Source: Fragilariopsis cylindrus CCMP1102 (Eukaryota > Bacillariophyta > Bacillariophyceae > Bacillariales > Bacillariaceae). From it: a DNA stretch of 64,000 bases. The notes below the pieces were generated by a model. It searched no databases. It saw only the letters and a list, made by a program, of their open reading frames with translations, and was not told where the DNA came from. Both the position numbers and the translations under genes were made by a program. Shown here piece by piece: positions 1 through 64,000 of this stretch. The stretch spans positions 1 through 64,000 of the forward strand of contig FMBT01000369.1 of assembly GCA_900095095.1 (NCBI GenBank), written 5' to 3'. Each line of letters starts with the position of its first letter. Positions within the stretch are counted from its first letter, which is position 1.

Positions 1-218
1 TTGTGCGCACCTTTGGAAAAATGTCAATACTACTTTAAAGAGCCATTCTTTTGGTTGAAGTTTCATGTTGTTGCGCTAAAAGGTGCGCCATGTTAACTAT
101 CAGGGGGAAATGATTTCAACATTTATGATAGTTTTCTGAAAGCCTTTTTGTTAGTGTGCACCTCCTCGCTGCGCTCGACATGAAAGTTCAGGCTGCGCCT
201 GAAAGAATAAAAAATCCG
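1..218 (+). repeat. Left direct terminal repeat of the recombinase element
   Basis: This segment matches 5169-5385 over its full length with one indel (an extra T in the run near position 35). It contains several GTGCGC-type words (TTGTGCGCACC at the start, GGTGCGCC near 81, GTGTGCACC near 153) and a small hairpin (TTCAGG CTGCG CCTGAA) near 187-203. The shared sequence ends at TCCG (218). The repeat may extend left of the window. Confidence 0.9.
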
Positions 219-234
219 ACAGACAACTAAAAGG

Positions 235-257
235 TTTCAGGTAATATTAACCTGAAA
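235..257. other. Inverted repeat just inside the left terminal repeat
   Basis: TTTCAGGT and ACCTGAAA face each other around an AT-rich centre of about 7 bp. It lies 16 bp inside the left terminal repeat and reuses the CAGG/CCTG words of the terminal-repeat hairpin. It could be a recombinase or accessory-protein site, or simply a hairpin. Only the symmetry is seen. Confidence 0.5.
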
Positions 258-410
258 GTTGGTCTGTATTCCATCAGAGTATTAAGTGCGCGCTAAAACC
301 AATGCTCGTTACAAAGAAAATAGTCCTAAGTGAATAGTTTACATACATGTACATGATGTACAGTATGTGCTTTTCCGCCAAAAACATTAAGGCAATGCGG
401 CAATGCGATT

Positions 411-440
411 CTTATAAAAGACAACAAGTTCACTTGTTGT
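411..440 (+). promoter_or_regulatory. TATA-like box and hairpin upstream of the recombinase
   Basis: CTTATAAAAG (411-420) lies about 100 bp before the ATG at 521. It is followed at once by an 8-bp-stem hairpin (ACAACAAG, TTCA loop, CTTGTTGT; 421-440). The position suits a core promoter for the recombinase transcript, with the hairpin in or near the 5' leader. The promoter role is inferred from position and sequence only. Confidence 0.4.
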
Positions 441-520
441 ACATAACCATTAAGCATACAGCGGCAGTAAAGTAAAGACAACCGTAGCAGTAACTACTTG
501 CAATAAAGAATAACATCAGT

Positions 521-1240
521 ATGAGTGGAATGGCTCGTGCTGCTGGTGGTAATAAAAACTTCGGCACCCAACACCGTGCGGCTCATCCAAATAATGTTTA
601 CCATCCAAATCATCCTCGTAATACAGGAAGAGAGAATGCTTTCGAAGCAGTTGCAGCCTCTATTAGAAGGAATTCAAATAATGCAACGAATGATGTAGAG
701 AGTACTTCTACTAGGGCCGCCGGTATTAGTGATGGTACATCAAGCAACGACAGGCTTGGTCGTAGATGCTATGATTCTGTTACTCAGATGTTTGGAGAAG
801 GTACAAATAAATACTTTAACACATTGGAGTATGATGACATTAAAGGTGGAAAAGTTGTCCACTTCTTCAAGCAGTACATGGAATTATTAATTAAGAATTT
901 CATTCCCCTTGGTTGGTACAAAGACAATGGTTGGCATCAAGTTGATCCATCTCGTCTTGGAGTAACTACAATCTTGAATTATTTTGGTTCGTTGCTAGCC
1001 TTACTTAAAGCAGATCATCCAGAACATCCCTACCTGATTGGTGAGGCCAGCAAGCAGGTTTGGTGGGTAACGATGAGAGCTAATTTAAAAAAAGGCTACG
1101 ACGAGAAGGTATTCCTTGGTGATGGGGAGATATGGGATGCCAGCACGCGGTGCTTGTATCCAAAAATACCTCAATGGTGCTACGGGCTGATGATGCAATT
1201 GATTTCATTGAAAAAATTGATCTATATTCTATTTGCGTAA
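521..1240 (+). CDS. Crypton-like tyrosine recombinase, N-terminal frame
   Basis: A 239-residue frame starting at the ATG 521. The first ~85 residues are low-complexity and polar. From about residue 140 the sequence has the look of the core-binding region of diatom and oomycete Crypton-type recombinases: a TTILNYFGSLLALLK helix, a HPEHPYL segment, then a WW-x-x-MR-x-x-LKKGY stretch and WDASTRCLYP. It overlaps the downstream frame (from 1132) by 109 bp; that frame carries the catalytic residues. The two frames together probably encode one recombinase. The overlap may reflect recoding, an unrecognised intron, or simple decay of this copy; the sequence alone cannot decide. The family call rests on pattern and on the catalytic motifs in the next frame. 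Confidence 0.6.
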   Translation: MSGMARAAGGNKNFGTQHRAAHPNNVYHPNHPRNTGRENAFEAVAASIRRNSNNATNDVESTSTRAAGISDGTSSNDRLGRRCYDSVTQMFGEGTNKYFNTLEYDDIKGGKVVHFFKQYMELLIKNFIPLGWYKDNGWHQVDPSRLGVTTILNYFGSLLALLKADHPEHPYLIGEASKQVWWVTMRANLKKGYDEKVFLGDGEIWDASTRCLYPKIPQWCYGLMMQLISLKKLIYILFA

Positions 1241-3231
1241 GCATCATGAAATCGTCAACATTATCAAATTCAAATTATGTAGATCGATCTAAACTGTGTC
1301 ATAGTACATATAGTATGGGAAGATCAAGTGAGGTAGAGCAGATGCGTTTTTCAGAGATGGTATGGGATCCACTCGTTCAAGTTATTGATATCGGTTGGCG
1401 TGAACCAAAGACAAAAAATTCGTACGGAATGTCCCACATGAATTATCATGATCCTGATCTTTATGAAATTGACAATGAGCATGCCATGGCATGCGCTTTC
1501 ATTGAGGACAACAGAATGCTATGTAGAGAAGTAGATGATGACAAACGTGATTATATATTCTACCGTTGTCAAGAAAATGGTCGTTCTTATGCAGGCACTC
1601 AGCAAACTGCTACAATTCGTAAGCACCTTCCTCCAAAAACACCAAAAAAAATTGTAATGCAATATACAGGTAAATCCCCTAGAAAAGGAACGATGACAAT
1701 GTGTATAGTCCATCGTGATATAACATTGGTTCAGACGGCTGCACGTTCTGGTCACAAAATTGGGGGTAATATGCAAACCTATATAGATTTTGGTGGTGTT
1801 GGATTAACACTACCAGCTGGAATGTGCTTGAATGATTATCCTGATGTTTTGGGGAAGCCAAAACATTGCTGTTTTGATGGTATTCCTCTTGGTGATGATC
1901 AATTTATTAATGGAGTGATTGATGGATTACTTCCCAGTAATTTAGAAGATTTTAAGCAAGGTGAAAGATTACGTCCATGGTTGCGTGGGCTTGCAGCAAC
2001 GGTTATCATGTCTTACAACCATATGTTTATAAAATATGGTCCGGTGGATTTGGTCGTTCATCGTATGGAATCAGTATTTAGATCTATCAACGGTTTGAGT
2101 ATCAAAAAACTTGAAGATTGGAGCACCAGTATTAGACTACATTTTATACAATCAAATGAATGTGGTATTAGATTAAAGGATAATGCAAGCGCTTCTTTGA
2201 TTGTAGAAGCACTTAATCGTAACACCGAATCAACTGTTAGAATGCAATCCAAAAATAACAGTTTGAATGCAGCACTTAATAAAGCTAATGAGAAAATTAG
2301 TGCTTTAGAACGAGCAGTAGTACGTAAAGATGAATTACTAGCTAAAAAGGATAAGGAGAAACAACAGCAGGACAATGAAATGCAGAAACTAAAACAACCA
2401 ACAACAGTTGTCAACAGTCGTCGTCTCACCTTATCACCTCAATCATCTCAATTATCAGACATGTCATCACCTACGTCTTCTTCTACTACTACTCCTACTT
2501 CTTCTAAAGGTTCTGATGACAGCAGCATTTTAGCCGTATATGAATATAATAACAATAGTAATAATAACAATGAAATGGAGAAAATGGTTCAGGATGAATT
2601 AAGAGATTCTCCATTTGCAGAAATTCCACTAACAGGGTTCCAATTGGCAAATGTTCTAACTGGTTTAAAAAAACAAAACAAGATGGCAAGATTTGTTGAC
2701 AATAATGGTATGTTTTTTGATACGAACGGATATTTTGATGGAATTGGCAATGAGAAATCAAAGTACACCGCATCATTAGAGTTGGCCTTTGTGTCTTGTA
2801 CAGCAGAACAATTAAAAAGATTACGTGATACAGACGATAACATGAATTCTGTTGACCGCTGGAGTTTATGTTCCGCTATTCAAGAACAGGCATTGGTGAA
2901 AATGATTAAATTGACAAACCCTACCATTACAAAAGGAGAAATAAAAAAGTCAAAGTTCAAGGCTGCTATCAATGGATTAGGAACCCGTGTGATAGCGTAC
3001 AAGAAGAAGAAACATAATATTAAAAGTAAGGCGTCCGAGTCTCCTCTTTATTATCTTTTAAATCCTGATAAGACAAAAAAGAAACGGACGAATGAATCTT
3101 TTTTTTCCGCTATTCCAGATAGTAGTAAAAAAAGACAAAATACTGCTGCTCGTGCTACTGCTGCTGCATCAGCTAATGCATTGGCTACTATTGGAGTTCC
3201 AAATGATGGAATTGGACAATTTGGTATTTGA
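1132..3231 (+). CDS. Crypton-like tyrosine recombinase, catalytic frame with coiled-coil C-terminus
   Basis: A 699-residue frame (ATG at 1132 taken only because it opens the frame; the natural start is probably in the overlapping 521 frame). Catalytic tetrad in order: Arg64 in GRSSEV, followed by WDP and a PKTK turn (~79-96); a KSPRKG motif at 181-186, matching the HxxRKG motif of this recombinase group but with Lys in place of the first His; His208 in SGHKIGG; and the likely nucleophile Tyr217 in MQTYID, ten residues later as expected. Residues ~375-425 form a charged coiled coil, then a Ser/Thr-rich linker and a lysine-rich C-terminal region (~500-680), possibly for DNA binding. Tyrosine recombinases cut and rejoin DNA through a 3'-phosphotyrosine; here the likely substrates are the element ends. 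Confidence 0.72.
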   Translation: MGCQHAVLVSKNTSMVLRADDAIDFIEKIDLYSICVSIMKSSTLSNSNYVDRSKLCHSTYSMGRSSEVEQMRFSEMVWDPLVQVIDIGWREPKTKNSYGMSHMNYHDPDLYEIDNEHAMACAFIEDNRMLCREVDDDKRDYIFYRCQENGRSYAGTQQTATIRKHLPPKTPKKIVMQYTGKSPRKGTMTMCIVHRDITLVQTAARSGHKIGGNMQTYIDFGGVGLTLPAGMCLNDYPDVLGKPKHCCFDGIPLGDDQFINGVIDGLLPSNLEDFKQGERLRPWLRGLAATVIMSYNHMFIKYGPVDLVVHRMESVFRSINGLSIKKLEDWSTSIRLHFIQSNECGIRLKDNASASLIVEALNRNTESTVRMQSKNNSLNAALNKANEKISALERAVVRKDELLAKKDKEKQQQDNEMQKLKQPTTVVNSRRLTLSPQSSQLSDMSSPTSSSTTTPTSSKGSDDSSILAVYEYNNNSNNNNEMEKMVQDELRDSPFAEIPLTGFQLANVLTGLKKQNKMARFVDNNGMFFDTNGYFDGIGNEKSKYTASLELAFVSCTAEQLKRLRDTDDNMNSVDRWSLCSAIQEQALVKMIKLTNPTITKGEIKKSKFKAAINGLGTRVIAYKKKKHNIKSKASESPLYYLLNPDKTKKKRTNESFFSAIPDSSKKRQNTAARATAAASANALATIGVPNDGIGQFGI

Positions 3232-3423
3232 TCTGGATAATAAAATACATTTGGTGAACATCAAATGAAAGAAGACAAGTACATATACGTTGGTGGTGAT
3301 TGTCAAATATAAGAAGACAAGTATATATTAAAATGATAACTATTGTAAAGAGAAGACGACCAAAATGCAAAGAAATTAAGAACATTTATAAAGTATAAGG
3401 ATATCTATGTTATATTACTCTCT

Positions 3424-3770
3424 ATCTCACTACAGTAGTACAGTAGATAATACAGTAGTTAATACAGTAGTTACTACAGTAGATAATACAGTAGTTAATA
3501 CAGTAGTTACTACAGTAGTTACTACAATAGTTACTACAGTAGATAATACAGTAGTTACAGTAGTTACTAAACTAGTTAATACAGTAGTTACTACACTAGT
3601 TAATACAGTAGTTACTACAGTAGTTAATACAGTAGTTACTACAGTAGTTAGTACAGTAGTTAATACAGTAGTTAATACAGTAGTTATTACAGTAGTTATT
3701 ACAGTAGTTAGTACAGTAGTTAGTACAGTAGATAATGCACTAGTTAATACACTAGTTACTACACTAGTTG
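3424..3770. repeat. ACAGTAGTT-type minisatellite
   Basis: About 345 bp of ACAGTAGTT, with variants TAATACAGTAGTT and TACTACAGTAGAT in 9- and 12-bp steps. It starts about 190 bp after the recombinase stop codon. Long open frames across it on both strands (Val/Thr-rich) are artefacts of the repeat. It forms the left part of the cis-repeat block between the two convergent genes of the element. Confidence 0.9.
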
Positions 3771-3867
3771 AAATTTGTAACTCGAAGTTGGCAAAAATGC
3801 CGTATCTGGAATCGAGTATTTTTGCGCGTGTTTTTTGATGAATACGTAACGTATCGGTCCACTTTTT

Positions 3868-3950
3868 ACTAGTGATTTTCAAAAAAATTACTAGTGATTT
3901 TCAGAAAAATTACTAGTGATTTTCAAAAAAACTACTAGTGATTTTCATAT
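3868..3950. repeat. 22-bp tandem array (ACTAGTGATTTTCA unit)
   Basis: Four copies of ACTAGTGATTTTCA, starting at 3868, 3890, 3912 and 3934, each followed by an A-rich spacer, giving an exact 22-bp period. It lies between the two palindrome modules at about 3820-3858 and 4007-4046. An exact two-helical-turn spacing is common in protein-binding arrays; that role is an inference. Confidence 0.85.
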
Positions 3951-4006
3951 TGCCCTTAAGTAAATATTTTGAAAAAGCACTAAGATTTTCATTTTTTCTG
4001 AAATTT

Positions 4007-4046
4007 TGCGCGTATTTTTGAGCGGATACGTTACGCGTAACGTATC
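4007..4046. other. GCGCGT plus 22-bp perfect palindrome module
   Basis: TTTTGCGCGTATTTTTGA runs into a 22-bp perfect palindrome (4025-4046, core TTACGCGTAA). A related, shorter module lies at about 3820-3858, with TTTTTGCGCGT upstream and an imperfect ATACGT-A-ACGTAT palindrome. The two modules bracket the 22-bp array. Such symmetry fits a dimeric binding site, a cruciform that a resolvase could cut, or an origin-like element; none of these is shown. Confidence 0.7.
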
Positions 4047-4049
4047 GAA

Positions 4050-4160
4050 GGTATGATCATACCGTATGATAGTATATCCGAGGTATGTTCATACCGTATG
4101 ATATTATGTCTGAGGTATAATCATACAGTATGATAGTACTTAAATAGGTATGATCATACT
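4050..4160. repeat. Iteron-like array, 32-bp period, palindromic core
   Basis: Four units with core GGTATGATCATACC or close variants start at 4050, 4082, 4114 and 4147. The first core is a perfect 14-bp palindrome, and the first three are followed by a GTATGATAxTAT-type half repeat. The regular 32-33-bp spacing resembles iterons of replication or partition sites. It begins 3 bp after the 22-bp palindrome and lies about 210 bp beyond the RusA stop codon. Confidence 0.8.
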
Positions 4161-4369
4161 ATTTAGCCTTTTTTAACCCCGTTATAGCTCCCTAAGTAAA
4201 ATCTGAAACAACTAGTAATAAAATAAAATAAGAGAAAATTTACAACGTGTTTGACTTAAAAATATTACTACTATTAATTTACACTTCTAAGTAAATAATT
4301 TCAAACCCACGTTGCTGCATAAGTAAACTCAAATTTACTAGCAGTAACTTTCAAATATACACGCAGAGA

Positions 4370-4867
4370 TTATAACTCAACAACAACAGGAAGTATTTTG
4401 ATAACCGTTGATGGTGGCTGACCTGGTACAACATATCTCTTCTCAGCAACAATCCTTGTGACACAGATATCATTTTCATAAACTCTAACAGTGTTTCCAT
4501 CAATTGAAATTGGCATTTGGAGACAATCCATGACAAACTTAACCAAGTTGTCAAGGTCGGCCTCCCATTGAAGTTTGATATTAAAGACAAGATGCAGCTC
4601 AACGTGCCTCTCACCAAACTCAATGAATTCTTTTCCATGAAATTGATGGAGCAGCATGATAGATCTTAAGAAATCTTGTTTCACCTTCTTTTGTTGGTCA
4701 TAGCGGGTACAAAAATGGCGGCCACCAGGACGCTTCCATGCTAGTGGACGACCAATGATGATTGCTCCTAAATGATTAGGTGTTGATACGAAAGAACTAT
4801 TATCATAATCAGGCTGGTAGTTAGGAATACGAATAGGCATTCTAGTGATAGCTGTATTGAAATGCAT
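4370..4867 (-). CDS. RusA-like Holliday-junction resolvase
   Basis: 165 residues, close to the usual RusA length (~120) with a short N-terminal extension. The family signature is plain: an early GRPLAWKRPGG strand (39-49), then EADLDNLVK with Asp104, Asp106 and Lys110, Asp114 three residues after, and ENDICVTRI with Asp133 at the place of the last catalytic Asp. In E. coli RusA the equivalent Asp and Lys residues bind magnesium and cut Holliday junctions symmetrically. All are present, so activity is plausible. The gene is convergent to the recombinase, with the palindromic repeat block between them. RusA is best known from phages and bacterial prophages; its place in a tyrosine-recombinase element suggests that it resolves junctions or branched intermediates during excision or copying. 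ATG 4867 is the first Met of the frame. Confidence 0.82.
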   Translation of the reverse strand: MHFNTAITRMPIRIPNYQPDYDNSSFVSTPNHLGAIIIGRPLAWKRPGGRHFCTRYDQQKKVKQDFLRSIMLLHQFHGKEFIEFGERHVELHLVFNIKLQWEADLDNLVKFVMDCLQMPISIDGNTVRVYENDICVTRIVAEKRYVVPGQPPSTVIKILPVVVEL

Positions 4868-5168
4868 GGATGATATGTGTGAGTACCTGTGTAATTCGTT
4901 TTTTATTATAATTGCAGTAGTAATAGTAGTAACAATTTAATATATTTTGTGAGGAAAGATTTGTGAGAGACGAATACAATTTATCTTGGCACACCAAAGA
5001 TCATTCCATAATTCTTCACATCATGTGGTGATATTTTTCATTTGGTGTCTAAGTAAACAAAAATTGCGCGTTGGAACGCTCCACAGAGGTACATGTTTGT
5101 TTTTGAACGGTTTAGGGGGGCTCAGGATTTTTTCCGGGACTGAATTTTTACTCTACATTTTTTACTTA

Positions 5169-5385
5169 TTGTGCGCACCTTTGGAAAAATGTCAATACTA
5201 CTTAAAGAGCCATTCTTTTGGTTGAAGTTTCATGTTGTTGCGCTAAAAGGTGCGCCATGTTAACTATCAGGGGGAAATGATTTCAACATTTATGATAGTT
5301 TTCTGAAAGCCTTTTTGTTAGTGTGCACCTCCTCGCTGCGCTCGACATGAAAGTTCAGGCTGCGCCTGAAAGAATAAAAAATCCG
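5169..5385 (+). repeat. Right direct terminal repeat of the recombinase element
   Basis: Second copy of the 218-bp terminal repeat, one base shorter. Sequence after the shared TCCG (5385) differs from that after position 218, which fixes the right boundary of the repeat. The copy ends 247 bp before the start codon of the membrane-protein gene at 5633, so the element lies in that gene's upstream region. Confidence 0.9.
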
Positions 5386-5581
5386 GCACAGCGCATAATG
5401 TAATTAAATGCATGTGAGTCCCGCAGATCGAAGAATTATGGATGCCGTTTATTTGAGATGAGCACACAGCAAGCGACCTGCAATTTTAGCTGGCAGATCG
5501 TAGCATTCGTTCTCATAAAATTCGTATTTTGAAATAATAATAAACACAACAGTAAAACAGTAAAACATCAATACTCTGAAG

Positions 5582-5588
5582 TATAAAA
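5582..5588 (+). promoter_or_regulatory. TATA-like box of the membrane-protein gene
   Basis: TATAAAA, 45 bp before the ATG at 5633 and 197 bp beyond the end of the right terminal repeat. Position and sequence suit a core promoter; nothing else supports it. Confidence 0.35.
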
Positions 5589-5632
5589 CGACCAGAACAA
5601 CAATCTTGTGAAGCAAACGACATAATACAATC

Positions 5633-5642
5633 ATGAGCAATT

Positions 5643-5679
<37 letters not shown>

Positions 5680-6616
5680 GATCTTATATCGAGCACTGTA
5701 TTTTCTACTGCTTACGAATGCAGTACTAGTTACTGTTTCGGCATCAGCGATAGAAAACGAGTCAAGATCATTACAAGCCGGCTCGTATGGAGGAGGAAGT
5801 AGTAGTAGCTCAGGCTCTGGTGCAGGGTCCGCTGCTGCGGTTGGCCTTATTGCTGGATTAGCGGCAAAATCTGGCTTCTTTGGAACTATAGGAGGGAAAG
5901 TTGTATTAGCAATAATCATTCTAATTGTAATCTGTGTTGTTGTTGTTCGCTATATAAAGAAAAGTAAAGGGAGCGCTCCATCGGAAACTAAATTCTTTGA
6001 AGGCAATGACCAACAGGATACAATCAACAATGATAATATTGATAAATTCCAACAGCCGTTCTACTCGGGATTGTATACCGGAATATATGATCAAAAAGGA
6101 ACACGTATGCCAGTACAACCGTTTGAAATCTACTTTCAAGAACAATTTATTGAAGCTGACGATGAGGATGAGTATGTAGGCACAATCTTCCATGCAATCA
6201 CAGGTAAAGGCGCTGATATGGTTGGTCCATACACCTTGAGTGGAAAATCAGTTGGTAATAAAATTAGTATCACAAAAAAATATTACGGTGCAGGAAATCA
6301 AATTACAGATGTTGGGCACGAAGTTACATTAAGATTGGACAAACTAGGTGATAGTCATATCTTTGAAGGTAAATTTTTCGTCAATACAGAGGAAGTACAC
6401 GAACAAGGATTGTATCAGATGTGGCCTGTTGGTTACAATATTAATGCTACTGCTAATCCTGCTATATCAATACGTACGTCTGCTGCTGTTGCGGTTGCAG
6501 AGATAGATGAAGAGAATCAAATTCCTGTAGCTACAGCTACCACAATCTCGTCTGAATTGATGGGAGAAAAGGAAGAGGACTTCCAAACAATATCTTTAGA
6601 TCATGAAAGAAGGTAA
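5633..6616 (+). CDS. Signal-bearing single-pass membrane protein, function unknown
   Basis: 327 residues; I do not recognise the family. After a poly-Asn run (5-15), a hydrophobic segment (~17-39, ending SVSASA-like) looks like a signal peptide or signal anchor. A Gly/Ser-rich linker follows, then a membrane helix around residues 86-106 (VVLAIIILIVICVVVV) with a basic KKSKG stop. The remaining ~215 residues, on the cytosolic side if the first segment is cleaved, contain a compact region (~140-275) with many aromatic/Gly alternations (YSGLYTGIY, TGKGADMVGPYTLSGK, HIFEGKFF, QGLYQMWPVGY), suggesting a beta-rich domain. It is probably a host gene of diatom type. The adjacent mobile element occupies its upstream region and may influence its expression. 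Confidence 0.75.
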
Positions 6617-7456
6617 AGATACTGAAAAGAATGTGAGGAGTCTTATTTTGTGAAATATATCTATAAATTAATTAAAAAGTTGCATTTAAGAACTCTGTTA
6701 TTGTGTAGGCCTATTAATGCAATGCGGTATATACATATATGGTAATCTCCTACAATACATAGTCGAGTGGATTGAATGCTGCACTGTACGACTCAAGGTT
6801 TTTCTTGTCACTTCGAATCTCAATCTTATAACAAATGTTTGCTATTGCATCGAGCTTAAGGATACATTTTAGTCGCTTCATTGCGCTCAACCTGCCGCGA
6901 AAAAAATCTCACCGGTGCATTTCTGCGCGCAAAACGGTGATAAAAAGAATAATTAATATAATCTCAATCATTTACAGTATCTCCTTATACCAGTCGATTG
7001 ATTATTCTTCCATAATATTACCTCTCGACCAAATATTTATAATGCAGTAATAGGAGAGACCTATTAAAGTTGGACGATGCAATATCAATTAAACGCGTAT
7101 AGTTGTAATTCTTTTTTTTTGCAATTAAACGCGCATAAAGTTGTACTTCTTTTTCTTTGCTCGTAAGTGAGAAGCGAAAGCAGTCATCCATTTCAATCGA
7201 ATCGTTGCGGGCGTTTGAACACTATCATTATAGAACATTATTGAAATCTTTTATCACATGAGCACCAATCGATGCATTAAGCATAGATATATCGCAGCAG
7301 CATCTTGAAGAACACGGAGAACAACAATTGATACCAGTTCTTTTTAAATCGTCCTACATTACTCAGCATTCATATGTTATCGTATGTAGAAGAAGATCCA
7401 AGATAAACACATAGTCATCTTCGCGTGTAGTCCTATTATGTTCGTCGTGATATATT

Positions 7457-7740
7457 TCATGGATGAAATAATTGCACAATTTGATCAGCATTTTGTCTAC
7501 AAATGAGATATTGACTATCTCTCCCCAGCCCTTCATATCTACAAGCTTGACAGGCACATACATGTCCATACGGAACAGAGACGTCGTTACGTTTAGAATC
7601 CATCCATGTAATGAAAGTTCTGAGATTGGTCATCGCGTCGTCATTATTGAGGGTATGATGATGGATGATGGCTCCACTCACTCAATCAACAACTTTCATT
7701 GGATACCCATCATTAGAATCACTAGTTAATTTCCGGAATG
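7457..7740 (-). pseudogene. Relic of a RING-finger protein
   Basis: The end of the frame on the - strand (stop near 7457) reads like the second half of a C3HC4 RING finger followed by a typical tail: GHVCACQAC, a spacer, then ICRQ and IVQLF. In RING E3 ligases the pattern is CGHVCxCxxC...CPICR. Here the Cys before GH is Tyr and the Cys-Pro before ICR is lost, so zinc binding would fail. Further upstream the same frame reads on past a stop toward 7740 (YPMKVVD). I read this as a decayed host gene or gene fragment. The family is inferred from the motif only. Confidence 0.4.
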
Positions 7741-8085
7741 TATACGATAAAAAGTCAGCAGTAATTATTTATTTTCCTTGGATTTACTACAAGTCGAGTG
7801 AGTCGAGTAATGTTAGCAGAATAAATTCCAAGTGCCCCTATGGAAGTACAGTACATAACTTTATGAATACGCTAATAATGAATACAGAATTAAGGAAAAG
7901 ATGCCCTAAGCAAATTGATTACAACGATGGTATTATCTGATATCGTGTATGGCTCATACAATATGGTACATCGATTTGAATCGCCGAGATTTTAATCTAT
8001 GTGCTTTCTCGCGCTGAGAATAGTTTTTGCTAACAAAATACGCGCATGCATTATTAGAAATATCGCTTGTTTTCACGTGTCAATC

Positions 8086-8256
8086 TTAGGCAACAAAAAG
8101 GGCCTCAAACATTTCCCTTATGACCTTCCACTCAGCCTCTCAACTACCAATAGCTTCTACATGAGATAAGTATTCGTTCTGTACATGAGAGGCCGATAGC
8201 ATAGGGTTGTGAGTGGTCAAAATAGCCATTCCCCAATTGTTGAGTTCATCTACTAA
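8086..8256 (-). pseudogene. Short coding relic, family unknown
   Basis: The - strand reads LVDELNNWGMAILTTHNP and continues to EWKVIREMFEALFVA before a stop, with one internal stop. The amino-acid make-up is unlike the low-complexity shadows elsewhere in the window, which suggests a once-translated sequence. There is no intact frame and no recognised family. It could be a fragment of a decayed gene or of an old mobile element. Confidence 0.25.
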
Positions 8257-9849
8257 GTATTACAGGATAATTAATTTAAGCGAAAATTTGCGCGCATAAT
8301 GAAATCTTAGGGGAGATAATTAATTAGAATATATTTTATTATTTTATTATTATAAAAAACAGGGGGGCCCCAATAACTTCAAGAGGGTCAACTAAAAAAT
8401 AATGGACATCTACTGTAGAGTTCTCGTTGTTTTCGTTAGCTAAATCGAATTTAATGTATTTACTTACTTAATAGCTGTTAATGGTGCGAATTCACTGATA
8501 TTAATAATTGTTGTATTTTGCAGTAGCGACAGACAGTGAGAAGTTTCTTCATGTCGCGCCTGAATTAGCCATTTCTACTAATTAGTGTGCTATCAAAATT
8601 ACAATAGCGGGTACATACGGCAATGATGACAAATGAATGAGTACTTTATTCATTTTCTTATCAATTGAAAAATATTTTTATTATTGTTAGTAAGAAGAGA
8701 CACACTTGAAGCAATTTTGAGTTAAATTACTGTTCATTGTTAAGTCTGTTACGGGTCGTTGTTTCAGCAGCATTTAACATCGTCATCATTTGAGTTGATT
8801 GACATAAAACTTATACTTATTACAATCAAGAATGAACAAGTACTGTAATAATAATAATCAGATCGTGTACGGCATGCAATGCATCATGAAGCCGAGACTC
8901 CAATCAAAACCTAGTCGCGATGTATTTTATTCTAGTCTCAAAGCTGTCCATAAATATAATGACTCATTCATGTTCGTTAGCAGAGTACAAAGAAATACTA
9001 AATACTAAATACAGCATTAAAAAGTATGTATGCAATATTTCGACGAGGCATGCAATATTACGACGAGCGCATTTTCACACACAACTACAAGAACTTCATT
9101 ACTTAACGTGATTTCAGTCCGTGATAATTCACACACTTAGGGGACTGTACTATTTCTTCTTTTCGAACATAAATTGTTGCATTAAATAAAAAAAAAACAT
9201 CTTCAAAAAAAAAATATGTCATGACTTTTTCAAATAAAAAAAGAAGAATTCAACAATATAGGAATGGCGCTATCTAGACTTCCATCGAAGTAGTAGAGAG
9301 AGAGAGAGAGACAGTGGCTGGTAGTTTTAAGAAACAAAGCGAAGCGTAAGGAGGAAACGCCGACACCATCCTTTTTCTATCTAGGGCCACTTGTTAGGGC
9401 TAGTTCTTAATTGTTCACAAAAGAAATAAAAGTAAGTTTAATCACAAAAAAAAACTTTCAATTTTACAATCATACCGGTACTGGTAGTCGAACCAAACCA
9501 AACCAAACCAAACGAGATAGAGAAGAGGTGAGAGATGATTAAGGCGAACTGGAAACTTCCTTGTTGTCTAGTGTCTTGTCTTGTCTTAGCAGCTATTCAT
9601 CAATCACTCGCTTCTCCGTTGTCCCCATTATCCGTACCAAAAAAAACGCCTTTTAAATTCTATTAACAATAACAACAACAGCAATCTAACACATCTCCTT
9701 CTCTCTCTCTCTCTCTCTCTCTTCCAAAAATGTTGTTTGTATAGATAACATTGCAGTACTGCTGATAATAATAATACGGTTGGTACTTACTTAGCAGTGT
9801 GCGGGCACGGTCTGTTAGTTACGAAGTACAGTACTACAGCACAGTCAGT

Positions 9850-11164
9850 ATGTCATCCAATAAATCATTAGCTATTCAGGATACGAATATTACTATTACT
9901 AGTAAAACGAATAAGTTGCTATTAGAAGAATTGAAACAATTGACTGCTGAAAACCGTAATTTAGTTCAAGAAGAGATACATGGTGTATCATCCTGTGCTA
10001 TTTCTGAAGTAGAAACAACATCAATATCATCATCAGTATCATCAGTATCATCATCAACATCAAAGTTGAATTCAAAGTGTACGACTACCGGTACAGGAGA
10101 AGATAGTTGCTGTTGCTCGGCAATACAAGAAAATGGATTAAAACAATTAGATATTGAAATACACACAATCCGTGAAGAAATTTTATCGAATAATAATTCC
10201 ACAACACCACATGAATCCAAAGATGGTAATACGTATAATGAAACAATATGGTCCTATCTATGTTTAGAAGATAAGAATAATAAGAATACAGATACTGCTA
10301 CAAGTACTGTTGATAGTCCTACAACTACAGATACTAGTAGTACAACCGCAGCAGCTTCAACAACAGATGCAATAGCTACAGAAGCAACAGCAGCAGCAGC
10401 AACTACTACTACTACTAATCAAACTACTCCAACTCACGACCAACAAAAAAGTTTATATTCTTATATATATCATAAGACATTTCGTTTGAAATTTTTAAGA
10501 GCTGATATGTATGATGCACGAAAAGCAGCACATCGATACCTACGGTGCTTAGAATGTTTATTACAATATTTTGGTTCGTATGCCTTTCAACGTCCATTAT
10601 TATATAATGATTTATGTAACAAATCACAGGATGCCATCAAGATGGGATATGTGCAAGTATTACCCTCTCGTGATCGTGCTGGACGTCTCGTGGTGTTTGT
10701 ACAAGATGCCATGAATCAAACTACGGGACATAATATGTCTATTATATTAAAAGTATTTACCTATATATTCTTAGTAGTATCCGAAGATATCTCTACACAA
10801 AAAAATGGTGTGATTTTTATCTTTAGTACCGATGAAAAAGCCTTTAATATGGTACAAAATATAAATGATCGGAAAGAATATGCCCTATATCGAGAGGGTA
10901 GTCCAGTACGACGTTCCTGTACCCATTTTTGTTTGCCGGAAACAAATAATATTAAAATGAAACATATTCGATCTGTAATTATGTTAGCAATGTCCAAAGA
11001 AGAACGTGTTCGTACACGTATCCATATGGATGGTAAGTTTTTACATTGTAGCAAAACCAAAAACGAACCGGAGATGAACAGCTACTACAACGAGAACTAA
11101 ACGTCCGCGAAAACAGAAACAGTAGGAAACGTCGTACTGTTTATCCGAATCTAACCCCCATTCG

Positions 11165-11195
<31 letters not shown>

Positions 11196-12617
11196 CATCC
11201 CTCCACCCACTTCTATACAGGATTAACAACAGAAACACAATCGAAATTAATGACATTTGGTATACCTATACATGAATTACCAATAACAAGTTCCGGTCAG
11301 ATGAAAAAGAAACATCATTTACAATGGATCAAAGCCCGAAAAATTATTGATAAGTCACGTATGAAATGTTTAGAACTATGTTATAGTAAAAAAACGAAAC
11401 AATATGAACAACGTCAGGTAGTGGCATCATTATTACTGGAACGTCAAGCGGCTGCTACATTTTTACTGGAACAACAACAACAACAATTACAACTAAATCA
11501 ACAATTTAATGCTGCTTTCAACAACAATTTTCATCATGAGCATACTAATTATTATCATCAAGCTGCTGCTGCTGCTGCTGCTAATCAACAACAACAACAA
11601 CTTCAAGCTGCTGCTAATCAACAACAACAACTACAAGTGCAACAACTAGTTCAGCGTTATTCTAATGGAGGAGGATCGTCGTCGTCCACGTGCACCATCA
11701 ATGGTAGTCATGATCCTAATGATCATAACGGTTCTGGTCATGATCATATATGTGATTCTGAATCATTGTGTTGTACGTATCCAACATATGATGAATATTT
11801 AAGTGAATTAGATATTGAACCAATTATGCATCCAATGATTAATGATGTTTTATTTAGTAAAGGTGGAAAGAATGTCACACATTATGGTAACATTGAATTT
11901 AGTGATTTAATGAAACGTAGTTTATTACAATATGTTGCAATAGGTAGTGGTGGTGTACCAACAGGTGGTGGTGGTGATTGTGGTGTACCACATGCAGCTA
12001 CTACTCGTATTACTATGACTCCTGCTATACATCATCAGGATCGTGCACAACGTAAGGCAATCCGACAAGCTATTGTGGATGAGATACAATCCAGAGGTGG
12101 ACGATTTTTAACCACCAACAAATGTTCTGTGAAAGCAACAGGATGTTGGATTGAAATTGATCCAGGTCCAGATTTACATGATCGTATTGCAACATCCTTA
12201 TATGATCATAAAAGACGATTAGCTGTTAAATTAAAAATTAAAACAAGTAATTGCTTTAGTATTGGTAGCGGAAGTGGAAATGGTAGTGTCGGTGGTGGTG
12301 CCGGTGCTAATAGTGCAACATCAACAGCACCAACGGCTACGTATACTACTATTACCGCGGGACATGAAGGAATAACAGCACCAACAGCCCATGCTGATAC
12401 TCATGCTGCTAAACATTCTCCAACTAGTAGTAAACGACGCAAACTCAATAATGATTATAACCATGATGATGATGACGATAACGCTGATGAACTTCAATCT
12501 ATTCTGGTCGATGTTCGTTCATCATCATTATCATCGGCATCATTAGCATCATTAGTGTCATCGGCATCATCGGAATTGGCATCATCGGAATTGGGCATTC
12601 CTAATCATTGTTTTTGA
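9850..12617 (+). CDS. Sec14/CRAL-TRIO-like protein fused to a DUF6824-like domain
   Basis: Two exons, 9850-11032 and 11221-12617; the intron (GTAAGT...CAG, 188 nt) has a long CT tract and joins ...RIHMDG to LTTETQSKLMTFGIP without loss of frame, giving 859 residues. Residues ~1-195 are low-complexity. About 198-420 (FLRADMYDARKAAHRYL, RPLLYNDL, VLPSRDRAGRLVVF) matches the Sec14-like pattern common in diatoms. After a poly-Gln/Ala stretch, about 597-735 (NDVLFSKGGKNVTHYGNIEFSDLM, later DEIQSRGGRFLT and GCWIEIDPG) matches the DUF6824 pattern (DVLxGRGxxxxxHxGNxxF...SGGRFL), which may act in transcription. CRAL-TRIO folds bind lipids, so the fusion could link lipid sensing to gene control; that is inference. 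ATG 9850 is the first Met of the frame; upstream codons in frame lack ATG. Confidence 0.78.
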
Positions 12618-14361
12618 TAATAATGGTCAAGAGGTAAGTGGTGATGGCATTGGACGAAGGAATGAATGATCAACAGGAACTATAACGATGGTCGACGACG
12701 ACGTCGACGTCGACGTTATCAATCAATTTAAGATAACAAACGAGAACAATCACAAAAATAAATTTTATATTCTATTTCCTAATAAGGAAGAATTTTTGAA
12801 TGAACTGAATACACACATATTTTTATACATATCATAATAACATTTTATACGCAACATACATATTAATAATACCTCAAATTTTGAAACAAGCAACAGAAGA
12901 CAAAAACACCAGTAATAACACACACACACACACACACGATTTTTAAATTAAAGAAAAGAATTCAAATAAAACTAACTAATTAACAATAACACACACCATC
13001 ACACGCAACGGCGGCGAGCACTTATTACGAACTTACATACACACATCAGACGAATAAAGAAATAACAATAACAACATTTTACTGTCTATCACTGAACTGT
13101 ATGACTTCTAGACTAGACTAGTATATTCTTATGTCCTGTTATATACTACTCATTGTTTCTCTATCACTATAGCTACTGTGTGTACATAGATACCGTATAC
13201 TCAGTAGTAGTAGTAGTAGTATCAGACTACAGTATACTCAGTATCCAAAAACGCTGCACGGAAGGATTACGATCACAGTCAGTTCTCTCCTTATTTGTAG
13301 CTTGTATTTGTGTATTTGTATTTGATCTAGATTTGGAATTGCAAGTGAATGGCGGATGGAACGTCAAAGTGAATTGCGGATGGAACGTCAAAGTAGAATG
13401 GTACCGTCAAGCAATTAGTGTGATATGTTTCTTCGTTCTTCTCTTTATTCGAAATGCTGCACATAGAATTACAGTATTTCAGTGAGATAAAAGAAAATAA
13501 TGAATGAACTACAAATTAATTAATTAATGTGATGTGCATGGAAGAATGAATGAATATATCTTTATTAAATGAGCACGCGTATTTATGTAGCACGGTAGGC
13601 AGGCAACTCGTGCACCTAAAATGAGCACGCGCATTTTATGTAGAATGAATGAATCAATCAATCAATCACAGTAACTTACAATTGATAATCGCACTGTTGA
13701 TACGCATCAGTATCGTACTAAGGTAGTACTAGTAGTACTCCTGTAAGCAATATTTAGAAATTCGGCTCGACTCAATCGACTCACAGTACCAACTCCAGGG
13801 GTAACAATTATTTTGTAGGAACCCAAACGCTTGGGTTAAAAAGCGTGCAACTGCGAGAGCTCGTCAAAAAAGCGTACAGTATGCAGGGCCTTCCGTTAGT
13901 TTTTAGAAACACTAAATTAGATCCAAAAATCAGTCGTGTTTAAATTTTGAGTCAAAATATAAAACGTTAAAAACGGTTATCGGCGTTATAACAAGGGAAC
14001 AACTTGTTCTCTTGTTTATCAAACAAGGAACACATACCATACCGTATAAAAAAAAGACGGAATGTAAAAAATTCACATCACAAATTCATTTTACCCCATC
14101 TCATATGCAGGAATCCACTCTTATTTAGGAAACCCGTACCGTCTCGTACCTATTACGAAAGTACAGAACGGAGGCTGCTTCTTATTCTTATTCTCAATAC
14201 CGTCTCGTACCTATTACGAAAGTACAGAATGGAGGTTGCTTCTTATTCTTAATCTCCACGACTAAACAATAACTATCTCCTCCTAGCGATGAACAGCGTG
14301 TTTCTTCCTCTTGCCCCATCATAATTATATCTTAACAGAATAGAACCATTGCGATAATAGT
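12618..14361. other. Intergenic interval with short repeats
   Basis: No convincing gene. Visible items: a GACGTCGACGTC palindrome near 12695, a CA microsatellite (about 12920-12937), two copies of AAATGAGCACGCG followed by ATTT (about 13568 and 13618), a 7-bp-stem hairpin AACCCAA/TTGGGTT at 13820-13837, and a 61-bp tandem duplication just before the next gene. Confidence 0.55.
14137..14262. repeat. 61-bp tandem duplication
   Basis: TACCGTCTCGTACCTATTA starts at 14137 and again at 14198, with the following ~40 bp also repeated (two or three mismatches). It ends about 100 bp before the ATG of the membrane protein at 14362, so it may lie in that gene's promoter or leader. Confidence 0.85.
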
Positions 14362-15756
14362 ATGTACTGTACCACCAGCAATAAAAACAACAAGAACCAT
14401 GGTGGCGCGTCATTATTTTCGTCAACCAGCTGGATCGCTGCTGCAACGATCATTGCTCTGGCATTGTGCGTGCAGACAACCATGGCAGCAGATTGGTACG
14501 ACGATACCAAACGCATGGCGTGCATGAAAGCAACGAATGCCTACTTTGTAAACGACCACGCCATTGGGGAATCGATTAGCATGTCTATATTTAAGCTCAT
14601 GAAGATTGAGATTCTGACCAAGACCAATGCAATTATTGTGACCCGACAGAGTTATCCGGGTGGTGAATTTTTGGACAATTATCAACAAGCTTGTGAATCT
14701 GTCGGCGGAATATTAAGTGTCTTTTCGGGAACTTTTGATTGTGAAAGTCAAAAGGAAGACGTTCGTATTGTCAACACAACCGTCATTCAAGTCAATACTG
14801 CCACCTGTTTCCCACCGGGTGAGGAGTGTAGCGACTATGCTACGCTAGCCGATGGAGGAATGCAATGGAATATGGATATGCAAGCCGTCTTTCAAAATAA
14901 ATGTACGGGGCGAGAAGGTGACATTGACGTTCCATTGTCGGTCATTCATACCACCATGCCAGAAGGAGAACCCAATTTTGTTGATTTAAGTGTGGCATTC
15001 AATGGTCAGCAACAAAGAAATTGCATGGACGCCTTTCGAGCGTCCATCAGTCTCGACAGTACAGACGACTTGACCGATGCCGCCTTGCATCACAATTTGG
15101 GCCAAATGCAAATCGATATTATTCAAAGTACTCCTACTGTACTCACCAATTACGAATGGTATCCGGGTGCGGAGGATGCAGGTGTCATCAATTACAAGAA
15201 ATTGTGCAACGAATCGGGCGGTCGATTCGTGACCTTTAGTGGAGTTTTGGATTGTTTAGGCATCGGTGATAGCAACCAGGGTGATAAAACGACCACGGTC
15301 TACGACCAAGCGGCCACTTGTTTTCCAGCAGCCGACGCCTGTAATGAATATACACTGTCGCAATGGAAGGTAGACACACAGATGAAATACAGTTCCTGTA
15401 CCGTGCGAGGCGACGATACAAGTGACGCAACAACACCATTTCCTCCTCCTACTACTACCAATACGGACGGGATCGTTACATCTACTACAGCGACTGCTTC
15501 AGAGACCTCGACGAATTTTGCCCAACTACTTTTCGGAATATTTATGACTTTGGTGGTTGTCACCGTCATGGCAATGACATTGGCGCTACTACTTGTGCTC
15601 CATCAAAAGAAGAAACAGCAAAACCAGATGGAATGCGAGCTCAGTAAGCAGGCCACCACCCACTTTCAACAACACGCTGTAGATGATGATGGTGACGTCG
15701 ATGATGCCTTCGTCGGTCAAGTGGAGGATGGTCAAGCAACAAAAGAATTGGTCTGA
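14362..15756 (+). CDS. Type I membrane protein with duplicated Cys-containing ectodomain
   Basis: 464 residues; family not recognised. A signal segment lies at ~22-42 (WIAAATIIALALCVQTTMAA). Two related extracellular blocks follow: ~50-180 (ACMKATNAYF... YPGGEFLDNYQQACESVGGI... SGTFDC... ATCFPPGEEC) and ~220-355 (NCMDAFRAS... YPGAEDAGVINYKKLCNESGGRF... SGVLDC... ATCFPAADAC). The shared cysteines suggest the same disulfide plan in each. A Thr/Pro-rich stalk (~360-385) leads to a membrane helix at ~390-415 (LLFGIFMTLVVVTVMAMTLALL) and a short basic then acidic tail. It is probably a cell-surface protein; ligand and role are unknown. ATG 14362 opens the frame; a 61-bp tandem repeat lies just upstream. 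Confidence 0.8.
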   Translation: MYCTTSNKNNKNHGGASLFSSTSWIAAATIIALALCVQTTMAADWYDDTKRMACMKATNAYFVNDHAIGESISMSIFKLMKIEILTKTNAIIVTRQSYPGGEFLDNYQQACESVGGILSVFSGTFDCESQKEDVRIVNTTVIQVNTATCFPPGEECSDYATLADGGMQWNMDMQAVFQNKCTGREGDIDVPLSVIHTTMPEGEPNFVDLSVAFNGQQQRNCMDAFRASISLDSTDDLTDAALHHNLGQMQIDIIQSTPTVLTNYEWYPGAEDAGVINYKKLCNESGGRFVTFSGVLDCLGIGDSNQGDKTTTVYDQAATCFPAADACNEYTLSQWKVDTQMKYSSCTVRGDDTSDATTPFPPPTTTNTDGIVTSTTATASETSTNFAQLLFGIFMTLVVVTVMAMTLALLLVLHQKKKQQNQMECELSKQATTHFQQHAVDDDGDVDDAFVGQVEDGQATKELV

Positions 15757-17061
15757 GTTGCTGCCTTCCCGCGGACTAAAAAAAACTACAAACCTTACTA
15801 GTAGATACTACTTACTTTGTGTGTACCTACGTATAGTACTCTCTAGAAGCAGGATTATACAGTACAGTACAGTACAGTAGCTCCTTATTACTAGGTGCTG
15901 TCACCATCTATTTGCTAGCTAGCTGGCTAGCTAACTAGTTGGCTACTGGTACAGACGGTTGTCGTTCGTGTGCTGTTAGACTTCATCGTAGCTATATAGT
16001 AAAGTAGAAATGCACCTTACATCAAGTGAGAAAAGGAGATGGCTACTATACATACTCGTAACTTATTGGTTTGTTTGACACTACTTAGAACTACTGTAGT
16101 AGAGCACTTGAGGACTACCTTGTTGCTGTACAGTAGGTCCTGTTCCTACAGTACTCTTTTTCTGTTGTTGTTCCACCCTGAAGATTCTCTCTCTCTTTTG
16201 GCTTCGATGGCAAAAAATTGAATGACATAGATTAGCTTCTTTTTAATTTTAATTCTTCGCCGAAACGAAACACGCTTGGTACAAGACTGGAAGCAGGGGT
16301 AATAAATTTTTTGAGGGTTGCGCCACGAACAAAAATTCTCGCGGTGCATGTTTGTTGGCCAAAAAGATAAAAAGTTGTCCCCAGCTGATTTTTTTTCAAT
16401 CACAATTCACTAGACATTACTAGTAAAACTATAGAACTTTCAACAGCATGCAACTTACAAATTGTTTATTTTAAATTGAAATTTAAATATGTTTCCTCCT
16501 AGAACTATTTTTAACCATGAGTAGGACTATACTAACTGTTTCTGTTTAATACAAGTGTAATGTAAAGTCATTTTTGATTGTAAATTGCATGAATTATGCA
16601 GTTGTTTTTTTCAGTTAGTTTTTAAGAACAAATCGTGACTTAATTTCGTGGGACTCAAACACTAAATTCACTGTAAAAAACAACTTCATAATTCATGCAA
16701 GTAGTAGCTACCGTACTTCCTCCGTGTGCAACGCTTGTTTCGTACGCGCTATCGACTGAAAATATTTTAACACGTTCAACGACGAGATTTGCAAGGAGGA
16801 TGAGGGAAACTTGTGACTTTAACCCTCTATTTTGTGATGTAATTCAGTTAGAAGTTCTTGAAACAAAGTAATTAATTGTCAGAGGATAAGCAAAGAATGA
16901 CAAGAAACCAAATAATAAGAGAGAGAGAGATTAGAGATAGGTAGAGGTCAGAAAGAGATAGAGAATAGAAAGGAAAGAGAGAGTGAAAAGTTATTAACCG
17001 CGACGGGGGAACAACCACCACCACCACTGACGATAACATATACTGTAGAAAAAGCATCATA
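15757..17061. other. Intergenic interval
   Basis: No convincing gene. It holds a foldback at 16585-16700 and a GA-rich stretch (about 16915-16985) that probably lies in the promoter or 5' leader of the gene at 17062. Small frames near 15.7-16.4 kb show no family pattern. Confidence 0.55.
16585..16700. repeat. Foldback with ~26-bp inverted arms
   Basis: TTGCATGAATTATGCAGTTG plus a T run (16585-16611) is matched in reverse by 16675-16700, with one internal mismatch, around a spacer of about 63 bp. It could be a small MITE-like element or a hairpin transcript. No target-site duplication was evident by eye. Confidence 0.6.
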
Positions 17062-19508
17062 ATGACGACGGAGGAGGACAAAGCTAATACTATAAAAGAC
17101 AACGACAGTACTAATACTAATTATAATGCAGCTGACAATGACAATGACAATGACAATGACGACGAAGAACATCAGCGTCAACATCAGAATGAGCAGAATG
17201 AGCAGAATGAGCAACAGTTAGTGTTATTTGAATCATTACTAATAAAACGAATTGTGAAATTTTTAAATTATAAACCATATGATTTTGCTATAACACTGTT
17301 GCCACCACCATCATCGCAATCATCATCGCAATCACAATCATCGCCATTAGTAGTATCCTGTGATGAAACGATTAATGATGATGAAGAAGATGATAATAAT
17401 AATTCATTACTTTTATCATTAACACCTGAATATCGAAACTTACTAGAAACATCTATTATGTTGATCCGTGAGGAGGAGGAAGAGGAGGAGGAGGACGTCG
17501 TCAACGAAAATGATAATAATGATAATACCCCAAAAGCAACAGCTACTACTACAGCTGCTATTACTACAGCTACAGCTAAATATCATCTTGGATTAGAAGC
17601 ACAACATTTACCTTTCATTGCTAAAAAAATTCGTAAAGTTTATCATACCACAAAAATGAAAATGAAAGAATCAAAAGCAAAAGCAATGAAAAAAGACAAC
17701 ATCACCAACAACAACAATAGAAATAGAAATGAAGAAGAAGTAGAAGAAGAAACAGTGACGAATGTACTACTATTTAATATAACATCGTGTTTACTATTAA
17801 TTCAACCAGATCATTCTACAGTATGGTCTGATCGACGTCGATGTTTACTATCTCAAATACAAAGAATAATGGAAACGACGCAACTGCAAAATAATAATTC
17901 GGAACAAGAAGAAGAAGAAAAAAAAGAAAATGAAATATTATTATTAATGTGGTACAATGAATTAGATTATTTAGATTTGTTGATGACACAACATTCAAAA
18001 GCGTACGTATTTTCGATCTGCTGCTGCTGCTGCTGCTGCTATTTATCGGACATTGCTGTTTTGTATTATTGTTGCTCACTTTCTCTATTTCACTCTCTCT
18101 CTCTCTCTCTTTCTCTGCTTATACTCAAATACAATAATATATTCAAAAAAGACCTTCTTCTTGGGCACATAGAAAATATGTATTACGTCAACTACTATCT
18201 TTACATAATGAACACCACCAACAAGAAAAAGCTCAATCATTAGATGGTAATATGACATCTATACAAGATTTAGTAATGAAAGAAGTTAATGGTATATGTA
18301 GTAGTGTTGCAGAAAAGTATCCAAAAAATTATTATGCATGGACGCATCGGATATATGTTGTATCAGAATTATTATTATCAACAGTGTTCATCAAAAACAA
18401 TACTATTAACAATTATATTGATATTGTTATCGGTACTATTAGTAACATATCCAAATTTTTAGAAATAGAACTAAAAGAGAAAATGTATAATGAATGGTTA
18501 CCTACACATCCAACAGATCATTCTGCTATACATTATACATGTCAAATATTAGATTCTTTGTTTGATAGTTTAAACCAAAAAGAAGAATACTATCTCCTAT
18601 ATATAATGAAAAAGTTTGATGATAATGACTACAGAGAAGAACTACATCATTATCAACAACTAAAACATCTACACGCGGAAGTAGTCAAGAAGAAATACGA
18701 ATTATCAATTTTAGCATTGAAACAAGTCCAGATATTGCTATCAAAGTACTATCAATCATCAAATCCAAATTCAAATTCAAATTGTGATTGTAATTGTAGT
18801 GAAAGTTTATGGATATTACGTCGTATGACATGTCAAATAATATGGAAACATTCATCATCATCATCATCGTATATCGTCATCAAACACCACGAGGATGAGA
18901 ATGAGAATAAGAAGGAGTCATTGAGGAGGAGGATGATGATGAGACAATTGGTTCGAAATGATATAAAATCTGTTATAGATTCATTGAATATCAATGCAAG
19001 ATTATCATCGTCATCATCAGATAAAGAAGAAGAAGACTCATTGTTCTCATTATCGTTATCGCAACTAGTTGGGGCTGCTAGTAATGCTAATGGTGATGAC
19101 GAAAAAATAGATGCGATTAGTAATACAAATAATATTCACGCTTGGACTTTTTTAGCCTGGTGCATAGTAAACATTATAAATATTGATGGTGATAATAACA
19201 ATGACAATAGCAATGGCAACGACAATGAAAAAACAAAAAGACCATCGTTTTCGTTGTCGTCATTCAGCAGCACTACTACTTTATTCACTCACGACATACG
19301 AGAAACTGTTATGCGTCGTCTACAAGGAGCAGAAGCGAGAGCAACATCAACAGCAACTGCAACTGCCACAGCTGCAAATAATGATGGATCTACTGCTGAT
19401 GCTACGGCTACGGCAGCAACGACTACTACTACTGCTACTAGTACAACGGCACAGCATAATACTAGGCTATGGACATCGTCCTCGTCACCAAATCTATTAT
19501 TATTATAG
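17062..19508 (+). CDS. Protein prenyltransferase alpha-subunit repeat protein, PTAR1-like
   Basis: Two exons, 17062-18002 and 18152-19508, with a 149-nt intron (donor GTACGT, CT-rich interior), giving 765 residues. The junction restores a classic prenyltransferase-alpha repeat: ...HSKA then PSSWAHRKYVLRQLL. Other landmarks parallel human PTAR1 in the same order: LGLEAQHLPFI (cf. LGVESWCVKFL), LLLIQPDHSTVWSDRR (cf. LLLLNPDFTTAWNVRK), KYPKNYYAWTHRIYV (cf. RYPSNYNAWSHRIWV) and PTDHSAIHY (cf. VSDHSGFHY). PTAR1 relatives share the fold of farnesyl/geranylgeranyl transferase alpha subunits; in animals PTAR1 takes part in Rab geranylgeranylation. The protein is roughly twice the human length because of acidic and Ser/Ala/Thr insertions and a low-complexity C-terminus. 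ATG 17062 is the first Met after the GA-rich leader. Confidence 0.82.
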
Positions 19509-19735
19509 TTCATTTTGAGGATGAGAATGAGAGAGAAGAGAAATAAGTTGATAGTGGTATTATATAATAAAATTTTAGTACTATTTGAAAACTTGGTTTT
19601 GTTTTTCTATGCATTTATTTTTGCTTTTTTGTCACATAATATGAGTTGGTGTGTTTCTCTATTTCTCTACCTACGTTTGTCTCTCTTGTTTAATCGCTGC
19701 TGTTGTCGTCTGCCTGCCAGCCTGACATCAATTAA

Positions 19736-20925
19736 TTATGGTAATGGTACTTCAAAATCGACATTGATTGTAGATTTACATACGTCACAGGATTGATCAT
19801 CTTGTTTCATACCATTTATACCAAGACCAAAATCTTTATAACAAACACGATTACTTAGACCTCTTGGATTTGTTACACCATATTCTGGTAATGATAAACA
19901 TTTATCACCAATTTCACGTAATCTCATTTCATTACATTGATCTTCTGTAATCGAAAAATATTTTGAATTAGTACTACCTTGTGTAGAACAAATTTTATTA
20001 TCCGATATACCAGGGCAGACATATATGTCATTACCACATTTCCAACTTTGTTCTGATTCATAATCATCTGCTTGACACAAACACGCTTCCATAGCACCAC
20101 CAGTATTAACAACAGCATCTTCATCGATTATATCGTTGTTAGGATCTTGAATTGGAACCTCAAAGTTGACATCAATTGTAGATGGACATGATTCACATGA
20201 TTCATCATCTTGTTTCATACCAAATAAACCAAGACCGCCATTTGTGTAACAAACTCGACTACTTATAATCTTTGCTTCATCATCATTTCTATCAATACCA
20301 TAATATTCAGGTAAATTAATACATCGTTGTCCAATTTCAAGCGATCGCATTGTATTACATTGATCTTCTGTAATAGAATAATACTTCATTGGTAATTTAC
20401 TTCCTTCTGCCTGTGTGGAACAAATTTTATCATCCGCCACGCCGGGACAAAGATAAATTTCATCATCACCACATTTCCATGATTGTTCCCATTCATAGTC
20501 ATTTGCTTCACAAAAACATGCTTCCATAGCATCACCATTATCGATGGTGGGACTTTCGCTCGGAGGTTTGTCGTCCGAACAAATAGGAACTGTGTATCGA
20601 CATTTTAAAAGAAAGGACGAAAGAAAAGAAATAAACGTGAGAGATGCGTATATAAAAACGAAATCAATGTGTATATCGACCCTAGCTAGTGAAGCCAAGT
20701 AAGTAAGTAATTTATTTATCTTCAAATCAACTTACGACATTCACCCGTCAAACGACGTGAGTTATACACAACGAATCGTCGTTCTCTTGAAATTCTATCA
20801 TGGATCGTTTCTGACGATGTCAATGTCGATGATGACGAATTCGTCGCCGCCGCCGCCGCCTTGATTGTTGATAACACCAGTAGTACAATGATTGTATATA
20901 CTATCGATAGCATTGTGCTTGACAT
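19736..20925 (-). CDS. Secreted cysteine-rich protein with two ~125-residue repeats
   Basis: Two exons on -: 20925-20736 encodes a signal peptide (MLSIVYTIIVLLVLSTIKAAA) and a short basic region ending RRLTGEC; 20589-19736 encodes the rest. The intron (146 nt, GTAAGT...CAG) joins GEC to LPICSDDK in frame. Two repeats follow, each with the order MEACxCxAxDYExEQSWKCG, LCPG or VCPG, KICSTQ, SITEDQCN, IGxxC, LPEY, RVCY, GMKQDD.SC..C, ending in STI(D/N)V(N/D)FEVP. About ten cysteines per repeat are conserved in position, implying a disulfide-rich extracellular module. Family unrecognised; probably a cell-wall or secreted protein. The stop codon is about 230 bp from the convergent PTAR1-like gene's stop. 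Confidence 0.82.
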
Positions 20926-21480
20926 TTTTTACTTTAAACACGTTTTGTTTTTGTTTACGGAATACTATTACTGATTTTTTATGATATATATTAAAACAAG
21001 GAAATTATCGGTAGTTGATTTTGCAAAATAAGCTTAATTTTTGCCAATTGTGAGTTGGATGACACCACGATACGATCAGTCATTTCATTTAAGTGTATAT
21101 ACCATAAATAAATAACCCGGCAAATTTAGAGGCATATATAGAGCAGTCAAAATCGTTCAGGGCTGTCCTATATCCGTGTGTCTTCTTGTTTAATTTTGAT
21201 AAGCCTCTTTCTTCAAAATCATTGATTTGCCGAAGATCGCATTTCGATTTTGCATTACCACACTCTAAGATTTAAAGTTGTGACCGATCACAAAGCAAGA
21301 CAACACTGACAACACTATCCATATTATTTAAAACCAAATAAAGAATGACATTTAACCCTAACTTATTCTTCATTATTGCCAGTCGAATTGCCCGTCAGAA
21401 CATTACTACGTGCATTGAAAAAGCGAACCTGGTACAAAGAAAAACTGGAAAATTACAGTAATATCAATCACTGTAAAAAC

Positions 21481-21905
21481 AGAGACAAGCAAGACACAAA
21501 TAAATGCATGCAGTATAGTATAGCATATGATGGGTCGTAGTTGATCTTGATTGAAATGGAGGGACACGAGATGTATGTTATTACATATAGTAAAATAAGA
21601 TAAAATACCATACTATGATGACCTTCAGTGTAAAATTTTCATCCTAGAAATGCTCTACAGTGTATTCCCTTTTTCTGGCGAATACCATTTACACAACAGA
21701 GACAAGCAAGATACAAATAAATGCATGCAGTATAATAGAGTATCTGATGGGTCTTAGTTGATCTTGATTGAAATGGAGGGACACGAGATGATGTGTTATC
21801 AGATAAAATAAAATAAAATACCATACTATAATGACCTTCAGTATAATTTTCATTTTAGGAATGCTTTACAGTGTGTCCCCTTTTTATAGTGACCACCATT
21901 TACAC
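21481..21905. repeat. Tandem duplication, ~217-bp period
   Basis: AGAGACAAGCAAG starts at 21481 and again at 21698; the whole ~210 bp that follows is repeated with scattered substitutions and small indels (shared words include TTGATCTTGATTGAAATGG and ATGACCTTCAGT). Noncoding; an older, diverged local duplication. Confidence 0.85.
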
Positions 21906-22317
21906 GATTACTTGCACGACACATTGTCATTTTTGAAAATATCATCGAGCGTTAAAAGATATTACAGCAGTGGCTACGCATGCAGTGTTCGTTCTTCATT
22001 CTTCGTCTTTAGCTTTCAGCTTTATTGAAATTGAAATTGACGTGTACTTTTGATTTGTATATTATATTAATGAATTAGAGAGAAAGAAGGAAGATACGTA
22101 TTTTATCAATATCTATGCATAGGGGAAAGGATAAACTAAAGCATTCAGCAGTAGCTGTTCTGTCACCACATAAAGAGAGCGAGAGCGAGAGAGTACGCAC
22201 TTATACTAATATCAGTAATAGAACATCACTAAAATTGTTCGGAACAAAAATAGCCACAATTCGTCTACCACGTCGGTCACGATGGCAGAAGTTGAACGAA
22301 ATCTTGCATCACTATAC

Positions 22318-22655
22318 CTAATTCTTTTCCTTTGTAAAATCTGATAATTCAATCTTCCTTTCCAATGCATATTGGCCATAAATTTCTAACAAAAAATCTA
22401 ATACTTGAACCAGACGTTTAGAAGCCATCTTAACATCAAGTAATTCACAACGTGAATGCATAAGACAAAATTCGTTACTAATCACATAAATTGTATTCTG
22501 TTGCTGCTGTTGTTCCTTCTAAAGTAGTTGACTCAATATGAATGCACGTTTTTCGTATTGTGGTATATGATCATCATCATCAAGCTCAATTGCAAGTGTA
22601 TTCAAACTTCTTGTCAATAGCTTTCGTGCATTTCTCCTGTATCTCACAGTACGGT
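22318..22655 (-). pseudogene. Decayed or partial gene, family unknown
   Basis: On - the sequence reads RYRRNARKLLTRSLN, then IPQYEKRAFILSQLL, a stop, a poly-Gln run, and then an open stretch (ISNEFCLMHSRCELLDV, KRLVQVLDFLLEIYGQ, ALERKIELSDFTKEKN) ending at a stop at 22318. The amphipathic helical character and balanced residue use look like real protein. One in-frame stop interrupts it and no start codon or upstream exon is evident. It could be a pseudogene or the last exon of a gene whose intron I cannot place. Confidence 0.4.
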
Positions 22656-23035
22656 CCTTGATAAGTATTACATTTTAAACACGAGTGTGACTGACTTGAT
22701 GACGTTTCAATATTCGTGTCACGCACAGTGGCAAAGCAGACACAAACAAAGATATGACACGCGCAACAAAGAAGCAATTTCTACGACTCTCTTCCCAATC
22801 TTTATTGTCGTGCGTGACACATCCATCAGAATCAATCGTCATCAGCATTACGTTAGGATGCATGCTTCACATTGCCTACAGTACAGAGTATAACACACAT
22901 CTTCTCGTAATAATTAAAGACTAAAGAAAGCAACAGTGTTAATAATAGTTCCACATCAATCGCATTTTCTCTAACCAAAACAGTTCACATACCCCACACA
23001 CGCTAATATATAATACGCAAAAACGAAGCAGAATA

Positions 23036-23443
23036 ATGATGATGCTCCGATCGACGAACCTTTTATTCCTCTGTGGTCTTTATAGTCTCTTGTCCGCCAC
23101 AGGACTTATTGTTGTACAATCCTTTACAACTAATACTAAATCCATATCTACTTTTGGTGGTGTTACTGGCCGCATCAGTAGCATTAGCAGTGACGGTAGT
23201 CGTACAATTATGTCATCGCCGTCATCGTCGCCGTTTGGAACAACAGTACTTAATATGGCAGATCCATCAAAAAGTGGTACGAAAAAAGAACGTATGAATC
23301 GTTTAGCTGAAATGGAAGAATTAGGTGTAGCCAGTGGTGATCGAAGTGTTTTTGTGAAGGCAGCTGGTGGATTTGTTGCAGTGATTGTCATTGCTATTGC
23401 AGCTGCAGCATCGCAGGGTCTATTAACACCCGGTATACTGTAG
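23036..23443 (+). CDS. Small single-pass protein with plausible plastid bipartite presequence
   Basis: 135 residues. A signal peptide (~6-27, NLLFLCGLYSLLSATGLIVV) is followed by QS-F-TT, i.e. a Phe right after the probable cleavage point, then a Ser/Thr-rich, acid-free stretch with basic residues up to about 65. This is the layout of diatom plastid preproteins, in which a Phe at +1 of the transit peptide matters (ASAF-type motif). The mature part would be ~60 residues: a charged helix (KKERMNRLAEMEELG) and a C-terminal membrane segment (~112-132, GFVAVIVIAIAAAASQGLL). It may be a small thylakoid membrane or photosystem-associated protein; no family is recognised. ATG 23036 opens the frame and is followed by further Met codons. 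Confidence 0.7.
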   Translation: MMMLRSTNLLFLCGLYSLLSATGLIVVQSFTTNTKSISTFGGVTGRISSISSDGSRTIMSSPSSSPFGTTVLNMADPSKSGTKKERMNRLAEMEELGVASGDRSVFVKAAGGFVAVIVIAIAAAASQGLLTPGIL

Positions 23444-24189
23444 AGAGATCAGAGAATAATAGAATGACGGAATTTGGTGGTATAAAAAGAAGGATGATGA
23501 TAATGATGGTGCTGGTAAAAAGCAATAAAATATTGCAGGCGAAAGAGTACGAAGTTTTACGATGAAGAATTAGTATTATATCAGATGGAAGAGTGGACGA
23601 GTGTATATATAATTTGTATGCAATACGATACATGATTTATCATGATAAGATACTGTAGCCTTCTGGATGGTTCAAGATTATGAGGATAGGACTGCGTTGA
23701 ATACATACATACTACATATCACAAGACTGCAATGGGCGTGAATTTTTATTTTTGATAATGCATTCCATGCTATCGTAAAATAATATATAAGCTAAGCTAT
23801 ATGAATATGTAGAAAAAATTAGCAGCACGTGCGTGTACCTATTAGTTTTTGATTATTTTTTCTATTGTTCTATAGGCAACTCATAGAAAAGTTGAGCCAG
23901 CAGTAGTATGTGCTGATCTAGAACCATTATTAAGGTGCAACAGGAAGTGGCATATTTGCATTGACTGTAAAAGTTTGAATGATGGAACCAATCTTGGTTT
24001 CCAAAGTCTTGCTGTCTCTAAAATCAATAATTGCATTGTTGTGATATCCACAGTTCCCTCAATCCCTTCAAAGCTTACAGTAGAAATTTAAAATAGTTTA
24101 AAGAATTGAAAGGAAAACATTGAACATATAAGTGGAAAGTTGATGGATTTATTTTCAAAAGATATCATATATAAACAAATACATACATT
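23444..24189. other. Intergenic interval, nothing recognised
   Basis: About 750 bp between the small plastid-type gene and the degenerate repeat array. No coding pattern, RNA gene or strong repeat was seen. Confidence 0.5.
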
Positions 24190-25960
24190 CCTGTGGATGT
24201 GGGTGAAAATGCATATAGAAACAAAAGAACATCTCATTTGAAAGGGTTGAAGAGGACAAAGATAGATGGGTTGGGTGCACTACCATCCACATAATTTGCC
24301 TCCTACCACTGTTTCTGTTTCTGTGGTTGCAGAATAAAATTCACTTCACTGTTGTTGCACACACAAAATAACATGATTTTCAATCAAAATGAACCACAAA
24401 ATATCTTGTTTGAAAGGGTTGCAGAGGACAACACCAGATGGATCAGGTGCACAAACATTCACATAGTATACTAGAACATTGTGTTTGCCTCCTACAGCTT
24501 TTCTATTCCTGTGGCTGAGGAATAAAATGCATTTCGCCTTAATGGCAGGCACACAAAAAACAAGATTTTTGATCAGAAATGAACCACAAAATATCTCATT
24601 TGAAAGGATTGCAGAGGACAACACCAGAAAAACATTGTGTTTGCCTCCTACAACTTTTCTATTCCTGTGGTTGAGGAATAAAATTTGTTTCACTGCTGTT
24701 GCAGGCACAAAAACATGATTTTGGATCAGAAATAATGAACAATAAAATATCTAATTGGAAAAACAGTTATAGAGGACAACACCAGATGGGTGGGTGCATA
24801 AACATCCACGACATAGTGTACTAAAACCATCCCTGGTGGTTCATCATCACTTGACTAAAGCAATTCTGATTGGTATCATTTTTATTTCACAAATTCTCCA
24901 GTGGAGTTTGGTTATTGGAATATAATTCTGATAGGTATCATTTTCATTTCACAAATTCTCAAATGGAGTTTATTAATTTATTGGAATATTAAACAACTTT
25001 GAATGATAAGATGAATAACTTCTCCTTAGGTTCTAGAACCTGCATGGTGCACCAAAATACCACCCAGTTATCCATCTCATACCCGTCGGGGATGAACTAA
25101 GGGTCATGATCCCTCCTACTTACCTTATTCTTGTTGCATTTTGGCCAACATGTCATATTTCCGTGCCCAAAAGTACCATTCAGAAATAGGCTGCCACAAC
25201 ATCAAAATAAGGAAAGGGACCGTGGTTTCAACACCCAGATACCTTCCATATATGCGTCTTTTCCTGTGGTAATTCATCTCGCTGTTAAAATACATTTCGC
25301 TTTTATGGTAGGCACAGGCGGCACACAATCAATATGATGATCTTGTTCAGAAATGAACAACAAAATAACTCATTTGAAAGGGTTGCAGAGGACTACACCA
25401 GATGGGTTGGGTGCCTCCTGCTGACACCATAATGTGGCCTGCTTTGAGAAGTAGTGATATCAAGCCAGAAATTAGGGGAATAATCCAACAACTACTACCT
25501 TTACTAAATATGGGATATACTGCCCAGAAAGACCTCTATGGACCTTCCCAGCATCCATGTGGACCATCCCAGGTGGCTGATCATAACTTGCCGAGAGATT
25601 TTGTAATTGGTATCATACATATCTTTACACCAAATTCTCTAGTGTAATTTGTAATAATAATAATAATAACATAAAATACAACCTCTCCTCCTTTGGTTGT
25701 AGAACCAGTGTGGTGCACCACAATACCACCCAGTTTTCCATTTCGTACCCATAGGGGATGGACCAAGGGTCGAGATCCTTCTTAAATACCAGATGCTTGC
25801 CTCCAGAATACAAACATTGTATTTCAGCCAACATTCATATTTCCTCCATGCCAAAAAGTAATATTTAGAAATAGGCTAGCATAGCACAAGCACAACATCA
25901 AAATTAGCAGTTGGGCCATAGTTTGAAAACCCAGATACCTTCCATATATACATATGATCA
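24190..25960. repeat. Degenerate complex repeat array
   Basis: A nested array. Five diverged copies of TTTGAAAGGGTTGCAGAGGA (often followed by CAACACCAGATGG) lie near 24237, 24410, 24598, 24760 (weak) and 25372, each followed by GCCTCCTAC or TCCTGTGG words in the early units. A larger unit of about 670-690 bp is duplicated: 25025-25256 matches 25695-25952, sharing TGGTGCACCA, ATACCACCCAGTT, CCCAGATACCTTCCATATAT and others. No open frame follows the repeat. It may be an old noncoding satellite or a remnant of a nonautonomous element. Confidence 0.75.
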
Positions 25961-27228
25961 GAATATACCAACAGTACTTGGAATATTTGCCATATTGGTG
26001 TAGTGGAGGGGCGGGGAACAATATAATATTAGACATAAATTGGCCCAAAATATACACATTGCAAAAATATTTGAGGTACTACCGCGGCCATACCACAGGT
26101 GTGCTGATCACAAATAAAATAGCTAAGGATCCACCTTAATCATAGAAGGATTAGATACTACCTTTGTTATAGAAAGCCACACATATCTTTGGGGTGCCAT
26201 GGCATGGGTCAAAACCGAACAGCACATGAAATCCCTAAAATAACAAAACCGTGAGCAATCAAGGCCTTGATGCACCATCAATATGGTCTAAGTACACAAA
26301 AAAATTATATGGAGCTCACTATTATACCTATACCTACAAGGTCCACATAATGCTTAGGTTTCTCTGGAGGTTATGAAGGTATAGGGCTGCATTAACCACA
26401 AAATGGGCCATTTAGGCCCCAAAACAGGTTTTTCCACTTTTGTGCGCACCTAAGCTGGATCATCAACACAAAACATCAAGAGTAAGTTGCCTTTGATATA
26501 TATGGTGCACTCCATTCACATATCTTGTGATGATTCACCTTTTTGAGTGTATTGTATGTCCACAAAACACTGCAAATGGGCCATTTTTGGGTGTTATTGG
26601 ATGTGTGCTGTGTGTGAGCCTACATTGTGAGATACCAGTAGGCTTAGGAGACTAAGGAATATAAAAGTTCTCCATCAAATAGGTCAATTGTAAACTTCAT
26701 AGTTTATTTTTCCAAAAAAATAACTTTTTAGGTGTATATACTTGATGCTAAAATTGTTATCATATACTAGACTAACAAATAATAGTAGTAACATTTGTGC
26801 ATGATTTAGTTCTTATACTAATGACTAAGCTTTCGCGGAGATTTATTCAATGACTGTTTGACAAAATTCTTCAAATAATGCATGAAGTTATTTATTTATT
26901 ATCATAAGTATTTTGATTAATCCCGAATTTGGGGCATAATGATTATACAGTACGGTATTTGTGCATTTAGGACTATTCATAATTTGTGTCGTGTACAAGT
27001 CACTGAAAGACAAGAATTCAACGCTTGAAAATTATTGATAAATTGACAGTAAAACAAAGAAACAGAAGACAAAAACTTTGTGTGACAAGCTCCCATACGA
27101 CAACATAACAGAAAGAGTCAACAAGTCTATCACCTATCTTACTACCTACCTACCTAGCTAAGTAGCTTTATTCTAATAGGCCAGAAGACTAATCATACAT
27201 CTTCTTACATAAATACAACGAACAATAC
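25961..27228. other. Intergenic interval upstream of the giant gene
   Basis: No gene recognised. TTTGTGCGCACCT near 26440 resembles the first bases of the terminal repeat at position 1, but the match does not extend. The last ~200 bp presumably include the promoter and leader of the gene at 27229; no clear TATA box was seen. Confidence 0.45.
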
Positions 27229-29160
27229 ATGATGAGTGATAATACTAATAATAACATAATGAATAATGAATACGTTATCGACGAGTTCTCGAGCAGCAGT
27301 AGTAGTAGCGACAGTGACAGTGACAGCAGCTCCGAGAAATATCAAGAGGAGATTATAATAAAACAACAAGAAGAAGAGGTAATTACTGAACAACAACAAG
27401 AGGAAGACGAAGAGATAATAATTGAAGAAGAATTAGGGGAATATGAATATTCAATTGATCATCATTTTAACGAGGCTGATTACAACGACGTAATAGTGGG
27501 GGCGAATGTTACAAATGATGACAGCAACGACAACGACAACGACAACGACGTTGACGGGGGAGGAGGAGAAGAAGAAATCCTTTTTGATAGTACAATAATA
27601 GGTAGTCATAGTAGCAGTAGCATACCACCAACATCATCATTTGATGCTGAGTTTGATTTTGATAATGATGTACCACCGATGACGGTTGTTGGTGAAGTAG
27701 AAGAAGAAGAATTAGAATTTGATTCTACTGCTGCTGCTATTACTGTTGCTCGACTGCTTGCATTAAAAGAAAAAGCACAACGTCAAGTTCCTAGTGATAG
27801 TGACAGTGACAGTAGTAGCGAAGATGAGGAGGAGGAGGAAAAAGAAAAGGTACCTACAAAACGCCGAATAATAAGTCAACAACCTAGTGACAGTGATAGC
27901 GACAGTGATAGCGAAAGTGATAGCGAAGTAGAAACAAGAAAGCCTGTAGAACGCCAAGTACGTCAAGTGCCCAGTGACAGTGACAGTGACAGTAGTAGCG
28001 AAGATGAGGAGGAGGAGGAAAAAGAAAAGGTACCTACAAAACGCCGAATAATAAGTCAACAACCTAGTGACAGTGATAGCGACAGCAATAGCGAAAGTGA
28101 TAGCGAAGTAGAAACAAGAAAGCCTGTAGAACGCCAAGTACGTCAAGTGCCCAGCGACAGTGATAGTGACAGTGATAGCGAAGAAGAATCGACTGTAGAA
28201 CAACGCCGAATAATACGTCAACAGCCCAGTGATAGTGAAGAAGATGAAGAAGATGAAGATGAAGATGAAGTAGAAAAGGGTGAGGAGGAAGAAGAGGAGG
28301 ATATCAGAGGAGAAGAAGTTGGAGGAGCTGCAGTAGTAGTAGCCACCGCCGGAGCACCAGGAGAATCATCATCCTCTAATAATCATATTGAATTTGAAAT
28401 GTCATTTCAAGACGTAGTAGAAGTATTTGATAATAGAGCAGAAGAAGTAGCAGTAATGACACCATCTCAACATCTGCAAGACGATATAGAAGAGGAAGAC
28501 GATAATGATGATGACTGGAATTCTAATTCTGATTTTGATTTTGATTCTGATTCGAATAATGATCTGAAGGATCTGCCGTCCGTCACGCAACAACAACGAG
28601 TAAAGGAAGATGATTCCGATACCAATTCTGATTTTAATTCTGATTCTGATTCGAATAATGATCTGAAGGATCCGCCGTCCGTCACGCAACAACAACGAAT
28701 AGAGGAAGATGATTCCGATACCAATTCGGATCCATTGGAGATGAGGAGAGAAGAAATCCCTGTAGAACACCCAATAATACGTCAACAGCCCAGTGATAGC
28801 GACAGTGATAGTGATAGCGAAGAAGAAGAAGAAAAGACTTTAGAACGCCCAATAATACGTCAACAGCCTAGTGATAGCGATAGCGATAGCGAAGTAGAAG
28901 TAGAAGAAGAAAAAGTTGGGGAAGAGAATGTTGGAGGAGAAGAAGGAGCTGTTGTAGTAGCCGCCGCCGCAGGAGCAGGAGAATCATTATCCTCTAATAA
29001 TATTGAATTTGATTTATCATTCCATGACGTAGAATTATTTGATACAGTAGAAGAAGCAGCAGCACCATTCTCTAAACAGCAACAAAACGATATAGAAGAA
29101 GATGAAAATGAGGAGTGGAATTCTAATTCTGATTCTGATTCGAATGATCCATCCTTCACG

Positions 29161-29192
<32 letters not shown>

Positions 29193-31793
29193 ACAACAAC
29201 GAATAGCGGAAGATGATTCGGATTCATCAAATTCGGATCCATCAAATTCGTCATCAATGTTAACGTCCCCACCGTCATCATATAAATTGACACGGGGGGT
29301 TATAGAGGCAGAGGCAGATAGTAACAGTAGTCGTAATAGTAATGATATCGTCGTCGAACCACCTGTATTATCAGGCCTAGAGTCAGTGGCCAATTACCCA
29401 ACCTTATCTACACCCACCTTACTCAATAACGACATCGATAATGATGATGACGAGGACAATAACGAGGGTAGTATCAATAATTATGGCATTGATACCGATA
29501 CCGATATTGTTTTTGAACCACCTGTATCCATCAATATGGATGATGGTGTTGGGACTTTTGATACCGACATCGTCGTTGAACCACCTATATTATCATCAGG
29601 TAGCATTGACAGGGTGAATGATGAATATCCAAGTCCAACTCCATCTGCACTATCTCTACTACTTAATAATAATAATGATGATGATGATAATAATAATAAT
29701 AATAATAAGGGCAACAACAATACACCATCCTCGTCCTCATCATCCTCTGATGGTAGCACCAATAACAATGAAGAAGACGACAATGACGATGATAATGGCA
29801 ATGATATTGTATTCGAGCCGCCGGTGTTATCAAGTTTTGTGTCAGATAATCACAATAGTAATGACAGGAACAATAATGATAATAGTTATAGATCATCCTC
29901 GTCCTCATCATCATCCTCTTCGGACGACAATGAAAATGACAATGATATCGTCTTCGAACCGCCGTTGTTATCAGGTTTATCTATAGAGGATAACTACCCA
30001 GCCCCATCTTCAATCCCCTTACTCCATAGCAATGATAATGATGGTATCAACAGCAACAAAAACAACAGATCGTCATCCTCATCCTCATCATCGTCTGATA
30101 GCAGTAGTAACAGTGACGATGGAAACAATAATACTAAAAATATTGTAGAAGAAGATTGGAATTCCGATAGCAGCAGCTATTCCGGGACGGAAGAAGAAAC
30201 GCATGAGGCAGCAGCAGGACCACAACTACCACAATTTGGTGCACCATCAAATAAAATACCATCACCACCACCATCGCATGCAGATGATGATGACAATACG
30301 AATATGTCATCGTCAACAACACCATCCTATAGTGAAGTTATGATGACAAGTCCTTCACAGCAACAGCAACAACAAAGTGACATGCTATCGCCATTAACTC
30401 CATTATCGTTACCTTCTCCTATTGGCGATGATGATGGTAACGATGATGGCATAGAACGAATTAGCAGCAGTCAATTAGGGGAATTATTGGTTGAACCATC
30501 TCGGGATATACCATCACTACCAGATAATCTTTCGTCGGCATCTTCTTCATCATCCTCATCTTCTTCCTCATATGAGGAGGAGGGAATAGTAGCAGAAACA
30601 ACAGTAGCAACATCAATGGAACAAGAATTACTGGGATTTTTAAGTACACTACCAAATACTATGTCTTCTTCACCATCGACATCAATAGAACAAGAAGAAG
30701 ATCCCATCATTTCCTCTGAGGAAGTACTGTCCCCACCATCACCACCATCACCACCTTCTTCACCATCGACATCTTCTTCATCACAGGCAGAGGAGGAAAT
30801 AGTAGCAAAAACAACATCAATAGAACAAGAAGAGGAAAGTTCTAATAATGATTATGTTCCCATCATTTCCTCCGAGGAAGTACTGTCCCCACCATCACCA
30901 CCTTCTTCACCATCGGCAACTTCTTCATCACAGGTTGAGGAGGGAGTAGTAGCAGAAAAAACATCAATAGAACAAGCAAAAAAAGGGGCGCGCGCGAATA
31001 AAATTAAAATAAATGACCGTTGGATAGCTCACCCTGCGCGCGAAGAAGAAAGTTCTAATAATGATGATATTCCCATCGTTCCCTCCGAGGAAGTACTGTC
31101 CCAATCATCACCACCTTCTTCGCCGCAGCAAACAATACAGCTACCACCACAACAACAACAAGAACAACAGGAAAAGATTGATAATGATCCTCATCCTTTA
31201 CACAATAATACATCGTCACCAACATCGTCCAGTTCTTCTTTAGTAGGAAGAAACAATAATAGCGACAGCGACAGCAATAGTAATGGTATTGAAAATGTTA
31301 TAATGCAGGCACCGATTATCCAGCGACAAGGTGGAGATCTGGACGGTGATCGAATTGGTGGTAGCGATGACGACGACGGTGAAAATGTAACTGACAATGA
31401 TAGTGAAAATTGGGGAAGGGGTAGTGGTAGTGATGATGAAGGGATAGAAGAGAGTTGTACTGGAGAAGCAGTTGTATCGGAAAACATTAGTAATAATAAC
31501 TATAACAATGATGCAGAAGTTTTATTCCGTGGTGAAAACAAAATTGGAGGAGGAGACGATGATGATTATGGAAGTGATAGCAGCGGCTCATCGGAAGAAG
31601 AAGAAGGAGAAGAAGATCAATCAAAAAATAATGAAAGTGCGGAACATCAAAATCACGATGATCTTTCTGATAAGGAAGATTTAGAGAAGGGTGGCGATGG
31701 CGAGGAGGAGGAATACAGCGAATCTGACGATGATGAGTCCAACGAAAATGTATCCGACTCAGAATCTTCGAGTGGAACATCCGACGATGATGC

Positions 31794-31824
<31 letters not shown>

Positions 31825-34800
31825 ACGGATAGTAGCTGGGAGAGCGAAACAGTATCATCGGCAATGGTGCAAGATACAGACGACGATGAGAGACCGATCC
31901 AAAGAACAGATAGTGGAGAAAGCGAATGTACAATACCATCAACAAATGCGGACATGGATGCTGGAGCAAAATTATTACCTAGTGATGCACCCGATGATCG
32001 CTCAAATACACCGCCAATAACAGAATCGATTCTTATCCCAGCTACTTCGAATAATACAAATTCAGATGCTAATAGCATTTCTTCTTCCAAATCTTTCCAC
32101 GATGTCGATGATGATGTCGATGACGATTACGATGTCGATGACGATGTTGATGACGCAGTCTCAAGTGATGATGAAAGTCAATCTATTGCTTCACTTGCAA
32201 GGCATGTGTTAGCTAGAGCACAAGATAAAGCAGATTCAGGTGAAGAACAGGGAAGGAATGGACATGATGATGAAAAAGATGAAGAAGATTCCAGTGACGA
32301 TGACAATGTTGATAACGATGTTGATAATGCAGCTCCAAGTGATCAATCTATAGATTCCAGCGATGATGACGATGTTAATGACGATGTTGATGACGCAGTT
32401 TCAAGTGATGATGACACAGTCTCAAGTGATGATGAAAGTCAATCTATTGCCTCGCTTGCAAGGCATGTGCTAGATAAAGCACAAGATAGAGCAGATTCAG
32501 GAATAGGAAGGAATGGACATGATGATGAAAAAGATGAAGAAGATTCCAGCGACGATGACAATGTTGATGACGCAGTTTCAAGTGACAATGACACAGTTTC
32601 AAGTGATGCTGAAAGTCAATCTATTGCTTCACTTGCAAGGCATCTGTTAGATAAAGCAGTGAGTAGTTCACATTCAGGTGAAGAACAAAGACGGAATGGA
32701 CATGATGATGAAAAAGACGAAGAAGATTCCAGCCACGATGACGATATGGAGGACGCAGTTTCAAGTGATGATGACACAGTTTCAAGTGATGATGCAAGTC
32801 AATCTATTGCTTCACTTGCAAGGCATCTGTTAGATAAAGCACTGAGTAGTTCAGATTCAGGTAAAGAACGAGGAAGGGACGGATATGATGATAAAAAAGA
32901 CGAAGAAGATTTCAGCGACGATGGTACGCCAGCAGAACAACAACAGAGTGGTCGAGATCCGAGCATCTCAAGTCGTGATATTAGAGCAAGCGAATCGAAT
33001 TCTTCTTTTGATGGATCACACACAGACGGTTCAAGGATATCAAGCGAGAACACTTCACAAATAGAACCACATACCGCAAACGATGATATTCGACAAGTGG
33101 CTCTTGATCTTCTGAATCGAGCAATGGGACCTTCGGATGATGTAGCTGCAGATGATTTCGTTTCTGAAGAAGGAGTACAGTCTTCCAGAAATATCGAAAT
33201 GGCATCAATGGACGATGAAACAGCAGAAAGTGAACCCTTTGCTTCCACACCAGTAAATCTTTTAATTGAAAGTGATGATGTTGGTGAAATAGCCAGGAAA
33301 CTTGTTAATGCTGCAATGGAGAAAGCCGGCGAAGATGAATTGCCGAACGAAGGTACTATCGTACCGCAAACTTCAGCTAACGAGAGTGAAGAAGACTTGG
33401 GCGAAATTTCAAGAAATATTGTTAACAAGGCAATTCATTCAATAAATGAAGACATCGTGGATGCAGAAATTTTTCGTGAGCCTTCTCATGATGAAAATGC
33501 TGATGCTGGTGGTATCGATGGACGACATGTTGATTCGGAAATGGGAAATGCGGACGATGGCAGTGGTAGGGTTGAAGTCTTTTCTCATACCTCCAGTGAT
33601 AGCAACGACGTTGCTGTTATTGCTAGAAATATCCTTATTACTGCAAGCAATGCTTCAGATGATGAAAATACGGCGGAATCACTAACACCGAATACGTCTG
33701 GCGAAGGCGAAGACTTGGAGGAAATAGCAGAAACGCAGCGATTAAGCGAGCGGTTAAGAATACAACGACTATCGAATGATATAGATGACGCCAGTCTTTG
33801 TTCCGCAGAGATTGAAGAGCTTGATGATTTACTGGATAAAAATGAGAGTGGAATATCCATTAACGAAGATCGTCTATATGATCTAGATTTGTATGATCGA
33901 TGGCAAAATGGCGAGACGCTCAACGAAGAGGAAACGAAGGATCTAGAAAATTTCAAAGCGAGACGAAGGGATGCACGATCGGGTAGCAATGTTGATACGT
34001 ATTCTCATTTAGACGATCTTCGTCATCCTAAAGATAATTTGGATGAGGATAGAATGTCGCCCAGATCAGATACATCCGAAAGCGAAGTTGTGGCGGAAGA
34101 AGCACTATCAACCGATGATCAACTTGTAGCAGAAGAAGCACCGTCACCGGAGACCTTGGGATATACTGTAGGAGACGAATCAAGTCTATCGTCGTGGGAG
34201 CTAGGTAAGTTATTAATTTTGAATGGAAATTAAAGTGAAGCTAATTGTTATTTCATCATTTTCAATTGTTCTAACGTTGATTCTTATACTACTTTGTCCT
34301 AATTTTGTGAAGATGAACTCGATGACATAATTAGTCGCCGAGACAATGGTGACTCCTATTCTGAAGATCGATTGCGTAACTTGGAACTTTTCGATAGATT
34401 TACAAATAATGCTTCTTTGGATAGCGAAGAACTCGAAGATTTATCAAACTTCCGAAACGAAAGAAAGAAGGAGCGAGAATATGGTCGTGAACTTATTGAG
34501 CTTATCGAAGCAAACGAAAGAGGAGAAGAAATCGACACCGATCGTCTTCTTAATCTCGAGCTCTATGCACGTCATCAAACAGGTGAGGAACTAACAGAAG
34601 AGGAGTTGGAAGACATGGATATATTTTTTCGCCGAGAGTCAGACTCTAAACTTGATTATCTCGACCAGGTAAATCAACCAAAAAGCTCCGAAGTTGACGA
34701 ATTATCACTCCAGTCTGATGTTTTATTTGATCCTCCAAGAGAAATCTTAGAAAAGCCATTGCTGGCAGCATCTTTGAAAGCAAAAGATGAAAGCATTTCA

Positions 34801-37800
34801 ATGTTCGATACCAGTACTTTATCGAACTCTCATCTTGAAGGTCTCAACCAGCCACAAAGCTCTGAACAGGATGAATTATCACTGCTATCTGATGGTTTGT
34901 TTGATTCTCCTAGAGCAATGCCTAAAAAACCGTTACTAGCAGCAGCTCTGAAAATGAATGATGAAAAATCAAAATCAGAACATGATGATTTGAATAAGCA
35001 TCTTGAAGGTCTCAACCAGCCACAAAGTTCTGAACAGGATGAATTATCACTGCTATCTGATGGTTTGTTTGATTCTCCAAGAGCAATGCCTAAAAAACCG
35101 TTACTAGCAGCAGCTCTGAAAATGAATGATGAAAAATCAAAATCAGAACATGATGATTTAAATAAGCATCTTGAAGGTCTCAACCAGCCACAAAGCTCTG
35201 AGCAAGATGAATTATCACTACAATCTGGTGGCTTGTTTGATTCTCCAAGAGCAATGCCTAAAAAACCGTTACTAGCAGCAGCTCTGAAAATGAATGATGA
35301 AAAATCAAAATCAGAACATGATGATTTGAATAAGCATCTTGAAGGTCTCAACCAGCCACATAGTTCTGAGCAAGATGAATTATCACTGCTATCTGATGGT
35401 TTGTTTGATTCTCCAAGAGCAATGCCTAAAAAGCGGTTACTAGCAGCAGCTCTGAAAATGAATGATGAAAAATCAAAATCAGAACATGATAATTTAAATA
35501 AGCATCTTGAAGGTCTCAACCAGCCACAAAGTTCTGAACAGGATGAATTATCACTGCTATCTGATGGTTTGTTTGATTCTCCAAGAGCAATGCCAAAAAA
35601 ACCGTTACTAGCAGCAGCTCTGAAAATGAATGATGAAAAATCAAAATCAGAACATGATGATTTAAATAAGCATCTTGAAGGTCTCAACCAGCCACAAAGC
35701 TCTGAACAGGATGAATTATCACTGCTATCTGATGGTTTGTTTGATTCTCCAAGAGCAATGCCTAAAAAACCGTTACTAGCAGCAGCTCTGAAAATGAATG
35801 ATGAAAAATCAAAGTCAGAACATGATGATTTGAATAAGCATCTTGAAGGTCTCAACCAGCCACAAAGCTCTGAGCAAGATGAATTATCACTACAATCTGG
35901 TGGCTTGTTTGATTCTCCTAGAACAATGCCTAAAAAGCGGTTGCTAGCGGCGGCTATGAAATCAAAAGAAGAGAGTATATCAAATTTAGATACGAGTACC
36001 TCTCGTTCTGAAAGTCTTAACCATACACGAGGTACTTTTGAAGATAGTGCATCATCATTCCAATCAAAAGCTATCTCAGGACCTCCACAAGACGCTAATA
36101 AGAAACCTTCGCTAGCTGCTGCTTTGAAAGCGAAAGAAGAAAGCGTTTCAAGCTCGGATACAAGTACGTCTCATCTCGAAGGTCTTAACCAACCAAGATC
36201 ACTTGATGATGGAGAAATTTCTATCGATTCAGATGCACTTTTTGATCCACCAAGAGAGCTGCCACGAAGGCCATTGCTTGCTGCTGCTGAAAAAGCGATG
36301 GAGGAGAGTATTTCAAGATTGGATACAAGCATATCTCATCTCGGAAGTCTTCAAGAGAGTACTTCAAGATCGGGTACAAGTATGTCTCATCTCGAAGGTC
36401 TTAACCAACCAAGATCAGTTGATGATGGAGAAATGTCTATTGATTCAGATGCACTTTTTGATCCACCAAGAGAAATGCCACGAAGGCCATTGCTTGCTGC
36501 TGCTGAAAAAGCGATGGAGGAGAGTATTTCAAGATTGAATACAAACATATCTCATCTCGGAGGTCTTCAAGAGAGTTCTTCAAGATCGGGTACAAGTATG
36601 TCTCATCTCGAAGGTCTTAACCAACCAAGATCAGATGATGATGATGGAGAAATGTCTATTGATTCAGATGCACTTTTTGATCCACCAAGAGAGATGCCAC
36701 GAAGGCCATTGCTTGCTGCTGCTGAAAAAGCGATGGAGGAGAGTATTTCAAGATTGGTTACAAGTGGGTATAATCATGGAGATTCTAACGACCAAGAAGG
36801 TATGTTTGACGACAATGCTGATGACTCAGATTCCATCCCACAGCAGGTTCAAGAATTTCGTTCTATAAATGACAACAACCAGGATAGTTCTAATCAAGAT
36901 GCCTCCAGCTTTGATTTTGAAAGTTCGTCGTTTGATAGTAATGTCGAAGATGGTTCGATATATATGTCAGATAATGATGCTCGTTCGTCAAGTGAAAGAT
37001 CGGTTCTGTCATCACGCCGTTTTGATGACTCCTTGTTGAATGAATCACGAGATATTGAAGGTAATCAACGTAAAGAAGAAGAAGAAGACGACGTTCTTAT
37101 AAATGATAGTATTGATAGCAACGATGAGAGCTCGAGATCTTCAAGCTCGTCTTTTTCATCATCTTCTCACGAAAGTATCGCGTCGAAAAATTCGATGCTC
37201 TCTGTAAGTGAAATCGATGAGTTGAATGATCTTCTAGATAAAGAAGAAAACGGCGAGAGTGTGGACGAGGATAGGATCTACGAGCTAGACCTTCTTAGTC
37301 GTTGGCAGATCGGTGAGGAATTGACACAAGAAGAAAAGGCAGATGTGGCTGCTTTTAAGGCTAGGCGGAAGAAAGATAAAAAACGTGATTTTGATGCACC
37401 TGCACCGTTCTCAGCAAATGTTTTGGATGCAGGATCTGGTCCGAATATACCTGAGTCAAATAACGAAGATCAAGAACGGAAATTTGGTTCCACAGATTTA
37501 CCTGATGTTGAATCATCCTCCAATGATGAAGACTCTGTAGAATCGGACGGAATAGATGTAGAAGAAAAAGTGCAAGACTCGTCGAGTGAATTCGGTTGGA
37601 ATCCACCAGAGTTACCATACTTTGATGCCCAAGAAAACGCTGCTAGTGACGAATTGGAACCGACAGAGCAACAATTTCCTATTGACGGCAGCGAAAGTGA
37701 ACTAGAAACACAAGAAACAGTTCGAGATTGGGTCCCACCAGAGACGACATTCTTTGAAGAAAATCCTTCGAACAATAGTTGGTCTGATGCTGATAGTGAA

Positions 37801-40800
37801 ATACGAGATCGTGCTGTAGAAAATCAGAATATCGCTGAGCTAGTAGATTTGCGTTTAGAGGAGGAAATACGATTGATGCATGAACTTGAACAACAGAAAA
37901 TCAATGCTGAACGAAAGAAACTGGAAGAAAATAAGATGCGTCTTGTAGAAGAGGAACAACTTGCAAAACTAGCAGAACAGGACACACTAGAAGAAGGACG
38001 TCGTATGGCCGAAGAGACTAAGATGATACAAGAATTAAAGAAGAAGAAAGATCGGGCTATGGAAGATCAGAAGATCGCCGAGCTAGCAGATTTGCGTTTA
38101 GAGGAGGAAATAAGATTGATGCATGAACTTGAACAACAGAAAATCAATGCTGAACGGAAGAAACTGGAAGAAAATAAGATGCGTCTTGTAGAAGAGGAAC
38201 ATCTTGCAAAACAAGCAAAACAGGACACACTAGAAGAAGGACGTCGTATGGCCGAAGAGACTAAGATGATACAAGAATTAAAGAAGAAGAAAGTTGATGC
38301 TGAAAGAGAAAGACTTAAGGATGAAGCTAGTCGTGCTGAAGAGCAAAAGAGAAATGAGATTAAACAAAAACGATTGGAGAAGGAAGCTCGTCGTGTCGAA
38401 AAGCAAAGGAAGAAAGAAGCCGAGCGAAGAAAACTGGAAGGGGAAACGCGACTCGCTGTAGAGCAAAAGAAAAATGAGATAGAACGAAAACAATTGGAGA
38501 AAGAATCTCGTCGTTTCGAAAAGCTAAGGAAGGTAGAAGCCGAGCGAAGAAAACTTCTAGAGAAGGAAGCTCTTCAAGCAAAAGAAAGGAGGAAGTCGAT
38601 TGAGTTGGAGCGTATGAAACTTCAAGAAGAGGAACGACAATTGCGTGAAGCACCTCGATCTGCTACGAACGAATCCTTTGGTACTTCAGATCACATTCAA
38701 ATTATGAGAGACATCGCAGCGACCGGAAATCTTTACTCGCAGGAAGTTCCGTCGAATGAAGAAACTTCTAATTCATCCGTGAGCAATGACGACAGTATTT
38801 CTCATGAATCAATCTTATCTATTTGGGAAATTGATCAGTTGAACGATCTTCTAGATAAAGAAGAAAACGGCGAGAGCGTCGATGAAGATAGAATATATGA
38901 ACTTGATCTCTTCTGCAGATGGCAAATCGGAGAAGAGCTGGATCGAGATGAACTCAAAGATCTGGGAGAATTCAAAGATAGACGGAAGAAAGATAAAGTA
39001 CCTGATTTTGAAACAACTACATTGTCAGCAACAAATGCTTTCGATGCAGAATCTAATCCGAAAGTTGCCTCAATAGATGAATCTTCACTTGAAGACTCTG
39101 TAGAATCGGACGGGCGCCATTATGAGAATAACAAAAAAGAGCAGAACAAGCTGCGTGAATCCGGAAAACAAAAAGTTGTTAGTGACGAATGGAAAGCGCC
39201 AGAGCACTCGTTTTTTGTTCATACCAATGAAGGTGAACTTGAAACCCAAGAGACAGTTCGAGATCAGGTCCCGTCTGAGACTACATTCACAGTGCAACAG
39301 GATCCGATAGGCAAATATTCACGTGAAAGACAAGATTCAATTGACATTATTACGTCTCTTCATGACCCAGATTCATTTCATGCTTCTTTTAGTGATGAAA
39401 GTCGTTCTTTTTTTTCTGGTAGAGCATCACAAAACCTGGCACTACAAAAAGAAAATAACAATTATGATTCTACAAGTTTCCAGGATTCGGATCGAAATTT
39501 CCTTTCCAGTACCGAATTACCCGAAACTTTTCGAAGAGACAAAGTAGTCGTTGATGAACCGCTTCTGACTACAGCATTCAAGGCGGAGAGACAAGGTAAG
39601 GGGACTCATCTTGATTCCTTGAATCAACCACGATCCATCTCATATAATGATAGTATTTCACTTGGGTCCGGTGAACTATTCGACTCCCCTAAAGATATTC
39701 CAAAGAAGCGTCTATTGGCTGCAGCTATGCAGGCACAAGGATCCCCGGGAGAAGAAGTTGATGTAGGAAGGGGATCACATCTTGAGTCCTTGAATCAACT
39801 TAAGACTGCATTAGAAGAAGATAGAGAATCCCTTGCGTCTAGTAAAATCTTTGATGCACAACACAAGGACATAAATTCCCCTAATGCTAATGGAAAACGC
39901 GAAGATTCTTACCCAGGATCTTTAGCGTCAACGTCCATTTCAAACAGAAAACTTTCTGTTGCTTCATCATTTCGTTCATCGTCAAATTCTCCATCAGATT
40001 CCTCTTCGAATCATGATAGTGTTACGAAGGCGAAGAAGACAAAACAAGATGAGACACGCTCTCATTCTAGATCTAATACGTCAAATATGAAGACAAAACC
40101 AACAAACAAAACGAACCCTTATTCGTCATCATCATCATCCCCATCATCTTCGGTTTCCTCGTCTCAGATATTGTCGGCAAAACGAGGGAAAGGAAAATCG
40201 AAAGACTCAAGCGGTTCAGAAAGAAAGGAGATACATCAGGATAAATCGATGCAGCTAGCAGCCAAAACAGAGTCATCCTCGTCATCGCCATCGTCAGTAT
40301 CATCGCGAAACAAAAGAAAAGGTGGGTCGAAAAATAATAGTAACGGAAATGTGAAACCAGCTGCAAAATCAGGATCACTAGCATCGTCATCGTCGTCGCT
40401 GTCGTCGCGGAACGAAGGAAAAGATAAGTCGAGAAATCATAAGGGTAAACAACAAACATCTTCGTCGAAATCATTGTCAAGTAAAGCAGGCAGTATGAAT
40501 TCAAATTCAAAATCCATGATACCGATCGAATCGAACACTGATAGCAGTAACAAAGCACCTGTTCAAAAAGAGCAAGGAGAAGATTTTTGGACACCACCTC
40601 TCCTAGATTTCTTTAATTCCCCCGTTGATACTCTGCTGGGCATATCTACTCATAAGTCTCCTGATGTGGAAGTTACTGGGTCAGTTGCTTCAACTACTCC
40701 TAAAGATCGTGCGCAAGCAGATTCTCAATCGTTGTATATAGCAGGAAAATCTCGTGGTATTTCTAGTATGAATAGCAAACCCCTCGTGTTAGGGAAAGAT

Positions 40801-43362
40801 ATACGGAACGCGTACGATACGTTGTTGGCTTGGGACTCTCTGCAGGATGGATCTTCAAGGAATCCAGAAAAAAATGTATGTGGAACACACAACTTAGAAG
40901 ATGCCGAGAAAAAAATCTCATCATGGGCTCCTATCTTTGATTGGAATCCATTTAGTTACATACGGCAACCCGCACAAGCTCAGCAAGAGTTGGAATCTCA
41001 ACTTCCTAAACCAGATCCTCCCCCCGTTCTGTATAAGAATCTATCGCCCCCGCAGAAGACCAAACCTTCCATTCAAGACACTAGATACATCCATGGAATA
41101 AAAGAAGATTCGTCGATTGTTTCAAATTGGGGACCACCTTCCCTTTTGAAAATGGGGAAAAGTCGCGACCGTCGATCGCGGAACGAGAAAGCATCTGAGA
41201 GTTACAATCCTCCAATAGACTACGTGTACGATCAGACATCAGCTGCAACCAAAGATGGAACAATACAACTGCATTACCACGAAGCTTTACCTAACGCTTC
41301 TGCTACTCAATCTCAGCACCAAGTTTCTTATCAAGAAGGGCGACGCAACAGTGATTCTAGTAGTAGTAATAAACGAAAGTCAGCAGAACATTTCAAAGGA
41401 TTTGATCCCAGTTTATTGTTAGCATCGTGGGGTCTTCCCGTACTCGAAAAAGTGCAAAAAGAAAATCAAATGAGATCACTTCACGTAGAATCAATGCCGA
41501 AGAATGCACCTATAACTTCTAGAACCGTGGAGGAAGATTCGTCATCGTGGGGGATTTCAGGACTCGAGAGATCAGTCCCACAAGATACACCAAGTCTCAT
41601 GGGAGCTGGTAGAATGAAGAACTTACGTGACGAAATTCGTGATAATAGTACGAGCTCATCGGAGTCTATCCCTATTGGTAGTAGTAGCAGCTCTAGATCC
41701 AACGAAAGTGATGCTTTTGATGCTATGGAACGAGGATTTTCGGACCCGAACGTAAATCCAAATCCGGATGCTTCTGAAAATCATTCCAATAATAGTGGTG
41801 TGATTGATGTACCGTTCGAACGCCAAGAACAAAATCGTGAAGATTTTGATTCACCAAAACTTGATTCTGATTCATTCAACGATGAACCAATAGCACCAAA
41901 AAGAAAGAGGACACGATTGATTGTATGGTCTGTCATACTGTGTTTGTTATTGCTTGCATTGATTGGTGGCGGTGTTGCAGCAGTATTGATACTTTTAAAC
42001 AAAGATAAGGATGAACCCACCGTTCCCCCAGTTAGTGATCCTCCGATCATGGCACCATCATCAACTATTCCACTTCCAACACAACCACCACCACCAACAG
42101 TTTCTACACAATCTCCGATGTATGCACCAACGAACGCGATTCCAACCGCGGCCATTAAGGATTTGATTGTTGCTAATGCTCCTGATAATGGTGTATCTTT
42201 AAATGATCCAACATCACCTCAATCAAAAGCCCTGCTCTGGTTGCAACAACCGATCAATATAAATGCTGGATATAATAACTCGCGACTCTTGCAACGGTAC
42301 GCATTAGCAACAATTTATTATGCAACTAATGAAAATGATATTAGTTGGACGTCATCTACGGGATGGTTGAGTGAACAGGATGAATGTACATGGTTCAGTA
42401 CCAGTGAATCGTCCGATACTGTATGTACTGCTGCTGCTGCTACCTCAACACTCGATCTACCTACCGATAGTGCGAATAACAATGATAATGCAAGTGGGAA
42501 TGATGAAGGGAGTAGTGTTTATTTAGAATTAGATTTACGTGGAAATGGTTTGATTGGTACTATTCCAGAAGAAATTAGTTTACTGTCATCGCTACAAATA
42601 ATACGATTGTCAAAAAATACATTAGTCGGAACGATTCCTGTTACTATCACAACAGCTTTAATACAATTACAGTATTTAGATTTATCATCAAACAAATTAG
42701 TACAAGGTGACGTGGTGGATTTACTATCCGACCTTCAAATTAAAGCTAATGGTCGTGATAATATATTTGGTCAAAGCAGTAGCACAAATACCGATGCCAG
42801 TACAAGAATCGTTGCCAACAATAACAGTAACAATAATGATGATCAAGATGGTGATGCTAATAACAGTGATAATCATAGTGGTAGATTTTTATCCTATTTG
42901 GATAATATGCAAGCATTGACACATTTAGATTTATTTGACAATTCATTTAGAACTACATTACCAACAAATGTTTGGGGTAACGAAGATGAAACAGGTTCAT
43001 CATCATTATCATCATCACCATTATCAAGAAATTTAAAGGTATTAAATTTAGGCTCAAATGAATTTTTTGGTACGCTACCCAGTGAGATTGGTCTATTAGC
43101 ACAACTCACAGGACTGAGTGTATTTGATAATTCATTCACCGGTACTTTGCCAGAATCGATATCTAATTTACGTTATTTGGAATTATTATATGTCGATTCC
43201 AATAACTTTAGTAGTATCCGTAACGTACCGGGTGTACCACAAGAAATTTGTACATTACTACGACCAACACCATTAAAAGAATTTTGGTCCGATTGTGAAC
43301 AAATTGATTGTACGTGTTGTACAACATGTTGTACCAAAGAAGCAGGTTGTGTCGCAGTGTAA
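27229..43362 (+). CDS. Giant (~5341-residue) membrane-anchored LRR protein with repetitive acidic N-terminal region
   Basis: Exons 27229-34204 and 34313-43362; the 108-nt intron (GTAAGT...AG) restores WELDELDDII, a copy of a repeated helical module, and keeps the frame for 5341 residues. Order: acidic Ser-rich repeats (PSDSDSDS, ~180-560); DIVFEPPVLS repeats (~700-930); Ser/Pro-rich stretches; SQSIASLARHVLDKA repeats (~1640-1900); helical EDRxxxLxL modules (from ~2190); a 56-residue tandem array (~2500-2890); charged coiled coil (~3490-3780); Ser-rich basic stretch (~4240-4440); W-x-PP motifs (~3400-4760); a membrane helix at ~4860-4885 (VILCLLLLALIGGGVAAVLILL); a Pro-rich stalk; a QRYALATIYYAT...GWLSEQDECTW cap; LRRs (LDLRGNGLIGTIPEEI) and a C-terminal CTCCTTCCTKEAGC tail. 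The cap, LRR and tail match the diatom membrane-anchored LRR family; the huge, presumably cytosolic, disordered region is exceptional. Role unknown. Confidence 0.85.
30976..31044 (+). repeat. 69-bp GC-ended in-frame insertion inside the giant gene
   Basis: Comparing two neighbouring repeats of the protein (SIEQ-EEESSNND near 30815-30850 and the copy near 30965-31060), the second carries 23 extra residues (AKKGARAN...WIAHPAR). The extra DNA has GGCGCGCGCG near one end and TGCGCGCG near the other, with an AT-rich centre and AAG at both edges. CG-rich ends and an AT-rich middle are unlike the flanking AGT/GAT-rich coding sequence. I read it as a tiny mobile or dispersed repeat that landed in frame and was kept as coding sequence. 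Confidence 0.55.
34831..36000 (+). repeat. 168-bp coding tandem array (56-residue unit)
   Basis: Units start at 34831, 34999, 35167, 35335, 35503, 35671 and 35839, an exact 168-bp period; six are complete and the seventh diverges midway. Units are nearly identical at the DNA level (unit begins HLEGLNQPQSSEQDELS and includes DSPRAMPKKPLLAAALKMN). Older diverged relatives flank it at about 34663 and between 36000 and 36760, with another near 39600. The array is a recent expansion and a likely site of length variation between alleles. Confidence 0.92.
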
Positions 43363-43998
43363 AGATATAAAATAGAAGTAAATGAGAAAAAGAAGAAAAA
43401 CAGTTTACGTTGAAAAACTCTGCTATGCTGTTTGGAGAAACATTTTCCCCACTTCGGGGACGAGATAACACAATAAAATAGAATAGAATATTTAGTAGAA
43501 AAGAACAATTTTGAATAGACTTTATATTTCAACTATTTGCAATATCATGCATTATCATGGTTTTGTTCTACGTTGTACGAAAGCTTTAGTAGACATTTTT
43601 CTTGGTGTGTATTCGTTTCTTCGTAACTATCAATCTTAAGGAATTGATATCAATTCTTCGGATTCTTCTTCTTCTTCTTTTGGCCATACAGCCTTCCGTA
43701 GAATGTTGTATACGCTACGTTTGAATCGATTCACAACTACTTTATTACTTTATTAGATTATGTAAAGAAAAGATGGGTGGTTTAACAAGCTTATCCTAAA
43801 GGTTTACTATTTAATTCTTAAACAAATCCCTAAGGAGAGAACTTTGCTTTCACTTCATCAGTGCATGTGTATTATGAGAATGTATGTTGGTTGGATTTGT
43901 AATAAAATAAAGTTATGTGATTTTTGTTACTTCACATCTTTGAGCGCTGGCACAGGGGAGGGGGGCGCGGTAATTTCTTCTTCTTCTAATTTATTACT
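43363..43998. other. Intergenic interval between convergent genes
   Basis: About 640 bp separating the stop codons of the giant LRR gene and the small secreted protein on -. Short frames on - have no recognisable pattern. Presumably 3' UTRs and polyadenylation signals of both genes (AATAAA-like words occur, e.g. near 43471 and 43901). Confidence 0.5.
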
Positions 43999-44451
43999 TT
44001 AAAGATGATTGCATTGTCTTTCTGGTGTATCGACTGGTATAGTAGAACATATATTACTATGTTCATTAGAATCACCTGTCATTGGACTACCAGGATGTTC
44101 ACGATACGAACAATGAAATATTGATCCATCACATCGGCAGGTCCATACACAATTAGTAGAATCTCTTTTATCAGGATAGGCACACTTACCACCAAATGAC
44201 GATACAGAACAATCGACTATACCATCGTCCATTGGTTCTTTTGGACAAGAATTTTCTGATTGTTGTGCTGATGCGTATACGCCAATATTTGTTGTCGTCG
44301 TTGTTGTAATGAACAAGATTATAATCATCGTCATCATCATCATCATGCCAATACTAGATAAAATACGATCAGTATTATTATTCTTATTGTTTCTTCTTCT
44401 TCGAGATAGAGGAGACGATAACAACATCGTCGTGCTCGTTTTCATCATCAT
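43999..44451 (-). CDS. Small secreted cysteine-rich protein
   Basis: 150 residues; family unrecognised. A basic N-terminal stretch with RRRRNN precedes a hydrophobic signal segment (~31-60, with five consecutive Met, then IIILFITT) ending VYASA-QQ, a good cleavage site. The mature ~90 residues carry eight to nine cysteines (CPKEP, VDCSV, KCAYP, NCVWTCRCDG, FHCSY, ICST, QCNHL), implying disulfides and an extracellular place. Several in-frame Met codons make the start uncertain; a start closer to the hydrophobic segment would give a more usual signal peptide. Confidence 0.65.
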   Translation of the reverse strand: MMMKTSTTMLLSSPLSRRRRNNKNNNTDRILSSIGMMMMMTMIIILFITTTTTTNIGVYASAQQSENSCPKEPMDDGIVDCSVSSFGGKCAYPDKRDSTNCVWTCRCDGSIFHCSYREHPGSPMTGDSNEHSNICSTIPVDTPERQCNHL

Positions 44452-45140
44452 CAGTCAGTCAGATTAGTCAGTTGATGATTGTAGAATAGAATATATTCGA
44501 ATGTTTCTTTACTCGATGATAATGATGATGTTGGATGTGCAGCAACACACAGAACTTTGTACCAGTAGCCCTGGAGTACAGTAATGTTGTTGCCTGCTTC
44601 AATCCACGACAACATCGCTTTCGAGAATTTTTGAAAATTCAAATCTAATATTTGAAATCGAGCAGGACTGTTGTAGTGTTTTGAATCGAATGAATCGAAT
44701 GAATCAATCCACAATTAGTGTATCAACTTTTAGTCGTGCAAAAAGAAAGCTATTTAAAAAAGCAATCTGAACAAATACCGTATCAAAAGGAACATGGTTT
44801 TGTTTTCCGTTGAGACATGAAATCTTTTTTTTTGTATCACAAACAAATGGAATCTTTGTTTGTGCCAAAAAAAACGGAGTTTGCTTTGGCATCAACAAGA
44901 AGAAGATCGTGTGATTGTTGAGTCGACTGACTTCCACGTCGACTCACTCGTCGTCGTTCTACGGTAGTACAAAAAATAAATCCACAAAACAAAAGGCATT
45001 TTCATAATATTTATAACTAGTAGTACTGTCATTCCTCACATCACAACCGTTGTAACTGTACGTACTGTACTGTGTTTACAAACAAACAAAACAAGTACTA
45101 ATAAGAAAATTAAAAAGAAGCAAGAAAAAAGAATTATATC
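44452..45140. other. Intergenic interval between divergent genes
   Basis: About 690 bp between the starts of the small secreted protein gene (-) and the metacaspase gene (+); it should hold both promoters. No clear TATA box or repeat was picked out. Two short frames on - look spurious. Confidence 0.45.
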
Positions 45141-46654
45141 ATGGGTCGTTTTATGAAGAATTTTCGTAAAAAGATTGAAGAACGTATTGAAAATGCTGTA
45201 AATGAAGCAACTGGTGGTAGTATGGGTGGTGGTGGAAGTGGATCAAGTGGATCTATGAATCAAGTGGAAGCACAACGAGCATTTGAAAATGATAAACCAG
45301 ATTCGATGCGGAAAGATGTTCGTATGATATCAGGTTGTGATGACACACAAACATCTGCAGATGTGTCCAATGTCAATTCATTTCAATTACCGGATCCTGC
45401 TGGACGTGCGGGTGGTGCCTGTACCTCCACATTATTAAATATCTTATATAAAGATGGACAAACACCAGAGGATACAATGAGTTTTACCGAAGTATTAGAC
45501 AAAATGAGAATTAATTTAAAAGAAAATGGATATAGTCAAATTCCACAATTAACATCCTTAAATCCAATTGATATCACCACTGATTTTACATTAGTACCCT
45601 CCGATGCAACAGGTGGTGTACGACGTGCTGTTATGATTGGTATTAATTATGTTGGACATGAACAGGGTGAATTAAGTGGTTGTCATAATGATGTACTTAA
45701 TATGGTACGTCCGTTGATCGTTGATCGTTTGACGTTGTTGACATCGTTGTAGCTGTTGTAGCTGATGTTGCTGTTGTTGCTTTACGATAGACTCGTTTCC
45801 TTTCGATTCGATTCGTTTTATATTCACATTTTTTTCTTCGTTTCACTTCACATACACATACACTAACTTCCTCACTCCAACTCGCAACAACAACAACAAC
45901 ATCCATAATAATAATAATATCAGAAAAAGTATATTATGAATGAACATGGATTTGATGAGGATAATATTGTTGTACTTATGGATGATGGTCAACATACGTC
46001 ACCAACAAAATCGAATATGATTAATGCATATAAACAAATTGTTGCGGATAGTGAAGATGGTGATACTATCTTCCTTCATTATTCTGGTAAGTTACATTTA
46101 GTATATATCGAACCTCGTCATCGACATCCTTCCCCTGGAGTACTGCACCGCACCGCACTGCACTGCACCTGATTTCGATTTCGATTGATTTATTCACTTC
46201 CATTACAAACATCTTACCCCTTCCCTCCCTTTATCTATCTATCTATCTATCTATCTCTTTTACTCTTATCTTATACTAATAATACAATACAATACAAACA
46301 GGGCATGGTACGAAAGTACGTGATGAAAGTGGTGATGAAGAGGATGGATACGACGAAGCATTATGTCCATTAGATTATAATGAAAGTGGTTTGTTAGTGG
46401 ATGATGATTTATTTGCAATATTAATTGAACCATTACAGCAGGGCGTGCATATGGTATCATTAATGGATTGTTGTCATTCTGGTACAATTTTAGATTTACC
46501 ATATATCTTTAAACCAATCCCAAATGAAGATGGTAGTATGCCAACATCGATGAAATTAGATGATACCATTAATTTGGATGGATTAATTGAACAATTTGGT
46601 GGACAGGCTATTGGTTTATTAACAAACTTTTTAATGAAATCACTACAAGGATAA
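45141..46654 (+). CDS. Type III metacaspase (p10-like part ahead of p20)
   Basis: Three exons, 45141-45704, 45924-46086 and 46302-46654, with introns of 219 nt (GTACGT...CAG) and 215 nt (GTAAGT...CAG); 359 residues. The N-terminal third has the p10 signature (SGCDDTQTSADV... GGACTST, ~68-97), and the p20 part follows: GVRRAVMIGINY, LSGCHND, then the catalytic His244 in HYSGHG (made at the second splice junction), DGYDEALCPLDY, and the catalytic Cys300 in MDCCHSG. The p10-before-p20 order defines type III metacaspases, known from diatoms and other algae with secondary plastids. Metacaspases cut after Arg/Lys, usually need calcium, and have been tied to stress and cell death in diatoms. Extra cysteines (Cys299 beside the catalytic one, and one in ALCPLDY) might allow redox control, as reported for a Phaeodactylum type III enzyme; residue correspondence was not checked. 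Confidence 0.9.
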
Positions 46655-47227
46655 TTTAAAGTAAATAAAAATAAAAGGAACGTAAGTGAGTGAGAGATGA
46701 TGGAAACGAAATACCACTAAGCTTCACTTGGTATTTCTAATAGTAAAGTATTTAATAAGTAAGTTGATTTTTTATGTAATGTTATCTAGTTATTCATATA
46801 TGTTAGTTTACTATAATCTAGTCCTATTTGAGTTTCCCAATGGATTGCTGCGAATTATTTCCTCTACCTTTCATTCCATAAACATTATCGATTTTTCCTT
46901 CTTCTTGGATGTGATTGATTCATTCCATTCATAATATCATTATTTTATTTCATTTAGTTTCTTTTTCTACGTGTATCCTACTTTTTTTATGTTGTTCATC
47001 TTCTGTGTATTATTTATTTTATTGCTCCCCAATACTTCACTAATAATCTATCTTCGTTCGTTCGTATACTGTATGTAAAAATGCTTTCGTCGCAAACTAC
47101 TGTCCAACGCTGCCAGGAACATCCTCGATTTAAAAAATAGAAAATCAGCGAAAATTCATAACCCCTCGCGCGCGCGCGATGATTCATTTTCAAATGGCTA
47201 TATTTCGCCGAGTTGAATCAACCATAC
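46655..47227. other. Intergenic interval between convergent genes
   Basis: Lies between the metacaspase stop and the CAND1 stop (-). It contains one copy of a dispersed ~70-bp repeat with a CGCGCGCG end (about 47105-47180). No gene was recognised. Confidence 0.5.
47105..47180 (+). repeat. Dispersed ~70-bp repeat, copy 1
   Basis: Contains AACGCTG, GGAACATCCTCGATTT, an A-run, GAAAATCAGCGAAAATT, CCCC and a CG run. The same words in the same order occur on the opposite strand at about 57284-57362. It may be a nonautonomous short element or a conserved noncoding signal. Confidence 0.65.
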
Positions 47228-50200
47228 TTATCTCTCCTCTTCGATAGCATCAAGTGCCGAGCGGAATTTTGAATTACCTTTAATACGTTCGACGAATTCA
47301 GCAAATTTGCGTGAATTCATAGTTCCGTCAACCTTTGATAAGGCAACCATAGTACGAAGTGCAGATTTCTTCCAATCGATTAAACGTTCTAATTCTGTTC
47401 CAGTTTTAGTACCGACTTTTCTATTCATCGTCTTTTCAAGTGGTTCTACAAAAGTTTCAACAGCAGCAACCATATACGTTGGTTGACGTACACACATTGT
47501 CATAACAATTTGATGTGCCTGTAATTGGATATCTTCAACGTCCTTGAGTGTAGCTGCTAATACTGGCATGAAAGTTCCAATATCTAAACTACCTGGTAAG
47601 TTCTCGAGGATTGTTGCAAAGATTGATAGTGCCGCTTTGCGTAACGGCAAAGCATCGTCGACCGTATGACTAAATGGACCAAGGTCGATCTTACGTTGCA
47701 ACTTGAAAGTAGCAACTTCATACAATGCGGGAGTGATTTGATCTTTCATAATATTACTACCAGAAACAAGTTGGGGCATATGATGTACGGCAGAATATAC
47801 CATCAATAATGCCGCATTACGTGCACCTAATTCCTTTTGGTCCAGCAATAATAATTTTAATATTTTGGGAACGTACGGTGATAATTGTGTTGGATCAGCT
47901 TTACCAGCAATTGCATGCTTTAAGGAAATAGCAACCGTCCAACAAACGAATGCATTCTTCTTCGAGACAGTATCATCGGCATCGACGGTACCCTTATCGG
48001 TAACAGTAATTGCCGAATGATCTTCTGCCATTTTACATAACTTATCACACATTATTGCAGGTTGCATACACGTTAAGCTACCTAAGCATTCTGCAACCAT
48101 TGATCGGATACCTTCCTTTTCGTCTGATGCATGATTGATTAAATGAGGCAAGATAAGTGGAAGGGTCGATGCGATACCATCCCCACCAGATTGTGCATAC
48201 GAGGATTGAATAAAACCACGCAATGCCGATAACAACAAGTATTGTTTCTTTTCATTGGTATCATTTTCTTCTAAAGAATTCACAATCGCTGGTAGGAATA
48301 CAGATTGTGTATCACCAACAGCTGCACGTCCCAATGAGTACGCCGACGCATTCTTCAAATCTTCGGAGGGTGAATCAAAGTATCCCATATAAATCGCATT
48401 CAATTTCTTGGGGATATCATCGTTATCAGAAATCGATCCTAAATCGACCATCCGTCCTAAATCACCCAATACCAATAATGATAATTGGACTTTGCGTAAT
48501 TCCTCTTCATCAGTTGGTGTAGATGATTTGTTCAGTACTTTAAGGAAATCTGTAACAACGCCCTGTTGTTTACTCGAGGTGGTAGCTGATGTAATAACAG
48601 CAATACATTGCGCTAGGTTATAAATAGCATGTTTAGCGGAACCAGATTCCGATGCTTTCGATAAACGACCGTGTAGCATATCTAATACTTCTTGAAAATC
48701 AACAGCATCGGAAATAACAATTTGTTCAAGTAAAGCAAGGAGTGATTCCAATGCTAGATCTTGCAGTAACGGTGATGTAGACAAGACCAATGCTCGCGGT
48801 AATAAATGATCCTTAACACTTGGTCCAGAATCGGGACAAACTTTAAGTGCCGAAATAGATGCACGACTGTTGTCGTTTCAGTGTGTGTGAGTGCAAAACG
48901 GCGAAACGAAAGAAATCGAACAGAGAACAGATCAGTGTGTGTGTGAGAAAGAGAGAGAAAGAGAGAGATGACGTGTTAAAAAACACACAACAAAAGTAAA
49001 TCTAAACTTACAGACTTAAATGACTAATATGTAAATCAGTATCAATAACTAAATCAGCTAATTCTTCAAGTAATGATGAATATAATTCCGTTGCAACCTT
49101 TTTGGGTTTAATTGTTGAACCATGATTTGTTATAACAACATCTAATGCTTCAAGAGATGTTTGTCGTAATGAACGTGATTGCATTTTTAAAAATCCTGAC
49201 ATAGTTGTTATAGAATCACCTAATATACCTTTGTTATTTTTACCGGTACCAGTACCAGTAGCAAAATCAATGTCGCGACCATTTTTACTAGAACAAATTG
49301 AACTAAATGTTTTGATTGCTGGAATACGTGTTGTTTCATTAGTTAAACGTTCTAATAATAATATTGACAAGCGTGAGATATGTTCTTTTTGTAAATTAGT
49401 ATGTAATTCACTTAATAAGGACGATGTTGCTAATAATGCACATTCTTTAATTTCTTGATCAACATCACGTGCTGCCAATAATGGTTCAATACTATCATAT
49501 AAACGAATAGCAATATCGGTCGTTTCTTTTTTTGTACCAGTATCAGTAGTACCACTAAAGAATTTCGGAACAGCTGCTAATGCTCTAAGTGCTTCTGCAA
49601 TTACTTTATACCAATGTTCTTTAGTTGCATTGCATAGCTGTGGCAGTAATGCACTAGATAATCCCTCACGGATATGATTTGGATTATGATTATTTGATTC
49701 TAACATTGCAACAATCAATGATAATGCATCTAATCGCAATGCCTTACTTGTTGTATCTACCTTATGATGATTCCCGCCATTGTTAGCATCTTCATCTTTG
49801 TCATCGTCATTGCCGTCACCTAAAAATGTTTGTACATGTGTAAATACAGATAGAATTTCATCCTTACCACCTACACCACCTGGTGCCATACACAATGTAC
49901 TTAATAAACTTAATGCATATGATTTCGATCGTTCATTACCCTTTTTAATGCCCATTAATTTTTCACATCCTTTCACAATTGCTGGTGCATATTTACCTTG
50001 TAAATCAACAATTGTAATACCAACGTCGGATGTTTCATCCATTTTAGTATCATCATTATCAACGTTACTATTGCCACTAAATTTTAAGTTAGATGTATTA
50101 TGCTTCGATGTAATTTCTTTTGTTGTTACTTGTAATAATTTCGTGAATGTTTCAAGTATACCAACACGACAATTTTCTTCACGTTCTTTAAATCTACCAA

Positions 50201-52021
50201 CTAATGCAGATGCAACACAATCCACAGTCTTTTTACGTCGTACCAAATATGATTTGGACCATAAAAAACCAGGATTATGTTTGTTTGTTTCAACCACAGC
50301 CAACAAAGATCGGATAGCTGACCGCCGAACCTTCCATGATTCGTCATCGTCGTCATCATCATAAAAATCATCATCTCCATCATCTTCATATCCACCGTCA
50401 CCATCGTCGTTATCATCATCATCATATCCATAATCACTTTCATTATCTTCTTCCATACCATTACCATCCCCATTAGCCTTTTCTGCATCCTCAATACCGT
50501 ATGAATAATTGGGATCATAACTCATATAAGCGAGTGCAGCTTGTATAATTTTATCTAAATGTGGCTCGACTTGTGTTGGACATTTTTGTACAAATGATTC
50601 AAATCCCATAAAACATGATTCACGTAATTCGTTTGCCTTGATTTTTGATTTTGATTCACACGAAAGATAAAGGAGGGAGGATAGCGATACAATACATTAC
50701 AAACAAGTTAAGTTAGTTTAGTTTAGATGTGATATGATGATCGATAGATAATAAGGATGAAAGAGGGAGGTGAAGGGAAGGGAAGAAAGATTGATGCGAC
50801 CACCAGTTGAATTCGAATACTTACCATTTGTACAGCAGCTTCATCGACATCTTGTGAACTATCATCACCAGCATTCATTACATCATCGTCACCAGCATCA
50901 TCATCCTCCTCATCGCAGTCTTCATCATCACCAGTGGATGCTTTTTCTGGATTAGTAAATGTTAAAAATATTGGAATTATTCGATCAATTTGTGGTTGCT
51001 GTAGTCGATGACCAACCGCACCACTAATGGTACACATGGTTCGAATTAAGGCACGAGTATTTTCCATATTACTTCCACCAACAGTAGTAGTAGTAGAACT
51101 AGAATTGGCAGTATTATTATTGTCTTCAATTTGACTTAATAGTCGTTCCACCGCACTCACTAATAATGCATCACTTAAGACAATACTTAAACAACCTAAG
51201 GCAGTCCCTGCTCTTTTACGAACCACCGGTGATGTTTGTTCATCGCCCTTATTACTAATCAATTGCAAACAAATTTGTAAGACCGGTTCATGTTGTCGTG
51301 TCACAGCAATACTAGTAGCACCAAATCGACCCAATAAGTCAGTTAAGACATCTAAACAACTTAAGACAATTTCTTCTTTTTCTTTTGCTTCTGCTATTTC
51401 TTTTGCTGTTACTGCCGGATCTTGATCTTGATCGTCGTTATCGATTTTAATAGGTTGATTCTTTTTACCTGAAGAAGTAGTACTATTACGGATACCATCT
51501 AATAAACGTGTGATTAAACGATTGGAGGTGGAATCACCCATCGTACCGGGTATTGTTTTGACTAACGTCCGTAATCCGATCGAGTACACATCACGTAATT
51601 CACTTTTACCTGCATCTAAGACTTGATCCGTTAAGGAATCACCAATTTCTAAGACTAATTCTTGTGGTACCGTTTGTAACAGGACCCCTAATGTCTTCAC
51701 CGCCACGGCCTGTACATCATTTGACTTATCATGTAACAATCGCAATACTGCGGTACATATTCGACGTTCGGTCGAGGAATCAAAATTCTTCGTGGAATTT
51801 GACATATTTTTATTCGAATTCGAATTCGAATCCCCGGAAGATGACGACGACAACGAAGTGGGACGTTTGAGTAATTCACATAAATCACTGGTTGCCATAT
51901 AACGTTCATCCTTGTCATAATGTTCTGTCTTTTTCAATAATGCATTAATACTGGAAGAAGAACTGGATGACGACGACGATGAACGAGAACCATGATGATG
52001 GTGATGACTACTACTACTCAT
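47228..52021 (-). CDS. CAND1/TIP120, cullin-associated NEDD8-dissociated protein
   Basis: Three exons on -: 52021-50825, 50636-49012 and 48866-47228; introns of 188 and 145 nt with GTAAGT donors; 1486 residues (animal CAND1 is ~1230). It is built of HEAT repeats throughout. Diagnostic points: an N-terminal SSINALLKKTEHYDKDERYMATSDL helix pair, ESFVQKCPTQVEPHLDKII followed by YDPNYSYG, a long Asp-rich loop ending DESWKVRRSAIRSLL (also acidic in animal CAND1), and RPLL-like HEAT repeats to the C-terminus with VATFKLQRKIDLGPF(S)HTVDD, very like the family's YKVELGPFKHTVDDGL. CAND1 wraps unneddylated cullin-RBX1 and exchanges substrate receptors of SCF-type ubiquitin ligases. The extra length lies in low-complexity insertions (His/Ser-rich N-terminus, Asp runs, Asn/Ser loops). 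Convergent with the metacaspase. Confidence 0.92.
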
Positions 52022-53479
52022 CTTGAATTCTTGATTTTATTGTATTTTTAATTTCTTCGATTTTGGTGGAATTTCTTTCTTTTCTCTTGACGTTGGTCGT
52101 GAATTTAGATTTAGACTTAGATTTCAATTTCAATCCGGATAATAAACTTGCTGATAGATGTAGTAATGTAAGCGAGCGTGTGAACTGAACGAAATCAATT
52201 CAAATTCAAATTCAAATTCAATTTGATTTAATTTGAGGAAGGAAGGAAGGGGTGGATGGTATTGTTTACTTGTCTATCTTTCTTTGATGAAAGTAAGATA
52301 GAGATAGTTAGAGATAGGATAAGTAGGTAAGTTAGTAGTCTACTCGAACGAAAGACTAACGATTCTTTACTTGATTTTTGTTTTTGTTGACAATCACGAT
52401 TGTTTTTTTTTTCTTAAATTTAAAAAATGCAACGATTTTTTAATTGTTGAAATTGAAATGAATTGAATTGAAATGAATTGAATTGAATTGAATTGTATGA
52501 ATCAATCTGCTTTCCAATGATCGAGATAGTAGTAGTAATATCTCAGATTGAGTATGTACTAGACGATGCTATGAATAAATGAATGAATAATATATTGTTG
52601 TATTGCAACAACAAATGATTATGCTGTAGTGGTAGTTTGTTAGTTGCTTGTTTGATGAGGCTGCTGTGTGCATGCATTATTGCGTTCTTGTTTCGTGGTT
52701 TTGCGCGGTGGGCAAGCAATCCTAACAATAAAAAGATTTTGGATCTCAAGCACTAACTCCTCCTCCCTACCTGGCCGCTGTGATGTCCTGAAGCGTCACA
52801 CAATGCAATTAATTCGATGAGCAATGAACCAAAAAGAAAGAAAAATGAGATTTAATTTAATTTAATTCGCGCGCTTTGGCTTTCATTGTTGTTGCTTGTT
52901 GTTGTTGTTGTTGTTGGTGTTATTGTGTTTCTAGTACAGCGCGCGTTTCGCGGGATTTACTTTGACGACCTAGTGTACTATTTATTCGACTCAATCGAAT
53001 GCCCCCAAATGGGAGATCCCTCTCCCCCAAATGATAAGATGGATGGATTGAATCTTGGGGACAGACAGCTGATTTTAATTCTGTATGTATATATTTTACC
53101 ATCCAAATACACACACACCCGAATACACAACCATGCACACTCATTATACACACACATATTATACATATTATTATAACACATGACATGCACATATATTATA
53201 TGTCTTAGATGCATGTTGCCATGTTGCATTGTATTGTTCATACTCTCTTGTATTGTTTTTATATTTGTTTTGGTGGTAATGGTTTTGATTCATCTACTCT
53301 TTCATACTGCACCTTCTGTCCGGATTCTGGCCTGTGGTATTTTGTAGGTGCATCAAGTGGTTTTGATGTTGCTTTTGTATTGGTATTCTTCAAGTGCTTA
53401 TTTTACATATCCTTTCATTGATAATTTTACCTCTCTTTTTGTTTAGTTCCAATTATACTAGATCGATTCCTATGTATTT
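52022..53479. other. Intergenic interval
   Basis: About 1.45 kb upstream of CAND1 with no convincing gene. It holds AT-rich short repeats (ATTCAA type near 52197-52230, GAATT type near 52450-52495, TTTAA type near 52850), a GTTGTT run near 52887-52915 and CA-rich stretches near 53110-53160. The CAND1 promoter should lie just above 52021. Confidence 0.5.
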
Positions 53480-56400
53480 TGATCCTGTCTAATCTGTTCT
53501 TACAGGGTTGATAAAGTGATTGGCATCTTCCTTCCTGAAGTACTGTACGCCAAAGTCATCAACCACTAGTATGAATGCAGTCCTTCTTGTTTCGTGTTTC
53601 CACAGTCCTGGTGTTCTTTTAACTGGATGGTATCCAAATATAGCTAGATTTTTAATGAGATCTTGGTTAGCAAGGTATCTAGATTGAGACAAACCATATA
53701 TTGCACCTGTTACTTCCATGTATACATACCCATCTTGGTCTGTGAATTCAGCTGTGTTGTATTCCAGTTTAATTTCTTCTGGTATCAAGTTCCTGTGGAT
53801 TTGCATGTATTCTGGTGATAGTAGTTTTGTATTCAAAAGTACATGTTTCCAATGTTGATGCACATGTATCGTGCTCCTTTGTTTGCTCTAGAGATGGTGC
53901 TGTTGATGTGGAGCTTGACTGTTTCTAATCCTGCTGTGTCAGCACTTGTTCTGCCTTCATCCTCAAGTCTATCTCCTCATACGGTTAATCTTGTTTGATG
54001 TTTTTCAGCTTTTTGTGGTCTGATATTCACTATAGAATTGAGCATAGGTGATCTTCTTGTTCCTGGGGATGTCACACTTCTTGATTAGATGCATTGTGGC
54101 TGTTCCTTTTACCTTGTCTTCTTCAACTCTCGTATTTCCTACTCCTTGTATTGTCCTGCCAAATTCATTTGTGCTTGATAGGTGCCATTTTCTTCCTACC
54201 TCAGGGTCCTCATGGTTAACCAACAGCTTTCAAGCTATAGGAATTTTTGTGCTTATTATAGCGTAGGTGCAGCCCATACAAAGCAAATGGGACTTCTATC
54301 AAGTATATAAATAGACATGTGCCATTGAACGGAGACGCACTGTGTCAAAATAGAACTGTCTTAGTGCTTCTTGAATTTGGTGTAATTTTTGCACAGATTT
54401 AGTCCCTAATTTGCTGGACCAGTCAATGTTTGGACTGATTTACCCGCTAATTTGTTTCGTAATCAATCTAATACTGTTGTTGCTGTTGTTGCTGCTACCT
54501 CCCTTGGTGATTGATTGCTATTGCTATTGTTGTTATTGTTGTTGTTCACCCACCCTTGGAGCTGCTACTGCAGTTTCTAACACCCTTGGAGTTGGTGCAG
54601 CCAGTGCTATTTCTTCATTATTTGCTGGTGTGAATACAGTGGTGTCTTATTGAAGTCAAAGTTCCCCCACCATACCTGTTGATATGTAGATAATTTTGGG
54701 GGTTTTCAGGAAGGTCAGCACATATTGAATGTCATTACTGCTTGTTTGATTAGTCAATCACATTGTTTTGTAGGGAAGCTGCTGTCTGTTCCATACAGTA
54801 TGGCAATGAAGTGGTCCTGAATGTTTGGATTGCTAATTCAGCATGGTTGAGTCGGCGATCACAAGGTGATGCTATTTGGTAATCCAATCCTTTCTTTTTG
54901 ATTTCCTTTATCTATTCCTCTGATATTTCATTGTCCAGTCTATGTAGAATTGGATTGATTCCTGCTTTGCAGAGGTCTTCATCCAGTTCATTATATCCTT
55001 GTATCAGCGATGCTGTTTTCTATTTTTGATTCCAACTGCATTGATTGTATTTGAATCAAAATCATACATTACAAGCACATACGCATTTCCTTGTCCTGAC
55101 AAATCTGTTGCAATAATTCCTTGTAATTCTTCAAAAAATGCTATTGTGTTGTAACACCTACATAGTGTTCTTGATCTGTAATGTGTTGAGGTGGATCCAA
55201 TTTTGGTTCACATTTTCTAACTCCTCATCCATGATTTCATTTACTGTTGATTTGTTTGTTGATCTAATACCTTTTCTAATCTTGTGCATGTGTCCCATTG
55301 TTGCTATGTTGATTTTGGTAGGTGCTTTCTGATTGCTTTGCTTGTTAGACCGGGGAATGAGGACAACCAATCATTGTCAATGGCACTACACAGTGTTCTT
55401 ACACCAGTAAGGATCCTATTGCTGCATTAAGGTATGCCATCACTTATGCTATTGTTGGTTGGTGGTATGTACTGTTTGCTGCATGTGCCATTGGTACTGG
55501 AGGTAGTGATTGTGCTAATATATTCACTTTTTTGTGATGTTTTACTGGTATCATCCATAGTGTGGATATCTTGTCTCAAATTCCCTTGAATATAATTTTA
55601 CATCACTTTTTGTTACCACAATACTATCTTTTGTTAGATTGATTGTGCACCCATCATCTGCTAGCACTGGTATTATAACTGCTATTAATAGTAGTGGTTG
55701 TTGTTCCATTCCATTGAAATGGTATGCTGTGGTGCTGTTTTTGCTTTTGTAGATAGTTACGGGGTATTTCTAATGCTGCCACTACAACATCCATGGAGTT
55801 ATTGTTTAATTTATTCCCTTTGTTTTGGGAGAAATGTCCAGTTGCACCCACATCAGCTACTGTATCGATGTATATAGCATCTTCTAGTATTGTTGCTAGT
55901 GCTGTTTTAAAGAGGCTTTTAGTTTCTTTCTTATTATTATCTAGTTCTATTTCAGTCATTGTGTCATTCCTCTAACCTTTTCATGGTCTAAAGATGTAAA
56001 CTTCGAGTGGATCCGCCCATGATATTGGCTGTTGTTGCTTCCTTTTTGTGACTTTCTGGAGCTTTGATGTATGTACATCATGTCATGCTGGTATGTTTTA
56101 TATCAAATCCACACGTCCAACAGTAATTGTCATTGCACAACATCTTCTGGCCATTCTAATTCCTCCATCATTGTTTCTGGGGAAGCTGCTTCTGCCTAGC
56201 GTTCTGTGTATTGTCTTCCTCCTTTTTCACCTTTGCTTCCTTTTCCTCCACTTTCACTTTCAAGGCAATTGATTTTGTCAGTCAGTGCTTTCATTGTTGC
56301 TGCAGTTGCATCTGTTTTGTCATGAGGGCAGCATACAGTTGTGCTGTTTGTCTTTCAAGTAGGTCAATCTTGTCATTTGCTTCTACTATTGCTTGTGCTA

Positions 56401-56790
56401 AGAAACTTTGATTTCTTTTGTTCTCATCCACTTGTTCCTTTACTGCATATGCAATTCTAATTGCTTTTAATGTACTTATATCACTCTTGTTGTCATTGAT
56501 TGCTTAGGTGAAGTAGGATTTAAATTATTTCTATGTTTTGTTTCCGTGTTTCTACATCTAATTTCAAATCTATGTGTTCCTTGCTAGTGACTCCGGGATC
56601 TTATCACCTTCTACAGGTGCACCTTACTGTGGGACTGGTGGTGATGATGGGACCATCACTACTATTACCCATCTGATACTTAATTGGTTAGCTGATCCAT
56701 TGAAGTGACTTGGTTAGCTGATCCATTGAAGGGACAGCAATATTCTGGTTGCTTACCTCTCTTTTTGTGATGCAGAACTATTGTCTGGCC
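53480..56790 (-). mobile_element. Decayed Copia-like (Ty1/copia) retroelement fossil
   Basis: Two recognisable parts lie in the order expected on -: a retropepsin-like segment with an ATGHF-type motif within 55654-55959, and a reverse-transcriptase segment of RVT_2 type (YGLSQ, TPGLW and VVDDFG motifs) within 53489-53863. The protease-to-RT distance leaves room for an integrase, which fits Copia rather than Gypsy order. Intervening sequence is heavily eroded, with many breaks, and no terminal repeats were found, so the edges are approximate. It looks like an old insertion. Confidence 0.65.
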
Positions 56791-58630
56791 TTGTTGCCAA
56801 CCTCCAACTGTGCCCATTTCCAAAGTATGCACACTGCATACTCACACACACACCACATATACCATAACTGATATTTTCCTCTCTCAAACACAAACAAACA
56901 CAAACCTACAACTCCTACCCCTTCCTCTCCTGACAATGTGTACATGGACCAGCCAGGTAGGCAGGTAGGGCAGGTTGGTAGATGGGTTTGGCAGTGTCAA
57001 GAACACTACTGCTGACACAAACCCCCAAAACACGTATAAGCATATATACATTCCTGTATTGTAGTTTGTTTCAACTTTGACAGGACCCTGACAGTTGTTG
57101 ATCTTGTGCAGTACTCCAATTTGTCACTAGAACCTTGTACTAGCTGATAAGATGCTATGTGCTTTGTCAGTGACACAGTGACATATGTGGAGAACAAGAC
57201 GTTTAGTGGTAAACCCAATTCAAAACAAAACCAAAGCTCATGGGACTCAAATATTTGAGCTGAATCTTTTGACTCATTCGATTCGCGCGCTGGGGAATGA
57301 TAATTTTCACTGATTTTCGATTCGATTTTTTTTTTCAAATCGAGGATGTTCCAGCGTTTGAACGCCGTTTACTTTCTTCTTTTTCTACATTACTCCGTGT
57401 TCTTCTACATAAGAGTTTGTGTTTGTGTTTGTGATAACTTCGCCAACGAGGGACTAACGGGTTAGAAAATCATTAATACAAATCGGAATTTGCTCAAGCA
57501 CACTTGATGGGAGGTATAATTGGGAAGAAGAAATCAACAAATGTGAGCGTTAGTTACATTTTTGGACTACTGTACGTAATGAAATTTCGACCCATACTGC
57601 ATGCAAGATGACGCAGAATCCATGAATTCAATTAGGAGAGGATGCTCACGGACAAAGCATTAAAAAAAAATGAAGTCGATTCTGAAAAATGAGAGCTCGG
57701 ACTGTGAGCATTAAATTGTAGGTCACCCCAAAAAGGCTATTTACAAGCGTATACGCGTGTACTCCTATTAAGGGATAAAGACAAGCCTTTTTTTGGGGCT
57801 TCGGATATATTGAAGAAAGAATATGCTTTTATTAATTAAATAATTAATCTTATCGAACTTAATTTATTCCGAGGACTGACATAAATAAAATAAATAATAT
57901 CAACAAGAATCGTTTCAATCAAGTCAAATACTGGACGCCGCCTTATGACGCGCCACAATGGGTATCAATTTCCCGTATTTCGGGGATTAAGTGCGTGGAA
58001 CGTATTCCTCCACTCCTTAGCTGTACGTCCATATTTTTATTATTCGGAGGGGACATATAATAGGAGAGTTTGTGTATATTCAAAGTATACATGCACCTCC
58101 ACTACTAATAAGGAGTGTCGTATTTATTTTATTTCGAAACTTCTTTCATCGATTACTCGCATTTGTGTCTTGTTCGCAGCCTAAATAACTCACTGGGTCG
58201 GAAGTAACATTTTTTTCCAATTAACTGCTGCATATCCCTTCTATCCCAACTCAACATACCGTTACCAATTTCCAATTTTCATAAATAAATATTATAAAAT
58301 ATGACGGACTAAAATATAACGGACTATCTAACACTCTAAGTATTAAAAAGAAATAATATTATGTTAATTGTGGTATTATTCAGGTAATGTGAATGTTAAA
58401 TGAGGTAGTCATCATTGTTCCTTGTTTTACTAAAAGAAGATTCTTGTAAACGCACACAAACACACACCCAAACAAAAAAAAAACGTATTACTTTTTGATC
58501 TTTTCACAAAACAGAAAAACACCTTCTTTTACTATCCATTTCCATTTCCATTTCTACTTTCATTTCATTTCCATCGTGTCTCGTCCGAAGTGAAGTGAAG
58601 TTATTCATCATCACAGGATCAAATAATAAT
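56791..58630. other. Intergenic interval upstream of the HSF gene
   Basis: No convincing gene. It holds the second copy of the dispersed repeat (57284-57362, inverted) and AT-rich sequence. The last ~100 bp include CATTTC/CATTTCC repeats and TCATCATCACAG just before the HSF frame; this last could be a splice acceptor of an upstream noncoding or short coding exon. Confidence 0.45.
57284..57362 (-). repeat. Dispersed ~70-bp repeat, copy 2 (inverted)
   Basis: Read on -, it gives AACGCTG, GAACATCCTCGATTTG, an A-run, GAAAATCAGTGAAAATT, CCCC and GCGCGCG in the same order as 47105-47180, with a slightly longer A-rich centre. Confidence 0.65.
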
Positions 58631-60763
58631 ATGACTAATAATAATATGATGACATCGTCGTTGTCTCATCATCAACATCAGCAACCACTACAACTTAGTA
58701 AACCGGAAGCTGTATCAAGTTCCAATTCCAATTCAAGTTTAAGTTCATCTAGTTCAAGCTCAAATCCAACACCACCACCACCACCAGCGGGTTCGTCATC
58801 AAGTTCATCATCAAGTTCATCAAGGTCATCAAAATCATTTAGAAATACACATACAAATCATTTTCCATTAAAATTACATGAAATGTTAGATGATTCTACA
58901 AAAAAAGGATATTCGCATATTGTATCATGGAGTATAGATGGATTAAGTTTTAAAATACATGATAATAAATTAATGATACCAATTATGACGCAATATTTTC
59001 GTCAAACAAAATATAAGTCTTTATTGAGACAATTACAAGGATATAATTTCACAAGAATAACACGTGGTGAAAATAAAGGTATTGTATCACATCCATTATT
59101 TATACGTGGTAAGCATGATATATGTTCTCAAATGAAACGTAAAAAATCATCATCAGGTATTACTATTGCTGCAGCTGCTGTTGCTGTTGCAGTTGGTCCA
59201 TCTACCACTACTGAAGATCAAGATCAAGCTCAAGATCAAGTGAAATCTCAGTCACCGTCATCATCCAACAAGCGCAGTAGGAAGAAGAATATGAAGAAGA
59301 AGAGAAAGACTGCTGTTGTTTCTCCTCCTCTTCCTCCATCTGCAGTAGTAGCTACTACTGTTGATGCAGCTATTTCAGAAGTTGAATTACCTTCACAAGT
59401 TCATTCTTCTTCTTTCAAGGATAATGGTACTAGTATTAGTAGCAATGGTAGTAGTTCCATGGATACTCTTCTTCGTGTTGAAATTGATTGTTCATTCGGT
59501 AACAACACCAACAACAAACGAAATGCTACTTCATCGTCCTATCATCAAGGAAGGCAACCAAAAAAACAACGCAGTTATGAAACTGCAACTGCAGGTGTGA
59601 TGGCATCTGTATCATCCGACAAGAATGGATCATTTCCTATGCCACGATCAAAATCAACATCAGCTAATTCTACACTACTACCAGGAGGTGCAACGAATTT
59701 CAATATCCCATCAAATTTATTTCAATTGAATAATGGTAGTCTACTTCTTCTAGATAACAAGAACATTAATAATGGTGAACAAGAAGAAGAAGAGGAAGAA
59801 TCTATCTTAACAGAAGAAAAGATGCAATTTCATTCTGAATTGAATAATTCGAATGATCAACATCATAATCAAGAAGATGGCGATGGCAGCGATGATGATG
59901 ATGATGATGATGATGAAAAAATGAAACAATTTGAACGATTGGAAAAGTTAGTTTTTAATCATCAACATTCAACTAATTATTCATCAAATCTTGGTTCATT
60001 AGATATATCATTATCAGCAACAACTATGACCACAACATCATTATCATTATCGTCTCGTGACGCTATTCTTCTTGAACCAACACCAATCATGCCATTTACC
60101 AACAAAAAGGATCGTAACAACAACAACAACGCTGTGTTTACATCAAGTACTGCTTTATCTCCGATCGATTCACCAAGAATTCTTTCTCAGCTTGCTACTG
60201 CTGCTACTCAAGCTCAAGCTTCGAGTGGATTTGATTCAGAAAAATCGGATGATATTGAAGCTGGTATAATACAAGCATTTGATATTGATGCTACCGATAA
60301 TGATGATTTCGATGACGATGGTTGGGCGAATGGGATTACATATGATGGAGAAGAGATTGATATTCGTTATCGTATCGATAATAATACCAAATCCGTAATT
60401 CCGCAACAACACCAACAACAAGTACAGCGATCTTCTGCACGATTACCAAGATTTGCGGTTGGTGGTATTCACCAACAGCATTCTCAACATTCTCAACATC
60501 ATCGTGTTCTTAGCAATACCTCATCAGCAGTAACAACAGCAACAATGCCACCGCCATCAAAGCTGCAACACTTATATGAACAATTTCGTCAACGTCAACA
60601 TCAACAACATCACCATCAACAACAGCACCAATATAATCATCATCATCATCGACAACAACAACAACAATATCATCAACAGCAACAAGTTCAACAGCAGCAA
60701 CGATATCAACAACATCCCCAGTATCAACACCCACAGCATCCGCATCACTCACTGTATTCATAA
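58631..60763 (+). CDS. Heat-shock-factor-type DNA-binding protein
   Basis: About 710 residues from ATG 58631; the frame is open upstream to 58595 but without ATG, and a CACAG just before could mark an unseen first exon. The HSF DNA-binding domain is at ~77-165: FPLKLHEMLDD, HIVSWSIDGLSFKIHD, the recognition helix YKSLLRQLQGYNFTRI, then a GENKGIVSHPLFIRG wing, the usual HxxFxRG-type ending with Leu for Phe. HSFs bind nGAAn repeats; diatoms have a greatly expanded HSF family. A nuclear-signal-like RSRKKNMKKKRK stretch follows. The rest is low-complexity (Ser, Asn, Asp), ending in a long Gln/His-rich tail (~640-710). No clear HR-A/B coiled coil was seen, as is common in diatom members. Confidence 0.88.
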   Translation: MTNNNMMTSSLSHHQHQQPLQLSKPEAVSSSNSNSSLSSSSSSSNPTPPPPPAGSSSSSSSSSSRSSKSFRNTHTNHFPLKLHEMLDDSTKKGYSHIVSWSIDGLSFKIHDNKLMIPIMTQYFRQTKYKSLLRQLQGYNFTRITRGENKGIVSHPLFIRGKHDICSQMKRKKSSSGITIAAAAVAVAVGPSTTTEDQDQAQDQVKSQSPSSSNKRSRKKNMKKKRKTAVVSPPLPPSAVVATTVDAAISEVELPSQVHSSSFKDNGTSISSNGSSSMDTLLRVEIDCSFGNNTNNKRNATSSSYHQGRQPKKQRSYETATAGVMASVSSDKNGSFPMPRSKSTSANSTLLPGGATNFNIPSNLFQLNNGSLLLLDNKNINNGEQEEEEEESILTEEKMQFHSELNNSNDQHHNQEDGDGSDDDDDDDDEKMKQFERLEKLVFNHQHSTNYSSNLGSLDISLSATTMTTTSLSLSSRDAILLEPTPIMPFTNKKDRNNNNNAVFTSSTALSPIDSPRILSQLATAATQAQASSGFDSEKSDDIEAGIIQAFDIDATDNDDFDDDGWANGITYDGEEIDIRYRIDNNTKSVIPQQHQQQVQRSSARLPRFAVGGIHQQHSQHSQHHRVLSNTSSAVTTATMPPPSKLQHLYEQFRQRQHQQHHHQQQHQYNHHHHRQQQQQYHQQQQVQQQQRYQQHPQYQHPQHPHHSLYS

Positions 60764-61691
60764 CTCATAAGCTAATCACCACCACCAAAACACTGGCCGA
60801 GAGAGAGAGAGAGAGAACGTCTTCGTCACTCAACTACAGCAACGAAGATGATCTCATCTCATCCGAAAGAACTCACCTTCAACTAACTGTTTGACCATCA
60901 TAAATATTTTCATATGCATAGTAATAATAATATCATTAATCTAGATAACAACAACTTTGTACTCATTGCTCATAGTGTCAGAAGAACAATCACCGCCTTC
61001 GCATCCTCTACCACTTAACTGCAAAGTTATAGAAGTCTACGTATTAACATTTTCTCTATCTTAAGATGCGGAATTAAGGTCCCAACTATGCTGTTGGGTC
61101 AACAGAACTTTTCAATGTTTATCTTCCTCCATCTATACCAAATCCTGATATATAAAGTCGGTGAGCATATCGGGTTGCTCTTTGAAACACAAACAACTGC
61201 AGCTCCAAGGAATTCCGATTGTTGCTTCACTGATTATTTTAATGGTATGTTTATTTTTGGTCCATTCTTTGATATGTTGGTACTGTAGGGGGATTTGTGG
61301 AGACGGGTACGGGCAGAAAAATGATTTCAGGATGCATCCACAAACTCTAGAGAAATGTAGGCACAGAGAGGCCACACAAGATAGACATAGCTGAGATCAG
61401 CACTTGATTTTGATGTGCAGTAGACTTCTACTCAATTGTAACTAAAGGTAGATACATATATAAATGATTGTAACAGTCTATGGTATCTATTATTCTTATA
61501 TATTCCCTTCCAAGTAATGAACATCATAATCAACTTCATCCGTAAGAATCGCCTCCCCAGAAGCAATTTTTAAGTGAATGATAACAGCCACAGCATGAAA
61601 ACATAAGCCATGCGCATTCATCATATTCTCTCTTCCATCTTTCATGTGATGAAAGGGACTGGTCAATACAGAGTAGAGTTTCATTCTAGAA
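60764..61691. other. Intergenic interval between convergent genes
   Basis: About 930 bp between the stops of the HSF gene and the unknown gene on -. A GA repeat at about 60800-60815 follows the HSF stop. Short frames on both strands look spurious. Confidence 0.5.
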
Positions 61692-62348
61692 TTAACATTC
61701 TCCTGTCTTCCTCTTCTTATTCTTCTTCTCTTGAGTCAGAGGATCATCATCATCATCATCGTCGTCATCGTCATCATCGTAATCACCAAAGAAGGTACCT
61801 TGTAGTTGATAGAATGAACAATCTTCTATCTTCGGAGGAATCTTCTGATCTTGTTTCTCACCAAGTGTAAAACTGCCATTCCATTCATGGAATGGATCAA
61901 TATTTTCATCCAGATCTTTTGCGATAGTAAATTTAGATGACCATCTTATTGTCGTTGTTGTTGTTGTTGTTGTTGTGTCTTTACTTTGAAGCGAAGACGA
62001 ACGAGGTGGTGGTGGTGGTGGTGGTTTACAAATAGTGATATTGTAGGAAACACTTGGACGACAACGTGGAGGCGATAATGCAGTATTAGGAATTTCGTTT
62101 TCATCGTGGTAACAGCAGCTTGGTGTGCCATTGTCATTATTCGTTGAAACAAGAATTGTCATGTCAATTTGTAATGCATTCGTAGGTATGCGCATTTCAA
62201 AATTACACGATACAACTCTTGGTTTTTTTGTGTGTCGTTGCTGTCGCTGTTGCTGTGAATAACCAATCACTGTAGAATCCATAAATTTCCTTCGGCAAGA
62301 AGAAGACGGTGACGATGCTGATGACGACTTTGATGAGTAGCTTGTCAT
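61692..62348 (-). CDS. Hypothetical protein with poly-Asp C-terminal region
   Basis: 218 residues; no family recognised. After a Ser-rich start (~1-20) and a basic stretch, it contains two plausibly folded strand-rich pieces: VVSCNFEMRIPTNALQIDMTI (~44-66) and WSSKFTIAKDLDENIDPFHEWNGSFTLG (~133-161), separated by Pro and Thr runs, then FYQLQGTFFGDY, an Asp run of twelve and a basic tail. The F-x-G-x-F pattern (WNGSFTLG, LQGTFFG) suggests a small beta domain. No signal peptide. Start ATG 62348 opens the frame. Confidence 0.55.
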   Translation of the reverse strand: MTSYSSKSSSASSPSSSCRRKFMDSTVIGYSQQQRQQRHTKKPRVVSCNFEMRIPTNALQIDMTILVSTNNDNGTPSCCYHDENEIPNTALSPPRCRPSVSYNITICKPPPPPPPRSSSLQSKDTTTTTTTTTIRWSSKFTIAKDLDENIDPFHEWNGSFTLGEKQDQKIPPKIEDCSFYQLQGTFFGDYDDDDDDDDDDDDPLTQEKKNKKRKTGEC

Positions 62349-63429
62349 TTTTGTTCTTCCTTTCTTGGCTTATCCAGATTATTGTTCTATTAATGTGTTT
62401 GTATTTGTATTTGTGTGCCTTTTTCTTCTTAGATATTCAAGTTTGTTTGCACAGAACATTGGCATACGATTGATTGTATTTTACAGTCTTTTATCAGAAA
62501 TTTCAAAGCGAAAGGTAACGCGTGAATTGAGTTGACAGCGAATTTCGCTGTCATAATATCTTTCATTTATGAATGAGGAATTCTAATGAACCGCTATTTA
62601 CTTTTATCGCGCTTATAGGGTCAAAAATTCGCGCTGATCTTGATGATACCACCTTAAGTGAAGTCGAACATTCTTCACATTTGTCATTTGTGAATGAGGA
62701 ATTCTAATTAACCTTACGAAGTACGTGTCGATATATTTTTCTGATTGTTATTATTTGAACAATTTATGGCGTGATGCTATAATTTGAAGAAGTCATTCTT
62801 CTGATTTCAACCCATTGCCATAACAAAATAGTAACTTTAAAAACGAAATACCTTTTCCCTCTAATTAATCGAAACACAAAAGAAAACTTTTATTCTCGCG
62901 CAACACCCATTCAACTAACTTCACATGCCTCATGAGACGACATGGATTGAAAAAACGCGACATGACATGATCATTTTTTATTTGTGGTGCTGCTAAAGCT
63001 AAAATGAGTTGTTATTCAAACAAAATCTAATTTACCCGAAATATCTTGTGCGAAAGTTGTATAAGCGAGTACTAAAGAAGAATAGACATAGTACAACAAT
63101 CTACAAAGCATAAATAAAAAATGGGTCGTTGATTGAACAAAATCCGATTATGACGAAATAACTACATGTCAGAAACATCTACTAGTAGTATGCGAGCGCC
63201 TATCATGATTGAAACTGCGAAGCAGCCCGGGTACACGGCATAAAAGTATTAGTCCTGAACACAACATTGATAAACAAATAGGATTAGGCCAAACAGCAAT
63301 CATTTAAAGGACGAAATATCACCCCACACAGCTCATTATATTTACTTTGAACTAACTGTTCTCCAAGTTCAGCACATGGTTGTTGGACAACCTTCACCTA
63401 CCAAAGTTTCCAATAAGTGTACATCAAAT
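62349..63429. other. Intergenic interval, nothing recognised
   Basis: AT-rich, no coding pattern. TTTGTCATTTGTGAATGAGGAATTCTAAT-like words occur twice (near 62565 and 62685), a weak local duplication. Confidence 0.45.
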
Positions 63430-64000
63430 ACTGAAGTAGCAGCAGCAGCAGTTTCTGTTGTTGTTTCATACAATTAATTGTCTAGTTGGCAGGAATCAAT
63501 AGGAACCAGCATGAGCCAGAAGTAGATCCACAAGTGATATACCATTATTATTATTATTGGACTACCTTTACATACACACACTCTTCTTAAGAATAGCACA
63601 ACAAATTCTAATATCAAAGGAGCAGTTATTGTTGTTGTTCATAATATTGTGTGTTGATTGATAGGAATAGATAAGAAGAAAATCAGCATGCAGTGCTTAG
63701 GAGTGGCTAGCTAATAGATCTTGTAACGGTCATACTGTGCAACAGGAATCGAATGGATCCACAAGGTATTGATATAAGACCAAATATTGCTGGACTGCCT
63801 TTTACATTACATGCAAAATTCTACAAGAAGTGCACACCTAAATTCTCACACAACAGTTGTTGCTGTTGTTGTTTCATACTGTTTGATTGACAGGACAAGC
63901 AGCAGTTGTCCTTGTATCTGATATTATTATTATTGTCTTGTCATGCTGATAGTAGGAACAGAAAACACAACATTTTATGATCATGCACCAGTACTAGGAG
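63430..64000. repeat. Degenerate ~200-bp tandem repeat running off the window
   Basis: Three diverged units begin with TTGTTGTTTCATA-type sequence at about 63458, 63628 and 63858. They share GATCCACAAG followed by a GATATA word, then TTGGACTACC or CTGGACTGCC and TTTACAT. No frame is conserved. It could be the edge of another noncoding element continuing past 64000. Confidence 0.6.

Follow-up and report, generated by a model that had tools for sequence, protein, structure and literature searches.

The beginning of the window, which is the whole 64-kb stretch of DNA analysed, is best explained as a Crypton-like DNA mobile element that would excise as a circle via its repeats and would carry its own Holliday-junction resolvase, a reading to which we give an even chance of being correct. 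It spans about 5.2 kb between two near-identical direct repeats in the same orientation, and this copy was probably inserted or converted recently and is probably now disabled. We regard the arrangement as real and unusual and, probably, as a variant of the Crypton kind. Neither an element combining a tyrosine recombinase (YR), long direct repeats and RusA, nor a eukaryotic YR transposon with a Holliday-junction resolvase of its own, was found described in the available portions of the open-access literature, in agreement with an earlier note on this DNA that knew of no described element with such a layout.

The limits of the element are given by the pair of repeats:

1 to 218, plus strand: left direct repeat (repeat search and BLAST; length a lower bound).
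5169 to 5385, plus strand: right direct repeat (repeat search and BLAST; BLAST similarity reaches 5388).

As the earlier note had described them, the two copies, of 218 and 217 bp, are one 1-bp indel apart; they show no mismatches up to their common ...AATCCG end, and BLAST aligns 221 with 220 bp at 99.1% identity over 221 columns. Such near-identity fits a recent insertion or conversion. The similarity stops abruptly at the right end, at 5385-5388 (BLAST), and no third copy is present within the 64-kb window (blastn, E 1e-3). Because the left repeat begins at window base 1, neither the side of this repeat facing outwards nor the flank beyond it is visible, and 218 bp is a minimum; the element is known from a single copy of which the right flank alone is visible. 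The start of the repeat exactly at base 1 could also indicate an assembly artefact, namely a chimeric contig end at which the repeat was misplaced, but the indel distinguishes the two repeat copies and the sequence runs continuously from the repeat into the interior, and we consider this hardly probable at all.

According to the accessible text of PMC3212892, Cryptons lack both terminal inverted repeats and long direct repeats, and the second of these absences is contradicted here by repeats of at least 218 bp. Terminal inverted repeats of at least 20 bp are absent from the visible sequence. One of the closest known systems is CryptonS (Kojima and Jurka, 2011, PMC3212892), which, as far as the available part of that paper describes it, is likewise a YR DNA element with no reverse transcriptase (RT), a C-terminal region past the YR and, in some members, an extra gene. 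CryptonS differs in its terminal direct repeats of 5-6 bp, mostly TATGG, and in the nature of the extra gene, a C48 peptidase, (PMC3212892), whereas here the repeats measure at least 218 bp and the second gene is RusA. TATGG is absent on both strands before position 1131 and from 5006 to 5437, the left end of the element being out of view.

Each repeat contains the same short inverted repeat, and a hairpin is located where the left repeat meets the interior:

187 to 203, no strand: inverted repeat TTCAGGC-TGC-GCCTGAA in the left repeat (inverted-repeat search), a candidate recombinase-binding site.
5354 to 5370, no strand: inverted repeat TTCAGGC-TGC-GCCTGAA in the right repeat (inverted-repeat search).
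219 to 267, no strand: hairpin at the junction of left repeat and interior (inverted-repeat search; folding z -3.97).

We infer that the in-repeat inverted repeats may be recombinase sites; typical YR sites consist of two inverted repeats of 11-13 bp flanking 6-8 bp, according to the accessible text of PMC3212892, and those seen here are therefore candidates only. The in-repeat motif belongs to a size class (arms of at least 7, spacer of at most 3) with 47 members in the 64 kb, and the stretch 5300-5400, which holds it, has no folding advantage over shuffles (z 0.36). The junction hairpin contains a perfect inverted repeat at 235-257 with 8-bp arms and a 7-bp spacer, and any such inverted repeat occurred in 5 of 1000 shuffles of 206-275. 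Four of the seven TTTCAGG half-sites in the window, counted post hoc, are found at the element ends, two of these four being the same place in both repeats. The TAATATTA of the junction hairpin is reminiscent of rolling-circle origins; an origin of this type was considered and rejected, as the octamer occurs seven times in the window and no Rep match was obtained.

The recombinase is divided between two overlapping forward frames:

521 to 1240, plus strand: ORF1, which as far as about 1160-1190 is probably the N-terminal portion of the recombinase (ORF list and translation; no Pfam or PHROGs match).
1123 to 3231, plus strand: ORF2, probable tyrosine-recombinase catalytic domain with a long C-terminal part (ORF list and profile alignment).

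Judged from sequence, and with moderate confidence, ORF1 and ORF2 together probably represent a tyrosine recombinase. ORF1 is open from 494 to 1240, with its first ATG at 521 and its stop at 1240, and the translations, compared by eye, place a -1 shift near 1160-1190. Because of this shift the recombinase copy may be dead; the split may reflect a -1 shift in a dead copy, but also a sequencing mistake or a small intron that has escaped recognition. The catalytic motif of ORF2 comprises R at 1321-1323, K at 1408-1410, K-x-x-R at 1672-1683, H at 1753-1755 and Y at 1780-1782, in the canonical YR spacing R...K...[H/K]xxR...[H/W]...Y and with the box II catalytic His replaced by Lys. The motif presumably resembles those of YRs from algal genomes and CryptonS. 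A strict version of the motif pattern was matched by 6 of 5000 shuffles and a loose version by 351 of 5000, both patterns having been composed after the sequence was seen.

No YR family match was returned for ORF1 or ORF2 by Pfam, PHROGs or NCBIfam. We compared the recombinase with our own profile of 29 prokaryotic YR catalytic domains, out of 30 fetched with PF00589, to which residues 65-223 of ORF2 (1315-1791) are aligned. An unfiltered hmmsearch gave 5.0 bits, a score reached by 3 of 2000 shuffles. The hhalign alignment keeps R, K, R, H and Y in register; its length of 134 columns and its summed posterior, 64.5, were matched by none of 400 shuffles (best, 78 columns and a posterior of 48.2) and lie above the values for 32 further fragments of the window (best, 55 columns and 28.5). 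The raw hhalign score, however, was equalled or beaten by 23 of the 400 shuffles, and one of the window fragments tied with it; 324 of the 400 shuffles attained its similarity measure. The P-value was 0.089 in one run and the probability was below 1% in both runs. Since aligned length and posterior exceed those of shuffles but raw score and similarity do not, the assignment is likely, though unproven by sequence. A single-sequence structure model was unusable (pLDDT 32.8). The earlier note had proposed a recombinase with an R...KxxR...H...Y set; the motif stands, in register with the YR profile, with the caveats that the frame is broken and that the three family collections are silent.

The second gene faces the recombinase:

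4370 to 4867, minus strand: RusA-like Holliday-junction resolvase gene, stop included (Pfam, PHROGs and profile; alternative start at 4840).

Its coding ORF (4373-4867, minus strand) is convergent with the recombinase and can be assigned solidly, from its sequence, to the RusA family with catalytic residues retained, as had been claimed for a convergent RusA-like gene with its key acidic residues. Pfam PF05866 was matched at 25.2 and 25.4 bits (cut-off, 22.8) and phrog_140 at 1e-6 and 6.5e-7, and the NCBIfam scan of this ORF gave no match. Scored on a profile of our own, built from 19 bacterial RusA proteins, the ORF reached 19.7 bits, while the best of 5000 shuffles reached 9.6 (none of the 5000 equalled it) and the best of the 281 window ORFs besides this gene reached 8.3. 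The alignment with the 19 bacterial proteins places the D/D/K/D set of the catalytic centre in the RusA-like protein, residues which we take to be equivalent, in numbering and roles, to D70, D72, K76 and D91 of E. coli RusA. The protein thus shares PF05866 and the D-x-D-N-x-x-K ... D catalytic set with members of the family such as E. coli DLP12 RusA and phage RusA, but differs from them in its eukaryotic setting, in a 9-residue insertion ahead of the third Asp and in having no close relative among the prokaryotic and viral collections searched. Its single-sequence structure model was poor (pLDDT 48.1); Foldseek gave no match at E 0.001 and no RusA among the best 50 PDB rows, which were mostly tRNA-synthetase chains and were not used, and PDB sequence searches gave no meaningful match.

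A region rich in palindromes and iterons (3439-4160) separates the recombinase and RusA-like genes, whose 3' ends face each other across it:

3439 to 3769, no strand: 12-bp tandem array, 27.8 copies (tandem-repeat search).
3842 to 3854, no strand: palindrome ATACGTAACGTAT, sharing CGTAACGTATC with the palindrome at 4025-4046 (palindrome search).
3866 to 3947, no strand: 22-bp tandem array, 3.7 copies (tandem-repeat search).
4025 to 4046, no strand: perfect 22-bp palindrome (inverted-repeat search).
4049 to 4138, no strand: 32-bp tandem array, 2.8 copies, with palindromes (tandem-repeat search).

The palindrome at 4025-4046 is the longest perfect inverted repeat of the window among those with a spacer of at most 12, and an arm of this length was obtained in 1 of 500 shuffles. 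Six perfect palindromes (arms of at least 6, spacer 0-1) are contained in 3781-4150, a stretch selected after inspection, against a shuffle mean of 0.43 and with none of 500 shuffles reaching six. The sequence TATGATAGT is common to two of the 32-bp units and to the direct repeats, and four of its five occurrences in the window are inside the element. Nothing was found by an Rfam scan of 1-7000 or by a tRNA scan.

We infer that the RusA-like gene belongs to the element, to which its sole tie is its position between the repeats. Instead, an unrelated RusA-like gene could happen to lie within or next to an ordinary Crypton-type transposon, with repeats that stem from a tandem or segmental duplication continuing leftward beyond the window. 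In favour of such a coincidence, the window edge interrupts the left repeat, a single copy is known and Cryptons are described without long direct repeats, but RusA, recombinase and structured region together occupy the space between the repeats, and the repeat similarity has a sharp end at 5385-5388. We consider this explanation unlikely, while still treating it as a serious rival.

FLP and XerCD serve in monomer resolution, and a YR of this function rather than of transposition would be expected if the locus were a circular replicon, similar to a plasmid or virus, that homologous recombination at the repeat had brought into the genome. The iteron-like arrays and palindromes and the matches of the RusA-like protein to phage families are in line with such a replicon, as is the existence of diatom plasmids with recombinases, pieces of which are present in a plastid genome (PMC2873285). 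Against it, no convincing replication-initiator or capsid match was found in the three main ORFs (Pfam, PHROGs and NCBIfam), and the plasmids pCf1 and pCf2, which together with plastid tyrC resemble the present case as small diatom elements with site-specific recombinases, have recombinases of the serine kind, with RusA unnamed in the accessible text (PMC2873285). On balance we judge an integrated replicon improbable. A PHROGs match to a 'DnaD-like helicase loader' (0.0017 and 0.0035) falls on a stretch that is Q/N-rich and coiled-coil-like by eye, and is disbelieved.

Long repeats on a YR element of stramenopiles have a precedent in a DIRS-like retrotransposon of Ectocarpus with an ALOG-type YR and 159-bp terminal direct repeats, which differs from the present element in its Gag, RT, RNase H and inactive methylase and in its length of more than 9 kb, RusA being unmentioned in the available portion of the paper (PMC3537659). 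The locus could accordingly be what remains of a YR retrotransposon of the DIRS/Ngaro type that had terminal direct repeats and lost its reverse transcriptase. The three main ORFs, however, contain no RT, RNase H or methylase (Pfam; eight shorter overlapping ORFs were left out), and neither split direct repeats beside the right copy, the left flank being outside the window, nor terminal inverted repeats were found at a length of at least 20 bp, so that we hold such a remnant to be very improbable. Split direct repeats are a feature of the DIRS/Ngaro/PAT group of retrotransposons, and PAT/Ngaro-type split repeats were rejected for the present element in the same search (at least 20 bp). An alternative form of DIRS-type ends consists of inverted terminal repeats with internal complementary regions, according to the accessible text of PMC3266345, and the repeat search (at least 20 bp, left flank out of view) did not reveal ends of this form either. 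An LTR retrotransposon was likewise rejected, since Pfam showed neither RT nor integrase in the main ORFs. YRs are also employed by algal Polinton-like viruses (14-40 kb) and giant viruses, in the parts of the sources available (PMC12220804, PMC13236599). Of the marks of Polinton-like viruses and virophages, capsid and packaging ATPase had no Pfam match in the three main ORFs, and terminal inverted repeats of at least 20 bp did not appear in the visible sequence.

For the Crypton-like element, the recombinase would act at sites inside both direct repeats, and recombination between these sites would free a circle, about 5.17 kb in size, in which a single repeat is retained. Re-entry into the genome could take place at another copy of the repeat or at a similar site, and entry at a repeat copy would restore the two repeats. 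The RusA-like enzyme may cut Holliday junctions that arise from incomplete strand exchange, from recombination between copies or from replication, and the palindrome- and iteron-rich region between the genes may be the control region of the circle, acting as an origin or in replication or partition. A bolder and doubtful proposal, which nonetheless has some chance of being right, is that of a new class of eukaryotic circularising elements, in which a YR, its own RusA and an iteron- and palindrome-bearing replication region move between long direct repeats; this would in effect be the integrating plasmid of a protist, whose palindromes, if able to extrude as cruciforms, would be natural substrates for the encoded resolvase.

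The distinct YR lineage with a resolvase that the earlier note had proposed is partly supported: a YR element that has long direct repeats and encloses RusA is the reading that explains the locus most economically, but the status of a lineage rests on one apparently broken copy and needs a second copy or a relative, neither of which was found. Relatives of ORF2 were sought in a collection of genome contigs (18 pattern matches, none confirmed) and in viral contigs (one, not confirmed), and those of the RusA-like protein in viral contigs (two pattern matches, none confirmed). For the latter protein, phages gave nothing at E 0.1 and six records between E 1 and E 10, while plasmids gave nothing at E 1. 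Viral contigs gave no match for ORF1 and no exact occurrence of the box II motif, the direct repeat, the 22-bp palindrome or the hairpin. The protein and pattern scans, which rely on short exact patterns, would detect none but close relatives, and since the collections searched are prokaryotic and viral, missing relatives are no evidence of absence.

If the pair of genes recurs, it would represent another way for YR elements to handle stalled recombination intermediates, as well as a link from Crypton-like transposons to plasmid- or phage-like replicons, and it would mean that a YR element can bear LTR-like repeats independently of reverse transcription. As for the genomic setting, five of the ten neighbouring ORFs scanned have a Pfam match that exceeds the cut-off (PPTA, caspase, TIP120, HSF and LRR), which points to eukaryotic and presumably nuclear DNA.

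The 12-bp tandem array between the two convergent genes of the proposed element, in which open reading frames are present on both strands, is probably non-coding, and four further features lie beyond the element:

3439-3769, tandem array inside the element (unit TACAGTAGTTAA, 27.8 copies)
5612-6616, predicted protein, directly past the right copy of the direct repeat (5169-5385)
16987-19508, prenyltransferase alpha-like gene in overlapping frames
27193-34233, open frame of 2346 aa, in which Ser, Asp and Glu are highly abundant
34303-43362, open frame of 3019 aa with a tandem protein repeat and leucine-rich repeats

The protein at 5612-6616 contains a hydrophobic stretch, and a Pfam scan of it returned no match over the cut-off. 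In the prenyltransferase alpha-like gene, the overlap of the frames suggests an intron near 18,100; the match to the Pfam domain PPTA is in the second frame. The 2346-aa frame is located immediately upstream of the 3019-aa frame, and the two may constitute a single gene. In the latter, the protein repeat is long, with a unit resembling HLEGLNQPQSSEQDELSLLSDGLFDSPRAMPKKPLLAAALKMNDEKSKSEHDDLNK, and the leucine-rich repeats are C-terminal.
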